Assembly (NCBI GenBank): GCA_913042205.1
Contig: CAJWIY010000002.1
Span: 17,685-81,684 of the forward strand
Source of the DNA: an uncultured Gammaproteobacteria bacterium
Lineage (GTDB): Bacteria; Pseudomonadota; Gammaproteobacteria; Pseudomonadales; Litorivicinaceae
DNA: 64,000 bases
Direction: 5' to 3'
Under the pieces are notes generated by a model that worked only from the letters and a program-made list of their open reading frames with translations, made no database searches and was not told where the DNA came from. The position numbers and the translations under genes are program-made. This document shows, piece by piece, positions 1-64,000 of the stretch (its first letter is position 1; each line of letters opens with the position of its first letter).

Positions 1-1217
1 TTGTAACAGGCTTTGCCTCAGATCAAGTCGATCCCTACGTTGAAAGCTTAGGTCTTGAGGCGGTTCATCAGACCGAGCAGCTCGGCACTGGCCATGCACT
101 TCAGACTGCTCTCGATCGACATTTAATTGGGTATCAGACACTCGTCTTGTATGGGGACGTCCCGCTAGTTCGCCTGGCTGATCTTGAATCCCTTCTAAAA
201 GCTGGATCAAAGTCGCTTGCAGTTTTAACTGCGACGGTTCCGGATCCAAGCGGATATGGCCGAATCATCCGCGACGAGAACAATTCGATCATCGGTATTG
301 TTGAGCACCAAGACGCCACTGAACAACAACGCAGCATTTCAGAGATCAATAGCGGAATCTACGCTGCACCAACAGCCCTATTTAACGAATTACTTCCGCA
401 CCTTGCGAACGAAAATTCACAAGGTGAATATTATCTGACGGATTGTGTTCAGTTGAGTGTCAGCGCTGGACACCAGGTTACCGGGGTGACGGGGTCGGAG
501 ACTTCAGTTATGGGCGTGAATGATTTGGTTCAGTTAGCAGAACTCAACCAAATGGTCCAAGCAGATCGTCGAGAGGCGTTAATGCGTTCAGGTGTCAGCC
601 TGGTTGATCCCAGCACCGTATTTATAAATGGACCCACCATAGATATCGGGTCCGACACAGTTATAGAGCCACAAGTGACACTGAATTCCCCAGTTATAAT
701 TGGACATAACGTAACGATCGGATTTGGGTCTCATTTGACCGACGCTAATATTGGGGACAATACTGAAATAAAGCCTTACACAGTGGTCGAGTCGGCAAGT
801 ATTGGAAGCCAAGCGATAGTTGGTCCATTTGCGCGGTTGCGCCCTGGCACGACTTTATCTGACGCCGCACATGTTGGTAATTTTTGTGAGATTAAAAACG
901 CCTCGGTGGGCGAAGGATCAAAAGTTAATCACCTCGCTTACATTGGTGATGCGACGATGGGCAGCGACGTTAATATTGGTGCGGGGACCATTACTTGTAA
1001 TTATGACGGCGCAAGTAAGAACAAAACGACCATCGGTAATGATGTCTTTATTGGATCGAATACGAGCCTTATCGCGCCAGTAGCTCTAGCAGATGGTGTA
1101 ACAACGGGTGCCGGTTCGGTCATCACCATGGATGTTGAGGCGGGTAAGCTTGCGTTGTCACGGTCGAAACAAATTAATGTTGAGGGCTATAAACGGCCCA
1201 AGAAGTCCAAGGACTAG
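1..1217 (+). CDS. glmU: Bifunctional UDP-N-acetylglucosamine pyrophosphorylase / glucosamine-1-phosphate N-acetyltransferase, 5' truncated by the window edge
   Basis: Frame is open from the window start (VTGFASDQVDPYVE...QLGTGHALQTAL...LYGDVPL). C-terminal left-handed beta-helix hexapeptides and the GAGTITCNYDGASKNKTTIGNDVFIGS motif. The ORF-track start at 147 is internal. Confidence 0.96.
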   Translation, partial: VTGFASDQVDPYVESLGLEAVHQTEQLGTGHALQTALDRHLIGYQTLVLYGDVPLVRLADLESLLKAGSKSLAVLTATVPDPSGYGRIIRDENNSIIGIVEHQDATEQQRSISEINSGIYAAPTALFNELLPHLANENSQGEYYLTDCVQLSVSAGHQVTGVTGSETSVMGVNDLVQLAELNQMVQADRREALMRSGVSLVDPSTVFINGPTIDIGSDTVIEPQVTLNSPVIIGHNVTIGFGSHLTDANIGDNTEIKPYTVVESASIGSQAIVGPFARLRPGTTLSDAAHVGNFCEIKNASVGEGSKVNHLAYIGDATMGSDVNIGAGTITCNYDGASKNKTTIGNDVFIGSNTSLIAPVALADGVTTGAGSVITMDVEAGKLALSRSKQINVEGYKRPKKSKD

Positions 1218-1220
1218 TAT

Positions 1221-3041
1221 ATGTGTGGCATTGTTGCGGCCATAGCCGAGCGCTCTGTTCAATCAATCCTGATAGAGGGACTAAAGCGACTCGAGTATCG
1301 CGGATATGATTCTGCAGGTGTTGCTTTGGTGCATTCCGGCCAGATTGAATGCACCAGAGCTAAGGGCAAGGTCGCTGAGCTGGAGAAACTGATATCTGAT
1401 TCCAAAGCGAGTCAGGGTGTTGCTCACACTCGGTGGGCTACCCATGGAGTTCCCAGTGTCCGAAATGCGCACCCCCAATGCTCCGGAAGATTCGCGGTCG
1501 TACACAACGGCATTATTGAAAATTACGAGGCCCTCAAAATTCGCCTCGTATCGCATGGCTATGCTTTCGAATCGGACACTGACACAGAAACAATTGCACA
1601 TCTTCTTCATCTTGAAAGCCAGACAGAGGAATCATTTGATAGCATCGTTGATGCTGTTATCTCTCAACTAGACGGTGCGTTTGCGCTTGCCATTATTGAT
1701 GAGCAGACACCAAATGTCATTTGGGCGGCTAGACAAGGCAGCCCGCTGGTAATTGGTGTTGGCCACGGGGAACACTTTGTCGGTTCAGATCAGTTGGCCT
1801 TATTACATGTTACGGACCGGTTTGTGTATCTAGAAGAGGGTGACCGTGCGCGACTAACCGCGCAATCATTTGAGGTCTTTAGTCCGGACGGAATCGTTGT
1901 GCAAAGGCCAATAAAACAGGCCTCCGCTTCCAACGAGCAAGTATCTAAGGGCTCCTATCGACATTTTATGGCCAAGGAAATACACGAACAACCTGAGGCT
2001 GTTTACGCATCCTTAGTTGGGCGTTTGGGTAAAGACCGGTTACTCAGTGGAATTCTTGGGCCAAATAGTGATGCGCTGTTACGAGATGCACAGGCAGTCC
2101 AAATCGTTGCTTGCGGAACCAGCTACCACGCCGGTCTGGTCGCAAAGTATTGGATAGAGAACTTGGTAGGCATTCCGTGTCAAGTGGAAATTGCCAGCGA
2201 ATACCGTTACCGGAGAGTAGTCACCTTACCGAAAACTCTTTGGATTTCTATATCACAGTCGGGTGAGACAGCGGATGTGCTTTCGGCTCTCCGCCATATT
2301 GATAGAACGCAAGTGTCAGCAACACTCGCAATATGTAATGTTGCTACCTCAAGCTTGGTTCGTGAGACAGATCTTGCATTGTTGACTGAGGCAGGGCCTG
2401 AAATAGGCGTCGCGAGTACAAAAGCATTTACGACCCAGCTCACAGTTCTACTTCTGTTGTCAGGGTTACTGGCTAAAACAAGAAATATCGCGCAATTTGA
2501 CGAGTCTCAAGTTGTTGGGCTGTTGCGTTCATTACCTAACTTGTTGACAGGGGTTCTAGCGATAGAAACACAAATAAAAAAAATCGCGGAACAATTTGTT
2601 GATAAGCAACACACGTTATTCTTGGGTCGTGGCACCATGAATCCTATCGCTATGGAGGGCGCCCTGAAACTTAAGGAGCTCTCATATATCCACGCAGAGG
2701 CTTATCCGGCAGGTGAACTGAAGCATGGACCGTTAGCCTTAGTGGATGAGGACATGCCCATCGTTGCGGTTGCTCCGAATGATGAGCTAGTTGAAAAGCT
2801 TCGTTCTAATCTTTCGGAGGTAAAGGCTCGTGGTGGACAGCTCTTTGTCTTTGCCGACTTTATTGTGGCTACAGAATCTGCTGGGGAGGTCACAGAATGT
2901 GTGATTCCTGAAACGGATCCTCTAATTGCGCCAATTGTTTTTGCCGTACCCCTACAGATGCTGGCGTACCACATCGCTGTGCTGCGCGGTACCGATGTGG
3001 ATCAGCCGCGTAACTTGGCGAAGTCAGTTACAGTCGAGTGA
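1221..3041 (+). CDS. glmS: Glutamine--fructose-6-phosphate aminotransferase (isomerizing)
   Basis: N-terminal MCGIVAAIAERSV, RWATHG, two SIS domains, C-terminal PRNLAKSVTVE. 3 bp after glmU. Confidence 0.98.
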   Translation: MCGIVAAIAERSVQSILIEGLKRLEYRGYDSAGVALVHSGQIECTRAKGKVAELEKLISDSKASQGVAHTRWATHGVPSVRNAHPQCSGRFAVVHNGIIENYEALKIRLVSHGYAFESDTDTETIAHLLHLESQTEESFDSIVDAVISQLDGAFALAIIDEQTPNVIWAARQGSPLVIGVGHGEHFVGSDQLALLHVTDRFVYLEEGDRARLTAQSFEVFSPDGIVVQRPIKQASASNEQVSKGSYRHFMAKEIHEQPEAVYASLVGRLGKDRLLSGILGPNSDALLRDAQAVQIVACGTSYHAGLVAKYWIENLVGIPCQVEIASEYRYRRVVTLPKTLWISISQSGETADVLSALRHIDRTQVSATLAICNVATSSLVRETDLALLTEAGPEIGVASTKAFTTQLTVLLLLSGLLAKTRNIAQFDESQVVGLLRSLPNLLTGVLAIETQIKKIAEQFVDKQHTLFLGRGTMNPIAMEGALKLKELSYIHAEAYPAGELKHGPLALVDEDMPIVAVAPNDELVEKLRSNLSEVKARGGQLFVFADFIVATESAGEVTECVIPETDPLIAPIVFAVPLQMLAYHIAVLRGTDVDQPRNLAKSVTVE

Positions 3042-3177
3042 ATTTGATTACATAAAAAACTTTGAATTTAACGTTACATTGGGTCTCAAAGTTGATGTGT
3101 ATACCAAATCACTCACCATCCAGACTTTGCGATGCTACAAGAGACAAGTCCTTTGCCTCAAAAAAGGTAACGCTACT

Positions 3178-3252
3178 ATGAGAACTACAATCAAGAAATC
3201 AAATCAAAAGGTTTCTATTCTAGGAGTCAAAACCACATACCAATTAAAATGA
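3178..3252 (+). CDS. Possible 24-aa basic micropeptide (MRTTIKKSNQKVSILGVKTTYQLK)
   Basis: ATG ORF preceded by AAGG. Its stop overlaps (ATGA) the start of a 14-aa ORF (3249-3293), which overlaps the TTG start of the 222-aa ORF. No homology evidence. Confidence 0.2.
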   Translation: MRTTIKKSNQKVSILGVKTTYQLK

Positions 3253-3289
3253 AATCTGATGATACTTGGAAAAGTGAAGAGATAACGAT

Positions 3290-3958
3290 TTGAGTCAAGA
3301 AAGGTCACAGGAGGGTATTCAAAAACTATCAGAGCATCATCCTCTTGTAATTGAGGGGATGGGTGGATACGACACCAGAGATCCTGTAATGATTGCCTCA
3401 ACAATTCACAAACAACTTAGAAAGCATTGGGAAATAACCCCACCACGAAAACCTCTGATTCTTGTGACGCAGGGCGATCCTCTCGAAGAGAGAGGTATTT
3501 CTGCAATCACACGCATAATGAGTGACCGTCTTAGTGTTCCTCGGATTCTTGTTTACCTCGATCCTTCAATTGCTTCATATCATGCACCAAACGCTGATCG
3601 ATATAGGGTCTCGCATGAGATTTCTTTCTCGGCTTTAAAGGATCGATTACATCGAGAAGACCAGCACATTGTGTCAGCGATTACGAAAGTCGTTGATGAG
3701 TATTTGCAGACTAAGACTGCGAAACGACTTGCAGAAGGAAAGGATAAACTTCCTGATTACTATCGGAATTTCGCATTGCTTCAGGAAATTAACAAAGTTG
3801 CTTGTAAGAAGATCTCCGGTGAGTTAACCGTTGCGCACACCAGTAGTGTGTTGAGCGAGTATTCAGTATCCAGTTTCTATCGTGTCGGATTAGATCTGGG
3901 ACTGATCGACTCATCAGAAGTCGTCCCATTTCCTATCGATACCAACATTTCTCGTTGA
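3290..3958 (+). CDS. Hypothetical protein (222 aa)
   Basis: Long open frame with plausible composition. Start could instead be the ATG at about 3359. No family recognised. Confidence 0.6.
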   Translation: MSQERSQEGIQKLSEHHPLVIEGMGGYDTRDPVMIASTIHKQLRKHWEITPPRKPLILVTQGDPLEERGISAITRIMSDRLSVPRILVYLDPSIASYHAPNADRYRVSHEISFSALKDRLHREDQHIVSAITKVVDEYLQTKTAKRLAEGKDKLPDYYRNFALLQEINKVACKKISGELTVAHTSSVLSEYSVSSFYRVGLDLGLIDSSEVVPFPIDTNISR

Positions 3959-4109
3959 TCTAAGATTCATTTTTATTTGATGTGGTTGGTATCAATAATT
4001 TTTTTGTTTGCGGCGGAGTGCAAGCAGACCCTTTTTTAGAGTTTCCTCACGCAGATCCAATTTTGTTTGAAAAACAGAGTTGTCACCGACTCCATCAAAT
4101 GGATGTGTT

Positions 4110-4559
4110 TCAGTCTTCATGAGGTCCATCCTTTCGTATCGGCTTAAGTTTGATTATTGGTTTGACAGGGGTTTTCCCTTTTTCTGAAGATGGTTGAACT
4201 GGAAGAGAGAACCCCTCTAGAAGATCTTTAACACTTTTAGTGTCGTACCAACCATACATGTCAATAAAGACCTCTCCTGGGTTTTCCTGGTGATGAATCA
4301 TTCCGATACCGTGTTGTTCGGTGACATTAAGGAAATCCTCTTCAGCCTCCCTGAGAATGGTTTTTCCAAATAGTTCATTGGGATCACACCCAAAAATTTG
4401 AGAGAGTCGAACCAGATATTTGGTTGGGTCGCTTTCTGACTTTTCTAGCCTTGAATATTGTGACTGTGTAATCCCAAGTTGAGACGAAACTTGTCCTTGG
4501 GTTAGCCCCAACATCACTCGACGTTTTTTTAAAGGATTGGTGATAAGTTTGTTTCTCAT
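4110..4559 (-). CDS. XRE/Cro-CI family helix-turn-helix transcriptional regulator
   Basis: N-terminal HTH: KKRRVMLGLTQGQVSSQLGITQSQYSRLEKSESDPTKYLVRLSQIFGCDPNELFG. Confidence 0.85.
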   Translation of the reverse strand: MRNKLITNPLKKRRVMLGLTQGQVSSQLGITQSQYSRLEKSESDPTKYLVRLSQIFGCDPNELFGKTILREAEEDFLNVTEQHGIGMIHHQENPGEVFIDMYGWYDTKSVKDLLEGFSLPVQPSSEKGKTPVKPIIKLKPIRKDGPHED

Positions 4560-4584
4560 ATAAATACATTTTTTATGTATTTAT
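4560..4584. promoter_or_regulatory. Perfect 10-bp inverted repeat next to the XRE regulator start (candidate operator or 5'-leader hairpin)
   Basis: ATAAATACAT-TTTTT-ATGTATTTAT immediately upstream of the minus-strand ATG at 4559. Confidence 0.5.
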
Positions 4585-4785
4585 ATGTAATATCAACAAA
4601 TATTTTTTTTGATTTCGTTATAGGTGTGTTGAAGTTAACGAGAGAAGTTTGGAATTTCATGAGAGGACTTTCGACTGCGACTGTAGAATAAGTAATTGAT
4701 AATATAATTATGAAATGAATAGGTAGGCGTTCCTGTGAGGATGTGTTTTTGACATTGTCAATTGTCTTTGAGGTGAATTTTTGAA

Positions 4786-5055
4786 TTGTCTATTGCAATC
4801 AAGAAATTAAGCGACGATGTCTTTGAGGTGACGGTTGCAGAAATTTCGACAACTGCTCACACGGTGACAATTTCTGATCAAAGCCTTAACGATCTAACTG
4901 ATAAAAAGGTGACGAAGACGCAGTTGTTGGAGTTTTCCTTCAATTTTTTGCTCGATAGAGAACCAAATACGTCCATTCTGTCATCATTCGATATCAACGT
5001 AATTTCGAGATATTTTCCCGATTACAGAGATGAAGTCAGACGATGGTGCAATTAG
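4786..5055 (+). CDS. Hypothetical protein (89 aa)
   Basis: Small open frame; no recognised domain. Confidence 0.45.
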   Translation: MSIAIKKLSDDVFEVTVAEISTTAHTVTISDQSLNDLTDKKVTKTQLLEFSFNFLLDREPNTSILSSFDINVISRYFPDYRDEVRRWCN

Positions 5056-5205
5056 GATTAGAACCAAGAACTTTGGCCTATGTAACGATCCATAAGAATT
5101 TTTATATCGGTGTGCATACGAGGAATTGGGGGAATGGTGAGTTTTGTATCGTGATCGCGTATCCTTCGAACTAGATAGTTAAAACTCCGAGCCAATTCAA
5201 ATAGG

Positions 5206-5577
5206 GTGGCGGATACGCTTGATAATTTACTGACCGTCATGAAAACACGAGGTACATCGATGAGTTTGTCAACTGAGCGCGCCTTGAATCTGTTACGCGT
5301 CATTGAAAAAGCCGAAGAAATCTCGCAACGCGAGTTAGCTGAGCGCGTTGACGTGAGTTTGGGAACCGCCAATCAAACGATCCGAGCTTTGGTTGGGGAA
5401 GGGATTCTGGAAACCAATGTTGTCACAACATCAAAAGGTAAGCGTGGTCAAACCTACAATCTTACTTCAATTGGGAAGGAACAGCGGAAGCAACTTGCGA
5501 AGCTCCGTATACAGGAATGTGAGCGAGACATTCGGTGCCTTGAGACCGAGATAAATAAATTGAAGCAGGAAATTTAA
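5206..5577 (+). CDS. MarR-like winged-helix regulator, resembling the EPS-associated MarR family
   Basis: LNLLRVIEKAEEISQRELAERVDVSLGTANQTIRALVGEGILE winged-helix pattern. GTG at 5206 or ATG at 5260 could be the start. Confidence 0.7.
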   Translation: MADTLDNLLTVMKTRGTSMSLSTERALNLLRVIEKAEEISQRELAERVDVSLGTANQTIRALVGEGILETNVVTTSKGKRGQTYNLTSIGKEQRKQLAKLRIQECERDIRCLETEINKLKQEI

Positions 5578-5584
5578 TTTCTGC

Positions 5585-6076
5585 ATGATCTTTCACTATT
5601 CCCATGCGCCAATTAGGAAGGAAATCGAGTCCTCAGGTTTCATAGGTCTCGAGGGATGCCGCCTCGAGTATTTTATTGATGCTGGGCTTCATCTGGGGCA
5701 ACCCCGTTCGTCTGAACTAAGCTATCAATGGCGAAGCTGCAAAAAAGAATATAAAGCGCGTGGTCGTTATGTGTGGTTTACAGAGCAGCCCTTCTCGTAT
5801 GCGATTGGCAGCCCGGATGTTCCTAAAACTCGATACATCTATGACCCCTCCGAAATTAGGGCATTCACGTGGTCTAGCATTATGGAAATGGCTGTGTCAG
5901 ATAAGAAACGATTTTCGGCGATGAAGGCCGTGAGTGAATACGGGATGAGTCTGGGGGATGATCCTTTCAAGTGGTGGGTAACATTCGAGGAGGTCCCTCT
6001 AAAAAAATGTAAGGAAGTTGAGGAAATAGGACCATTTCCAGCCAATCCCTCGGCCCCTCTAAGTCATAGTGAGTAG
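5585..6076 (+). CDS. Hypothetical protein (163 aa)
   Basis: Complete ORF 7 bp after the MarR-like gene, same strand. Confidence 0.55.
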   Translation: MIFHYSHAPIRKEIESSGFIGLEGCRLEYFIDAGLHLGQPRSSELSYQWRSCKKEYKARGRYVWFTEQPFSYAIGSPDVPKTRYIYDPSEIRAFTWSSIMEMAVSDKKRFSAMKAVSEYGMSLGDDPFKWWVTFEEVPLKKCKEVEEIGPFPANPSAPLSHSE

Positions 6077-6403
6077 GGGCGGCACTAATAACCCGACTCC
6101 CACCCCGGTGATGTAACTAACCGCCGTAGAAAATGTCTTTTGTTTTCGCATTCTTTTCTGGTCATCAATGAATTCAACGTCCTCATACTCACTCTTGAAA
6201 ATGGTGGCCGGTAGAGTGGCAGAATCGATCTGACTTGATGCTGAGAGTCGTGTACTTATGGCTCGGGCGAGCCAATATAAGCATGGTATGGCGACCGCGA
6301 TAAAAATTGTCAGCTGCTGCTGCGGCGCGAAAAGTCCGATCCCAAGACCGGTTATAAGGGCAAGTAATGATGGAAGCATGGATCTAGTTCTCCAAAGCCT
6401 CAA
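6059..6403 (-). CDS. Hypothetical small membrane protein (114 aa)
   Basis: Two N-terminal hydrophobic segments (LLALITGLGIGLFA, FIAVAIPCLYWLA) and a C-terminal one. Confidence 0.5.
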   Translation of the reverse strand: MRLWRTRSMLPSLLALITGLGIGLFAPQQQLTIFIAVAIPCLYWLARAISTRLSASSQIDSATLPATIFKSEYEDVEFIDDQKRMRKQKTFSTAVSYITGVGVGLLVPPLLTMT

Positions 6404-6486
6404 ACTACACGAACCACAATATATAGTGTTTATGTCCGTGTCAAACCGCTAAATGTTGAAAAATTCTGAAGAACGCTGGAGGTTAC

Positions 6487-6909
6487 ATGGAGCAATATTT
6501 CTCTGGACAATCGATTGTCACAGACGGTTTGTCGTCAACAAATATCACTCGCGAGATTGAAATACATGTGGCAGAAAGCGGAATCGTAAATGGCTTCTGC
6601 CACCTATCTTGCGTACACACATCCGCATCCATCCTCATTCAGGAAAACGCGTCTCCTGAGGTACAACGGGACCTCATTAAGTTTCTTTCCAGGGTGGCTC
6701 CGATGCAATCAGGACTCTACGAGCACGATATTGAGGGAATGGATGATATGCCGGCCCATTTGAGGACCGCGATTACTCAGACTCATATCACGATGAGCAT
6801 AATAAATGGCCGCCTCGTTCTTGGTGAATGGCAGGGTATTTTTTTGTTAGAACACCGACAGACAGGGTCCAAGCGGGAGGTAAAGGTCCACATCATGGGG
6901 TCGCACTAA
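6487..6909 (+). CDS. yjbQ: YjbQ/UPF0047 family protein
   Basis: HTSASILIQENASPEV...DDMPAHLRTAITQTHITMSIINGRLVLGEWQGIFLLEHR signature. Confidence 0.9.
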   Translation: MEQYFSGQSIVTDGLSSTNITREIEIHVAESGIVNGFCHLSCVHTSASILIQENASPEVQRDLIKFLSRVAPMQSGLYEHDIEGMDDMPAHLRTAITQTHITMSIINGRLVLGEWQGIFLLEHRQTGSKREVKVHIMGSH

Positions 6910-7568
6910 CCTGCGTTCCTGAGCGCCCCTATGATTGTAGTGCGCTTGGTTTCGATGTGTTGAATTAGCACCGCCTCCAGACGATCGGAATCGCGAGACT
7001 CGAGCGCATCGATCATTTCCTCATGTTCCGCAACAGCCTTAGCCCAACTTTCCGCGGTCATATGAGCGCTGAATCGAGCTCGCCGAACCTTCGCTGATAG
7101 ATTGTTAATTGTGTCGACAAGAGTCTGGTTTCCGCTTCCTTCTGTGATTAATTCATGAATAAGGCGATTAGTCTCAAAATAATCGTCAACTGCCCCGTTT
7201 CTGTAGTGACCAATCATTTGATTATGAATGTTTCGAACTTGTAGGATTTTTTCTCGCTCCATATTTACAGCAGCCAGACGACCTCCCAAACCCTCGAGTG
7301 ATGCCATAATCGGCAAGATCTCTGTAACGTCTTCACGACTAATCACACTCACGATAGCTCCGCGGTTCGGTTGTAGCTCTACCAGCCCCTCTGTCGCTAG
7401 CGATCGAATAGCCTCGCGGAGCGGTGTACGGCTCACCCCCATATCGTTACACAGTTCAACTTCATTGAGGCGCGCCCCGGGCGCAAGTTCGCCCGAATCG
7501 ATCGCAACCCGAAGCCGTTCAGCAACTTGAACGTGGAGCGGTGCCCGGACAATGACGTTGCTACTCAA
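6906..7568 (-). CDS. GntR family transcriptional regulator, FadR/FCD type
   Basis: N-terminal wHTH (QVAERLRVAIDSGELAPGARLNEVELCNDMGVSRTPLREAIRSLATEGLVE) plus FCD-like C-terminal domain. Confidence 0.92.
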   Translation of the reverse strand: MSSNVIVRAPLHVQVAERLRVAIDSGELAPGARLNEVELCNDMGVSRTPLREAIRSLATEGLVELQPNRGAIVSVISREDVTEILPIMASLEGLGGRLAAVNMEREKILQVRNIHNQMIGHYRNGAVDDYFETNRLIHELITEGSGNQTLVDTINNLSAKVRRARFSAHMTAESWAKAVAEHEEMIDALESRDSDRLEAVLIQHIETKRTTIIGALRNAG

Positions 7569-7575
7569 ATTTAGA

Positions 7576-10572
7576 TCACTCCCTCAAATGCTCCGCTAGG
7601 ATTATAGCGACGTGCTCGGCCTTTCGGGACGTTGTGTCTGCTATTTGGTGCCTGCAGCTCGTCCCGTCGGCGATGATACGCGTGCTTTCACTCGCATTTC
7701 TGATGGCGGGAGCTAAATCGAGCTCGGCCATTGCAATGGATTCGCTAAAAGTCTCTTTCTGGTAACCAAAGTGCCCGGCCATCCCACAACAGGACGAATT
7801 GATCATAGTCACATCAAGCCCAGGTATACGCTTAAGCAGAACCTCGACCGGACGCATCACCCGTGCGGCTTTCTGATGACAGTGACCGTGAACTAATACC
7901 TCTGAGCATTTAGCGGTACTTAAACTTAGCTTTGCGCGTCCGGCGGCAAGTTCGTTCTCGATAAACTCTTCGAAAAGAAATGCATGTTTTGCGATAAAGT
8001 CTGCGGTAACTGCATCGAGTAGGACTCTGAACTCGTCACGGAGGGTTAAAAGACAGGAGGGTTCTAAACCAACGATAGGTATTCCTTGACGAACATATGG
8101 CTCAAGTGTCACTACAAAACGAGTAGCTTCCTTCTTTGCTCGGTCAATCATGCCCGAAGCCAGAAATGTGCGACCGCAACACACCGGCCGCTTGTCTGGT
8201 TTTGGCTCGATTACCTGATAGCCCATGGCTTCCAGTACTTTGCGAGCCGCGTAAAGATTTTTTGTCTCGAATGAGCGATTAAAGGTGTCTCCGAACAGAA
8301 TGACTGCCGGTCGATTCGTGGAAGCCTCGTTTGGCGGTTCTTGATACGCACTATCCCATCTGGGGAGTTTTCTATCCTTGGACAGCCCGATAATTTTTTC
8401 GCTGAGCCACGGCAGGCCCGGTATCTGGTCTCGCAGATTGCCTATCCAAGGCGCTTTCCTCAACCAAGGCGCGTAGTGTGGCAGGTACGCTATCAGTTTG
8501 TCTCGAAGACTACTGCCAAAACGCTGTATGCGTTGATACAGTACCTCCGATTTCATCTTTGCCATATCAACACTTGTTGGGCATTCGTTTTGACATGCCT
8601 TACAACCAACACAGAGTCTCATAGTCTCGAGCATTTCATTGGCGGTCAACGCATCGGAACCCAATTGCCCGGATAACGCAAGCCGGAGCGTATTCGCACG
8701 ACCTCTGACCAGATCTTTTTCGTTTTTGGTGACCCGGTATGAGGGGCACATAACACCAGAATCTGTCTTTCTGCAGGCTCCGTTGTTGTTACACATCTCG
8801 ACTGCACCACTAAATCCACCCCATTCTGACCAGTTAAAGCCGGTTTCGAAGGATCCATGGACGGTGATGTTTTCCTCATAGGTGGGACTAAAGCGGAATA
8901 GTGTTCGATCGTCATGGCGTGGTGGATCCACAATTTTATTGGGATTGAACAGACCCTCTGGATCGAGTAGCGTTTTTACTTCCTTAAAGAGTGCGATCAT
9001 TTCGGACCCAAACATGTCTTCGTGGAATTCCGATCGCGCAATACCGTCGCCATGCTCGCCAGAATGGGACCCTTTGTATTCACGAACCATCTCAAATGCT
9101 TCTTCGGCAACGGCTCTAAGCGCTTTAGCGCCTAAATCTTTTTTTAGATTTAGGACCGGGCGAACGTGCAGTGTGCCAACAGAGGCGTGTGCATACCAAC
9201 AACCACTGGTCCCGTGTTTTTCAAAAACTTCTGTCAACCTTCTCGTGTATTCAGCCAGATCCTTTAACTCGACTGCACAATCCTCGACTATCGAAATAGG
9301 TTTTGCGTCTCCCCGCATAGACATCATGATATTAAGACCCTGCTTCCTTACCTCCCAAATTTGTTTTTGAAAGTTCGGGTCCTCAGCTCTCACAACAGAG
9401 TCTGGTTCCCCCAAATCGGCCATGAGCTGCTCAAGTTGATCCAGTCGTCGGATGTTTTCCTTTTGGTCTTCTTCTGCAAACTCTACGAGCAGAAGAGCGT
9501 CGGGGTTCCCCTTCACGAACAAATCTACCGTTTTGGCGAACATCGGAATGTTGCGCGACAGCTGAATCATCGTGTTGTCCACCAGTTCAACCGCCGATGG
9601 TCCGAGCGTCACGAGGTGCTGTGCCGCGTCCATTGCGCTATAGAAAGTTTTAAAGTGACATATCCCTAGCGTTTTATTTTTTGGGATAGGTGAAAGGCTT
9701 AATTCAATTTCTTCAAACAGACCAAGAGTGCCCTCGCTACCCACGAATAGATGACTGGGATTGCTGCGCGTCCCAGGCCAGCATCCGGAGCCACCATTCC
9801 CGTTCGGGATAAGAGCATCAACATTGTAACCACCGACACGGCGCATCAGTTGTGGCAGCCGCGACTCAATTAGTGGTTTTTTGGCCGCCCCAAGGTAAAG
9901 AAGCTTGCCGAGGAGGTCGTTGCGAGTTCTAAGATCTGCAGCCGTTAGACTTTGCTCTTGTTTTGAGAGCGTTCGCCAGCTTACCGTGTTGCCATCGGCA
10001 AGTAAGGCTTGCACGACCCGAACGTTATCACGCATAGTTCCATAACGAATACTTCGCGACCCACAGCTATTATTGCCGGCCATTCCACCCAGTGTCGCTC
10101 TGCTGGAGGTCGAGACATCGACGGGGTACCAAAGCCCTGTGTGTTTTATCTTGGAATTCAGGTGGTCAAGCACTATTCCGGGCTCAACGACACAGGTCTG
10201 TTTCTCCGAATCGACTTCAACCAACCGGTTGAGATATTTTGAGTCGTCGATCACTAGCGACCGATTGATGGTTTGCCCGTTTTGGCTTGTGCCACCACCA
10301 CGGCCGGTCAGGCAAACGTCAAACTCTGATGCAATGTGAACAAGGGCTTTAAGGTCATCCCGCGTTCTGGGAACAACAACACCAATAGGGAAAATTTGGT
10401 AGTGGCTGGCGTCAGTGGCATAGCGGCCACGATCGAACAGCGAAAAAAGAATTTCGCATTGAGTATCTTTTTTTAATCGTTGTTCCAACCGAATCGCTTC
10501 GCTCAAATCTACTTCGCGAGCTCTGGATGCCTGGTCTCGTGCGATCATATGGGGCGAGGATAGGTCATTCAT
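7576..10572 (-). CDS. Fused FAD-linked oxidase / Fe-S 2-hydroxyacid dehydrogenase (GlcD+GlcF-like, YdiJ-like)
   Basis: FAD-binding motif VCLTGRGGGTSQNGQTI, 4Fe-4S motif CVGCKACQNECPTSVDM, and CCG-type motifs (VCCGRTF, SCCGMAGHFGY). 998 aa. Confidence 0.9.
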   Translation of the reverse strand: MNDLSSPHMIARDQASRAREVDLSEAIRLEQRLKKDTQCEILFSLFDRGRYATDASHYQIFPIGVVVPRTRDDLKALVHIASEFDVCLTGRGGGTSQNGQTINRSLVIDDSKYLNRLVEVDSEKQTCVVEPGIVLDHLNSKIKHTGLWYPVDVSTSSRATLGGMAGNNSCGSRSIRYGTMRDNVRVVQALLADGNTVSWRTLSKQEQSLTAADLRTRNDLLGKLLYLGAAKKPLIESRLPQLMRRVGGYNVDALIPNGNGGSGCWPGTRSNPSHLFVGSEGTLGLFEEIELSLSPIPKNKTLGICHFKTFYSAMDAAQHLVTLGPSAVELVDNTMIQLSRNIPMFAKTVDLFVKGNPDALLLVEFAEEDQKENIRRLDQLEQLMADLGEPDSVVRAEDPNFQKQIWEVRKQGLNIMMSMRGDAKPISIVEDCAVELKDLAEYTRRLTEVFEKHGTSGCWYAHASVGTLHVRPVLNLKKDLGAKALRAVAEEAFEMVREYKGSHSGEHGDGIARSEFHEDMFGSEMIALFKEVKTLLDPEGLFNPNKIVDPPRHDDRTLFRFSPTYEENITVHGSFETGFNWSEWGGFSGAVEMCNNNGACRKTDSGVMCPSYRVTKNEKDLVRGRANTLRLALSGQLGSDALTANEMLETMRLCVGCKACQNECPTSVDMAKMKSEVLYQRIQRFGSSLRDKLIAYLPHYAPWLRKAPWIGNLRDQIPGLPWLSEKIIGLSKDRKLPRWDSAYQEPPNEASTNRPAVILFGDTFNRSFETKNLYAARKVLEAMGYQVIEPKPDKRPVCCGRTFLASGMIDRAKKEATRFVVTLEPYVRQGIPIVGLEPSCLLTLRDEFRVLLDAVTADFIAKHAFLFEEFIENELAAGRAKLSLSTAKCSEVLVHGHCHQKAARVMRPVEVLLKRIPGLDVTMINSSCCGMAGHFGYQKETFSESIAMAELDLAPAIRNASESTRIIADGTSCRHQIADTTSRKAEHVAIILAEHLRE

Positions 10573-10596
10573 CTCATTTCTGTTCAGCTTTTATTT

Positions 10597-10618
10597 TGCA
10601 TACAAAATACGATATGCA
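10597..10618. promoter_or_regulatory. Inverted repeat in the divergent FAD-oxidase/aminotransferase intergenic region; candidate GntR operator
   Basis: TGCATA-CAAAATACGA-TATGCA, 25 bp upstream of the 7576..10572 start. Confidence 0.4.
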
Positions 10619-10694
10619 TATTATTCGGTATTGGGGTACGCTTGCAACTTAAGCCTGCGTCTTCAAATGACAAGATAACAATAAGGACCCATCC

Positions 10695-11858
10695 ATGGCC
10701 TACAGGGCGGGAAGACACTTTCTACAGATTCCGGGACCGAGTCCAGTTCCAGATCGCATATCACGGGCTATCGACGCGCCTGTCATTGACCATCGTGGCC
10801 CCGATTTTGGGGACCTTGGGTTATCAGTATTAAGCGGTATGCAGCGCATTTTCAAAACAAACAGCCCGGTCATCATCTATCCCAGCTCGGGAACGGGCGC
10901 CTGGGAGGCGTGCCTGTTGAATGTACTGACCGCGGGTGATCAGGTTCTATTTTATGAAACAGGCCAGTTCGCTAATCTTTGGAAACAGATGGCGGATCGA
11001 CTTGGTATTGAGACCGAGTTTTTGGGTGGCGACTGGCGCAGTGGGGTCGATGCTAATCGAATTGAACAACGACTCCGCAATGATACTGGTAGCTCTATAA
11101 AGGCAGTATGCTGCGTGCACCACGAGACAAGCTGCGGAATTACTTCCGATATCCGGGCGGTGCGAGAGGCGATAGATTCTGTAGGTCATCCTGCGTTGCT
11201 TCTCGTCGATAGCATATCGGGTTTGGCGTCAGTTGATTATGAACACGACCTTTGGGGCGCAGATGTGACTGTTTCTGGCTCTCAGAAAGGTTTAATGATG
11301 CCTCCTGGCCTTGGATTTAACGCTCTATCAGATCGGGCGATAGAGACGTCAAAAAAAGGCGGATCCAAGCGTTCGTACTGGGATTGGCAGGATATGCTGA
11401 CCGCAAACTCAAGTGGTTATTTTCCGTACACGCCGGCAACGACTTTGTTTTACGGCCTAAAAGAAGCTATCGCGATGCTGGAGGAGGAAGGTTTAGACAA
11501 TGTATTTTCAAGACATAAGAGGCTCGCTGATTCCTGTCGCGCGGCGGTTGATGCTTGGGAGCTTGAGACGATCTGTCTGAATCCGCGAGAGCATTCGAAC
11601 GCCTTGACGGGAATAATGATGCCTGATGGGTATGACGCAGACTACGTGCGCCAAGTTATTTTGGAACATTTTAATATGTCTCTGGGTACCGGTTTAGGAA
11701 AGATTAAAGGAAAGGCCTTCCGCATCGGACACTTAGGTGATATCAATGAACTCATGCTTATGGGCGTCATTTGTGGCGTCGAGATGGGCTTGGGCTTGGC
11801 TGGCGTGCCGCACCAGTCAGGAGGGGTGGAGGCCGCAATGCGGTCCCTTGCGCGGTGA
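10695..11858 (+). CDS. Class V aminotransferase, serine-glyoxylate / aspartate-glyoxylate aminotransferase type
   Basis: GRHFLQIPGPSPVPDRI...DHRGPDF, YPSSGTGAWEACL, PLP-lysine region WGADVTVSGSQKGLMMPPGLGF. Confidence 0.9.
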   Translation: MAYRAGRHFLQIPGPSPVPDRISRAIDAPVIDHRGPDFGDLGLSVLSGMQRIFKTNSPVIIYPSSGTGAWEACLLNVLTAGDQVLFYETGQFANLWKQMADRLGIETEFLGGDWRSGVDANRIEQRLRNDTGSSIKAVCCVHHETSCGITSDIRAVREAIDSVGHPALLLVDSISGLASVDYEHDLWGADVTVSGSQKGLMMPPGLGFNALSDRAIETSKKGGSKRSYWDWQDMLTANSSGYFPYTPATTLFYGLKEAIAMLEEEGLDNVFSRHKRLADSCRAAVDAWELETICLNPREHSNALTGIMMPDGYDADYVRQVILEHFNMSLGTGLGKIKGKAFRIGHLGDINELMLMGVICGVEMGLGLAGVPHQSGGVEAAMRSLAR

Positions 11859-11896
11859 AACTAACTCCAGAGAAAAGAAATAAACCGGAGAAAGAT

Positions 11897-12874
11897 ATGA
11901 AAAAAATACAATTGGCAGCCTCTGTTGCTGTCCTCACAGCTGTCGTTGCAGCACCATCATTCGCTGCGGACGTCACACTCAAGTTCGGGCATGTTGGCAA
12001 ACCGGGTTCATTGTTCGAGGCAAGCGTGAATGCATACGCGCAGTGCGTCAGCGATGAATCCAGTGGCAAGATCGAAGTACAAACCTTTGGCTCTTCGCAG
12101 CTCGGTAAAGATAAGGAGCTGTTGCAGAAGTTAAAACTGGGTCAGGTCGATTTCGCACTTCCCTCGTCCGTGATGTCGTCGGTAGCCGATGAATTTGGTG
12201 TGTTTGAGATGCCATACATTATCAAGAATCGTGACCATATGAAGCGTGTGCAGGAGAAGCTGGGGGACACATTTCAGGCGGCGGCACAGGCAAAGGGTTA
12301 CCATATCGTTGGGTATTTTGAGAACGGATTCCGTCATATCACCAACAACACTCGTCCGATTAACGTCCCTGCCGACCTCGAAGGGGTGAAGCTTAGAACG
12401 CCGAAGGGCGCGTGGCGAGTTAAGATGTTCAAGCTATATGGGGCAAATCCTACCCCAATGGCTTTTTCTGATGTGTTCACGGCGCTAAAAACGGGCGTTA
12501 TCGATGGCCAGGAGAATCCCTACGCACAGATCGCTTCAGCGAAATTCCAAGAGGTACAAAAATATCTCTCGATTACTGGACACGTTTACACGCCTGCTTA
12601 TGTGCTCTCCTCTAAAAAGCATTTTGACAAGCACCCAGCAGACGTGAAGAAAGTGCTGACAGACTGTGGTTCGTCAACTCAAACTCTTGTTTATCGCAAG
12701 GCGGCGTCACTTGAGGTTGAGCTTTTGGATGTGATTAAAGCCGCAGGGGTTCAGGTGAATAATGCTGACAATGCGGCATTTGTTAAGGCCTCTAAGGCGG
12801 TTTATGACGAGTTTTCTTCGTCCGTCAAAGGCGGCGCAGAGCTGGTCAAAACAGTTCAGAGCCTTTCGAACTAA
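11897..12874 (+). CDS. dctP: TRAP transporter substrate-binding protein (DctP family)
   Basis: Signal peptide MKKIQLAASVAVLTAVVAAPSFA, then TLKFGHVGKPGSLFEASVNAYAQCV...GVIDGQENPYAQI. Start placed at the ATG at 11897, downstream of the ORF-track start. Confidence 0.93.
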   Translation: MKKIQLAASVAVLTAVVAAPSFAADVTLKFGHVGKPGSLFEASVNAYAQCVSDESSGKIEVQTFGSSQLGKDKELLQKLKLGQVDFALPSSVMSSVADEFGVFEMPYIIKNRDHMKRVQEKLGDTFQAAAQAKGYHIVGYFENGFRHITNNTRPINVPADLEGVKLRTPKGAWRVKMFKLYGANPTPMAFSDVFTALKTGVIDGQENPYAQIASAKFQEVQKYLSITGHVYTPAYVLSSKKHFDKHPADVKKVLTDCGSSTQTLVYRKAASLEVELLDVIKAAGVQVNNADNAAFVKASKAVYDEFSSSVKGGAELVKTVQSLSN

Positions 12875-12893
12875 CTTTCGTTTATCGTTCAGT

Positions 12894-12913
12894 GGCGGCC
12901 TACTCAGGCCGCC
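12894..12913 (+). terminator. Intercistronic hairpin between dctP and dctQ
   Basis: GGCGGCC-TACTCA-GGCCGCC with no strong T-tract, so probably an mRNA stabiliser or attenuator. Confidence 0.6.
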
Positions 12914-12934
12914 GATTTAATCTAGGAGACTATT

Positions 12935-13477
12935 GTGAATCGTCTTGCCCGAGCCATGGATCAGTTACTTGTATGGTTCATCTTATTCCAGATGATTGCA
13001 CTTACAGCAGTTGTAATATTCGCAGTAGTCGCTCGAATAACCGGGAATTCGGTATCATGGTATGACGAAATCGCAGCCATCCAGCTATCGTGGTTAACCT
13101 ACTATGGCGGTGCCTATGCGGCTCTGCACCGTCGGCATATTGGGTTTGATACTGTTTTGCTGAAAATATCCATGCCTGTGAGAGCTTATGCGGTCATTTT
13201 CGCCGAGACTATTGTGATCGGATTTTTCTTGTTGCTCGCTTATACGGGTTATCAGGTGCTTGTGGTTCTCGAAGGTGAGTATCTTGTGTCGCTCACCTGG
13301 ATCCCTGTCCAGCTTACTCAGTCTGTTATTCCGATAGGGGCCTCTTTATTTGTTTTGTGTGAGGCGTTGAGTTTTCCAAATTATTTTGAGAAATGTTGTG
13401 CTGGGATCTCTTTGGAGCACGCTGAAATTGAGGAAGAGGTCGAAACTGAGCTCGCTAAAGCGGGGACCAAGTCATGA
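12935..13477 (+). CDS. dctQ: TRAP transporter small permease (DctQ)
   Basis: Four hydrophobic segments; VSWYDEIAAIQLSWLTYYGGAYAALHRRHIGFD is typical. GTG start. Confidence 0.92.
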   Translation: MNRLARAMDQLLVWFILFQMIALTAVVIFAVVARITGNSVSWYDEIAAIQLSWLTYYGGAYAALHRRHIGFDTVLLKISMPVRAYAVIFAETIVIGFFLLLAYTGYQVLVVLEGEYLVSLTWIPVQLTQSVIPIGASLFVLCEALSFPNYFEKCCAGISLEHAEIEEEVETELAKAGTKS

Positions 13478-14757
13478 TAGTTTTCGTGATGTTTGTGATC
13501 TTGGTTGCCCTTATTTGTTTGAATGTCCCGATAGCGGTGGGGCTTGCGGTTGCGGCAATTTTTGGGCTCATAGTCACTGAAGGGGTGGACAGTGTTGTCA
13601 CCCTTGCACTTGACATGTATGACGGCTCGACAAAATTCTCATTAATCGCGATCCCAATGTTTGTTCTGGCTGGCGCTATCATGAACGCCGGCGGTATTAC
13701 CGATAAGCTCATTAATTTTGTGAACGCAATCATTGGATTTGTGCGTGGCGGGCTCGCAATGGTGAATATTGGGGTGAGCTTGTTTTTTGCTGAGATTTCG
13801 GGCTCCGCTGTGGCTGATGTAGCTGCGTTGGGTTCGGTCCTGATTCCTCAAATGAAAAAGCGTGGTTACTCCGGTCCGCTAGCTGCGGCGGTTACATCCT
13901 CGTCTGCATCACTCGCTATAATTATTCCACCATCCATTCCAATGATCTTATATGCCACCTCAGCCGGTACCTCGGTAGAGCAGTTATTTGTGGCGGGGAT
14001 TATTCCCGGATTACTTGGCGCGTTTGGATTGATGGGGATGGCCTATTACTTCGCCCGTCGTTACAACTTGCCCCGGGAAGAGGCTTTTAATGCCCGTCGT
14101 TTGTGGCGCACACTGATTGAGGCGCTCCCTGCGTTTACATTACCGGTCATCATTTTGGGCGGTATCTTCGGTGGCTTCGTCACCGCCACTGAAGCCGCTG
14201 GCCTCGCTGTACTTGCGGCTTTGGTGGTTAGTGCGTGGTACTCAAATATGGATTTTGGCCACCTCAAGAGGGCTATGATCGATGGAGGGGTTCAGACGGC
14301 GGTGGTGATGTTATTGGTCGCAGCCTCGGTGGTTATGGGCGGTTTTTTAACAAGGGCTCAGATTCCTCAGGATTTCGCGCGCTGGATCCTAGACATCACA
14401 AATAACCAATGGGTTATCCTAGCAATCTTGAATGTGTTTTTTTTGGTGATTGGTTTTTTCCTTCACTCCGCGGCCGCGATCATTCTTGTAGTTCCAATTG
14501 TGATCCCTCTAATCCAAGCGGCTGGTATTGATCCGATTCATTTTGGCTTGGTAGTCACGTTGAATTTAGCGTTAGGTCAGCAGACTCCGCCAGTAGCTAG
14601 TGTTTTGATTACCTCCTGTGCGGTCGCGCGCGCGAATATTTGGGATGTGTCGAAAATCAACATCTATTTCATCGCGGTTTTATTTGCTGTGTTGATGTTG
14701 TGTACATACGTGCCTGACGTCCCGATGTACTTGGTCGATGCGATTTATAGGTCATAA
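13474..14757 (+). CDS. dctM: TRAP transporter large permease (DctM)
   Basis: LIAIPMFVLAGAIMNAGGI, SSASLAIIIPPSIPMILYA, GGIFGGFVTATEAA. Overlaps dctQ by 4 bp. Confidence 0.95.
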   Translation: MIVFVMFVILVALICLNVPIAVGLAVAAIFGLIVTEGVDSVVTLALDMYDGSTKFSLIAIPMFVLAGAIMNAGGITDKLINFVNAIIGFVRGGLAMVNIGVSLFFAEISGSAVADVAALGSVLIPQMKKRGYSGPLAAAVTSSSASLAIIIPPSIPMILYATSAGTSVEQLFVAGIIPGLLGAFGLMGMAYYFARRYNLPREEAFNARRLWRTLIEALPAFTLPVIILGGIFGGFVTATEAAGLAVLAALVVSAWYSNMDFGHLKRAMIDGGVQTAVVMLLVAASVVMGGFLTRAQIPQDFARWILDITNNQWVILAILNVFFLVIGFFLHSAAAIILVVPIVIPLIQAAGIDPIHFGLVVTLNLALGQQTPPVASVLITSCAVARANIWDVSKINIYFIAVLFAVLMLCTYVPDVPMYLVDAIYRS

Positions 14758-14759
14758 CT

Positions 14760-15524
14760 GTGCCTGACTTCACGATTACTCATAAAGGCGGTATCGCTGA
14801 ATATCGCCTGATGAGGCCCGATTCAAGGAACTCGCTCACCTTTGAGATGTATCAGGCAATCGAAGATTTGTGTGAACACCCTGGTGAAGCGGGGGTGATT
14901 GTTATGACCGCAGAGGGCGAAAAAGCATTCGCGTCAGGAACTGACATATCAAATTTCAAAGACTTCCAATCAGCCCAGGATGCGATTAATTATGAGGCGT
15001 TGATTGGTCGCGTCATAGATGCTGTTCAGAGGTCATCAGTCCCGGTTATTGCGTCGCTTCACGGGATTGTCGCCGGCGGTGGTGCAGCAATTGCAGCGGC
15101 GGCAGATATCCGACTGGCAACACCGGATACGCGTTTTGGTATGCCCATCGCTCGGACGCTTGGCAATTGTTTGTCGGTCGCAAATCTTAACCGTCTCGTG
15201 CACTTATTGGGTGAGTCTCGGACACGCTATCTAATGCTAACTGCTGAATTCTTGGAAGTGGAATCGTTGACGACCTCAGGATTTGTAAGTGAGGTTTTGG
15301 AGAGCGCTGCCTTATGTGATCAGAGGGCACGAGACTTGGCCGTTCACATGACAACGTTAGCACCGCTCACGATTTCTGCGACTCGAGATGGTCTTGCGCG
15401 ACTCGAGGAACGGCCGGTTCCAGCAGACAGTGATTTGATTCAGCGGTGCTACCTTAGTGACGACTTTTCTGAGGGCGTTGACGCATTTTTTGCGAAACGG
15501 AAACCGACCTGGAGTGGACAGTGA
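14760..15524 (+). CDS. Enoyl-CoA hydratase/isomerase family protein
   Basis: Crotonase fold: GEKAFASGTDISNF...PVIASLHGIVAGGGAAIAAAADIRLATPDTRFGMP. Confidence 0.9.
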   Translation: MPDFTITHKGGIAEYRLMRPDSRNSLTFEMYQAIEDLCEHPGEAGVIVMTAEGEKAFASGTDISNFKDFQSAQDAINYEALIGRVIDAVQRSSVPVIASLHGIVAGGGAAIAAAADIRLATPDTRFGMPIARTLGNCLSVANLNRLVHLLGESRTRYLMLTAEFLEVESLTTSGFVSEVLESAALCDQRARDLAVHMTTLAPLTISATRDGLARLEERPVPADSDLIQRCYLSDDFSEGVDAFFAKRKPTWSGQ

Positions 15525-16729
15525 GTGAGCAACCACGCCCGTTATCTGGGATGCGAGTGGTAGAGCTTGCTCACATCATGGCTGGCCCCTTATGCGGAAT
15601 GATGCTCGCGGACATGGGCGCGGATGTTATAAAAGTTGAAAAGCTCGATGGTGGTGACGATTCAAGGCGTATGGTCCCCCCAAAGGTTAATAATGAGTCT
15701 GCTGCTTTTTTGATGATGAACCGTAACAAACGCGGGGTAGCGCTCGACTTAAAATCAGAGAAAGGAAAGGAAGTTCTCGCTGACCTTTTGAAGCATGCTG
15801 ATTGCGTTATTGAGAATTTTCGTCATGACACGATGAAACGACTTGGCTTATCTTTTGAGGATTTGAAGTCGATTAATCCGGGTCTTATCTATGTTGAAAT
15901 TTCCGGATACGGCCGAACAGGGCCCTATTGTGAGCGAGCGGGCTTCGATCTGGTTGCTCAGGGCGCAAGTGGGTTGATGAGTATCACGGGACCTGGCCAA
16001 GATGATGCCCCGGTCAAGGTAGGTGCCCCGGTGACAGATATAACAGCAGGCATCTTGGCGGCTATGGCGGCTGCGGCTGCTTATGCTGGAAAGCAAAAAA
16101 CGGGGCTCGGCACGCGTGTTGACACCTCTTTATTTGAAGCCGGGATCACGCATACTTATTGGCAATCAGCCATCGCGTTGGCGACCGGGGAATCACCCAA
16201 AGCGCTTGGATCGGCGCATCCTCTGAATGCGCCATATCAGGCATTTGCGACTGCTGATGGTTACATCAATATCGGTGCCGCGAACCAGAGAAACTGGTTA
16301 CGGCTGTTGGATGTGATTCATGCGCCCGAGTTGAATGATGATCCTAGGTTTACAAACAACGCAAACCGGATGGCGCACCTCGATGACCTGGTGGATGTGC
16401 TAAACGGATACTTCAGGAAAAAGACGTCGGATGTTTGGCTTGATGAGTTGGATGTGGCTGGTGTACCTGCCGGCCCTATTCTTTCCATCGGTGAGATGCT
16501 TGAACACCCGCAGGCACTGGCCCGCGATATGATTGTTGAGACAGAGCATGAGCGGCTAGGTGCTATCAAGGGTCTTGGAATGGCTGTGAAGTTTCATGGC
16601 GCTGAGTCGATCGACTCAAGACCCCCGCCGGTGCACGGGCAACACACCACCGAGGTTCTTCTCGAGCTCGGATATTCGGATAGCCAGATTCGGGAGCTTT
16701 ATTCAGCGGGCGTGGTTTACACCTCGTAG
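15521..16729 (+). CDS. CaiB/BaiF class III CoA-transferase
   Basis: MRVVELAHIMAGPLCGMMLADMGADVIKVEKLDGGDDSR...NKRGVALDLKSEKGKEVL. Overlaps the upstream hydratase gene by 4 bp. Confidence 0.95.
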   Translation: MSEQPRPLSGMRVVELAHIMAGPLCGMMLADMGADVIKVEKLDGGDDSRRMVPPKVNNESAAFLMMNRNKRGVALDLKSEKGKEVLADLLKHADCVIENFRHDTMKRLGLSFEDLKSINPGLIYVEISGYGRTGPYCERAGFDLVAQGASGLMSITGPGQDDAPVKVGAPVTDITAGILAAMAAAAAYAGKQKTGLGTRVDTSLFEAGITHTYWQSAIALATGESPKALGSAHPLNAPYQAFATADGYINIGAANQRNWLRLLDVIHAPELNDDPRFTNNANRMAHLDDLVDVLNGYFRKKTSDVWLDELDVAGVPAGPILSIGEMLEHPQALARDMIVETEHERLGAIKGLGMAVKFHGAESIDSRPPPVHGQHTTEVLLELGYSDSQIRELYSAGVVYTS

Positions 16730-16759
16730 TGGATCAGACGGCCCATGACAGCCCCTGAG

Positions 16760-18085
16760 CTATTGGCGTTTTTTCTCTGGGATCAGGCCCTCGGGGGCGT
16801 AACGGAGGGCGACAAGTAGAATAATTCCAACGGTCATTAAGCGCATGTGAGCAGCACCCTCTAGCAAGTGCGCGCGTACCGCACTCTCTCGAGCCATGCC
16901 TGAAGTTAAAGTTTCTATCAGCCATAAACCGATAGGTTCTGCCTCGATCCAAAAAAACCAGATAAAGAAACCACCGATTACCGCACCCCAATTGTTTCCA
17001 GAGCCGCCAATTATGACCATCACCCAAATAAGAAAGGTGAATCGAAGCGGGTTGTACCCAACAGGAGTGAATTGACCATCGAGAGTAGTTAGCATCGCGC
17101 CTGCCAAACCTATTACCGCTGAGCCCAGAGTAAAAACGCGTAGATGTTGCCAAGTTACATCTTTACCCATCGCGGCGGCTGCCGTTTCATTGTCTCTGAT
17201 TGCCCGCATCATCCGCCCCCATGGTGACTTTAGGGCAGTTTCGGACAGCCAAAGTAGGACAGCGATGACTACAATAAACAGCAACGCGTAGCAGATTTTG
17301 ACGAATATAGCCGACGCGTCGTCCACGGGCATACCAAAATCAAGAGCCCACTCTTGGAACCACTGTGCCTGTTGAAGTTCGATTTCATATGGAACTGGCC
17401 GCGGTAGACCGTTCACATTCTTGACCCCGCGAGTGAGCCACTCTTCATTCTTGATGCAGAAAATAATGATCTCGCTGATTCCGAGGGTAGCGATTGCTAA
17501 ATAGTCAGAGCGAAGACCTAGCGCGATCTTTCCGATGACAAAGGCAACTCCTGCCGCAAACAGAGCGCCAACAGGCCAGGCGATTAAGATCGGTAGCCCA
17601 AGGCCGCCCAGGTATCCGGTAACCGACGGGTTGATGGCCTCGATCGCAGTAACACTTGGATCAAAGAAAACTCTTAAGAGCGCATATCCCAAGATGACGA
17701 TGCCAGCAATGGCCCAATAGCGTTGCCTCTTTGAATACTTGACTCGCGACCACGTATATAGACTGGCCGCGATCGTGCCTGTGGTGATTATCAGTCCGAG
17801 TACGATGCCCAATCCACCGGCCTGCCAGGCCTCTGAAACTGGTGGCATCGAGATCAATACCCCTGCAAGCCCGCCAAGCGCAGCAAAACCCATCACGCCG
17901 ACGTTAAACAGTCCTGCGTAGCCCCACTGAATATTGACGCCCAGTGACATGATGGCGCTGATTAAACAGAGATTTAGAATGGTCAAAGATACCGATAAAC
18001 CTTGTATAACTGCGACCGCTAACAGAAGCCCAGCCATCACGCTGAATAAGATTTGATTACGGTATTGATGATAGAATGCTGCCAT
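16760..18085 (-). CDS. livM: Branched-chain amino acid-type ABC transporter permease (LivM)
   Basis: LRSDYLAIATLGISEIIIFCIKNEEWLTRG...GRMMRAIRDNETAAAAMGKD. Confidence 0.92.
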   Translation of the reverse strand: MAAFYHQYRNQILFSVMAGLLLAVAVIQGLSVSLTILNLCLISAIMSLGVNIQWGYAGLFNVGVMGFAALGGLAGVLISMPPVSEAWQAGGLGIVLGLIITTGTIAASLYTWSRVKYSKRQRYWAIAGIVILGYALLRVFFDPSVTAIEAINPSVTGYLGGLGLPILIAWPVGALFAAGVAFVIGKIALGLRSDYLAIATLGISEIIIFCIKNEEWLTRGVKNVNGLPRPVPYEIELQQAQWFQEWALDFGMPVDDASAIFVKICYALLFIVVIAVLLWLSETALKSPWGRMMRAIRDNETAAAAMGKDVTWQHLRVFTLGSAVIGLAGAMLTTLDGQFTPVGYNPLRFTFLIWVMVIIGGSGNNWGAVIGGFFIWFFWIEAEPIGLWLIETLTSGMARESAVRAHLLEGAAHMRLMTVGIILLVALRYAPEGLIPEKKRQ

Positions 18086-19098
18086 TAGATCGTCTTCCCG
18101 CTAAACAGGCCGGTCGGTTTAATGACCAATACGATGACCAAGATGATGAACGATACCGCGATCTTATAGTCTGTCCCCAGAAACTGAATAAGTGAGTCAA
18201 GTTCTAGATTGTCTGGCCCCAGATACAATAAGACTTTTTTGTAGGCAAAGGTTAATATCAATTCGCTAAAGGCAATAACGTATCCACCAGCGATCGCGCC
18301 TACGGGATTACCAACCCCTCCGACAATTGCTGACGCGAATATCGGAAGCAATAGCTGCATGTAGACAAAGGGTTTGAATGATTTGTCCAAGCCGTAAAGC
18401 GTGCCCCCGACGGTTGCGAGGGCTGCTACTATTATCCAGGTGACCATGACCACGCGATCTGGATCGATGCCAGACAATAGCGCGAGATCTTCATTATCTG
18501 AGTACGCTCGCATGGATTTGCCGGTACGAGTGTGATTTAAGAACCAGAACATGGCGGTGACGATGATGAGAGCTATCGCAATCGTAACTGCCTGCGTCAT
18601 CTTCAGTGACAGACCTTCGTTGAGACCCGTCATTTCTTTGAATTCCTGAGCCTTGAGTATAAAGCGGGTCCCGTCAAAAAAGATTTGGTCACCAGGGCCG
18701 ATGATGAAGCGGATAAGACCACCCATAAAAAACATCACGCCGATCGAGACTATAAGGAAAATTACGGGATTAGCTCTACGCTCACGGTGATAGCGATAGA
18801 CAACCTTGTCTATGGCGAGGGTTAGTATGGCTGTTACTGTGATCCCGATCGGAATAGCTATCAGCGCTGTCGGTAGCGGTTTGATGCTTACCCCGATAGA
18901 TTGCAGTCCCCAAGTCACAAGGATAGTGATCATTGCACCGAACGCCATTGTTTCGCCTTGTGCAAAGTTCGAGAAGCGGAGTACGCCGTAAACCAAGGTG
19001 ACGCCGAGGGCTCCAAGCGCGAGCTGGGAGCCATAGGTCAATCCTGGGATGATCAGGAAATTTGCGAGCAATGTTAGGGCATTTAAGATGTCTGTCAC
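18085..19098 (-). CDS. livH: Branched-chain amino acid-type ABC transporter permease (LivH)
   Basis: ALGALGVTLVYGVLRFSNFAQGETMAFGAM...GGVGNPVGAIAGGYVIAFSE. Confidence 0.93.
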   Translation of the reverse strand: MTDILNALTLLANFLIIPGLTYGSQLALGALGVTLVYGVLRFSNFAQGETMAFGAMITILVTWGLQSIGVSIKPLPTALIAIPIGITVTAILTLAIDKVVYRYHRERRANPVIFLIVSIGVMFFMGGLIRFIIGPGDQIFFDGTRFILKAQEFKEMTGLNEGLSLKMTQAVTIAIALIIVTAMFWFLNHTRTGKSMRAYSDNEDLALLSGIDPDRVVMVTWIIVAALATVGGTLYGLDKSFKPFVYMQLLLPIFASAIVGGVGNPVGAIAGGYVIAFSELILTFAYKKVLLYLGPDNLELDSLIQFLGTDYKIAVSFIILVIVLVIKPTGLFSGKTI

Positions 19099-19803
19099 TT
19101 AACCTCCCAAGAATGCTCTGCGTACTTCTGGGTTCGCAAGTAACGCTTCGCCAGAATCAGTAAACCTGTTGTGCCCCTGAACCAAAACATATCCTTTGTC
19201 GGCGATTTCGAGGGCCTGCTTGGCATTTTGCTCAACCATTAAAATAGCAACACGTAGTCGGGCAATTTCAATGATTCGATCGAACAATTCATCCATTACG
19301 ATTGGAGAAACGCCTGCGGTGGGCTCATCCAGAATCAGAACTTGTGGGTGTGTCATTAGGGCACGACCCACAGCTACTTGTTGGCGTTGCCCGCCCGATA
19401 GCTCGCCGGCTGGCTGTCTTCTTTTATCTTTCAGTATCGGGAAAAGGTCATAAACCTGAGCTATAGAATCAGCAATCGGCTCGGTTCGAATAAACGCTCC
19501 CATCTCGAGATTTTCTTCGACGGTCATAGACGTGAAGACGTTTTGATTTTGCGGAACAAAGCCCATGCCGCGTAGCACTCGTTCTTCGGGCTTCAAGTGA
19601 GTGATGTCCTGATCATTAAATAGAATGCGCCCCTGTCTCAGGGGCAACATTCCGAACACCGCTTTCATGGCGGTTGACTTTCCGGCACCGTTTGGGCCGA
19701 CGATGACTGCGATTTCACCTTTTTCCACACCAATAGAGCAGTCATGAAGGATGTCTGTTGCTCCATATCCGCCGGTCATATGTTCGCCCAGTAAGAAGCT
19801 CAT
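19099..19803 (-). CDS. livF: ABC transporter ATPase (LivF)
   Basis: Walker A GPNGAGKST, signature ELSGGQRQQVAVGRALM, LILDEPTAG. In operon order with livG/H/M. Confidence 0.93.
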   Translation of the reverse strand: MSFLLGEHMTGGYGATDILHDCSIGVEKGEIAVIVGPNGAGKSTAMKAVFGMLPLRQGRILFNDQDITHLKPEERVLRGMGFVPQNQNVFTSMTVEENLEMGAFIRTEPIADSIAQVYDLFPILKDKRRQPAGELSGGQRQQVAVGRALMTHPQVLILDEPTAGVSPIVMDELFDRIIEIARLRVAILMVEQNAKQALEIADKGYVLVQGHNRFTDSGEALLANPEVRRAFLGG

Positions 19804-19804
19804 G

Positions 19805-20581
19805 CTATTTCTTGTGTCTCTGCCCAGTGCCGAGATAAGCCTCGATCACTTGCTCGTTATTCTTGACATCATCAATGTTACCCTCTGCAAGGACAGAACC
19901 CTCCGCCATGCAGATAACGGGATCACATAAACGTGCGACGAACTCCATATCGTGTTCTATCAGACAGAACGTGTAGTTACGTTCTTGGTTCAGCTTGATA
20001 ATGGCATCACCGATTTTGTGAAGGAGCGTTCGGTTAACCCCGGCTCCCACCTCGTCAAGAAAAACAATCTTTGCGTCGACCATCATGGTACGCCCAAGCT
20101 CTAGAAGTTTTTTTTGTCCACCGGAGAGATTGCCTGCAAACTCGTCAGCGACCTGTTCGATTTCAAGGAAGTGGATGACTTCCTCGGCCTTGGCGCGGAC
20201 CTCTTCCTCATGCGCTATAACAAGGCTGGGGTTAAACCAGGTACGTAGCAGACTCTCCCCAGCCTGATTGGGAGGAACCATCATCAGATTGTCGCGAACG
20301 GTCAGGGTGGCGAACTCATGGGCGAGTTGGAAGGTCCGTAACACACCCTTGTGAAATAGTTCATGAGGCTTCAGGCCGGTAATGTCTTGACCATCCAATG
20401 TAACCTTACCGGACGTCGGTTGGTAAAGGCCTGCGATTACGTTGAATAAAGTCGTTTTTCCGGCGCCATTGGGACCGATTAGTCCCGTGATCGTGTTCGG
20501 CTGTATTGATAGACTAGCTCCGTTGACGGCACGAACACCGCCAAAGTGCTTGTGTAGATTTTCGACGACGATCATGGGCAA
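19805..20581 (-). CDS. livG: ABC transporter ATPase (LivG)
   Basis: GPNGAGKTTLFNVIAG, LSGGQKKLLELGRTMM, FCLIEHDMEFV. Confidence 0.93.
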   Translation of the reverse strand: MPMIVVENLHKHFGGVRAVNGASLSIQPNTITGLIGPNGAGKTTLFNVIAGLYQPTSGKVTLDGQDITGLKPHELFHKGVLRTFQLAHEFATLTVRDNLMMVPPNQAGESLLRTWFNPSLVIAHEEEVRAKAEEVIHFLEIEQVADEFAGNLSGGQKKLLELGRTMMVDAKIVFLDEVGAGVNRTLLHKIGDAIIKLNQERNYTFCLIEHDMEFVARLCDPVICMAEGSVLAEGNIDDVKNNEQVIEAYLGTGQRHKK

Positions 20582-20588
20582 GGATTAC

Positions 20589-20625
20589 AAAAAAGCGGCT
20601 CAGAGCTCACCTCTGCGCCGCTTTT
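20589..20625 (-). terminator. Intrinsic terminator/attenuator between the Liv substrate-binding protein gene and livG
   Basis: AAAAGCGGC-T-CAGAG-CTCAC-CTCTG-C-GCCGCTTTT, followed on the minus strand by a T-tract. Confidence 0.8.
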
Positions 20626-20636
20626 ATAGCAATGGA

Positions 20637-21857
20637 TCAGCGATAGCGTACCGTCGTATTCTTGCCGTCTTTTACGAGGATCTCACGATAACTACCTGCA
20701 GATTCGCCTGCGCCGATTAATTCAACAGCCGTGGCTCCTACGTAGTCGATATCACCACCATCTTTCAGGATCTGAAGACCTTTTGCGAGTTCTCCCGGGA
20801 GGATCTTTGTGCCAGGGGCGTTTGCCACTTCAAAAACCTTTGCCTTTGCTGCGTTACTGTCGGCTGAATTAGCGGCCTGCATAGCTAGCAATGTGAGCGC
20901 TGCTGCATCGTAGGCCTCTGGAGAGTAGGGGCCTGCTGTGAAACCATCTTTCGTGGCCAGCTCAGCATAGATCTCAGCGCCTTTGGAATCGGTTCCTGGC
21001 ACGGTACCGATAGAACCGTCAAGATCAGGGCCGATGGCTTTGACGAGGCTCTCACCAATCATTGCATCTGGTAGGAAGAAATTGCTGAACGCGCCAGCGT
21101 CTAACGAAGACTGGATTATTCCTTTGCCGCCTTGATCGAGATATCCTACGACCATTAGGATCTCACCTCCCGCTTGAGATAAAGCGGCAACTTCTGCGCT
21201 GTAGTCTCCTTTGCCGTCCTCATGGGCCGCGTTGATTGTGACTTTGCCGCCGGCTGCTTCGTAGTTCGATTGGATAGCATCTGCGAGGCCTTTCCCATAA
21301 TCGTTGTTGGTATATGTCATCGCTATCGATTTGATGCCCTTCTCTTGGAGTAGCTCCGCGATCACTTGACCTTGACGCGCGTCTGAGGGAGACGTACGGA
21401 AGAACAGGTCATTGTCTTCTAGAGTTGATAGCGCAGGTGACGTTGCCGACGGTGAGAACATCATCACGCCTTTTGGCATTGCCACGTTTTGCAGAATTGA
21501 AATGGTCGCACCAGAACACAAAGCACCGATGATTGCATCGACTTTGTCCGCAGAGATTACGCGTTCTGCGGCGGCTGCGGCTGCTGATGCATCAACACAT
21601 GTTGAATCAGCTCTCACGTTGCTAACCGAAGATCCGCCCAATAGCAGTTGCGAGGCAGACACTTCTTTCATAGCAAGTTCGGCGCCACGTGCCATTGACT
21701 CGGCGAGCGACTCTGCTGGTCCCGTGAAACCTAGAACAACTGCAAGTTTGACTTCGTTGGTTGTTTTATCTGCTGTCTCTTCTTGTGGTGCCTGCAATAC
21801 AAAGTATGCGATCGCTATTAGGACGACTACGATGCCTCCTATTATTTTCTTATTCAT
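20637..21857 (-). CDS. Liv-type ABC transporter substrate-binding protein, N-terminally membrane-anchored or with a signal sequence
   Basis: VKLAVVLGFTGPAESLAESMARGAELAMKEV...YSPEAYDAAALTLLAM. Periplasmic-binding type I fold pattern. Confidence 0.9.
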   Translation of the reverse strand: MNKKIIGGIVVVLIAIAYFVLQAPQEETADKTTNEVKLAVVLGFTGPAESLAESMARGAELAMKEVSASQLLLGGSSVSNVRADSTCVDASAAAAAAERVISADKVDAIIGALCSGATISILQNVAMPKGVMMFSPSATSPALSTLEDNDLFFRTSPSDARQGQVIAELLQEKGIKSIAMTYTNNDYGKGLADAIQSNYEAAGGKVTINAAHEDGKGDYSAEVAALSQAGGEILMVVGYLDQGGKGIIQSSLDAGAFSNFFLPDAMIGESLVKAIGPDLDGSIGTVPGTDSKGAEIYAELATKDGFTAGPYSPEAYDAAALTLLAMQAANSADSNAAKAKVFEVANAPGTKILPGELAKGLQILKDGGDIDYVGATAVELIGAGESAGSYREILVKDGKNTTVRYR

Positions 21858-21905
21858 ACCTGTCTCCTAATTCGTAACGTGCAGATAGTACTCTTTTCTA
21901 AACAT

Positions 21906-21935
21906 AAAAAAAGCCTACGATTCAAAGTAGGCTTT
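21906..21935 (-). terminator. Intrinsic terminator downstream of the DUF3501 gene
   Basis: AAAGCCTAC-GATTCAAA-GTAGGCTTT. Read on the minus strand the stem ends in a 7-T run. Confidence 0.85.
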
Positions 21936-21954
21936 CAGATCGGCGGGCTGGTGG

Positions 21955-22539
21955 CTAGAAGAAGTCTTTTATAAGAGAGCCTTGGGTTTCAGGATCGATC
22001 TCGTCGACGCGGTAATTATAGTTCGGGTGGTCTGACCCCATCGCGATAGCCGCGCCATTCTTTATAGCCGTGACCATTTCGGCTGTGAATTCGAACCTTG
22101 AGAAATGAACGGAGCTGGTTTTTTCCGTATTTGCGCGTTCAAGATCCTCATCAGCGATCGCATAGACCCGGTCAGATCCCTGTATCTGAACATATGTCCG
22201 GTTTTCGATGTCGACCAACTCCGAGAGCCTAACCTTCCGCTCGTCTTCATCTGGGAACTCGATCATCTGCGTGCATTTTAGGTTATTGCCGTCAGGGATA
22301 AGTGGATTGTAGGCGTCGAGCTCGTCTACGATACCGGCCTCGTCAAAGGTTTTTTCAATGCGCAGCATTTCTTGAATCTGGTATCGAATTGTCGCTTCAT
22401 TTTCAAACTGTAGCGTCATATTAGGTCCGATATAGACACTACGGATCCGCTTTAGTCGCATCGCTTCGACACGTATTTGTGGACGTTGTTTAGCGTATTC
22501 TTCTAGAGACAGCAGGGTGTTGCGTGCAATCTTAGTCAT
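21955..22539 (-). CDS. DUF3501 family protein
   Basis: RNTLLSLEEYAKQRPQIRVEAMRLKRIRSVYIGPNMTLQFENEATIRYQIQEMLRIEKTFDE; partner of rubrerythrin and Fe-S genes. Confidence 0.82.
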   Translation of the reverse strand: MTKIARNTLLSLEEYAKQRPQIRVEAMRLKRIRSVYIGPNMTLQFENEATIRYQIQEMLRIEKTFDEAGIVDELDAYNPLIPDGNNLKCTQMIEFPDEDERKVRLSELVDIENRTYVQIQGSDRVYAIADEDLERANTEKTSSVHFSRFEFTAEMVTAIKNGAAIAMGSDHPNYNYRVDEIDPETQGSLIKDFF

Positions 22540-22541
22540 GT

Positions 22542-23897
22542 TTATTCCTCGTTCAATCCATATGCTCTAGCTACCAGTGATAAAGGATGCGCTAGAGATG
22601 GTTCGTTACCGTGGTTTTCACGAATACCTTGGGCGATGTGGTGGCCGCCAAGTGGGCAGTCGCTTGAAATATAGTCCGGGCTTTGCTCATTCATCGTCCT
22701 GAACACGGGGCGGCCGATCTTCATGGAGGTCTCGTGGAACTCCTTTTTCACGCCATAAGTCCCAGCGTGTCCAGAGCATCGTTCGGTGGTTTTGACATGT
22801 GTGTTGGGGATCGATTTTAGGAACTCTTCTGTTTTCTTACCGATGTTTTGAACGCGTCCATGGCAAGGTGCCTGATACGAGACTGAGCCGAGGCCTGTCT
22901 TGAAGTCGGTGTTCATAAGCCCATCCTTCACGCGCGCCATGAAGTAGTCGAACGGGTCCCAGAACGCTGCCTTGACGGCTTGCACGTCTTGGTCCTCTGG
23001 GAACATCAAGGGAAGCTCTTGTTTGAACATCAATGTGCATGAGGGGACGCCTGCGAGAATTGCGTACCCTTCGCGAGCAAGTTTTGCTAAGACTGGAATG
23101 TTGATGCGCTTCAGTCGTTCTACTGCCTCTAGGTCACCTTGTTCGAGTTTTGGCATCCCGCAGCAGACTTCTTTTTCGGCGATGACCCACGAGATTTCAT
23201 TGTGTTCCAAGACCTTTACTAGGTCTGTGCCAATACCCGGCTCGTTATAATTGATGTAACAAGTTGCAAAGATGGCGACTTTGCCTGGAGTCCGTTCTCC
23301 ATCCCTAACCGTAAGGGCTTTTTCCTTCTTGATGATTTGGCGCAGTTTTTTCGGGGCGAACTCGGGGAGCCACGCTTTCTCGTGGACGCCCAGCGTTTTC
23401 TGTACCGCTTTACGAACAGGCTTCCATTGACTTACAGCATTAACTGTTTCGGTGACGACGGGAATCCCCGCAAGTTTACCAAGTCCGTCAGTGTCTGACA
23501 GGATCTTGTCTCGGGCTGAAATTCCCACTTTCCGATGTTTGATAGCCTTTGCCTGCAACATTAGGTGGGGGAAATCGACGTTGAATGGGTGCGGCGGGAC
23601 GTACGGGCACTTCGCCATGTAGCACATATCACAAAGGTAGCACTCGTCCACGACCTTGAGGTAATCCTCTTTCGCAACCCCGTCTACTTCCATTGTTTCG
23701 CTGTCGTCGATCAAATCGAACAACGTCGGGAATGAGTTACATAGACTCAAGCAGCGACGACAACCATGGCAGATGTCAAATACCCGTTCAAGCTCACGGT
23801 TTAGCTTCTCTTCGTCGTAATACTCAGGATTTTTCCAATCGATCGGATGCCGCGTCGGGGCCTCCAAGTTCCCTTCGCGCTTTGTCTCAGTCGCCAT
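22542..23897 (-). CDS. Heterodisulfide reductase/GlpC-related Fe-S oxidoreductase
   Basis: CHGCRRCLSLCNSFPTLFD, CYLCDMCYMAKCPYVPPHPF, CCG-type motifs (VCCGMPKLEQGD, PCHGRVQNIG). Confidence 0.9.
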   Translation of the reverse strand: MATETKREGNLEAPTRHPIDWKNPEYYDEEKLNRELERVFDICHGCRRCLSLCNSFPTLFDLIDDSETMEVDGVAKEDYLKVVDECYLCDMCYMAKCPYVPPHPFNVDFPHLMLQAKAIKHRKVGISARDKILSDTDGLGKLAGIPVVTETVNAVSQWKPVRKAVQKTLGVHEKAWLPEFAPKKLRQIIKKEKALTVRDGERTPGKVAIFATCYINYNEPGIGTDLVKVLEHNEISWVIAEKEVCCGMPKLEQGDLEAVERLKRINIPVLAKLAREGYAILAGVPSCTLMFKQELPLMFPEDQDVQAVKAAFWDPFDYFMARVKDGLMNTDFKTGLGSVSYQAPCHGRVQNIGKKTEEFLKSIPNTHVKTTERCSGHAGTYGVKKEFHETSMKIGRPVFRTMNEQSPDYISSDCPLGGHHIAQGIRENHGNEPSLAHPLSLVARAYGLNEE

Positions 23898-23917
23898 TAT
23901 TTTCTCCGTTGGGGGAT

Positions 23918-23943
23918 GAAAACCAGGAAAAAACCTGGTTTTC
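23918..23943 (-). terminator. Intercistronic hairpin between the rubrerythrin and Fe-S oxidoreductase genes
   Basis: GAAAACCAGG-AAAAAA-CCTGGTTTTC, perfect 10-bp stem. Confidence 0.65.
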
Positions 23944-23950
23944 GCGCGTT

Positions 23951-24382
23951 TTAGGCTTCTTCTTTGTAAGCATCCAGGGTTTTCTGGAATTTATTGGCGT
24001 GACTGCGCTCAGCTTTCGCTAGTGTTTCGAACCAGTCGGCTATTTCATCAAAGCCTTCTTCGCGAGCTGCTTTTGCCATACCCGGGTACATGTCTGTGTA
24101 CTCGTGCGTTTCGCCTGCAATTGCGGACTCCAGTGCTTCAGCGACATTGCCAGCTGCAAGACCGGTTTCAGGATCACCCGAGCCGCCCGCGATAAGATAT
24201 TCCATGTGGCCGTGTGCGTGACCAGTCTCACCTTCGGCCGTGTTGCGGAACACATTCGCGACCTCAGGAGCGCCTTCGATGTCCGCCATATTCGCGAAGT
24301 ATAGGTATCTACGGTTAGCTTTGGATTCTCCAGCGAAAGCCGCCTTCAGGCTTTCTTCGGTTTTTGTGCCTTTTAATTGCAT
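23951..24382 (-). CDS. Rubrerythrin (erythrin-like, no C-terminal rubredoxin domain)
   Basis: [28 protein letters not shown]...EHA-type diiron ligands; 143 aa with no CxxC rubredoxin knuckles. Confidence 0.93.
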
Positions 24383-24609
24383 GTATTTTCTCCTTTAAAG
24401 AGTCATGCGTTTTCGAATTAATGCGGCACCGGTTATTCGGTGACGAAAGTGAGTATGGGGACGGGTGTAATTTAATTCCAAGTGTATTTTTAAATAATTT
24501 CGATAAATTTTATCTATCTAACGATAATCTCAGTTCATGACGGGATTGAGTCTTGACGCTGGATACACAACCTCACACGCAAAGGAATTAAAATAGGTAC
24601 ACTTGCCCC

Positions 24610-26796
24610 ATGCAATTAAATTCTCCCCAGCAGCAGGCTGTTACGTCTTCTGACCCGAACCTCTTGATTATCGCGGGCGCAGGCTCGGGCAAGACTCGCG
24701 TACTTGTTGAACGGATGGCCTTTCTCATGCGTGACCAAGACTTGTCTCCCCACGCCCTAATGGCGGTAACGTTTACTAATAAAGCTGCCCGTGAGATGCG
24801 TGAGCGACTGGAGGCGGCGGTTGGTCGCTCGTTGCACGCCATGTGGGTTGGTACCTTTCATGGATTAGCGCACCGATTTTTAAGAGCACATTGGCGCGAC
24901 GCGGGTTTAGGTGAACAGTTTCTGATTCTTGATTCTGATGATCAGCAGCGGATGATTAAACGAATTGTGGCCGATCTACAACTCGATGATGCAAAGTTCA
25001 AGCCTCGCGTGGTTGCCGGGTTTATCAATGGATGCAAGGACGAGGGCCAAAGACCGCAACATCTTCAGACAGGGCGAGACTACTACAACGATACACTGAT
25101 CCGACTCTACGCAGACTACGATGCCCGATGCAAGACACAAAATCTGGTCGATTTTGGTGAACTACTGTTGCGGACATTCGAGACATTTCGTAACAAATCG
25201 GAGCTTTTAAGGCATTATCAAGACCGTTTCAAGCATTTATTGATAGATGAATTTCAGGATACTAATACCATCCAATATGCCTGGATCCGTTTGCTTGCAG
25301 GTGCTGATACTCATGTCACGGCCGTTGGCGATGATGATCAATCTATTTACGCGTGGCGTGGCGCGCGCATTGAAAACATTCACCGGTATGAGTCTGATTT
25401 CGCTCCGGTCACTACGATTCGTCTAGAGCAAAACTATCGGTCCACTGATGTCATCTTGAAAGCCGCGAACGCGGTCATTTCTAACAATACTGGCCGGCTT
25501 GGCAAGGAGTTATGGACCGACCAAGGAGCTGGTTCCCCGATCCAGTTATATGCTGCTTTTAATGAGCAAGACGAGGCGCGGTTCGTGGCGAACCGAATCA
25601 GCCAGCATGTCGAGCAAGGCGGTTTGAATGGTGAGTTAGCAATTTTGTATCGATCCAATGCCCAGTCGCGTGTCCTCGAGGACGCCTTGTTACGCGCTGG
25701 CGTTCCTTATCGGATTTATGGTGGGCAACGATTCTACGAACGTCTCGAAATTAAAAATGCGCTGATGTACCTGAGATTAATTCAAAATCGATTCGACGAT
25801 ACGGCATTCGAGCGCGTCATAAATGTACCGCCGCGGGGTATTGGTGAGCGGACTGTCGAACAAATCCGAGAAACTGCGCGTGACGAGGGCAGGGGCTTGT
25901 GGGATAGCGCATTGCAGTTGTCCCGCAGTGATGGGCTCAGTGGCCGGGCAAAGAGTGCCGTTGCTGGTTTTATTGATTTAATTAATGATCTGGATCGTAA
26001 GGCCGTTGATCTCGAACTCTCCGATCTTGCACGAGACGTGATTGAAGCGACCGGTCTACTGGCTTATCACGGCTCAGAGAAGGGTGAGCGCGGTCAAGCA
26101 AGGGTAGACAACTTAAACGAGCTAGTGAGTGCGTGTCGGGCCTTTGAGCCAGAAGATCAAGAAACCTCTATCCTGCTTCAGTTCTTATCTCAAGCGAGCC
26201 TCGATGCTGGTGAGACACAGGCGGATCCGGACGCGGACGCGGTTCAGTTAATGACGTTGCATGCAGCTAAAGGATTGGAGTTCCCCCGCGTATTTCTGGT
26301 GGGTGCCGAGGAGGAATTGTTTCCGCACGTGATGAGTCTGGATTCAGCGGGTGGCCTCGAGGAAGAGCGACGTTTGGCTTATGTTGGCATAACGCGAGCG
26401 ATGCAGCACTTAGTCGTGACCTACGCAGAGTCGCGGCGGCTGAACGGCAGGGACCACTTCGGTTTGCTCAGTCGATTCATCCGCGAAATCCCGCAGGAAT
26501 GCATTGAAGAGGTGAGACTAGAGTCCCAGGTAAGCCGTCCCTTTAACTCATCGTCGTTTGGTGCGAGACCTGTCGATAGGCCCCATCGGCACCCAAGATT
26601 CCAAGAATTCGACGATGCGTTCGGTGAAGCCAGCGGGCTTGGTATTGGTTCTCGCGTGGATCACGGGCTATTTGGTGAGGGAACAGTCCTTGCGTTCGAG
26701 GGCTCCGGTCCTCAAATGAAGGTACAGGTTCGTTTTGATGATGAGTCAAAAAAGTGGCTCGTACTTCAGTATGCGAAGCTCGTGCCGCTGGGTTAG
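24610..26796 (+). CDS. uvrD: UvrD/PcrA-type superfamily 1 DNA helicase II
   Basis: LNSPQQQAVTS, AGAGSGKTRVL, LIDEFQDTN, VGDDDQSIYAWRGA, LMTLHAAKGLEFPRVFL, YVGITRAM. Confidence 0.95.
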   Translation: MQLNSPQQQAVTSSDPNLLIIAGAGSGKTRVLVERMAFLMRDQDLSPHALMAVTFTNKAAREMRERLEAAVGRSLHAMWVGTFHGLAHRFLRAHWRDAGLGEQFLILDSDDQQRMIKRIVADLQLDDAKFKPRVVAGFINGCKDEGQRPQHLQTGRDYYNDTLIRLYADYDARCKTQNLVDFGELLLRTFETFRNKSELLRHYQDRFKHLLIDEFQDTNTIQYAWIRLLAGADTHVTAVGDDDQSIYAWRGARIENIHRYESDFAPVTTIRLEQNYRSTDVILKAANAVISNNTGRLGKELWTDQGAGSPIQLYAAFNEQDEARFVANRISQHVEQGGLNGELAILYRSNAQSRVLEDALLRAGVPYRIYGGQRFYERLEIKNALMYLRLIQNRFDDTAFERVINVPPRGIGERTVEQIRETARDEGRGLWDSALQLSRSDGLSGRAKSAVAGFIDLINDLDRKAVDLELSDLARDVIEATGLLAYHGSEKGERGQARVDNLNELVSACRAFEPEDQETSILLQFLSQASLDAGETQADPDADAVQLMTLHAAKGLEFPRVFLVGAEEELFPHVMSLDSAGGLEEERRLAYVGITRAMQHLVVTYAESRRLNGRDHFGLLSRFIREIPQECIEEVRLESQVSRPFNSSSFGARPVDRPHRHPRFQEFDDAFGEASGLGIGSRVDHGLFGEGTVLAFEGSGPQMKVQVRFDDESKKWLVLQYAKLVPLG

Positions 26797-27188
26797 AGAT
26801 TGCCGGGGACCTGCCGGATTCTGCCGTTAGAATCAATCGCCACAAATACAAACCGGGTTTCTGTCGATTTGTAGCTCTCAGAACCTTGCTCTGTGATCCA
26901 CACCTCGATTCGGATTTGCATTGACGACCGGCCGATGTCCTCCAGCTCCCCATAAATCGACACCTCGGATCCAACAGGCACTGGTGCGACAAAATCAACG
27001 TTATCTAACGAGACGGTCGCGCAGCGGCCGCCGCTCGCTTTCATAGCAATCTGAGCCGCTGCCTGGTCCATTTGGTCCAATAGCCAGCCGGCATAGATGT
27101 CGCCGAGAGCGTTGGTGAATCGGGGATGCGCAATGACCCTTAGAATTAATTCGCCCTCTGGATTTGGATCCTGTTCATCAAGCTCCAC
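26793..27188 (-). CDS. Hotdog-fold acyl-CoA thioesterase (YciA-like)
   Basis: GELILRVIAHPRFTNALGDIYAGWLLDQMDQAAAQIAMKASGGRCATVSLDNVDFVAPVPVG. Confidence 0.85.
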   Translation of the reverse strand: MELDEQDPNPEGELILRVIAHPRFTNALGDIYAGWLLDQMDQAAAQIAMKASGGRCATVSLDNVDFVAPVPVGSEVSIYGELEDIGRSSMQIRIEVWITEQGSESYKSTETRFVFVAIDSNGRIRQVPGNL

Positions 27189-27233
27189 GAAACATCCTTA
27201 GTTGTTACCCTGAATGGCACCGAGTCTACATGG

Positions 27234-28754
27234 TCAGGAGGCGTTCAAGAAGTGGTCTAGGCATGTCAGTCGGTGGGTTGTCCTTGAGACCGCCTGATCA
27301 ATCATCGATTCGGTTGCAAATAGCTGCACTCTTTCTTTGGCTCGGGTGAGTGCTGTGTAGAGAAGCTCCCGGCTTGGTCTGAACCGCGACCGTGAGGTGG
27401 CCGGTTCGGGCAGGCAAATGAGTATTGAGCTGTATTCTGAGCCCTGGGAGCGATGGATGCTGATCGCCCACGCGGATTCGACGGCACCCAGCTGGTTCTT
27501 TAGAAGCGGTTGGTCGATGTTTTCAAACTGAACGCGGGGGTTTGGTGAGTGATAAGGATCAATGACTACACCAGTGTCACCATTAAACACCCCGATACCC
27601 GGTTGGTTTGCGGTGACTAATAATCGCTCCCCGAAGCCATTGAGCCCGAGACGTTGTGTTTCGGCTTGCGCCAGTTGGTTAATAAACCGCCGGCCTCCAA
27701 CACCTTCGCTGATCGCGGTCAGGCATTGGAAGTTGACCGAGCTAGGGACAGTACCTTTTCGCAGATCTTCGAAATAGGGTCGATACCCCTCGAGCAGCTT
27801 TATTTCTAGGCTGTCTGATTGTTGGCTAGACTCCCAAGAGATTTCCAGATCCCTCAGGCCTTGGATGAAGCCCCGGGAATCACCAGACAGACAGAGGTCT
27901 TGGAGTTGTGCCAGCGCCTCTTGGCCCTTGATTCGGTGGCGTTGATTGAGTTGGAAGCAGTTGTTCTCTAACGCGGCTGATTCGGTGATTACTTTGAGGA
28001 TACTCCCGGCCTCAACGCTCGCCAGTTGGTTGGGGTCCCCCATCAGTATTAGGTGTGTGTCTTCGGCCAGTGATTTAAGTAGCTGATCAAATAAATCGAG
28101 TGAGACCATCGACGCCTCGTCGATAAGCACGATGTCGGCTGAACGAAGATCTTTCAGCTGACGATGGATCGTCGTGGCAATCGATGGTTGGAGCCCAGCG
28201 ATCGGCGTTTTTGTAATGGCCGCTTGAAACGACTCGGTTAGCCGGACCGCGGCTTTTCCTGTCGGGGCGACCAGAGATACAGTCGGCTGTCCAGCGAATA
28301 GAGAAAGCTTGGCCGCGACGATCGCGGCCGCGGTTGTTGTCTTACCCGTACCCGGACCGCCCGTCACGACCGCTAAACGTTGGCTTGCCGCACCGATGAT
28401 CGCGCGCTGTTGTGATGCGTCGGCGTGGGGCATCAACTGCCCTGGGTCAATGGTTGTCGTAAGCCTAGGGTGCGCCGACCGTTTTTTGAGCGCGGCGGCA
28501 ACACGAGATTCCTGCGCAAAGTGGCGATGAATTTGCAGTGCGCCGTGATTGAGGGCGAACAGCGAATCAAGCTCGGATTGGGTAAGGGTCTGCGCCCAAA
28601 GATCGCCGTCCTCGTCAGACAGGGGGTGTGCGGTATGTCCTTGATGAATTGCCTCGAAGAGTTGTGTTACCGACGTATGTAGGCTCTGAGGTAGTCCCTC
28701 TGATTCAATCAGCTTCAGGACGTCTGCCGATGTCATTGGGTGCATAGGCAGCAC
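27234..28754 (-). CDS. recD: Exodeoxyribonuclease V alpha subunit
   Basis: VTGGPGTGKTTTAAAIVAA, DEASMVSLDLFDQLL, GDPNQLASVEAGSIL, WAISIHRSQGSEY. Overlaps recB by 22 bp. Confidence 0.95.
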   Translation of the reverse strand: MLPMHPMTSADVLKLIESEGLPQSLHTSVTQLFEAIHQGHTAHPLSDEDGDLWAQTLTQSELDSLFALNHGALQIHRHFAQESRVAAALKKRSAHPRLTTTIDPGQLMPHADASQQRAIIGAASQRLAVVTGGPGTGKTTTAAAIVAAKLSLFAGQPTVSLVAPTGKAAVRLTESFQAAITKTPIAGLQPSIATTIHRQLKDLRSADIVLIDEASMVSLDLFDQLLKSLAEDTHLILMGDPNQLASVEAGSILKVITESAALENNCFQLNQRHRIKGQEALAQLQDLCLSGDSRGFIQGLRDLEISWESSQQSDSLEIKLLEGYRPYFEDLRKGTVPSSVNFQCLTAISEGVGGRRFINQLAQAETQRLGLNGFGERLLVTANQPGIGVFNGDTGVVIDPYHSPNPRVQFENIDQPLLKNQLGAVESAWAISIHRSQGSEYSSILICLPEPATSRSRFRPSRELLYTALTRAKERVQLFATESMIDQAVSRTTHRLTCLDHFLNAS

Positions 28755-31700
28755 TCCTCGAGGGCCAATACACCATTTGCTTCAATCGGTCGCCTCCATA
28801 TGCCGCGGTTGGGCGCGTGGATCCCACGGCAAAATAGATAAATGACCTCACCCAAATGCCGATCTGGGTCGTAGTCCTTGAGTCGGCTTTTGAGCCAGCG
28901 GTGTAACGCGAGGGCGTAGATGGCGGCTTGGATTGGATAAAACGCGTTCCCCATGGCGTGCTCGATGTGCTCATCAGTGTACGCTTGGTCACGCGGACCG
29001 AGGTGATTGGTTTTGTAGTCCACGATGTGGAACCGTCCATCGGCCTCATAAACCAGGTCGATGAACCCAATCAAGTGCCCTGTTATTGTCTGGTCAATTG
29101 GTGGTGTTAACGGTCTACACCAGGAAAAGGCACCACACGCGTCAAACAAGTCGCTGAGCCGTAATCGTGGCTTCAAGGGCAGCTCAAACTTTGGCTCGGG
29201 CCTCTTCTTTTTCGGGCTCAGGGAGCCGAGCACTGAACTTGGGGTAAGCTCCGTGGAGAGAATCTGGTGCACCCAATCAACCACGACAGGTTCGTGGGTT
29301 GGATCGAGATGGGTCGGCCAGTTGGTCTTGATGAAGCGCCCCACCGCCAGAGCATCTCTGACACCATCTGCGTGCCACTCTAGGATGGCGTGGATAAAGT
29401 TACCAGTCCCTGTCCCTCCGGGAACCATGTGCCATTTCTCGTTGAGGTTGGTTTCAACGTTGGAATCCTCTTCGTCGCCCGCCCCGGGCATCAATTCATG
29501 GCTTCCCTCGTGCCTGATCAGTCCCGAGAAGCTCCTGAAAAACCATGACGGAATGTTTGGTTGTTTCAAAACCGGGCCCTGGACGGTCGGTACTGTGAAT
29601 TGTTCGACGGGGTCATCAATCTTTGGAGCCTCAACCACCTGGTGACCATCGCCCAGACCACTGATGTCACGGTCGTTGAGTAATCGACTCAGGGCACTGT
29701 CGGACTCTGGGACCCCGAGAAAGACTCCGTATTTTGCGCGGGTGAGTGCCACGTAGAGCAGTCGGTTAAGGTCCTCTTCCTGGTCTTGGAGTGCTAGTTT
29801 GAGGGCGTTCTTTGTCAGGTCGATCGTTGATCCATTGTGATCGCAGTAGTCAAGCCCCCAAGTGTTCTTCGGGGGTGCTTTGCCCGTGATTTCGTCTGCC
29901 AGGATGACCACACCATACTCCAGGCCCTTGGAGCCGTGGATGGTATTAATTGTGACAACCCCTGAGTCGGTTGGTGGTCGTTGGCTCGTGCGGTCGTCCG
30001 CCTCTTTGCTTGAGGCTGCCTGCTGTGTCCACCAGATCACTGCCTCGAGGGGTGATAACCCCTTCGCGTCCTCGCCAAAGATTTCCAGACACTGATTCAG
30101 GACACTCCAGTCCTCTAGCCCTTGGAGGGTATGAGAGATTCTCCGGGCCGTCGACCAAGCCTCAAATAAGGACGTGATGGCCGCCGCCGGCCCATCCGAT
30201 TTCCAAAGATCGCGTGCGTTGAATAGCTGGGTCTGTAACTCGATGAATCGTGCCCGTTCGCTCAGTTGTCCGGGTGCCGAAAGGTCAAAACCCATGAGGG
30301 TAGTCGAGGCGGCAGACGTCACTCTCGAGAGATCATCGGCGTTGGCAATCGCCTCGAGGACAAGCACTACCTCCCGGGCGATCCGCCGACTAAAAATACT
30401 GGCCTTATTTTGGTAGTGAAACGCGAGACCAAACTGTCCACCGAGTCGTTTAATCTTCTGCGCCGTGGCACGGCTCTGGACCAAGATGCAGATATCTTTC
30501 TCGGTGATGGGTCGCGTGCCGATCCGGCACGAGCCCTGCTGGCCGCCAGCTAAAAGCGACGCCGTGAGTTGGACGACGTTTTGGGGTGACAGCGATTCAA
30601 TCCACTGAAAACCAGCAGCTTCCGCGTCATTCATGGTCAGCGGTCGGATGTCTTCAGGGCGTCCGGTTTCTAGTGGTTGGTACCGCAACACATCGCCTAC
30701 CGGGTGGTTATCATCGAACAAGGTATTGAGTCCGTCGATCATGGTCTGTGAAGAGCGGTAGACTGTATCCAGATACCACAGGCACTGGTCTGGGAGGGTG
30801 TTTCGGACTTGTTGATAGAACGCGGTGTCTGCGCCGCGGAATCGGTAGATCGCTTGTTTTGGGTCCCCCACCATGACCATCAATCGTTGGGGCTCGTCGG
30901 GATATAAGTGATCGAGAATCGCCCACTGATGACGATCGGTATCCTGGAACTCATCGACCAGGATCAGTGTGTGTGTCGGCCTCTCGTTGCCAAGACGTCT
31001 GACGACCTCGGCCGCGTCCCGAATAACTTGGTCATTGTCGGTGATTCCGAGTTCGTTTAAACGGAGGCGGAGTTGCTCACGTAACTGGTGGAGACAATAG
31101 GCCCGGAATTTGACTTCATCGTCTGACGGTCTGATGAGTTCCACCCAATGATCGAAGACGGTCCCACCAAACTTCCCCTCTCGTTCTAGAAAATACTTTG
31201 CGCTTTCATTGGGAATGTCCTGGCGGGTGTCCGCGTTTTCTATGTTCCTGGTGTGCGTCTCGAGTGATTTGCGATTCATCCCATTGAGGGCAAAGAGTGA
31301 CTCGATATCCGACAATAACTCATTCCTTCTCTGGATAAATTCAGGCCCGATGACCGCGAGATCAGGACACCGTGTTGAGGATGGCTTGATATCGTCGATC
31401 GGCCTCCACGCAAGCTTAGCGTGGCCTACAAATGCGGTGAGCCCACCCGTGAGTGAGCCGATATGGTGTGCCCCGTGCTCCGTGACAAGCCTCCGGTAAC
31501 AGTCGATCGCTACCTCTTGGCGAATACCTCCGATGTCGGTTTCCACAGGAAAGCTCGGGATACCCACGCTTGGTCCCAAGTCATTGACCAGACGGATCGC
31601 AAAACCGTGAATGGTCTGTATCTCGATGGTATCAAGTCGCCGGAGCGCTCGCCCGAGTCGTTCGATGCCTTGGTCCCCTGAAAAATTTGGATAGGCTACC

Positions 31701-31948
31701 GTTAGTTCTGAGCGTCCGCGGGTCAGGAGATCAATTTCTTCCACCAGTCGTTCACGGACCCGTGCCCTGAGCTCCCGCGTCGATGCCCTTGTGAACGTCA
31801 TCAGCAGACAGTGCTCAGGTTGGTGGCCATCGACGGCTAGGGCGCGTGTGATGAGCGACATCAAGGCGTGAGTTTTTCCCGTTCCTGCGCTCGCCTCGAT
31901 TAGGTGTCGCCCAGACCCCGGGAGCAACTCTGGCTTAAAGCGTTCCAC
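28733..31948 (-). CDS. recB: Exodeoxyribonuclease V beta subunit
   Basis: LIEASAGTGKTHAL, LVDEFQDTDRHQWAIL, DPKQAIYRFRGAD, INTIHGSKGLEYGVV, nuclease motif FHIVDYKTNHLG. GTG start at 31948 with GGGGAGG upstream fits better than the ORF-track ATG at 32074. Confidence 0.93.
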   Translation of the reverse strand: MERFKPELLPGSGRHLIEASAGTGKTHALMSLITRALAVDGHQPEHCLLMTFTRASTRELRARVRERLVEEIDLLTRGRSELTVAYPNFSGDQGIERLGRALRRLDTIEIQTIHGFAIRLVNDLGPSVGIPSFPVETDIGGIRQEVAIDCYRRLVTEHGAHHIGSLTGGLTAFVGHAKLAWRPIDDIKPSSTRCPDLAVIGPEFIQRRNELLSDIESLFALNGMNRKSLETHTRNIENADTRQDIPNESAKYFLEREGKFGGTVFDHWVELIRPSDDEVKFRAYCLHQLREQLRLRLNELGITDNDQVIRDAAEVVRRLGNERPTHTLILVDEFQDTDRHQWAILDHLYPDEPQRLMVMVGDPKQAIYRFRGADTAFYQQVRNTLPDQCLWYLDTVYRSSQTMIDGLNTLFDDNHPVGDVLRYQPLETGRPEDIRPLTMNDAEAAGFQWIESLSPQNVVQLTASLLAGGQQGSCRIGTRPITEKDICILVQSRATAQKIKRLGGQFGLAFHYQNKASIFSRRIAREVVLVLEAIANADDLSRVTSAASTTLMGFDLSAPGQLSERARFIELQTQLFNARDLWKSDGPAAAITSLFEAWSTARRISHTLQGLEDWSVLNQCLEIFGEDAKGLSPLEAVIWWTQQAASSKEADDRTSQRPPTDSGVVTINTIHGSKGLEYGVVILADEITGKAPPKNTWGLDYCDHNGSTIDLTKNALKLALQDQEEDLNRLLYVALTRAKYGVFLGVPESDSALSRLLNDRDISGLGDGHQVVEAPKIDDPVEQFTVPTVQGPVLKQPNIPSWFFRSFSGLIRHEGSHELMPGAGDEEDSNVETNLNEKWHMVPGGTGTGNFIHAILEWHADGVRDALAVGRFIKTNWPTHLDPTHEPVVVDWVHQILSTELTPSSVLGSLSPKKKRPEPKFELPLKPRLRLSDLFDACGAFSWCRPLTPPIDQTITGHLIGFIDLVYEADGRFHIVDYKTNHLGPRDQAYTDEHIEHAMGNAFYPIQAAIYALALHRWLKSRLKDYDPDRHLGEVIYLFCRGIHAPNRGIWRRPIEANGVLALEECCLCTQ

Positions 31949-34769
31949 GGGACCTCCCCAGGTATCCAACAAGTGGTTTGACCAAGCGATTCGAGAGGTC
32001 CACGTGTTTCTCCGAAATCTCCGGGTCATTCTGAAATACCCGCTGGTAATCGGGCCTATGCGTAAGTGCCTCATCAGTCCAGTGAATCCGAGGTTTAGTC
32101 TCGTCGTCCCTGTCTAGTGCCCTCGCTGTCTTGATCGCCAGCGGTCCAATCAGAGCGCATGGGGTCTCGCGATCGCTGATTTCCTCCAGCCAGGTCTTGA
32201 GAAGGTGTCGTGCCTCATCGACCGGGATTGGGCCGAATGGTGTGACGCAATTCTTGAAGGTCACCAGACGGAGGCTGCGCTCCGTCGGCCCGCTAGCGAA
32301 GAGTACCAGTCCCTCGAGAAGCGCACGGAGACCCCTCACACCATCGACGGAGGATGTGATGATTACCCGGGGCGCCTCGATCGTGGAGAGGCCCTCGACC
32401 CGTAGCGTGAACTCACCCAGGGTCATCATAGATGGCTCCACTGGCTCGGTCGCGTACTCAAGTGCCTCCGCGACCAGCGAGGGGGCGTATTTTCCGAGTG
32501 CCTCGTTTAAGTCGATCTCACCCGGGAGCTCGGGATAGCACCTGAGGAAATCGGTTAGCGTGTCTTGTGTCAGGGATTGGTCCACAAAACGCTGCCTCAT
32601 TTTGAACGCGTTCAGGGCATCGATAGTTAGGGGTTCGATATTCAATTCCGGAAACTCAGGTACATGAATTCGGGCACCCTTTTCTTTCAGGAAGGCGACA
32701 GCTGGCTCTGCTGCGACCGCGAGGAATTCTTGGACGGTCCACACGCATTGAGTCTCTTGTCCGGCGATTTCCGGGACAGGGTCCGGGACCGTATCGCTGT
32801 CGAGGCTGATACCTGACGGTAATTCAACGAATGGAGGCGTGTTGTCGGGTCCCTCGAAGCAGTCGATCAACGAGACGACTCCGGGGCCGGGGAACTCTGT
32901 AGTTTGGTAGACGGGATGCTTTCCGATCCAACTGATCCACAACTGATTTTCAGTATTGAGGACAATGTCTGCGAGTACTTGACGCTCTTTTTCGGAGTCT
33001 ATTAGGTCACCAGGACGGGGACTCTTGGCAATCAAATCCCAAGGATGCTCATACGAGTCTTGAGGGAAGGTATCGTGGTTGGCCCCGAGTATCGCGACCA
33101 CCTCACTCGAAATACTGCGGATCGTTTGTGGCGCAGTGACCGACAGCTGATCATTGAGCGCGAGGGGTCGGGATAGCCCAGTTTGATAGTTCAGTTGGAT
33201 CCACTGAAACACGGACGCTTTACTCACCTCAGTCTCTGCAAACTGTGAGACGAACGGTGTCAGATTGAGGCTCTGAATCTGTCCCAATGTGAGGCGGTTG
33301 ACGGCGCGCTCGATGACTCGGATCGCCGTCTGAAGAGACACAATATCTGGGGAAGATAGGACATGATCTATCGCAGACAGCACACCGATAAGTCGGTCAA
33401 GCCCGTGGGTCTGTTCGATCGACTCTGTTGGGGTGCTGTCGGTCTGAAAAGCTGAATCAGGGTCGGCCATCAGCCCCCTCAATAGGCGTGTCTTGGCGGC
33501 GTGGAGTGTGTGTCTATGGCCTGATAGCCCCCGTCTGGCGCCTGACCGCACAACCCAGTCTCCAATATTTCTGAGTTGCTGGTCACTCAGCTGGAGTACC
33601 TCACGTACAGTGGTATCTGACAGAAATGTGTAGACGGGGCCGGCCTTAAAGCCGGTACGAGACATCTCGGCTAAGAGTTCGATAGCTGTCACCTCAACCG
33701 GCTTCATGATCAAGGGGTCTGGCGAGGTCGGGAGCCGCTGTAACAGATCGGATGCGTGGAAAATCCGTTGTACGATTGGCCCGTAAAGCGCCGGGCTAGG
33801 TGTGACGATATGCACTCGAGTGAGGTCTCGGTTTGGATCGGCGTTTAACCAGTCGATGAGCCACCGCTTTAACTCCGTCACCTCTTGGGTCGGGCTTGTC
33901 GCGCTCACCAAAGACACCGACCGGTCGATCGTTATGGGTGCCTTTTTGTTCTGAAAGAGATGGGTTTTGAGTTCGGAAAGGGCGCTATTTGGTGCGTGTT
34001 GAACATAGCCCTCGACCGGTTCATCGTCGCCGAGCACTGAAAGGACCTTGGCCTTTTCTCGGCAGAGATCCGCGAGCACGGGGTGTGTCTCAGGTAGCTC
34101 GAGCGCCCCCTGCGTGAACCACGGATCTGGTGACGGAGACTGAATACACAAAAAGCATGGGGTGTTTTGTGTCCATGATTTCAGGGCGTTGAGTGCGAGG
34201 ATCGACAGGCGGTCTGGATTAAAAATGATGACGCGTGCGATCGAGTCGAGATGTTCAGAGTTCGGGTCTTTGAGTGCATCTGTAAGTTTTCGATGCGGAG
34301 CGGTTGGGAGTCGAGGTTCGATTTGTCGCCAGAGCTCGATCTGCCAGGCGTCAGACTGTTGCATCGGCAAGGTAGCCTTCTCGGGGTCGACCAACCAGTC
34401 AGGCCGCTCGGCGAGATAGCGTTGGAATACCTCGAATAGGGTGCTGATTTGTTGCAGATACTCGGGTTCGGCTAGGTCGGGATGTTTTTGCCGCCAAATA
34501 GTGGTGATGGCCCAATACAAATCCGACTCAAGCTGCCGGTCGGGTTGCGCGCCTGAGATCTTCCACATGAACTCAGACAGTGTGGTGACCTCTGTGTTGG
34601 CGAGGCTTCCCAAGCGGTCTGTCAGTTCGATTTGGAGCCAGCGGCCTGTGTCTTGGTTAGGAACAACAAGCCAATCGGGCGCCAGCGGTGACCTAAAACT
34701 CTCGGCCGAGAGGACGTTCGCCACGGTCTCGACGAGGGTGTTGAGGTCATTGGAGAAGACAAGTTGCAT
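31935..34769 (-). CDS. recC: Exodeoxyribonuclease V gamma subunit
   Basis: 944 aa: LVVPNQDTGRWLQIELTDRLGSLANTEVTTLSEFMWKI...HIVTPSPALYGPIVQ. First gene of recC-recB-recD. Confidence 0.93.
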   Translation of the reverse strand: MQLVFSNDLNTLVETVANVLSAESFRSPLAPDWLVVPNQDTGRWLQIELTDRLGSLANTEVTTLSEFMWKISGAQPDRQLESDLYWAITTIWRQKHPDLAEPEYLQQISTLFEVFQRYLAERPDWLVDPEKATLPMQQSDAWQIELWRQIEPRLPTAPHRKLTDALKDPNSEHLDSIARVIIFNPDRLSILALNALKSWTQNTPCFLCIQSPSPDPWFTQGALELPETHPVLADLCREKAKVLSVLGDDEPVEGYVQHAPNSALSELKTHLFQNKKAPITIDRSVSLVSATSPTQEVTELKRWLIDWLNADPNRDLTRVHIVTPSPALYGPIVQRIFHASDLLQRLPTSPDPLIMKPVEVTAIELLAEMSRTGFKAGPVYTFLSDTTVREVLQLSDQQLRNIGDWVVRSGARRGLSGHRHTLHAAKTRLLRGLMADPDSAFQTDSTPTESIEQTHGLDRLIGVLSAIDHVLSSPDIVSLQTAIRVIERAVNRLTLGQIQSLNLTPFVSQFAETEVSKASVFQWIQLNYQTGLSRPLALNDQLSVTAPQTIRSISSEVVAILGANHDTFPQDSYEHPWDLIAKSPRPGDLIDSEKERQVLADIVLNTENQLWISWIGKHPVYQTTEFPGPGVVSLIDCFEGPDNTPPFVELPSGISLDSDTVPDPVPEIAGQETQCVWTVQEFLAVAAEPAVAFLKEKGARIHVPEFPELNIEPLTIDALNAFKMRQRFVDQSLTQDTLTDFLRCYPELPGEIDLNEALGKYAPSLVAEALEYATEPVEPSMMTLGEFTLRVEGLSTIEAPRVIITSSVDGVRGLRALLEGLVLFASGPTERSLRLVTFKNCVTPFGPIPVDEARHLLKTWLEEISDRETPCALIGPLAIKTARALDRDDETKPRIHWTDEALTHRPDYQRVFQNDPEISEKHVDLSNRLVKPLVGYLGRSRGTL

Positions 34770-34864
34770 GATGTAATTTCCGCACGACTACTCAATTTAT
34801 GCAACTAACCCAGCGGGGGTCTGCGAGCCTTGTCAAATTAAAAATTTTTTATCTTAACCAGTAC

Positions 34865-34893
34865 TTGTAACGAGACCGTAACAAAACAGTTGT
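34865..34893 (+). promoter_or_regulatory. Putative Pho box upstream of pstS
   Basis: TTGTAAC-GAGA-CCGTAAC-AAAA-CAGTTGT: three degenerate 7-mers on an 11-bp period, 73 bp before the pstS ATG. Confidence 0.75.
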
Positions 34894-34965
34894 AAAACAC
34901 TCGTTAGAAATTTGGGAAACCCATTTCAGGGTTTGTGGTTACTTAATCATCTATGTGGAGTATTT

Positions 34966-35994
34966 ATGTTTGTTCGTATAGCAACGGCCGCAGCTCTTGC
35001 GGTTGTCCTGAGCTCACCAACAGTTGCTCGTGATTATATCAGCATTGCTGGTTCTTCTACGGTCTTGCCATTTGCAACAATTGTCGCCGAGAGGCTGGGC
35101 CGTGGGGCGAATCAAAAAACACCAGTGGTGGAGTCCGGCGGTTCTTCGGTCGGTAAGAAGGGGGTCTGTGATGGTATCGGAACAGAGTTTATCGATATCG
35201 GGAACGCGTCCTCACGAATGAAGACAGCTGAGCTTGAGTATTGCGAAAAGAACGGTGTGAAGCTCACTGAGATTAAGGTCGGCTACGATGGAATCGTTGT
35301 CGCTAACTCAAAGAATGGCACACCATTAAAAATCTCGCTGGCTAATCTTGGCAAGGCATTGACGGCCGAAGTTGCGATCGGCGGTAAGATGGTGCCAAAC
35401 CCATATAAGAAGTGGTCGGATATCGATCCATCGCTTCCCGACGCCGCGATCCGTGTCTATGGGCCGCCAACGACCTCAGGAACGCGGGCATCTTACGCGG
35501 AAATCGTGAACGAAAAGGCGTACTGTAAGAAAGACGCTGATGCAAAAGCGGCATTGAAGGCTTCGGGTAAGAAGGCCAAAACCTGTCGCGCAATGCGCAC
35601 GGACGGTGCCTATGTTGAGGCGGGTGAGCAAGACAACCTGATCGTTCAAAAGCTCCAAGAAGATACAAATGCATATGGCATTTTCGGATTCTCTTACCTT
35701 GATCAGAACTCTGACACACTCCAAGGTGCTGAGCTATCAGGTGTTGTTCCGACATTTGATGCGATTGCGGCTGGCAAATATAAAGCGTCTCGTGCGTTGT
35801 ATTTCTATGTGAAGCACCAGCACGTCGGAGTTGTCCCTGGCATTGAGGCTTACATGACCGAGTGGACGAAGCACTGGGGCGACGACGGAATACTCGCCGA
35901 CGCTGGTATGATACCGATGCCTGACGCGGAACGCGATGAGATGGCTGACCGGATGAAGAATCGACCTGTCTTGGTTGCAGCAGATTTGAAGTAA
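34966..35994 (+). CDS. pstS: Phosphate ABC transporter substrate-binding protein
   Basis: ISIAGSSTVLPFATIVAERLGR...VESGGSSVGKKGVCDGIGTEFIDIGNASSRMK. Start placed at the ATG at 34966 (signal peptide MFVRIATAAALAVVLSSPTVA). Confidence 0.93.
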   Translation: MFVRIATAAALAVVLSSPTVARDYISIAGSSTVLPFATIVAERLGRGANQKTPVVESGGSSVGKKGVCDGIGTEFIDIGNASSRMKTAELEYCEKNGVKLTEIKVGYDGIVVANSKNGTPLKISLANLGKALTAEVAIGGKMVPNPYKKWSDIDPSLPDAAIRVYGPPTTSGTRASYAEIVNEKAYCKKDADAKAALKASGKKAKTCRAMRTDGAYVEAGEQDNLIVQKLQEDTNAYGIFGFSYLDQNSDTLQGAELSGVVPTFDAIAAGKYKASRALYFYVKHQHVGVVPGIEAYMTEWTKHWGDDGILADAGMIPMPDAERDEMADRMKNRPVLVAADLK

Positions 35995-36022
35995 TTAACA
36001 AAGTTTATTGAAAAGTTGGAGG

Positions 36023-36050
36023 CCGAACGGGACAATCCGTTCGGTCTTTT
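36023..36050 (+). terminator. Terminator/attenuator hairpin between pstS and pstC
   Basis: CCGAACGG-GACAAT-CCGTTCGG-TCTTTT. Confidence 0.8.
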
Positions 36051-36071
36051 CGTATCTGAGGGAAAGCTCGC

Positions 36072-37457
36072 TTGTCGTTCGTCAATCTGGTTTTGTCAGT
36101 GCTGGTCATTGGGGCCGTTTTCTTTATTCTTGGACAAAGAACAGCCACAGCTCATCACTCCGCCAGCACTATAAAACTGCACTCGAGGCCCCACTATCAC
36201 GGGCTGTGGGTGGCAATTACCTCGACTATCCCCGCGTTATTGGTCTTGCTGGTGATAGGCCTTGGCAAGGATCTGCTTTTTCAACATTGGGTCAGTGATT
36301 TTTTCCCACCGCAGGTAGCAGGGGGTGACGCTGTTGATCGGGCAATCGCTTTAGCAAAAATTTCTAATGTCGTCGACGGGATCATCTTTGGCGAGGTGGA
36401 GCCATGGGTTCAGTCGGCCGGTGAGGCTTGGATTCGTTGGGAGTCAGATGCCATTGTCGTCGCAAATATTCTTGTGTTGGGCGCATCGCTGACCGGGGGC
36501 TTACTCGGTTACCAAAGAATAAGTCTGGGATTTCGTGCGAGGAATAATGTTGAGAGAATCCTCACATGGATGCTGATAGGTAGTTCCACGGTCGCAATAT
36601 TTACAACCATAGGAATCGTCCTCTCCGTTCTTTTTGAGTCGATTCGATTCTTCAAATTAATTCCCCCCCAAGACTTCTTGTTTGGTCTGGAGTGGAACCC
36701 GCAGTTCGAGGGCGCGGAGCGCGCCGGCTCTGGTGGAGGTACGGCGACCTACGGGATGGTCCCGATGTTCGTCGGGACGTTCTTGATTTCATTTATAGCG
36801 CTAGCGGTAGCTGTCCCTGTGGGATTGTTTAGCGCTATTTATCTGGCTGAGTACGCGACCCCGAGGGTGAGGGGCATCGTGAAGCCGCTCCTAGAGATAC
36901 TCGCGGGCGTGCCAACCGTCGTGTATGGTTTTTTCGCTGCACTGACAGTAGCCCCCGTCGTCAAATCTGTCGGCGAATCTGTCGGTCTTGAGGTGGCGTC
37001 AGAGTCTGCTTTGGCCGCGGGCCTCGTGATGGGTGTCATGATAATTCCGTTTATTTCCTCGCTGTCAGACGATGTGATAAACGCTGTCCCTCAGGCCCTC
37101 CGCGACGCAGCTTTTGGTCTGGGCTCCACAAAGAGTGAGGCGGTGAGGCAGGTAGTGCTGCCGGCTGCGCTCCCGGGGATCGTTGCGGCGGTGATCCTTG
37201 CGGTGTCCCGAGCGGTCGGAGAGACAATGATCGTGGTGATGGCTGCGGGGCTGGCTGCGAATTTGTCTGTCAATCCGTTGGACGCAGTTACGACCGTCAC
37301 CTCACAGATTGTGACGATTTTGGTTGGCGATCAAGAGTTTGAGTCGGCGAAGACGTTATCTGCTTTTGCGTTAGCGCTGATGTTGATCGTGACTACGCTG
37401 GCCCTGAACTACTTCGCGCTTCAGATTGTAAAAAAATATCGAGAGCAGTATGAGTGA
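36072..37457 (+). CDS. pstC: Phosphate ABC transporter permease PstC
   Basis: GTATYGMVPMFVGTFLISFIALAVAVPVGLFSAIYLAEYA...EILAGVPTVVYGFFA. TTG start at 36072 is uncertain. Confidence 0.92.
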   Translation: MSFVNLVLSVLVIGAVFFILGQRTATAHHSASTIKLHSRPHYHGLWVAITSTIPALLVLLVIGLGKDLLFQHWVSDFFPPQVAGGDAVDRAIALAKISNVVDGIIFGEVEPWVQSAGEAWIRWESDAIVVANILVLGASLTGGLLGYQRISLGFRARNNVERILTWMLIGSSTVAIFTTIGIVLSVLFESIRFFKLIPPQDFLFGLEWNPQFEGAERAGSGGGTATYGMVPMFVGTFLISFIALAVAVPVGLFSAIYLAEYATPRVRGIVKPLLEILAGVPTVVYGFFAALTVAPVVKSVGESVGLEVASESALAAGLVMGVMIIPFISSLSDDVINAVPQALRDAAFGLGSTKSEAVRQVVLPAALPGIVAAVILAVSRAVGETMIVVMAAGLAANLSVNPLDAVTTVTSQIVTILVGDQEFESAKTLSAFALALMLIVTTLALNYFALQIVKKYREQYE

Positions 37458-38757
37458 TCAGGGTTCTTTTCGATTGTCGCCCGAGCGGGCTGCCGAGCGA
37501 GTTGCGTATTCGATCAGCTTGCGTAAACGGAGAGAAAAGCGATTCCTGTTTCTCGGGAAATTTGCGGTCGCCGTAGCCCTTGGATTCCTTGTTCTTTTAT
37601 TCGCTGGCATTTTAAGCAAGGGCATCCCCGGGTTATTCCAGCACTACGTCACGCTTGATGTTCAGTTGGACGCTGAGAGGCTTGACCCGTCAGGCCAAAG
37701 GACCATCGAGTCACTCGCTGATGGTGACTTTGACGGGGTCGTCAGGGACGCGCTCTATGAGGTTCTTGGGGGGCCCACGGGGCGCAAGGCGAAACGACAG
37801 GCACGTAAGCTGATTTCATCGGGATCGGGCCAGCGACTGATGCAGCACGTGCTGGATAATCCAGATCAGATGGGATCAACGGTAGCGCTTCAGTTTGCTG
37901 TCGACGATGATGTAGATACATTCTTGCGTGGCCTCATCTCACGAGATACCCCTGAGGCTGACAGACGGGTCAGTGATCAGATGATTTCATATATTGATCT
38001 ACTTCAGGCGGAGGGTCGGATCAGCTACGAGATCAGTGATTATTTATTTTTTGGCTCAGCGTCAAGAGACGCCGAGATGGCCGGGATCCGCGGGGCGCTG
38101 GTGGGATCAATACTCACGTTGCTGGTGTGCATTGTGATCGCGTTCCCCTTGGGGGTAGCTACAGCTGTCTACCTCGAGGAAATGGCGCCAAAGAATCGTT
38201 TCACAGAAATCATAGAGATCAATATTAATAATCTTGCCGCGGTGCCGTCAGTCGTTTTCGGAATCATGGGCCTCGCGATATTTATCGTGATATTTGGGAT
38301 GCCGCGATCAATACCATTAGTGGGAGGGATAGTCTTGGCACTGATGACGTTACCCACCATCATAATCTCATCGCGTGCCTCGATCCGGGCAGTTCCACCG
38401 AGCATTCGCGATGCCGCTCTGGGTGTCGGCGCCTCGAAAATGCAAACCATAACGCACCACGTTTTACCACTCGCCATGCCGGGCATGTTGACCGGTACCA
38501 TCATCGGGATGGCCCAAGCTTTGGGTGAGACGGCGCCTCTCTTGATGATTGGCATGGTTGCCTTTATCGTCGATGTACCCTCAGGCGTCACTGATCCTGG
38601 GACCGTTCTTCCGGTGCAAATTTTTATGTGGGCAGATTTCGCTGAACGTATGTTTATTCAAAAAACCAGTGCGGCGATCATTGTATTGTTAGCATTTCTG
38701 ATTAGTATGAATGCCGCCGCGATTCTTCTTCGTAAAAAACTTGAGCGACGTTGGTGA
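37450..38757 (+). CDS. pstA: Phosphate ABC transporter permease PstA with an extended N-terminal region
   Basis: [56 protein letters not shown]. About 190-aa N-terminal extension (DUF3333-like, inferred). Confidence 0.92.
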
Positions 38758-38770
38758 GCGGGACAGTGTC

Positions 38771-39622
38771 ATGCAGGTAGCAGAGAGTAGCCGAATGGTC
38801 CAAAAAACTAGTACCTTAGAGGCGCGGGCGGTTCCAGACAGCACTCTTGGGCAAATCCATACAGACAACCCCCGCATGAAGGCCCGTAACGTTGACGTTT
38901 TTTATGGTGACAAGCACGCGATCGACAATATTAGTCTTGATATAGCGTCTGGTCAGGTCATCTCATTTATCGGCCCGTCGGGTTGCGGTAAGTCGACGTT
39001 CCTGCGGTGTCTAAATCGAATGAACGACACGATAGATATCTGTCGTGTGTCTGGTGAAATCATGATCGATGACCAGAACATCTACGACTCTTCGATAGAC
39101 GTGGTCTTGCTACGGGCGAGGGTTGGCATGGTGTTCCAGAAGCCAAACCCGTTCCCTAAATCAATCTTTGACAATGTCGCATACGGGCCACGTATACACG
39201 GGTTGGCGACAACAAAGGTGGAGCTCGATCAGATTGTAGAAACCTCACTCCAACGGGCTGGTCTTTGGGCGGAGGTCAAAGATCGTCTGGATCAGCCGGG
39301 AACGGGCCTGTCGGGCGGCCAACAGCAGCGTCTGTGTATCGCTCGTGCGATTGCGGTGAGCCCCGAGGTTATTCTGATGGACGAGCCTTGTTCTGCCTTG
39401 GATCCGATCGCCACTGCAAAAATAGAGGAATTGATTTCTGAGCTGCGGGAGCAATATACGATAGTAATCGTTACCCACTCTATGCAGCAGGCTGCCCGCG
39501 TCTCTGACCGGACCGCCTATTTTCATTTAGGGAAGTTGATTGAGGTAGGCGACACCAAGCATGTGTTTACCAATCCTTTGCATGAATTAACTCAAGACTA
39601 TATCACCGGACGGTTTGGCTAG
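38771..39622 (+). CDS. pstB: Phosphate ABC transporter ATPase
   Basis: [18 protein letters not shown]...[19 protein letters not shown]...[43 protein letters not shown]. Start placed at the ATG at 38771. Confidence 0.95.
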
Positions 39623-40330
39623 ATGAAAGACCTAAACGAAGATTTCTATCGACACATCTCCAGCGAGTTCAACGAGGAGTTGGAGGCGCTTCGGAGGTCT
39701 ACCTTGGAAATGGGTGGATTGGTTGAAGAACAGCTCGCGTCTGCGCTCAAGTTTTTTGCTAGTCAGGACTCTTCTCTACTGAGCGATATCGAAAGTATTG
39801 AGCAGAAGATTAACGCCGCCGAGATCGATCTCGACGATCAGGTAGAGTCTCTGATCATTCGGAGACAGCCCATCGCCTCAGATTTGCGGCTTGTGCTCGC
39901 TGTTTCGAAGATCGTCCGAGACCTTGAGCGAATAGGCGACGAACTTGAAAAGGTAGGTAGGCTTAGCCTTGAGTCATTCGATAGCGCTGACGGCGTCGGA
40001 ATTACCGAGATACAGCGAATCGCTGAGCAGGTCGCTAAAATGTTGTCGGAGTCTTTGACGGCCTTCGCACGGCTCGATTTGGATCTCGCGAGAGATATTT
40101 TTGAACGTGAACGCAAGGTCGATAAGGTTTATCAGTCAGCGCTCAGATCACTCGCGACCTTTATGATTGAGGACCCCAGAAATATTGGCAGCGTCCTGAA
40201 TATAGTATGGATTGCTAGGTCATTGGAGCGTGTTGGGGATCATGCTACAAACATTGCCGAATACGTAATTTATTTAGTGCAGGGCGTCGATGTGCGCCAT
40301 CCGAGCATTAACGAAAACAGTTTCACGTAA
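39623..40330 (+). CDS. phoU: Phosphate transport system regulatory protein PhoU
   Basis: HISSEFNEELEALRRSTLEMGGLVEEQL...RSLERVGDHATNIAEYVIYLVQG. Confidence 0.95.
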   Translation: MKDLNEDFYRHISSEFNEELEALRRSTLEMGGLVEEQLASALKFFASQDSSLLSDIESIEQKINAAEIDLDDQVESLIIRRQPIASDLRLVLAVSKIVRDLERIGDELEKVGRLSLESFDSADGVGITEIQRIAEQVAKMLSESLTAFARLDLDLARDIFERERKVDKVYQSALRSLATFMIEDPRNIGSVLNIVWIARSLERVGDHATNIAEYVIYLVQGVDVRHPSINENSFT

Positions 40331-41627
40331 CTACCTGCTGTAGCCTCTCTTTCGGGAATGAGCATCGAACACAGGTACCTTTTCCCTCCCCAGAGGTTAT
40401 TTGTAGGCGTCCCGAGTGCCTTCCCATGATGTGCTTGGCTATCGCCAAGCCTAACCCTGTACCCCCTGTACTGGATGAGTGGCTTTTATCGACACGGTAA
40501 AATCGCTCGGTTACACGACTGACATGGGGCTCTGGTATTCCTGGACCGTCGTCGTCCACACAGATGAATACCTTGCTGTCGCTTTGTTCGAGCCTCACAG
40601 AGACTAACGAGCCATCGGGGCAGTACCGCAAGGAGTTACTCAGCAGGTTGAACAGGAGGGAGAAAATTTCATTTCTATTTCCCGTGAGGACCCAGTTCTC
40701 GGCAACCAAAACCTTGATAATGGTCTGACTCTTTTTTTGATTTTCTTGTAACAATTTTATTTGTTGCTGGACTTGTTCTATTAATTCAAAAAGATTGATC
40801 GCTTCGACATCTTTACTTGGCGAGGTCTCAAGCCGGGCCAGCGTTATGAGATCCTGGATGATGTTATCCATCCTGCGACCTTGAGATGTCGCGCTTTCGA
40901 CCGCGTTCTTCGCGGCACCCTCCACCATCTGATTATCTATCAAGGTTTCTAGATAACCATTGATGACCGTTAGCGGGGTCTTTAGCTCATGCGAGACGTT
41001 TGCGATAAAGTCCGACCGCATTTCGTTGAGTTTCCTGAGCTGACTGATATCTCTGACGAGTATTATGTATCCGTGTGACGGGCTATCCCCGAAATATAAC
41101 TCGACCACCGCTCGCTGTGTCGCGAAGTTGTCAAGAATCAGTGGTTCGCTGAAGTCGTTTTCGTCGATGTACTCTTTCAAGGACGGTGATCTGAGAAGAG
41201 AAAAAAGATAGCTATTGATGTCATCTGGTTCCCTCAAATTGAGTAATTCGCCGCCGATCTGATTCCACCAGGTGAGGTTCCATGTCTTGTCGGTGAGGAT
41301 CAGGCCGACCCTGAGACTGCTAAGCGCAAGTCTGAGATTGTTGAACTCTTTGGCGACGGATGCTTTATCGTTTTTAGCTTGATCCCGTTCAATTTCAACA
41401 CGCCGTACGATGTCTACCCACAAATCGGAGGTTATCAGGGACTCGTTTTTTTGGTTGCTTTCCAGCCAGCGGTAGAAACTATTTCTTCTCCACAGGGTTA
41501 CTGCGAGGTAGGTACTAGAAATAAATAGAGCGGACAAGACAAAGTATCCAGAAACGACACCTAAGAAGATCGTGAGCAGCCCCAGCCAGGTTAGCTCGAG
41601 TATTGTGGTCGAGGTGGCGTTACGCAT
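40323..41627 (-). CDS. phoR: Phosphate regulon sensor histidine kinase
   Basis: FIANVSHELKTPLTVINGYLETL, DDDGPGIPEPHVSRVTERFYRVDKSHSSSTGGTGLGLAIAKHI. 3' of phoB. Confidence 0.93.
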   Translation of the reverse strand: MRNATSTTILELTWLGLLTIFLGVVSGYFVLSALFISSTYLAVTLWRRNSFYRWLESNQKNESLITSDLWVDIVRRVEIERDQAKNDKASVAKEFNNLRLALSSLRVGLILTDKTWNLTWWNQIGGELLNLREPDDINSYLFSLLRSPSLKEYIDENDFSEPLILDNFATQRAVVELYFGDSPSHGYIILVRDISQLRKLNEMRSDFIANVSHELKTPLTVINGYLETLIDNQMVEGAAKNAVESATSQGRRMDNIIQDLITLARLETSPSKDVEAINLFELIEQVQQQIKLLQENQKKSQTIIKVLVAENWVLTGNRNEIFSLLFNLLSNSLRYCPDGSLVSVRLEQSDSKVFICVDDDGPGIPEPHVSRVTERFYRVDKSHSSSTGGTGLGLAIAKHIMGRHSGRLQITSGEGKGTCVRCSFPKERLQQVVT

Positions 41628-41725
41628 TAGAACTTGCAGAATCGTCCAATTTGAAAGCGTTAAATGTAAATCATTTCATTACCTAGAGACTTACTTTCTT
41701 GACAAATTATTTTTTCGGGATCGTT

Positions 41726-42433
41726 CTATCTGACGGGATTCAGAGTTTTGGTACTAAATCGATATCCGGTACCGCGGACTGTTTGGATCATACTCTCGAG
41801 GTTTGAGCCCAGTGCCTTGCGCAACCTCCGGATATGAACATCTACGGTTCTCTCTTCAACGTAAACATCACCACCCCACACACGATCGAGCAGTTGGGCT
41901 CTAGAGAAGGCTCGATCAGGATTTGTCATGAACACTTGCAATAGCCGATATTCGATCGGGCTGAGCACGACCAAGTTACCGGACGCGGTCACTTTTTGGC
42001 TAATTGGGTCCAGCGCTAAATTTTCAAACTCAACTAATTCTTCGATTCCCTTCGGAGTGGTCCTGCGCAGTATCGCTTTCAATCTAGCCACAAGCTCACG
42101 CGGTGAGAAAGGTTTGGTAATGTAGTCATCAGCCACTTCAAGGCCGGTGATCTTTGCGTTTTCTTCCTCCCGTGCGGTTAACAGAATTAATGGAATGCCT
42201 GCAGTGTCTGGATTCCTGCGAAGTCGCCGGCACAGCTCCAGACCGGAGACTTGGGGCATCATCCAGTCAATTAACATGAGGTCGGGTATTGAGTCCGCTA
42301 TTTCGTTTAACGCGGATGAGGCACTTTCTGCTTCAATAACTTCAAAGCCAGCCATCTCAAGAGTAACTGTCAGCATCCCACGAACGGCGGGCTCGTCATC
42401 GACAACTAATACTCTGCGGATTGGTTGTTTCAT
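41726..42433 (-). CDS. phoB: Phosphate regulon response regulator
   Basis: RRVLVVDDEPAVRGMLTVTLEMAGFEVIEAES...VDVHIRRLRKALG...VRGTGYRFS. Start placed at the internal ATG at 42433. Confidence 0.94.
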   Translation of the reverse strand: MKQPIRRVLVVDDEPAVRGMLTVTLEMAGFEVIEAESASSALNEIADSIPDLMLIDWMMPQVSGLELCRRLRRNPDTAGIPLILLTAREEENAKITGLEVADDYITKPFSPRELVARLKAILRRTTPKGIEELVEFENLALDPISQKVTASGNLVVLSPIEYRLLQVFMTNPDRAFSRAQLLDRVWGGDVYVEERTVDVHIRRLRKALGSNLESMIQTVRGTGYRFSTKTLNPVR

Positions 42434-42478
42434 GGATAACCTTGAATCACGACTGAGGCTTGATAAAAACACGGTAAT

Positions 42479-42496
42479 GTTACAGAAAGATGACAA
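42479..42496 (-). promoter_or_regulatory. Putative Pho box upstream of phoB, within the phoB/SBP divergent region
   Basis: Minus strand: TTGTCAT-CTTT-CTGTAAC, close to the known direct-repeat consensus with 4-bp spacer. Confidence 0.75.
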
Positions 42497-42573
42497 GCCA
42501 AGGATATTTCTGGTACATGTTACGGCTTCGTTGCCATGACGAAATCCACAATAAAGATTAAAAGGACTTAATA

Positions 42574-43584
42574 ATGAAAAAAGTGTTACTCGCAGTGTCA
42601 GTCGCTGCTCTCGCTCATTCCGCCCAGGCGGCTACGCTTAATTTATATTGTTCTGCCCAAGAGGACTGGTGTCAGTTGATGTCGAAGACTTTCGAGGAAA
42701 AGACTGGCATCAACGTCAAGATGCAGCGCAAGTCATCTGGAGAAACGTTCGCGCAAATTCGTGCGGAGTCAGCTAATCCTAAGGGAGACGTTTGGTGGGG
42801 CGGTACCGGTGATCCGCACCTGCAGGCGGCCGAAGAAAAGCTGACCGCACCGTACGTATCTCCGATGAGGGGAGAGTTACAGGACTGGGCCATCAGCCAG
42901 GCTAACAGCGCAGGCGATCGGACGATTGGTATTTACTCTGGCGCGCTTGGATATGGCTATAACGCTGATCTTTTGAAGAAGAATAACCTCCCTGCGCCTA
43001 GCTGTTGGAAGGATCTCTTGAAGCCTGAATTCAAGGGCCACGTGCAGATCGCTAATCCAAACTCTTCCGGGACGGCGTACACAACCCTTGCGACGATGAT
43101 GCAGCTCTTTGGCGAAGGTGGCGGCTTTGATTATATGAAGGGCCTCCACAAGAACGTGAACCAATACACCAAGTCAGGTTCGGCGCCAATCAAAGCGTCC
43201 GCGCGTGGTGAATCAACCGTCGGTATCGTATTTATGCATGACGCCGTGAAGCAGGCCGTCTCTGGTTTCCCGATAAAGGTGGTCGCGCCGTGTGAGGGCA
43301 CCGGTTACGAGATTGGTTCGATGTCAATCATCGACGGCGCCCGTAACATGGACTCGGCGAAGAAGTTCTATGATTGGGCACTGTCTGCAGACGCGCAGTC
43401 TCTCGCGCTGCAGGTGAAGGCGTTCCAGGTCCCTTCGAACAAGGGCGCTAAAACCAGTCCCTCGGCCCCAAATCTGGCATCAATCAAGCTTATTGATTAT
43501 GACTTCAAGAAGTACGGTTCGAGTGCCGAGCGCAAGCGCTTACTCAAAAAATGGGACGATGACGTTTCTACATTACCTCAATAA
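42574..43584 (+). CDS. ABC transporter substrate-binding protein, AfuA/FbpA-like
   Basis: Signal peptide plus LNLYCSAQEDWCQLMSKTFEEKTGINVKMQRKSSGETFAQIRAESANPKGDVWWGGTGDPHLQAAEE. Confidence 0.88.
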   Translation: MKKVLLAVSVAALAHSAQAATLNLYCSAQEDWCQLMSKTFEEKTGINVKMQRKSSGETFAQIRAESANPKGDVWWGGTGDPHLQAAEEKLTAPYVSPMRGELQDWAISQANSAGDRTIGIYSGALGYGYNADLLKKNNLPAPSCWKDLLKPEFKGHVQIANPNSSGTAYTTLATMMQLFGEGGGFDYMKGLHKNVNQYTKSGSAPIKASARGESTVGIVFMHDAVKQAVSGFPIKVVAPCEGTGYEIGSMSIIDGARNMDSAKKFYDWALSADAQSLALQVKAFQVPSNKGAKTSPSAPNLASIKLIDYDFKKYGSSAERKRLLKKWDDDVSTLPQ

Positions 43585-43598
43585 ATTAGTTTATTGAG
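43577..43598 (+). terminator. Intercistronic hairpin spanning the SBP stop codon, before the permease gene
   Basis: CTCAATAAA-TTAG-TTTATTGAG, perfect 9-bp stem including the TAA stop. Confidence 0.55.
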
Positions 43599-43604
43599 TT
43601 AGCG

Positions 43605-45815
43605 TTGAAGCGCGACTTACAAAAAGCCGGTATTGATTCCAACTTGCGACTTTGGTTGTTCGTTGGGGTCGCCGGTTACTTGCTCCTACCTTGGTACGGA
43701 CTCGAGGATTTTTGGACACTGGGGTGGGTAATATCTTTTCCACTATTTTCGTCTGATAACCCGTCGGGCTTATTCCTGATATCGCAGGGTGATTCTTTAT
43801 GGATCCTGCCTAGCCTTTTGACCTTCCTTTTGAGCGGTTTTGCGCTCCGGCTACCGCGGGCAAATCCGAGCTATTCGAGATTACTGATGATCACCGGGCT
43901 CTCGACAGTCATTTTGGTGGTTACCCAGGGTTTGTCGATCGGGATACGGGGGTGGACCACCGACTGGTTGGGTGAATTGTTTGGACCGCTGAACGCGCGT
44001 CAGTATGGGATGGGTTACGGCGGTCTGATATTTACAGTTTCGGCGTTGATGATCTTTTGTCATGGGTTGGCCTCGAGGCCGCGTAAGGGCGCAGACCTGT
44101 TCGTCACAGGGGCGATCGGTTTGGTGACCGCGGTTGTCTCTGTGTTCGTATTTTTCCCGATTTTTATCATGTTGATGTCGGCTTTTCGGACCGAGGACGG
44201 TGGGGGCTCGCTTCTGCTTTTTTTCCAGAGACTTGTCGAGCAAAAACTATGGCAAGTGGATTGCTTGGTTGGGGCCGGGCCCTGCGGTGTCGCGATTAAC
44301 TCCTTTTTATTGGCTGTCTCTGTTGGGGTGATCACCACGGTCCTTGGCCTGTGTTTTGCCCTCATAATTGTCAGAACTGGGTTCCGTTTTAATAAAATAC
44401 TTAGGGCTTTGTCAGTTGTCCCAATCATCACCCCACCGTTCGTGATCGGGCTCGCGATCATTTTGTTGTTTGGACTTAGCGGGACCGTTACAACGACGGT
44501 CGCTGAATGGTTAGGATTAAACCCCACCCGATGGGTTTATGGGTTCACGGGTGTATTGATTGCACAAACACTGGCCTTCACACCGATCGCTTTCCTGGTC
44601 CTGATTGGCGTCGTCGAGAGTGTCTCACCGAGCCTCGAAGAGGCCGCCCAGACGCTGCGTGCGGACCGATGGACGAGCTTTAAAACTGTCACCTTACCGC
44701 TGATCAGGCCGGGCTTAGCTAACGCATTCTTGCTCGGGTTTATTGAGAGTATGGCGGATTTTGGTAATCCGCTGGTTTTAGGCGGAAATCTGGATGTGCT
44801 GTCGACAGAAATTTTCTTCGCGATTGTTGGTGCCCAGTATGATCAGAGCGGTGCGGCTATTCTCGCCACGATCTTACTTGGCTTCACCTTGTTGGCCTTC
44901 TATTTCCAGCGATTTTGGCTCGGAAAAAAGAGCTACGTCACCGTAACAGGCAAGGGCGACTCGGGAATTCCTACGCAGCTGCCTAAGCGGGTCGCGATCC
45001 CAGCGATTTCAATCGTTTCTCTATGGACAGTCTTCACGTTTGTTGTTTACGGAATGATCTTGTATGGGTCGGTTGTAGAGCTTTGGGGAGTTAATAACAC
45101 GCTGACGTTTAAGCACTACATCACAGCTTTTGGTTTAGATTGGAAGGACGGTATAGTTTGGTCGGGCGCCGCGTGGGATAGTTTTTGGACCACGATGATG
45201 ATTTCAGTGACTGCCGCTCCATTTACGGCAGCTGTCGGGCTTCTTACGGCCTATTTGCTAACCCGGCAGAAATTCTTCGGCCAAAATGCGTTTGAGTTTG
45301 GAACCATGCTGTCTTTTGCGATTCCGGGTACCGTGATTGGTGTCAGTTATATTCTTGCTTTTAACGTACCCCCTATTGAGATTACCGGCACAGGGCTCAT
45401 TTTGGTGATCAGCTTTATTTTCCGGAACATGCCGGTGGGTGTCAGGGCTGGAATTGCGTCGATGACTCAGATAGATAAGTCGCTGGATGAGAGCTCTGCG
45501 ACATTGGGGGCGTCGACATGGGCGACGCTTCGGCACGTGATCATGCCGCTCTTGAAATCAGCGACAGTCGCGGCGCTGGTTTATTCTTTCGTGCGAGCAA
45601 TGACGGCGATTTCGGCGGTAATCTTCTTGGTGTCTGCCGAATACGACATGGCCACGAGCTATATCATTGGGCGCGTTGAGAATAACGATTATGGGCTCGC
45701 TATCGCTTATTCGACGACCCTGATCGTTGTGATGCTGTTAGCGATCCTTCTTTTACAATTCTTAGTCGGTCGAACAAAGATCGGGCGACGCCACGCAGAA
45801 CTGGAATCGATATGA
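43605..45815 (+). CDS. Fused two-domain ABC transporter permease (AfuB/FbpB type, 736 aa)
   Basis: Two EAA-type motifs (LEEAAQTLRADRWTSFKTVTLPLIRPGL and LDESSATLGASTWATLRHVIMPLLKSA) plus an extra N-terminal membrane region. Confidence 0.9.
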   Translation: MKRDLQKAGIDSNLRLWLFVGVAGYLLLPWYGLEDFWTLGWVISFPLFSSDNPSGLFLISQGDSLWILPSLLTFLLSGFALRLPRANPSYSRLLMITGLSTVILVVTQGLSIGIRGWTTDWLGELFGPLNARQYGMGYGGLIFTVSALMIFCHGLASRPRKGADLFVTGAIGLVTAVVSVFVFFPIFIMLMSAFRTEDGGGSLLLFFQRLVEQKLWQVDCLVGAGPCGVAINSFLLAVSVGVITTVLGLCFALIIVRTGFRFNKILRALSVVPIITPPFVIGLAIILLFGLSGTVTTTVAEWLGLNPTRWVYGFTGVLIAQTLAFTPIAFLVLIGVVESVSPSLEEAAQTLRADRWTSFKTVTLPLIRPGLANAFLLGFIESMADFGNPLVLGGNLDVLSTEIFFAIVGAQYDQSGAAILATILLGFTLLAFYFQRFWLGKKSYVTVTGKGDSGIPTQLPKRVAIPAISIVSLWTVFTFVVYGMILYGSVVELWGVNNTLTFKHYITAFGLDWKDGIVWSGAAWDSFWTTMMISVTAAPFTAAVGLLTAYLLTRQKFFGQNAFEFGTMLSFAIPGTVIGVSYILAFNVPPIEITGTGLILVISFIFRNMPVGVRAGIASMTQIDKSLDESSATLGASTWATLRHVIMPLLKSATVAALVYSFVRAMTAISAVIFLVSAEYDMATSYIIGRVENNDYGLAIAYSTTLIVVMLLAILLLQFLVGRTKIGRRHAELESI

Positions 45816-46888
45816 GTCAAGTGATTAAAACGAATGCCGCAGATGTAAGATTTGAAGGCGTTTCAAAAATCTATGGGAAGGATGCGGTCGCGGTCGGTGA
45901 TATTGATCTCACGGTCGAGGCTGGGACACTGGTGACACTCCTCGGGCCATCAGGCTGCGGAAAGACGACAACCCTCAGGATGATTGCGGGTCTCGAGCTA
46001 CCAACCGCAGGAAAAATTTTCGTGGGCGGGGAGGACGTCACTGACTTGCCGGCGACCCAGAGAGATATCGCCATGGTTTTCCAGTCTTATGCGCTGTTCC
46101 CGCATATGTCGGTGCAAGAAAACATTGCTTACGGGCTGGTAAATTCGGGGATGGGTCGTGATGAGATCGCGGAGAGAACCTCATCCGGCATGGACCTGGT
46201 GGGCCTAAAAGGATTTGAGAAGAGGCTCCCATCCGAGCTTTCTGGGGGCCAGCAGCAACGTGTCGCTGTGGCGAGGGCTATCGTGCTCGAGCCACAGGTC
46301 TTGTTATTCGATGAGCCACTGTCGAATCTCGACGCGAAGCTACGTCGCCAGGTCCGAGAGGAGATTCGGGAACTGCAAACCGGTCTCGGTCTAACCGTGG
46401 TGTACGTGACGCATGACCAGGAGGAGGCTCTGGCCGTGTCAGACAAGATTGTGGTGATGGATAAGGCGAAGATTGCACAGATTGGAACACCGGTGGATTT
46501 GTACGACCGGCCCAATTCTGTGTTTGTTGCTGACTTTATTGGTGAGGCAAATATTTTAGATTGTGATGTTCTCTCGCTTGGTGAAAGTGAATCGTCGGTG
46601 CGGATCGATAATTACCAGTTTGCTGTTGGGAATGTCATACCCGAGGACAGAGAGGCTCGTCTGGCGGTGCGGCCGCGGAATATTGCGCTGTCTTCGGAGA
46701 GCAATCCCGACGCGCTCTCCGGAACTGTCAAGAAAGTGTCCTACGTGGGCAGTCACTATGAGTACACAATTGTGGGCACCTTCGGTGAGATATTTGCTAT
46801 CGAGGACGCCACGCTACCCCTCAAGTCAGAGGGTAGTGAGGTATCTATTACGTTCAAGGGGAGGGGCTCTTGCCTAGTGCCGTCCTGA
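45812..46888 (+). CDS. ABC transporter ATPase (AfuC/FbpC/PotA-like, C-terminal TOBE region)
   Basis: [75 protein letters not shown]. Confidence 0.93.
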   Translation: MSQVIKTNAADVRFEGVSKIYGKDAVAVGDIDLTVEAGTLVTLLGPSGCGKTTTLRMIAGLELPTAGKIFVGGEDVTDLPATQRDIAMVFQSYALFPHMSVQENIAYGLVNSGMGRDEIAERTSSGMDLVGLKGFEKRLPSELSGGQQQRVAVARAIVLEPQVLLFDEPLSNLDAKLRRQVREEIRELQTGLGLTVVYVTHDQEEALAVSDKIVVMDKAKIAQIGTPVDLYDRPNSVFVADFIGEANILDCDVLSLGESESSVRIDNYQFAVGNVIPEDREARLAVRPRNIALSSESNPDALSGTVKKVSYVGSHYEYTIVGTFGEIFAIEDATLPLKSEGSEVSITFKGRGSCLVPS

Positions 46889-47687
46889 CGAGATGATCAT
46901 CGCCGAAACAGTGGTCAGCCATTTTGAGCAGAGGCTCAAATACCCCAGGCCAGCCAACGACAACACGACCACCGTAGTCAATCATTTCCTGCGCATTTTG
47001 GTCCTCTACCAAACCGCCCGCCTCTTTAACAATTAACTGTCCCGCGAGGCAATCCCAGGCGTTCATATGGTGTTCAATATAGCCGCTGTATCTTTGATCT
47101 GCGACATGCGCCAGAGATAAAGCTCCTGATCCGTTTCGACTGAATACTCCGCCGAGTTTAAAGATCTCGTTAATCACTGCCACCACCGGTTTGGTTGTGG
47201 TCCGCCCTGAGTAGCCCAGGCTGACCGTGCTATCGTCTAGCCGGGACTCTTTTTTGGAACCGAGACGACGGTCGTTCAAGAATGCACCATGACCGAGCTC
47301 GGCCGAGAACAATTCGTTATGGTTAGGGTCATAGATAACACCGCCTACTATTTCTTGATCTCTAACGAGCGCGATGACGATACACCAAGCGGGTACCCCA
47401 GAGATGTAGTTCGCCGTTCCGTCAATCGGATCGAGCACCCACTGAAACTCTACTGGATCATTTGTACGTCCATATTCTTCACCGACGATTCCGTCGTCTG
47501 CAAAATGATCTTGTATTTTCGACCGCAGAAACCGTTCTGTCGCCTTGTCCACCTCGGAGACGAAGTCTTGGGCGCCCTTCTCCGTGATCACAAGATCTTT
47601 CCAATGCGCAAACTCTTTTAACGCACTCATTCCCGCTTCCTGAACGATGACCTTGGCAAATGTAAGGCGCGTTTTGACTTCACTCAT
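46854..47687 (-). CDS. Inositol monophosphatase family protein
   Basis: GIVGEEYGRTNDPVEFQWVLDPIDGTANYISGVPAWCIVIAL...NAWDCLAGQLIVKEAGG. Confidence 0.92.
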   Translation of the reverse strand: MSEVKTRLTFAKVIVQEAGMSALKEFAHWKDLVITEKGAQDFVSEVDKATERFLRSKIQDHFADDGIVGEEYGRTNDPVEFQWVLDPIDGTANYISGVPAWCIVIALVRDQEIVGGVIYDPNHNELFSAELGHGAFLNDRRLGSKKESRLDDSTVSLGYSGRTTTKPVVAVINEIFKLGGVFSRNGSGALSLAHVADQRYSGYIEHHMNAWDCLAGQLIVKEAGGLVEDQNAQEMIDYGGRVVVGWPGVFEPLLKMADHCFGDDHLVRTALGKSPSP

Positions 47688-47767
47688 GTTGATAACCTAG
47701 ACGATAGTTTAGTTCTGTGCATTCAAAGTACCATGCCTCTGCATGGGCCGCAGAGAAAACCACGATT

Positions 47768-48772
47768 CTAAGGTGTGTTGTAGGTACGTTTTTCTCGACG
47801 TTCAATATAGGCGGCGATTACTACCTCAGGCGCCTCTTTCACCCTCCATGCTTCAAGCAGCCAGCTGGTCTCGAGTTCACCAAGCCAGTCGTCACTAGGC
47901 GGGTCACGATCAAGATTACTCGGGAACGGGTAGGCATCAACCAGAGCACGAATTGCTCTCGCAACCAGGGCCTCGTCGGTTTGGTCTAATAAGTGTGGGT
48001 AGACATGTTTCACTAATCCGACAAAGTCAATGTGCTCCATAGGCTTTGCGAGTGCGGTGGAAACTTGCAGTAAATTGACCAGCCGTGGCGCAGAAGTGTT
48101 ATTTCCCCCGGCGGCGTGGAATATGCTCGGATTAAAGAATACCAAGTCACCTTTTTTGAATGGGATTTGACTACACTCCCGCTCAAATCGAGTCTGCTCC
48201 TCTGCCCGACGGTATGTCAGGTACCCATCGGGATCTTTTTGTGATCCAAGCAGAAGTTTAGTCGGCCCCATCTCGGTGGGTACGTCACAGTGGATGATCG
48301 CTCCCTGCAGCGTCATCTTTGTGGAGGCTTGTCGAATTAGGTCAGGCATCTTCCTGACTAGGGATTCTGGGTAAAAACCAAGGTGGTAATCTCGGTGCCC
48401 TGTCTGAGGCGATCCGCCGGGGACGACCACATTGACCTGTGCTGTGATTTGGTAAAGAGGTCCTAGCCAGGCTTCGCTAACAACATGTAGCCATTCATTA
48501 CCGTAGTAGTCCGCGAACAGCTGGGGCGCATCCTCAGCAAGCTTATTTAAGGAGTTCCAGAGTCGTTGATTTGAGCCAGCAGCAAAATGATCGGCTGCGT
48601 GTCCGCCTTCTCTCTGTATTCGTTTGTAGAAGTGGTCCGCAACCACATCCAGCAGGGAATTGTCTTGATACGCCCCTCGGACTATTAAGACACCGGGGCC
48701 GTCCTGGAGCTGTGTTTCGATTTCAGCATGGCTCAAGGAATCGGCGTGGCTGACAATTACCTGATCATCCAT
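47768..48772 (-). CDS. Phytanoyl-CoA dioxygenase (PhyH) family Fe(II)/2-oxoglutarate-dependent oxygenase
   Basis: QTGHRDYHLGFYPES (HxD), MTLQGAIIHCDVPTEMGPTKLLLGSQK, distal His in FFNPSIFHAAGGNNTSAPRLVNLLQ. Confidence 0.82.
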   Translation of the reverse strand: MDDQVIVSHADSLSHAEIETQLQDGPGVLIVRGAYQDNSLLDVVADHFYKRIQREGGHAADHFAAGSNQRLWNSLNKLAEDAPQLFADYYGNEWLHVVSEAWLGPLYQITAQVNVVVPGGSPQTGHRDYHLGFYPESLVRKMPDLIRQASTKMTLQGAIIHCDVPTEMGPTKLLLGSQKDPDGYLTYRRAEEQTRFERECSQIPFKKGDLVFFNPSIFHAAGGNNTSAPRLVNLLQVSTALAKPMEHIDFVGLVKHVYPHLLDQTDEALVARAIRALVDAYPFPSNLDRDPPSDDWLGELETSWLLEAWRVKEAPEVVIAAYIERREKRTYNTP

Positions 48773-49551
48773 TCATGCTCCGGATCATTTTTGAAGTGCC
48801 ATACCCGTTTGGGACCCGCCATGACGTTAAGATAATAATTGTCGTAACCGTGAGGGGCGCCGACCGGGTGATATCCCTCGGGTACTTTCACGCAATCACC
48901 GTCCTCCACGGCCATTGTTTCGTCGATTGACCGATCGTCGGTGTAGACACGTTGGAACGCGAAACCTTGTGGTGGATTGATACGATGATAGTAAGTCTCT
49001 TCAAGCGCCGACTCTTCAGGGATGTTGTCGATACAATGTTTGTGCGGTGGGTAGCTAGACCAGTTCCCCGCGGGTGTGAACACTTCGACCACCAGGAGCG
49101 AATTTGCTGGTTGTGTTTCCGGCAAGATGTCGTGGATGTATCGAGTGTTGGTGCCTTGACCGCGCGTGCTTTGGGCTTGATCCGATCGGCCAATTCGACG
49201 TGCAGGAAGTCCAGATCCTCCTGGGGCCGAGCATATGCCCAGCTCTAAATCACTTGTCGCGGTGATTGTTACTCTGGTTTTTTCTGGGACAAATAGGTGT
49301 TCGGTGAGCTCTTGTGCGAACAAATTTTGCCGTCCCCCGACCCCCTCAAATTGGATGTCGTTCGTGGAGGCATCGAAGGCCCCTGTAATAGGCACGAGAC
49401 AGTATTCTCTGCCTTCCGTCTGGAACTTGAAAATATCACCGGGCCTCAGCTTTACGAGCTTGAAACCCACGAAGCTCCACCCGGCGTTCTCGGGCGTAAT
49501 ATCGATGACTGTTCCCTGCTGGCCGTTTGGTTTGACGAGCAGGGAACTCAT
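48757..49551 (-). CDS. iolB: 5-deoxy-glucuronate isomerase (IolB)
   Basis: NSLLVVEVFTPAGNWSSYPPHKHCIDNIPEESALEETYYHRINPPQGFAFQRVYTDDRSIDETMAVEDGDCVKVPEGYHPVGAPHGYDNYYLNVMAG. Confidence 0.95.
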   Translation of the reverse strand: MSSLLVKPNGQQGTVIDITPENAGWSFVGFKLVKLRPGDIFKFQTEGREYCLVPITGAFDASTNDIQFEGVGGRQNLFAQELTEHLFVPEKTRVTITATSDLELGICSAPGGSGLPARRIGRSDQAQSTRGQGTNTRYIHDILPETQPANSLLVVEVFTPAGNWSSYPPHKHCIDNIPEESALEETYYHRINPPQGFAFQRVYTDDRSIDETMAVEDGDCVKVPEGYHPVGAPHGYDNYYLNVMAGPKRVWHFKNDPEHEWMIR

Positions 49552-50324
49552 ACGGTACCTCCGAGCGAAGATTCGAGTTCGGCCAGTTGCTGACCGCCAG
49601 CCATTAAATCTTGCAGCTCCTCTGGTGTGATTTCTCCTTTCTTTGCCGTGCCCATCGTTTTTCCGCGGTTTAGAACCGTAAATCGATCGCCGACTGCCAG
49701 CGCGTGTCTTACGTTATGTGTGATGAAGACCACCGCAATCCCGGCTTGTCTCACGCGATCAACGGTTGCCAACACGTTTGCGGTTTGCCTTACCCCGAGC
49801 GCAGAGGTCGGTTCATCAAGGATGAGGACTTTTGCTCCGAAGTATACGGCGCGTGCGATTGCTACAGTTTGTCGCTCTCCTCCTGATAACGTGCCGACTG
49901 CTTGATGGGGTCCGCGTAGATTGATGCCCATTTTTCGCATCTCTTCCATGGTGACGCGGTCAGCGAAATCATGATCGAAAAGGTTGATACCGAGTACGTT
50001 TTTGACAGGCTCATTACCCATAAAAAAGTTTCGGCTGACGCTCATCAGGGGGATCATTGCGAGGTCTTGATATACGGTCGCAATGCCGTGTCCCATGGCT
50101 TCCCGGGGGTCTCTGAAGGTTAGTGGCTCACCGCGCATGTAGAGTTGCCCAGATGTCGGTGGGTGGACCCCCGACATTGTCTTGATCAGGGTCGATTTAC
50201 CGGCTCCGTTATCACCCAAAAGGCAATGACACTCGCCTTCAGATACGCTGAAGTTGACGCCTCCAAGTGCGATCACGGTGCCGAAGTGTTTCTCAACGTT
50301 TTGCATTTCGAATAACGGAGCCAT
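49548..50324 (-). CDS. Sugar ABC transporter ATPase (single-domain, FrcA-like)
   Basis: LLGDNGAGKSTLIKTMSGVHPPTSG, LSGGERQTVAIARAVYFGAKVLILDEPTSALGVRQT. Confidence 0.93.
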   Translation of the reverse strand: MAPLFEMQNVEKHFGTVIALGGVNFSVSEGECHCLLGDNGAGKSTLIKTMSGVHPPTSGQLYMRGEPLTFRDPREAMGHGIATVYQDLAMIPLMSVSRNFFMGNEPVKNVLGINLFDHDFADRVTMEEMRKMGINLRGPHQAVGTLSGGERQTVAIARAVYFGAKVLILDEPTSALGVRQTANVLATVDRVRQAGIAVVFITHNVRHALAVGDRFTVLNRGKTMGTAKKGEITPEELQDLMAGGQQLAELESSLGGTV

Positions 50325-50326
50325 AT

Positions 50327-51436
50327 CTATTTTTCCCCCGTAATTATGCGTCGGATGTAGGTGTTTAGTATCACCGCCGCCAAGAGCAAGACACCGAGAA
50401 AGACCCGGAACAAGGAGCTTTCAACACCTGCAAAAAACAAGCCCTGCTGGACCACGCCAAATATGAGAGCGCCGAGCGCTGCGCCAATGACGCTGCCGTA
50501 CCCGCCTGTTAAGAGTGCGCCCCCGATTACTACTGCAATGATTGCCTCGAATTCTTTCAACAGCCCTCGATCAGCTCCGGCGGATCCGAACTCCATAACC
50601 TGGCACGTCGCAAAGACACACGCGCAGAACGCCGAGAACATGAACATTAAAATTTTTACACGGTTGACAGGTACGCCAACATATCGGGCCGCCTGGGCAT
50701 CTCCCCCGGATGCGAAGATCCAGTTACCGAATCGTGTGCGTGTTAAGACGAAGTGCCCGACGATGACCAGGCCGATGGCCCAGATGATCAGGGCTGGTAT
50801 TCCGTCGATTACTGGTTGCCCGGCCCGATTACCGCGTTCGAAGACGTCGATCAGGCCGAGGTCGGCTAGCCAGATAAAGACAGGTTCACCTACCTTTCCG
50901 CCAAAAACTGAGGCGAGCCAGTCCCCTTCTGCAGCGTCAGATACGCCACCGATAATTGTTTTTCGTTCGATTAATTGGGGAAAGAAAATTGTAAATCCTC
51001 GTAGGATAAATAAGAACGCGAGTGTCACAATGAAACTGGGTAGGCCGGTCTTGACGACAATATAACCATTCAGTGCGCCCAACGCCGTGCACATGACAAA
51101 GGTAACTAAAATTGCTGTCCAAACTGGCCAATCGAGGGTTACCGAAAATATTGCGATCATCATGCCCGCGAATCCGATCATTGAGCCGACAGAGAGATCG
51201 AATTCGCCGGCGATCATTAGCAGACAGGCTCCAACCGCTATGATCATAAATTGTGCACTGACGGTCGACCAATTCATTACACCTCGTGGACTAAACATAC
51301 CGCTGTCGTAGGCCAGAAATCCGAAAAATAAAAAGACCACGATGGTGCCAGCGATGCTGCCAAGCTCGGGGCGCACGAGCGCCTGTCTCAGAGGAGAGGT
51401 GGTCTTGATGCGTTCGTCTTGAGCTAACTCACTCAT
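50327..51436 (-). CDS. Sugar ABC transporter permease (FrcC/RbsC-like)
   Basis: AGEFDLSVGSMIGFAGMMIA, GLPSFIVTLAFLFILRG, ASGGDAQAARYVGVPVNRVKI. Confidence 0.93.
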   Translation of the reverse strand: MSELAQDERIKTTSPLRQALVRPELGSIAGTIVVFLFFGFLAYDSGMFSPRGVMNWSTVSAQFMIIAVGACLLMIAGEFDLSVGSMIGFAGMMIAIFSVTLDWPVWTAILVTFVMCTALGALNGYIVVKTGLPSFIVTLAFLFILRGFTIFFPQLIERKTIIGGVSDAAEGDWLASVFGGKVGEPVFIWLADLGLIDVFERGNRAGQPVIDGIPALIIWAIGLVIVGHFVLTRTRFGNWIFASGGDAQAARYVGVPVNRVKILMFMFSAFCACVFATCQVMEFGSAGADRGLLKEFEAIIAVVIGGALLTGGYGSVIGAALGALIFGVVQQGLFFAGVESSLFRVFLGVLLLAAVILNTYIRRIITGEK

Positions 51437-51454
51437 TGGAAAAACCTTAAATGC

Positions 51455-51479
51455 TGAGGCACCAACCTATGGTGCCTCA
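51455..51479 (-). terminator. Intercistronic hairpin between the sugar SBP and permease genes
   Basis: TGAGGCACC-AACCTAT-GGTGCCTCA, perfect 9-bp stem. Confidence 0.65.
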
Positions 51480-51502
51480 GGTGGTTCTAAACAGGGGACT
51501 GT

Positions 51503-52450
51503 TTAGCGATACTCGCCAGCGAATTTCTCGACGAGTGTTAGACCTGACTTAGTAACAAATCCCGGTCCCGAGTTGATGTTGTTTCCTGGCAAAACACCAT
51601 AGCGATGGTAGTTCGAGAGGACGACAACAGGCAGATAAGCCTGCAAGAACGGCTGCTGATCGATGCCCCATTGGATGACGTCGGCTTTGATACCTTTCAC
51701 GATCTCCGACCCAAGGTCGAATGTGCCGAAGTAAATATCGCCGGCCATACCGTTCTCTTTGAGTGCGAGCAGTGTTGGGTCTGCGGAGGTCGGGCCCAGC
51801 GTCAGTACGGCGTCAGTTTTTGGATTGGCATCAAGATAAGCGAGGACCTTATTTTTGATTTCGCCAGGATCTTGTCCAGAGTCGATCATTTGGTTACCCA
51901 GATCGATTCCCAAACCGTCGGCAAAGCCTTTACAGCGCTCGGTCGATGAGGGGCTGTTGATGTAATGATTCACGCACAGGAAGCTCTTGACCCCGTCGCC
52001 TTTGGCGCGCAGACCCGCAGCATATCCAGCGTCATACTCGGGTTGTCCGACGTACATTAGTGCACCAACTTCACGTGCCTGGTCAGGAGTTCCTGAGTTC
52101 ATAATAATTACATCCACACCTGACGCGACTGCGGCCTTGATTGGACCAGATAAAACATCATAGTCCGCGAGGGTGGTGATGATCCCGTTTGGGTTGGATG
52201 CCGCTGCTTGCTCAATGATCCGAGCCATGTCAGCCAAGTCCCCGGTCGGTGGGTTCCTGTACTCAACTTCCACATCCATTTGTTTTCCTGCGAGTGCGAT
52301 ACCGTTCTTTATGGTATTCCACCAGCTGTCTGAGTCAGGAGCATGAGACACTAAAACGTACCGCTCGCCAGCGGCGCTCGCCGACATTCCTGTTAATGAG
52401 GCAGCCGCAAGAGCTGAGGCTACCAGTAGGCTTTTAAACATCTTCTTCAT
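51503..52450 (-). CDS. Sugar ABC transporter substrate-binding protein (RbsB/FrcB-like)
   Basis: Signal peptide; YVLVSHAPDSDSWWNTIKNGIALAGKQMDVEVEYRNPPTGDLADMARIIEQAAASNPNGIITTL. Confidence 0.93.
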   Translation of the reverse strand: MKKMFKSLLVASALAAASLTGMSASAAGERYVLVSHAPDSDSWWNTIKNGIALAGKQMDVEVEYRNPPTGDLADMARIIEQAAASNPNGIITTLADYDVLSGPIKAAVASGVDVIIMNSGTPDQAREVGALMYVGQPEYDAGYAAGLRAKGDGVKSFLCVNHYINSPSSTERCKGFADGLGIDLGNQMIDSGQDPGEIKNKVLAYLDANPKTDAVLTLGPTSADPTLLALKENGMAGDIYFGTFDLGSEIVKGIKADVIQWGIDQQPFLQAYLPVVVLSNYHRYGVLPGNNINSGPGFVTKSGLTLVEKFAGEYR

Positions 52451-52532
52451 GGGTTGTCTCCGATTTTTATTAGGTTAGGACGTGCACACGTGTGACAATC
52501 CTTAGACAGCACCTTAAAGGCCAGAAAAAAAT

Positions 52533-52550
52533 TTTGCAACCGGTTGCAAA
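52533..52550. promoter_or_regulatory. LacI-family operator candidate, site 1 (SBP / lacI divergent region)
   Basis: TTTGCAACCGGTTGCAAA, perfect 18-bp palindrome with central CG; the same core recurs at 56764. Confidence 0.88.
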
Positions 52551-52593
52551 GATAAATTTTTTTCCTCATCGTAGAGGCGTTAGAGGAAAAAAA

Positions 52594-53613
52594 ATGGAAG
52601 AAAACCGCGGAAAACGCCCGACGCTGGGCGAGGTAGCCGCTCTGGCAGGAGTGTCACGAAGCGCCGTTTCCAGAACCTTCACCGAAGGCGCTTCGGTATC
52701 TACACTGACCCGGACAAAGGTAGAGCAGGCCGCGTCTCAGCTCGGCTATCGTCCTAATTTGCTCGCGCGTTCGTTGACCACAAGAAAAACGGGATTGGTC
52801 GGTCTCGTGGCCAACAACTTCCATAATCCGATCTTCCTTGAGGTTTTTGATTTATTCACGCGCGAGTTACAACGAAAGGGCCTGAGGCCCCTAATCGTAA
52901 ACCTAACGGACGAGACCGACGCCCTGCGAAGTGTCCAGTTGCTTTTGGAGTACCAGGTCGATGCTGTCGTCGTCGCTAGTTCCACGTTACCTGTGGGCTT
53001 TGCTGATAGCTTCGCCGAGGCCGGGATCCCTGTTGTGCACGCTTTCGGGAGGCCAGGCCACCGTGAAGACATCAATGTGGTCGGGATTGACAATATCGAA
53101 GCCGGACGGCTAGCTGCACGACGGTTAATCGCCTGTGGTTATGATCGGGTGGGCTTCCTTGGAGGGCCTGAGAAAGCGACCTCAACACGCGACCGATTAG
53201 AGGGTTTCCTCGACGTCTTGAGTGATTATCCAAAAATTCAGACGAGAATTAATTTTGCTGGTGATTATACGTTTGAGTCGGGGTTTGATGAGATGGCATC
53301 AATGATTTTACGGGACCTCGGTCAGGGATATTTTTGTGCGGACGATGTGATTTCGATTGGTGCAATGTCTGCACTACGTCGAGCAGGTTATAGGATACCT
53401 GAGCAGGTGGGCATCATCGGCTTTAATGATATGGAGATGGCCGGCTGGGATAATGTGCGGCTCACGACTATCCGGCAGCCTCTTGGTGCGATCATTAAAG
53501 AGTCGGTTAATTGTCTCGGACAAATTTTATCGTCTGAAGATTCAAAACCGACCCAACACAAACTATTCCCGTGTGAGGTTATTGATCGCGACACACTTCC
53601 CGTTACTAGTTGA
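52594..53613 (+). CDS. LacI family transcriptional regulator
   Basis: PTLGEVAALAGVSRSAVSRTFTEGASVSTLTRTKVEQAASQLGYRPNLLARSLTT and periplasmic-binding-like domain. Start placed at the ATG at 52594. Confidence 0.95.
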   Translation: MEENRGKRPTLGEVAALAGVSRSAVSRTFTEGASVSTLTRTKVEQAASQLGYRPNLLARSLTTRKTGLVGLVANNFHNPIFLEVFDLFTRELQRKGLRPLIVNLTDETDALRSVQLLLEYQVDAVVVASSTLPVGFADSFAEAGIPVVHAFGRPGHREDINVVGIDNIEAGRLAARRLIACGYDRVGFLGGPEKATSTRDRLEGFLDVLSDYPKIQTRINFAGDYTFESGFDEMASMILRDLGQGYFCADDVISIGAMSALRRAGYRIPEQVGIIGFNDMEMAGWDNVRLTTIRQPLGAIIKESVNCLGQILSSEDSKPTQHKLFPCEVIDRDTLPVTS

Positions 53614-54745
53614 GATCCACCCACTGTCCGTGTTGTTTACCCGATTCTGCAACCGCGTAAATCGCTTTGATCGATTCTACGCCATCGCTCGCCAGGGGGA
53701 GCAACACAGAATGTGCTCTCGTATCTTCATTTTTTGTCTGACTGATCACTCCGTGGAGTTCTGAGTAGATATTTGCAAAGGCTAATGGCATGCCTTCTGC
53801 GTGACCAATAGTGACCCGGCTTGATTTGTCAGCCTCGGGTGACAGGTTTGCTTCGCCCCGTTCGATTATAGTGGTCCTGCCCCCTACAGGCGTGTAATAC
53901 AACTGGTTCGGTTGTTCCTGAGCCCAGCGAAGGCCACCCGTTTCGCCGAACACTTGGATGGCTAAGCCATGCTGCCGACCAACCGCGCAGGCACTTGTCC
54001 AAAGGCGACCTATGACGCCACCTGTCATCCTGAAATTCACCATGGCGTCATCCTCTAGCTGTCGACCTGAGACGAGGCTCACAGTATCTGCTGAGACACA
54101 CTGCACGCGCTGGCCTGTTATGAATGTGGCTAGGTGTAGGGCGTGGATCCCACAGTCTGCAAATTGTGCTGAAACTCCGATTTGTGTCGGATCATATCGC
54201 CACCGAATTCGGGGGTTGTCAGCATCCGTCGCATCGGCGTGATGACCATGGGCAAACTCAGAAAAAACCATTCGGACCCTGCCGATATCCCCGCGACTGA
54301 CCATGGCCTTCATGTGGCGTATGAGGCTGTAACCAGAGTAGCCGTAGTTGACCGCGCATATGGATCCTTTGGCCTCAACGAGGCGGACAAGTTCCGTCGC
54401 CTCCTCGATAGTCATTGTGAGAGGCTTTTCGCACAACACATGAAAGCCTTCGGACAGGAAAGCTTTCGTGATTTCATAATGAGAGTTATTTGGTGTAGCA
54501 ACAGTGACGAGATCAATCCGGTCCTCGCGCTTAATTTCGCCGTCAAGCATTTCTTGCCAGGACCCGTAGCTTCTATCAGGTGCCAGACCTAATTCAATGC
54601 CGAATTGTTTACCTTCTTCCGGGCGGTGATCAAGCGCTCCTGCCACAAAATTAAAGTAACCGTCGAGTCGGGCTCCAAGTCGATGGGCTGGGCCAATCTG
54701 ACTTCCCTCTCCGCCCCCGACTAGTCCCCAGTTCAAGCGTACCAT
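53606..54745 (-). CDS. Gfo/Idh/MocA family oxidoreductase
   Basis: RLNWGLVGGGEGSQIGPAHRLGARLDGYFNFVAGA...ATPNNSHYEITKAFLSEGFHVLCEKPLTMTIEEA. Confidence 0.93.
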   Translation of the reverse strand: MVRLNWGLVGGGEGSQIGPAHRLGARLDGYFNFVAGALDHRPEEGKQFGIELGLAPDRSYGSWQEMLDGEIKREDRIDLVTVATPNNSHYEITKAFLSEGFHVLCEKPLTMTIEEATELVRLVEAKGSICAVNYGYSGYSLIRHMKAMVSRGDIGRVRMVFSEFAHGHHADATDADNPRIRWRYDPTQIGVSAQFADCGIHALHLATFITGQRVQCVSADTVSLVSGRQLEDDAMVNFRMTGGVIGRLWTSACAVGRQHGLAIQVFGETGGLRWAQEQPNQLYYTPVGGRTTIIERGEANLSPEADKSSRVTIGHAEGMPLAFANIYSELHGVISQTKNEDTRAHSVLLPLASDGVESIKAIYAVAESGKQHGQWVDLN

Positions 54746-54758
54746 TTGGGTTATCTCC

Positions 54759-55649
54759 CTAAAAGCCTATTGCGGAAAGGAACTGTCGATTAGAGATCGC
54801 GTCGGTGACGGGTGAAACGTCGAGGGTCGGGTCACAGTCTTGCTCTACAGTTACCCAGCCATCGTAGCCGCGATCGGTGAGCAACTGTTTTGCTGCGAGA
54901 AAGTCTACGGCGCCTTTGCCGAGGTTACAGAAAATCCCTTGGCCACAAGCCTCGTAAAAGCCGGTTCGATTTTGGACGACTGCTGATTGCACCGCCGGGT
55001 CAATATCTTTGACATGTACATATGAAACCCGGTCAAAGTTTTGGTCAATAAATGCCACCGGATCAAATCCAGCGTATGTCTGGTGTCCGGTATCTACGCA
55101 GATCTTTAGATAGTGTTCATCGATCTCTTCTAACAGTGCATCGAGCTCGTCTTTGAAATCCATGTATCCGCCCGCGTGAGAGTGGATGCTGACAGTGAGA
55201 CCGTATTCTTCGGTTCCCATTTTTGCGACATCTCGTATTCGACCAGCGAATGCCTTCCAGTCGGCCTTAGCCATCGTAATCGTTTCGCTTGGTCTTCCCG
55301 CGAAGGGCGCCCTTGCTTCAGAAATTGAATCGATCAGAACCATCTGTTGCGCGCTATGAGCAACTAGCGCCTGTGCGGTCCTTCTTGCTTGGCTCATGAC
55401 GGTCTTTGCCACACTCGAATCGTGGAATGGCTGAAATACAACACCACCGATAAGCTCCAACGAGTTTTCCGCTAAAGCGTCACCAAGTTGGCCCGGATCT
55501 TCGGGCATGAAACCCACGGGTCCCAGTTCGATGCCATCGTATCCCGCTTGATGGCACTCCTCGAGCACTGTGGTCCAGGTTGGGTTTCGGGGGTCATCTA
55601 CCCACTCGACACCCCATGAGCAGGGCGCGTTACCTATCTTTATTGCCAT
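54759..55649 (-). CDS. iolE: IolE-like TIM-barrel inosose dehydratase / sugar isomerase
   Basis: IKIGNAPCSWGVEWVDDPRNPTWTTVLEECHQAGYDGIELGPVGFMPEDP; location in the iol cluster. Confidence 0.85.
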   Translation of the reverse strand: MAIKIGNAPCSWGVEWVDDPRNPTWTTVLEECHQAGYDGIELGPVGFMPEDPGQLGDALAENSLELIGGVVFQPFHDSSVAKTVMSQARRTAQALVAHSAQQMVLIDSISEARAPFAGRPSETITMAKADWKAFAGRIRDVAKMGTEEYGLTVSIHSHAGGYMDFKDELDALLEEIDEHYLKICVDTGHQTYAGFDPVAFIDQNFDRVSYVHVKDIDPAVQSAVVQNRTGFYEACGQGIFCNLGKGAVDFLAAKQLLTDRGYDGWVTVEQDCDPTLDVSPVTDAISNRQFLSAIGF

Positions 55650-55658
55650 AACGATTCC

Positions 55659-56753
55659 TTACACAGTTGTCCAAGATTGGGTTTGGTGTGATCGACGGAT
55701 CGCCTCACAAACTTTCATCACAGCGAGTCCATCTGAAAAAGAGGGCCACGCCGGCTGAATACCCAGAATTGATTTATAAAAAGCGACCTGCTCAATGATG
55801 ATCTGGTCTTGGTAGCCCGTACCGTGGCCAGGCCCCTCGCAAAACATTGCATAACTCCCGTGTCCCGGGCCTGCCAGGATTCGCTGGAATCCAAAATCTT
55901 TTCCAGCTCTGTAGAGGTATAGGCTATTTTGATCCTCTTGATCAAATTGTATCGCCCCTTTCGTGCCGTGAATCTCATAGCAGAGCCCCATCTTTTTACC
56001 GTGAGCAACACGCGAGGCCACGATGAAACCGTTGGCGCCATTGGCAAATTTACACATGCATTGAGCGTGGTCATCGTTTGCCTGAGGGAGGAGTTTTTCT
56101 TGGCGTACGTTTGGGTGCTTTCTCAGATCAGCAACGAGCTCCGTGATTGGACCAGCAAAGGTAAGCGCGCAATGAATTGGATGCGGCATCAAATCCCCGA
56201 GGGTTCCATTAGAATCTCCAGTCTGCCTCCACTCATTTCCCGCTGCATTGACCAAAAAGTCTTCGTGATGTTCTCCGCGATACCAGATGACCTCACCAAC
56301 ATCTCCCGCGGAGAGAACCTCCCTCGCTAGAGCGGTTGCGGGGGTTTGTATGTAGTTGTAGCCCACCATATTTGGAACATGTGCACCGATCTCGGAAATT
56401 TTTTTTGCCTCAGCGAGATTTCGCCCCATTGGTTTTTCGCACAGGATTGCCTTTCCGGATGCTGCGGCTAGTTCCACGAACCGAAGGTGAGTGTGCTGTG
56501 GAGAGGCTATGATGATCGCGTCGATATTATTGTCCTGGAGCAGCGTCTCGGCAGATTTGAAGGCATGCCTGAAGCCAAACTTAGCTTGGTAGTTCTGGGC
56601 CGATTCAAGGCATGATGCTGCAACCCCTTCGAGGCGGATGTCCACGCCCAGTTCAGCATTCGCGGACGCGGCTCTTGCGGCAACCGCGTGAGCTTTTCCC
56701 ATGTAGCCGCCGCCGATGATACCGACATTGATCGCTTTGTAATTATTATTCAT
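55659..56753 (-). CDS. Gfo/Idh/MocA family oxidoreductase
   Basis: INVGIIGGGYMGKAHAVAARAASANA...IIASPQHTHLRFVELAAASGKAILCEKPMGRNLAEA. Start placed at the ATG at 56753. Confidence 0.93.
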   Translation of the reverse strand: MNNNYKAINVGIIGGGYMGKAHAVAARAASANAELGVDIRLEGVAASCLESAQNYQAKFGFRHAFKSAETLLQDNNIDAIIIASPQHTHLRFVELAAASGKAILCEKPMGRNLAEAKKISEIGAHVPNMVGYNYIQTPATALAREVLSAGDVGEVIWYRGEHHEDFLVNAAGNEWRQTGDSNGTLGDLMPHPIHCALTFAGPITELVADLRKHPNVRQEKLLPQANDDHAQCMCKFANGANGFIVASRVAHGKKMGLCYEIHGTKGAIQFDQEDQNSLYLYRAGKDFGFQRILAGPGHGSYAMFCEGPGHGTGYQDQIIIEQVAFYKSILGIQPAWPSFSDGLAVMKVCEAIRRSHQTQSWTTV

Positions 56754-56763
56754 GTCACACTCT

Positions 56764-56785
56764 ACTTTGCAACCGGTTGCAAAGT
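56764..56785. promoter_or_regulatory. LacI-family operator candidate, site 2 (oxidoreductase / iolD divergent region)
   Basis: ACTTTGCAACCGGTTGCAAAGT, perfect 22-bp palindrome containing the same 18-bp core as site 1. Confidence 0.9.
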
Positions 56786-56827
56786 TTGTATGCTTCGGAG
56801 CTATAAAGCAACTCAAAAAGAAGAGCC

Positions 56828-58690
56828 ATGTCGGAATTCATTAAGCTTACCGCTGCCCAAGCAATCGTCAAATATCTTGAAAACCAGTGGATAGAGATCA
56901 ATGGGTCGCGGGTGCGCCTGTGTGGTGGTGGGTTTGGGATTTTCGGACACGGCAACGTGACTTGTCTCGGTGAGGCGTTATACGAAGCGCGGGATTCTTT
57001 GCCCCTTTATCGTGGGCAGCATGAACAAGGCATGGGGTTCGCTGCCGCCGCATACTCTAAATACCACCTACGGAAGCGGTTTATGTTTTGCACCGCCTCA
57101 GCGGGACCGGGGACGGCGAACCTAGTGACGTCGGCAGCCCTCGCGATGGCCAACCGGTTACCAATTTTACTTCTTTGTGGCGATAATTTTGTTACACGAC
57201 TTCCTGACCCGGTGCTCCAGCAGGTCGAAAATTTTGGTGATCCAACCTTTGGTGTAACCGACGCATTTAAGCCTGTTGTACGCTACTGGGACCGGATCAC
57301 GCACCCTGCCCAAGTAATTCAGTCTTTGCCGCAAGCTATACAAACGCTGCTCGATCCGGCCGACTGTGGTCCAGCGTTTATCGGGCTTCCGCAGGATGTA
57401 CAGGGATGGGCATACGAGTTTCCGCTACAGTTTTTTAGAGAGCGAACCCACGTCGTGCGGGAGGTTATAGCTGATCCCCGGGAGATCTCGAGCGCCGCAG
57501 ACGTGATATTGGCAGCAAGGAGGCCTCTGATAATCGCAGGCGGAGGGGTCCAGTACGGTGACGCCGTCGATGAACTCAGGCAATTCGCAGAAACCCATCA
57601 AATCCCGGTGGCCGAAACGATCGCAGGCCGTGCGAATTTAATTTGGGATCACCCACTTAATGCTGGACCGATTGGGGTAACAGGTTCTAATAGCGCGAAT
57701 GCTATGGCGGTAGATGCGGACGTTGTGATTTGTGTGGGCACCCGATTACAGGATTTTACGACTGGGTCCTGGACATGTTTTTCAGACAAGGCGCAACTGG
57801 TTTCCGTGAATCCCGCGCGGTTTGATGCACATAAGCATATGGCCACAGCGGTCGTTGGTGGTGCCCAATCGAGCTTGCCGGCCATCAGCCAACTGATGGG
57901 TAATTTCTCGACGGCGTCAGATTGGTTGGAGAAGCTCAACCTTGAGCAGAGCCAGTGGAGCTTGGTCCGTGACCGCAATGTTGACGTGACGATTGGACCA
58001 AACCGCTACTCTCAAGCTATCGGGGTTGTGAATCAGATGTGTCGTGCGTCTGATCGGGTGGTGGCCGCCGCCGGTGGATTGCCGGCTGAGGTTACAGCGA
58101 ACTGGAGGACCCTCGGTATTGGAACTGTCGATGTAGAGTTTGGTTTCAGTTGCATGGGGTATGAGATTTCTGGGGGTTACGGGGCCCGAATTGCTCAGCT
58201 TGATGACGATCCTGGATCAGACACAATTGTTTTTGTTGGTGATGGATCTTACTTGTTGCTGAACGGCGACCTGTATTCGGCTGTGATTACGGACAAAAAG
58301 CTAATCGTGATTCTTTTAAATAACGGTGGGTTTGCAGTGATTGATAAATTGCAAACCGGGAAGGGTAACGCGAGCTACAACAACCTTTTTGTGGATACAC
58401 CAACAGCGACACGAATGGCCCCGGTCGATTTTGTATCGCACGCTAGAAGTCTGGGGGCCGACGCGGAGAAAGTCGCTGATGCCCAGGCGTTCCAGTCAGC
58501 TTTTGCGAGGGCTCAACAGTCGGCAAACAGTTATGTGATAGTGATGGATGTTGACCCATATGACGGATGGACCACCGAGGGGCACGCGTGGTGGGAGGTA
58601 GGTACCCCGTCTGTGTCAAAGCGTCGGTCGGTCCGTGATGGCCACGCAGAGACTGAATCCGGACGGCAGCAACAGCGTCGGGGCGTGTAG
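56828..58690 (+). CDS. iolD: 3D-(3,5/4)-trihydroxycyclohexane-1,2-dione hydrolase (ThDP-dependent)
   Basis: LTAAQAIVKYLENQWIEINGSRVRLCGGGFGIFGHGNVTCLGEALYE...LPLYRGQHEQGMGFAAAAYSK; ThDP motif GDGSYLLLNGDLYSAV. Confidence 0.95.
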   Translation: MSEFIKLTAAQAIVKYLENQWIEINGSRVRLCGGGFGIFGHGNVTCLGEALYEARDSLPLYRGQHEQGMGFAAAAYSKYHLRKRFMFCTASAGPGTANLVTSAALAMANRLPILLLCGDNFVTRLPDPVLQQVENFGDPTFGVTDAFKPVVRYWDRITHPAQVIQSLPQAIQTLLDPADCGPAFIGLPQDVQGWAYEFPLQFFRERTHVVREVIADPREISSAADVILAARRPLIIAGGGVQYGDAVDELRQFAETHQIPVAETIAGRANLIWDHPLNAGPIGVTGSNSANAMAVDADVVICVGTRLQDFTTGSWTCFSDKAQLVSVNPARFDAHKHMATAVVGGAQSSLPAISQLMGNFSTASDWLEKLNLEQSQWSLVRDRNVDVTIGPNRYSQAIGVVNQMCRASDRVVAAAGGLPAEVTANWRTLGIGTVDVEFGFSCMGYEISGGYGARIAQLDDDPGSDTIVFVGDGSYLLLNGDLYSAVITDKKLIVILLNNGGFAVIDKLQTGKGNASYNNLFVDTPTATRMAPVDFVSHARSLGADAEKVADAQAFQSAFARAQQSANSYVIVMDVDPYDGWTTEGHAWWEVGTPSVSKRRSVRDGHAETESGRQQQRRGV

Positions 58691-59682
58691 TGGTTGATCT
58701 TGGGCTAGACTCCTCTAAACCATTTTTGGTGATTGGTAGGGCGGGGATGGACCTATACCCTACCCCGATAAACACGAAGACAGCCGACGCCACCGAGTTT
58801 GTGTCAGCGCTCGGTGGTTCGAGTGCAAATATTGCGGTGGCACTCTGTCGGTTGGGCCAGAGAGCATCTCTGGTGACATGTATTTCGGACGACGCGATTG
58901 GTTCTTTTGTTGAGAACCAATTGAAGCACTATGGCGTTGATTCCCGTTTTCTGAGGAAAGTTAATGGCGATTGTCGTGCAAGCCTCGCGATCGTTGAGTC
59001 GCGAGTGGAAGACCACCAGAGCGTTATCTACAGGAACAACGCTGCAGATTTTCAGATGGACCAAGGTGATTTCGTATCGATTAAGATGTCTGAATTTTCT
59101 GCCATGATTATTACTGGTACTTGCCTGACGTCTAACCCTTCCCGTCAGGCGACGTTAGGAGCCTTGGCGCTTGCAAAACAGTCAGGGTTATTGACGATCA
59201 TGGACCTAGACTATCGTCCCTACTCTTGGGAGACGGAGAGTCAAGCCAGCGAGGTCTATAACGAAGCGGTTGAGTTAGTTGATGTCGTAGTCGGTAACGA
59301 TGAAGAGTTTGGACACATGGCGGGCGGCCTTAATTTCGGTGAGGGGTTCGCTAGGTCTCTAGCATCGCTAGGTAAACTTGCAATCTACAAGATGGGTGGG
59401 CGTGGCAGTCAGGCGTTCCTAGGCGACGAAATCATTTCGACAGATGTCTTCCCAGTAACACCGATCAAGCCAACAGGAGCGGGCGATGCTTTTTTGGGTG
59501 CCGTTTTGGCAGGTCTCTCGAGCGGCGAGGAATTGGCAAGATCATTAGTCTACGGTAGCGCCAGTGCCGCGCTCGTGGTGACTCGTGTTGGATGCGCCCC
59601 AGCAATGCCGACCTTGAGAGAACTAAACCTGTTCGTCGAGGAGCATGAGAAATCTGTTAAACAAACTATCGGGAGAATGTGA
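58690..59682 (+). CDS. iolC: PfkB-family 5-dehydro-2-deoxygluconokinase
   Basis: FLVIGRAGMDLYPTPINTKTADATEFVSALGGSSANIAVALCRLGQRASLV...KPTGAGDAFLGAVLAGL. Confidence 0.92.
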   Translation: MVDLGLDSSKPFLVIGRAGMDLYPTPINTKTADATEFVSALGGSSANIAVALCRLGQRASLVTCISDDAIGSFVENQLKHYGVDSRFLRKVNGDCRASLAIVESRVEDHQSVIYRNNAADFQMDQGDFVSIKMSEFSAMIITGTCLTSNPSRQATLGALALAKQSGLLTIMDLDYRPYSWETESQASEVYNEAVELVDVVVGNDEEFGHMAGGLNFGEGFARSLASLGKLAIYKMGGRGSQAFLGDEIISTDVFPVTPIKPTGAGDAFLGAVLAGLSSGEELARSLVYGSASAALVVTRVGCAPAMPTLRELNLFVEEHEKSVKQTIGRM

Positions 59683-60521
59683 TGCATCTTGCGCCCTTTG
59701 ATAACAAGAACCAACCGATCGTGAACGTGGACAATGAACGCGTCCCACTCAATTATTTCAATATCGTAAAGCTGAGCCTTGGCGAGGAATACTCTTATCA
59801 GCTCGTAGATTTTGAGTCATGCGTCGTGCCTGCAACCGGGCGGGTATCGGTGGCCGTTGACGGAACTCAGATCGCAGAAGTTGGACTACGTACAGAAGAT
59901 GTTTGGGATGGCGAGCCAGAGGGTATCTATGTCCCGACAGGCATGACATGCAAGATCCGGTGTCTGTCAAAAACTGCCGAGGTGTTCGTGGCCGGCGCAA
60001 AATACAACGAGACCCTCACTCCGTTCGCTGTCCATGCGGATGATATTGACATGGTCCAGTATGGTTCCGATGACACTAAAACACACCGCAAGATCAAGCA
60101 CATTTTGGGTCAGAAGCAACATGGTCAGGTAGGCCGGCTCTTGGTTTCCGAACTTTTTACCGTTGGCGCGGGAGGTTGGTCCGGTTTTCCCAGCCACAAG
60201 CATTCCGAAGACCGTGACGGTGAGACTCGGCATGACGAGACGTATAACTTTCGGTTTAAGCCGGCTAATGGAGGGGCGCTTCAGTTGCTTCAGCGATCAG
60301 ACTCCGAGCCAGGAGAGGCCTTCCATGTCGTAGACGGATCGACCTTTCTCATAGACGACGGTTATCATCCGTGTTGTGTTTTTCCCGGATGCGAGATGTA
60401 CTATTTTACGATTTTAGGCGGCGCAACCACGCGTGGCTTGACCCCATATTTTCAGCCAGCTTATGCGGACCAGTTGGAGACTATTCCCGGAATGAAGGCG
60501 ATGTGGAATAAATTTAAGTGA
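59679..60521 (+). CDS. Second, divergent IolB/KduI-type isomerase
   Basis: VSELFTVGAGGWSGFPSHKHSEDRDGETRHDETYNFRF...VDGSTFLIDDGYHPCCVFPGCEMYYFTILGG. HKH...E metal motif retained; diverged from the 48757-49551 IolB. Confidence 0.87.
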   Translation: MMHLAPFDNKNQPIVNVDNERVPLNYFNIVKLSLGEEYSYQLVDFESCVVPATGRVSVAVDGTQIAEVGLRTEDVWDGEPEGIYVPTGMTCKIRCLSKTAEVFVAGAKYNETLTPFAVHADDIDMVQYGSDDTKTHRKIKHILGQKQHGQVGRLLVSELFTVGAGGWSGFPSHKHSEDRDGETRHDETYNFRFKPANGGALQLLQRSDSEPGEAFHVVDGSTFLIDDGYHPCCVFPGCEMYYFTILGGATTRGLTPYFQPAYADQLETIPGMKAMWNKFK

Positions 60522-61345
60522 TAGCGAGTCTCCACGAGGTCTTGTTAGCGGCGAAACACTCGAATCGAGCCGTAGCTGGTTTAGTGTGTTTGGGTTGGGA
60601 GGATATGCGGGCCTACGTCCGCGCCGCTGAGATAGAAAATTTACCAGTGATACTACAAGCGGGCCCCAGTTGTCGCCGCCATACTCCCCTCACCGTACTG
60701 GGTCCAATGATGCGGCATCTGGCTGAGCAGGCATCGGTACCGGTTGTGGTGCATTTAGATCACGGCGAAAGCATGGAGGTATGCCGACAGGCGATTGAAG
60801 CTGGTTTTTCGAGCGTGATGTATGACGGTTCTCGTTTATGTTTGGCCGAGAATATTGAAACCACTCATTCGGTGGTAAATCTTGCGCATCAATATGGCAT
60901 CTCGGTAGAGGGAGAGATTGGGTTCGTTGGCTACGCGGCCGGAGAAATGTCGGCAATGACTGACCCGGTTGAGGCAGCTACCTTTGCAACAGAAACACGG
61001 ATCGACGCGATGGCCGTGTCCGTGGGGAATGTTCATCTACAAGTTGATACAGAAACCACACTGGACGAGCAGGTAATTAATCGTATTCAGGAATTAACGG
61101 ACACTCCACTGGTAATTCATGGCGGCAGTGGAGTTTCTAGAACACAACGCGCACGGTTAGCAGCTACCTCTAATATTTGTAAATACAACATCGGCACTGA
61201 GTTACGAACATTTTTTGGTTCAGAATTACGGGAGGTTTTGGTAAACGCGCCGGAGCTCTTTGATCGGATAAAAATATTGGAACAGGTCGAGTCCCGGATG
61301 GTTGAGGCGGCACGATCGGTTTTACGGAGCTTGTCAAATGATTGA
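60518..61345 (+). CDS. Class II ketose-bisphosphate aldolase (IolJ/GatY/FbaA-like)
   Basis: VPVVVHLDHGESMEVCRQAIEAGFSSVMYDGSRL...EGEIGFVGYAAGEM...PLVIHGGSGVS...KYNIGTELR. GTG start. Confidence 0.92.
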   Translation: MIASLHEVLLAAKHSNRAVAGLVCLGWEDMRAYVRAAEIENLPVILQAGPSCRRHTPLTVLGPMMRHLAEQASVPVVVHLDHGESMEVCRQAIEAGFSSVMYDGSRLCLAENIETTHSVVNLAHQYGISVEGEIGFVGYAAGEMSAMTDPVEAATFATETRIDAMAVSVGNVHLQVDTETTLDEQVINRIQELTDTPLVIHGGSGVSRTQRARLAATSNICKYNIGTELRTFFGSELREVLVNAPELFDRIKILEQVESRMVEAARSVLRSLSND

Positions 61346-62333
61346 TCTGGCACTTCTTGGGGCAGGCCGTATTGGCAAGGTCCATGCAGAGGCGATTTCC
61401 ACGATAGGCGATGTGCGACTTAAGTACGTGTTTGATCCTGTCGAAGAAGCCGCCTGTTCGGTGATCGAACAGTGCGGCGCGGTTGCTGCTTCGTTGGAGC
61501 ATATACTCGATGATCATGACATCCGAGGGGTGCTGATTTGCACCCCATCAGATCAGCACGCGGAGCAAATCAAGCTATCAGTTTTGGCTGGCAAGGCGGT
61601 ATTTTGCGAGAAGCCCATTTCTACTGATTTGGAGACGACGAGGCATACGCTTGAAGTTGTTGAGCGAAACGAAGGTATGCTCATGTTGGGATTTCAAAGA
61701 CGCTTTGATAAGCATTTTTCTGCCTTAAAACGCAAGATCGTCGACCAGACCTACGGTCTAGTGGAGCAGATACTCATCATCAGCCGTGATCCTTCACCGC
61801 CCCCGTATTCATACATGAAAGCCTCTGGTGGTCTGTTTAAAGATATGACTATTCATGATTTTGATATGGCACGTTGGTTGGTCGATGAACCAATTGCGAC
61901 GGTTTATGCGACGGGCCAAGCTCTTGTAGATCCAACGACCCGGATAGAAGGCGATGACATCGATACGGCATCTGTCTTGATGACCACGGTATCAGGCAAG
62001 CAAATCATAATCCTCAACAGCCGAAGAGCGTCTGTAGGTTACGATCAAAGAATCGAGGCGCACTGCGCGAAAGCGACTCTACAGGTGAACTCAGTTCGTG
62101 AGGATAGTGTTCTAGTTCTTGACCAGACAGGAATTTCGGAAAGTCCGCTGGAGCACTTTTTCATGACCCGCTACAAAGACGCTTATCGTAGGGAGATAGC
62201 ACATTTCGTTGATTGTTTGATCACAGGGTCTGCGCCTCTTGTAACGGGCACAGACGGGCTTGAGGCACTGGTATTAGCAGAGGCTGCTGGGGAGAGTTTA
62301 CGATCCGGAAGGCAAGTGTCGTGTCAAATCTGA
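61338..62333 (+). CDS. iolG: Inositol 2-dehydrogenase-type Gfo/Idh/MocA oxidoreductase
   Basis: MIDLALLGAGRIGKVHAEAISTIGDVRLKYVFDP...CEKPISTDLETTR...LMLGFQRRFDKHFSALKRKI...GGLFKDMTIHDFDMARWL. Start placed at the ATG at 61338. Confidence 0.9.
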   Translation: MIDLALLGAGRIGKVHAEAISTIGDVRLKYVFDPVEEAACSVIEQCGAVAASLEHILDDHDIRGVLICTPSDQHAEQIKLSVLAGKAVFCEKPISTDLETTRHTLEVVERNEGMLMLGFQRRFDKHFSALKRKIVDQTYGLVEQILIISRDPSPPPYSYMKASGGLFKDMTIHDFDMARWLVDEPIATVYATGQALVDPTTRIEGDDIDTASVLMTTVSGKQIIILNSRRASVGYDQRIEAHCAKATLQVNSVREDSVLVLDQTGISESPLEHFFMTRYKDAYRREIAHFVDCLITGSAPLVTGTDGLEALVLAEAAGESLRSGRQVSCQI

Positions 62334-62354
62334 CTGTCTTGACTATCGAATGAT

Positions 62355-62409
62355 TGAAAACTGTTCCAATCTTAAACTCAACGCGTGAAGTTTTGAGAAT
62401 CAGTTTTCA
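62355..62409 (+). other. Long inverted repeat downstream of iolG (possible terminator or leader structure)
   Basis: TGAAAACTG ... CAGTTTTCA with a possible inner AAACT/AGTTT pairing. Confidence 0.4.
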
Positions 62410-62532
62410 TAAATGATAGGGATCAACTAACCGAGCGTATTCGAGATCTTTGCTCGCAGGCTAGAAACCTTTCTCGCCCTTAATGTTCTCTGCGGATACA
62501 TAGATGACTACCTTCAGTGCATAGCGAGTTTT

Positions 62533-63672
62533 TTGCATGAAAATAGAAGGACGCTTATGACGCCTTACGGGGCTGTAGCCACGATTTTTGCCATCTCTGG
62601 AGCCAGTTTTGGTACCTGGGCCTCACGTATTCCCACATTTAAAACTCAGCTGGATTTAGAGCCAGCACAATTGGGCACTATCTTGTCGGTTCTTGCGTTA
62701 GCGAGCATCGCGTCTTTTCCTCTAGCTGGACGAGCCATGGATCTATATGGTCCCACACGAGTCAGTAAATATCTTGCCTGGTCTACGTTGGCTTCTTTGA
62801 CTCTTACATCGTTCGCGCCCACGTCTTGGTTTTTAACATTATCTGTCGCGGTACTTGGCGCGTCGATCGGTGCCTTGGATGTGGCCATGAACGGCTGGGG
62901 TGCGGAGGTCGAGCGGAGAGGTGTTAAGTCGATTATGTCCTCACTTCACGCGTACTGGAGTCTTTCCGCTGGCATTGGTGGCTTGGTCGGATTAACGGCG
63001 ATAAAACTCGGTTTTTCCGTTGAGCAACATTTTCTGTTGGTGGTATTGATCATGAGCGGTTTTGCGGGATTAGCGTCCCGGGTTGACTGGGTGGGATCGA
63101 TTGTTAGAGAGTCGACGCCGGCGTTTGCTTTGCCTCATCAGAGTCTATGGTTAGTCGGTTTTTTAATGTTCTGTGCCGCACTTACTGAGGGAGCTGTAGC
63201 CGATTGGGCCGCAATATTTCTTCAAGAGAGACTCAATCTCACCGAAGCGATGGCAGTGAGTGGTTTTGTTACGTTCAGCTTGGCCATGTTTACGGGCCGG
63301 ATGCTCGCTGACAATTTGGTAGAGCAATTTGGTGCCATCCGCGTGTGTTGGTTCGCCGGCCTGTTGGCCACCTTGGGGCTTTGTGTAGTCTTATTTGTTC
63401 CTTCTTTGGGTGTTGTCCTGATTGGATTCCTATTGTTGGGATTTGGTCTCGCCCCTGTTTTCCCGCTCGGCTGCGCGCGGGCCGCGAATGACCCCTTTGT
63501 CACCCCCGGCCAGGGCCTGGCGGGGGTAGCGACCCTCGGCTATGGGGGGATTATGTTAGGCCCGGCTATCATCGGGTTCGTTACCCAGCAATCGGGGATT
63601 TTTGTTGGATTTAGTCTGCTCCTCCTTTGCACGCTCTATCAGGTCGCTTTCTCGTCATGCCTGAGACGGTGA
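62533..63672 (+). CDS. MFS transporter, YbjJ-like
   Basis: Twelve-TM-type hydrophobic pattern; IFAISGASFGTWASRIPTFKTQLDLEPAQLGTIL...GALDVAMNGWGAEVE. Start uncertain (ATG at 62557 also possible). Confidence 0.88.
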   Translation: MHENRRTLMTPYGAVATIFAISGASFGTWASRIPTFKTQLDLEPAQLGTILSVLALASIASFPLAGRAMDLYGPTRVSKYLAWSTLASLTLTSFAPTSWFLTLSVAVLGASIGALDVAMNGWGAEVERRGVKSIMSSLHAYWSLSAGIGGLVGLTAIKLGFSVEQHFLLVVLIMSGFAGLASRVDWVGSIVRESTPAFALPHQSLWLVGFLMFCAALTEGAVADWAAIFLQERLNLTEAMAVSGFVTFSLAMFTGRMLADNLVEQFGAIRVCWFAGLLATLGLCVVLFVPSLGVVLIGFLLLGFGLAPVFPLGCARAANDPFVTPGQGLAGVATLGYGGIMLGPAIIGFVTQQSGIFVGFSLLLLCTLYQVAFSSCLRR

Positions 63673-63831
63673 ATATTGCCCGATAAAAATTTTCGAGATA
63701 CCACGCACACTCTGGCTATGGGTAAGGAAATTTGTAGTCTGAGACAGTATGGTGAGAAAGAAAATTGATCGGATACGCGCTGGTACATTTAACGCATTAA
63801 ATTTTTTCCACTACCCGAGGTCGACAAGTTT

Positions 63832-64000
63832 TTACAGCACCCCCAGAAGTCCCCCAAGGAACAGGGCTGCCCCAAAACGGTGACTTTTTAGAAAAGCCTT
63901 GAAGCATGCCTCACGCGACCGTGAACGAGCGACAGCATGCTGACGCAAAGCTAGTCCGAGGGCGGCGAAGATACCTAACGCACTCAGTGGATTGAGCTCA
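63832..64000 (-). CDS. ubiA: 4-hydroxybenzoate polyprenyltransferase C-terminus, truncated by the window edge
   Basis: My own minus-strand translation gives ...ELNPLSALGIFAALGLALRQHAVARSRSREACFKAFLKSHRFGAALFLGGLLGVL*; the REACFKAFL..RFGAALFLG ending is UbiA-like. Not in the ORF track. Confidence 0.75.
   Translation of the reverse strand, partial: ELNPLSALGIFAALGLALRQHAVARSRSREACFKAFLKSHRFGAALFLGGLLGVL

Follow-up and report, generated by a model that had tools for sequence, protein, structure and literature searches.

How are the uptake and breakdown of inositol controlled in a marine Litoricola genome whose inositol genes stand in divergent arms, with a LacI-family gene among them? The question arises from a window of 64 kb, the whole stretch of DNA analysed here, which is part of contig 2 of a genome of 2.02 Mb (98% complete). 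Two copies of one palindrome lie in its inositol locus, and an earlier note had assigned them to the neighbouring LacI protein from their position. This assignment now has strong comparative support, from the co-occurrence of site and regulator, the placement of the sites, the sites found at unlinked inositol genes and the distinct palindromes of the paralogous regulators. It is very probable, judging from these comparisons, that the palindromes are the operators of the product of the intervening lacI gene, a LacI-type IolR that would repress the transporter and iol arms.

Results

Two identical palindromes in the divergent gaps

The 18-bp palindrome TTTGCAACCGGTTGCAAA has exact + strand copies at 52533-52550 and 56766-56783, the second embedded in a perfect 22-bp palindrome, ACTTTGCAACCGGTTGCAAAGT, at 56764-56785. 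The earlier note had described two identical palindromes about 4.2 kb apart, the longer one included, and its positions, surrounding sequence and exact matches were all confirmed. No other perfect palindrome in the window is as long as these two, the next being one 16-mer. In 100 dinucleotide shuffles of the window, matches with up to 3 mismatches averaged 0.05 per shuffle, and no shuffle had two.

Candidate operator A (52533-52550, annotated without strand) lies in the divergent gap between the gene of a substrate-binding protein (SBP) and lacI, 82 bp from the SBP start codon and 43 bp from the lacI ATG. Candidate operator B (56764-56785, also without strand) lies in the gap between Ox1 and iolD, its TTTGCAACCGGTTGCAAA core being 12 bp from the Ox1 ATG and 44 bp from the iolD ATG; all four distances are direct readings. 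Even palindromes among LacI-family operators are described as mostly having a central CG (PMC4052901), and the two sites, at 18 and 22 bp and with the centre CCGG, have this form within the 16-22 bp range.

Outside about 19 common bases the two copies have unlike flanks, and a recent segmental duplication is therefore not their source. A scan of the 2.02-Mb, 98% complete genome at up to 2 mismatches returned these two sites and no third; the absence of another copy, first noted from the window, holds genome-wide, and the many unrelated copies that would have spoken against an operator were not found. A 3-mismatch match at C4:44475 was rejected as a third site, as it lies within a coding region and is non-palindromic. 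A consensus scan for sigma-70 promoters at the operator gaps gave none that was convincing; the sole minus-strand match near operator B was discarded, its -10 falling inside the Ox1 start.

Genes flanking the sites

The arm that leaves operator A on the minus strand begins with the SBP of an ABC transporter (51503-52450), followed by a sugar transporter permease (50327-51436) and ATPase (49548-50324), then by IolB (5-deoxy-glucuronate isomerase, 48757-49551), a dioxygenase-like protein that is PhyH-like by inspection and has no NCBIfam match (47768-48772), and an inositol monophosphatase-family protein (46854-47687) as its possible last gene. This phosphatase is retained in locus L004 and missing after the PhyH-like gene in L118. 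The SBP is rhizopine-SBP-like: its nearest family is that of the rhizopine-catabolism SBPs, yet it scores far under the cut-off of that family (NF052284, 268 bits against 420). On the other side of operator A is lacI (52594-53613, + strand).

From operator B, the left arm (minus strand) starts with Ox1 (55659-56753), continues with an IolE-like TIM-barrel dehydratase (54759-55649; TIGR04379, 173 bits, below the cut-off of 290) and ends with Ox2 (53606-54745), Ox1 and Ox2 both being Gfo/Idh/MocA oxidoreductases. The right arm (plus strand) starts with IolD (56828-58690; TIGR04377 above cut-off) and runs through IolC (58690-59682; TIGR04382 above cut-off), a second IolB-like protein (59679-60521), an IolJ-like class II aldolase (60518-61345; profile match below cut-off) and the inositol 2-dehydrogenase IolG (61302-62333; TIGR04380 above cut-off). 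We infer the operon limits of the arms. From the genes that flank the sites it follows that both control points and the four arms share one site per gap; the regulon over four arms that the earlier note had drawn stands when lacI is counted as one of them.

An IolB-like protein is found in each of two arms, that of 48757-49551 scoring above the TIGR04378 cut-off and that of 59679-60521 below it (137 bits against 205). The two may serve different substrates.

The LacI-family protein

The product of lacI (339 aa) carries the LacI helix-turn-helix PF00356 (54.5 bits against a cut-off of 27), and its residues 5-335, sensor domain included, align with the solved chains of LacI, PurR, RbsR and CcpA, with E values to 1e-40. 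Its recognition-helix region reads GVSRSAVSR and its hinge RPNLLARSL. Among orthologs the former is near-invariant as GVS(R/T)(S/A)AVSR, although the identity between them and the Litoricola protein is only about 60%. Among named relatives the nearest are gammaproteobacterial, from Litoricola and its kin. A site precedes the regulator's own gene here, at 43 bp from the ATG, and likewise in 36 related SBP/lacI loci; autoregulation is given for 72% of the LacI regulators studied (PMC4052901).

Conservation of the site and of its placement

In an alignment of Litoricola sequences the 18 bp are invariant at operators A and B, and the neighbouring intergenic DNA is changed and shifted. Of the genomes of the Litoricola family, the five that have the close LacI ortholog carry the exact site, as does one partial genome, whose contig begins inside the locus; the 19 others lack it. 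Matches with 1-2 mismatches in Litoricola genomes devoid of the ortholog (G008, G019, G020) lie beside or in unrelated housekeeping genes and were set aside.

Further afield, relatives vary in the outermost base of either side, and the conserved core is the inner 16 bp, TTGCAACCGGTTGCAA. With up to 1 mismatch allowed in this core, at least one site was found in 75 of 76 related loci, nearly all alphaproteobacterial and with a regulator about 60% identical, for a total of 135 sites. Nearly all of these stand in the SBP/lacI gap (36), between Ox1 and iolD (56) or between Ox1 and iolC (14), and also at other positions upstream of lacI, or before a different ABC transporter followed by lacI. Sites placed before both inositol catabolic and transport genes, and conserved in orthologous loci, are the pattern of a LacI-type IolR regulon. 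Whole genomes agree: 24 alphaproteobacterial ones hold the core 2-3 times each.

Seven loci (L009, L017, L020, L022, L033, L059 and L077) have a distantly related ABC transporter before lacI, with the operator retained ahead of it. As the operator is found ahead of different transporters, the site has been kept despite transporter replacement.

Co-occurrence of site and regulator

In a set of 249 genomes of the Rhodobacteraceae family, the exact core and a LacI ortholog (E up to 1e-70) coincide in 69; another 168 have neither, 11 have only the ortholog and 1 has only the core. The Fisher test gives p = 1.8e-48, a value that overstates the independent evidence, the genomes being mutually related. 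Exact matches only being counted, 11 of the 80 ortholog-bearing genomes lack the core. The sole genome with the core and no detected ortholog has its site at iolD/Ox1.

The site also follows the inositol genes when the regulator gene is elsewhere. In L160, L146, L147 and L168 lacI is about 1 Mb off or on another contig and the site is still at inositol genes. Away from lacI, most copies of the core stand before inositol genes: at Ox1 with lacI about 1 Mb away in L160, before an ABC transporter in L146 and L168, before iolG plus an SBP gene in L149 and before a second iolD/iolE pair in L151. In L143 a PhyH-like gene (2027-3172), whose product is a 47% relative of the 47768-48772 protein, has its own operator copy about 45 bp upstream, with lacI unlinked. 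The PhyH-like dioxygenase 47768-48772 is hence predicted to be an inositol-regulon enzyme.

The Rhodobacteraceae genome G266 has an exact core (L144:3330-3345) about 85 bp before a pair of CoA-transferase subunit genes, named by inspection; this possible outlier may be an additional target or may have arisen by chance. The unlinked iolA/mmsA target that the earlier note had suggested did not materialise: mmsA (C5:26572-28005) has no site at up to 4 mismatches within 6 kb around it.

The other LacI proteins of the genome

The genome holds three LacI-type DNA-binding domains in all. The two other LacI genes also adjoin palindromes, TGAGGTACGTACCTCA and TTGAGACCGGTCTCAA, which differ from the present one and from each other and each recur once in slightly imperfect form. 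For TGAGGTACGTACCTCA, a candidate operator at L112:1613-1659 (G000 C13), the second copy has one changed pair. For TTGAGACCGGTCTCAA, a candidate operator at L113:1986-2001 and 3290-3305 (G000 C17), the second copy also has one changed pair and precedes a TctC-like gene.

Discussion

The LacI dimer would bind each site through the core TTGCAACCGGTTGCAA, with the half-site TTGCAACC. At site A it would repress the ABC-transporter arm and lacI itself, and at site B Ox1-iolE-Ox2 together with iolD-iolC-iolB-iolJ-iolG. An inositol or an early pathway intermediate would bind the C-terminal periplasmic-binding-protein-like domain and release the repressor, and uptake and breakdown would then be induced together. 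We infer the binding, the sign of regulation and the effector of the 52594-53613 protein from the LacI family. A counterpoint to this scheme is the short distance between operator B and the Ox1 start codon, only 12 bp, the usual operator distance being given as 30-140 bp (PMC4052901). DNA looping between A and B was considered and found no support; their spacing of about 4.2 kb corresponds to lacI plus three genes, and other species show spacings of about 3.4-10 kb.

Could the sites be operators at which the same protein acts as an inositol- or substrate-dependent activator, or as a dual regulator? Two LacI-family proteins tied to inositol or its derivatives, FixV of Mesorhizobium loti and IpsA of Corynebacterium, do act as activators, and their existence makes repression the predicted sign only. 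However, at three of the four start codons the site is 12-44 bp away, where a bound protein would hinder initiation sooner than promote it, and LacI-family members are described as mostly repressors. Moreover, plasmids of S. meliloti, R. etli and R. leguminosarum gave no match at E 1e-60, and no close FixV relative came up in this comparison, to which FixV itself was external. We consider activation improbable. It is very unlikely that the sites are bound by one of the genome's other LacI-family proteins instead of the neighbour: two such genes do exist, and the palindrome of one, TTGAGACCGGTCTCAA, has the same centre ACCGGT, but each adjoins its own different palindrome, and across genomes the site tracks the orthologs of the 52594-53613 protein.

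Two further explanations would deprive the palindromes of their primary role. Control of the locus by an RpiR-type IolR acting on GGAA-N6-TTCC, as in Caulobacter and Sinorhizobium, with the palindromes secondary, might be expected of a locus that looks alphaproteobacterial in origin, given that the experimentally defined alphaproteobacterial inositol regulon is of this type (PMC2597717). Yet this motif, which would mark such a regulon, has zero occurrences in the 64-kb window, and we hold such control to be extremely unlikely. As for a repeat element, a recombination site or an RNA hairpin of no regulatory role, perfect inverted repeats can form hairpins and two identical copies do lie within one locus. 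But the genome holds just two copies, with unrelated flanks, dozens of species have one copy per divergent promoter region, and a scan found no terminator-like site; the chance that the palindromes are of this kind is close to negligible. Repression by the neighbouring LacI remains the reading that we retain.

Where does this regulator come from? A quick tree unites the four LacI proteins of Litoricola in a single clade (100, starred), which sits on a long branch inside an 11-row set (95, starred) whose other members are alphaproteobacterial, and beyond Litoricola the nearest LacI relatives are nearly all alphaproteobacterial. Orthologs were detected in 5 of 321 sampled gammaproteobacterial genomes, the own genome included, and the sample's three further members of the same order yielded none. 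This suggests that the locus (46854-62333) was acquired from Alphaproteobacteria, regulator and operators together; as the tree took in the regulator alone and its branch is long, transfer is a suggestion and no proof. A broader and more tentative reading, possible rather than probable, is that a regulon widespread among Alphaproteobacteria, with this regulator as its marker, serves an inositol derivative and not plain myo-inositol, and that regulator and both operators moved into Litoricola as a working unit, the operator staying letter-perfect with the protein about 40% diverged. The derivative is proposed because of the rhizopine-SBP-like transporter, the two extra Gfo/Idh/MocA oxidoreductases, the two IolB-like proteins and the PhyH-like dioxygenase.

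A positional guess thus gives way to the well-supported prediction of a regulon whose operator is defined to 16 bp, useful for annotating inositol genes in marine Alphaproteobacteria and Litoricola, the PhyH-like dioxygenase included. The principle stays as it was, local repression by a LacI protein being standard for a sugar-type pathway, and the novelty is modest since LacI-type IolR regulons are known in general (Ravcheev 2014, PMC4052901).

In that work, the RegPrecise compendium is described as holding 7 groups of LacI-type 'IolR' regulons for inositol (Ravcheev et al. 2014, PMC4052901), which resemble the present one in having a LacI-family regulator, inositol targets, an even palindrome with a central CG and an autoregulated local regulon. 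The likeness is to this class as a whole, the main text giving neither IolR motif sequence nor lineages. The literature on Litoricola and inositol yielded nothing relevant, and no description of a Litoricola locus was found.

The IolR of Caulobacter crescentus belongs to the RpiR family. As proposed here, it acts through a palindrome on iol genes and on an inositol ABC transporter (Boutte et al. 2008, PMC2597717), but it differs in regulator class, in its motif GGAA-N6-TTCC and in that iolR is not inositol-regulated (PMC2597717). FixV of M. loti is, like the present protein, of the LacI/GalR family and is thought to sense an inositol derivative, and its homologs adjoin the mocDEF rhizopine genes; in contrast, it activates nifA2, and the passages on it name no operator (PMC3538637). 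No close relative of the window LacI was found on rhizobial moc plasmids, and direct orthology with FixV, itself outside that plasmid search, gains no support from it. IpsA of Corynebacterium glutamicum is also LacI-type, and in vitro myo-inositol releases it from a palindromic site; unlike the predicted repressor of breakdown, it activates inositol synthesis (ino1) (PMC3899939).

The locus on the megaplasmid of Ruegeria sp. TM1040 (NC_008043, TM1040_RS02125-RS02180) differs in belonging to an alphaproteobacterium, in a LacI that is 56% identical and in having no IolB-PhyH-phosphatase after the ATPase in that record. It nevertheless shows the same order, ATPase-permease-SBP/lacI/Ox2-TIM barrel-Ox1/iolD-iolC-iolB-aldolase-iolG, and carries the 16-bp core in both divergent gaps, as here.
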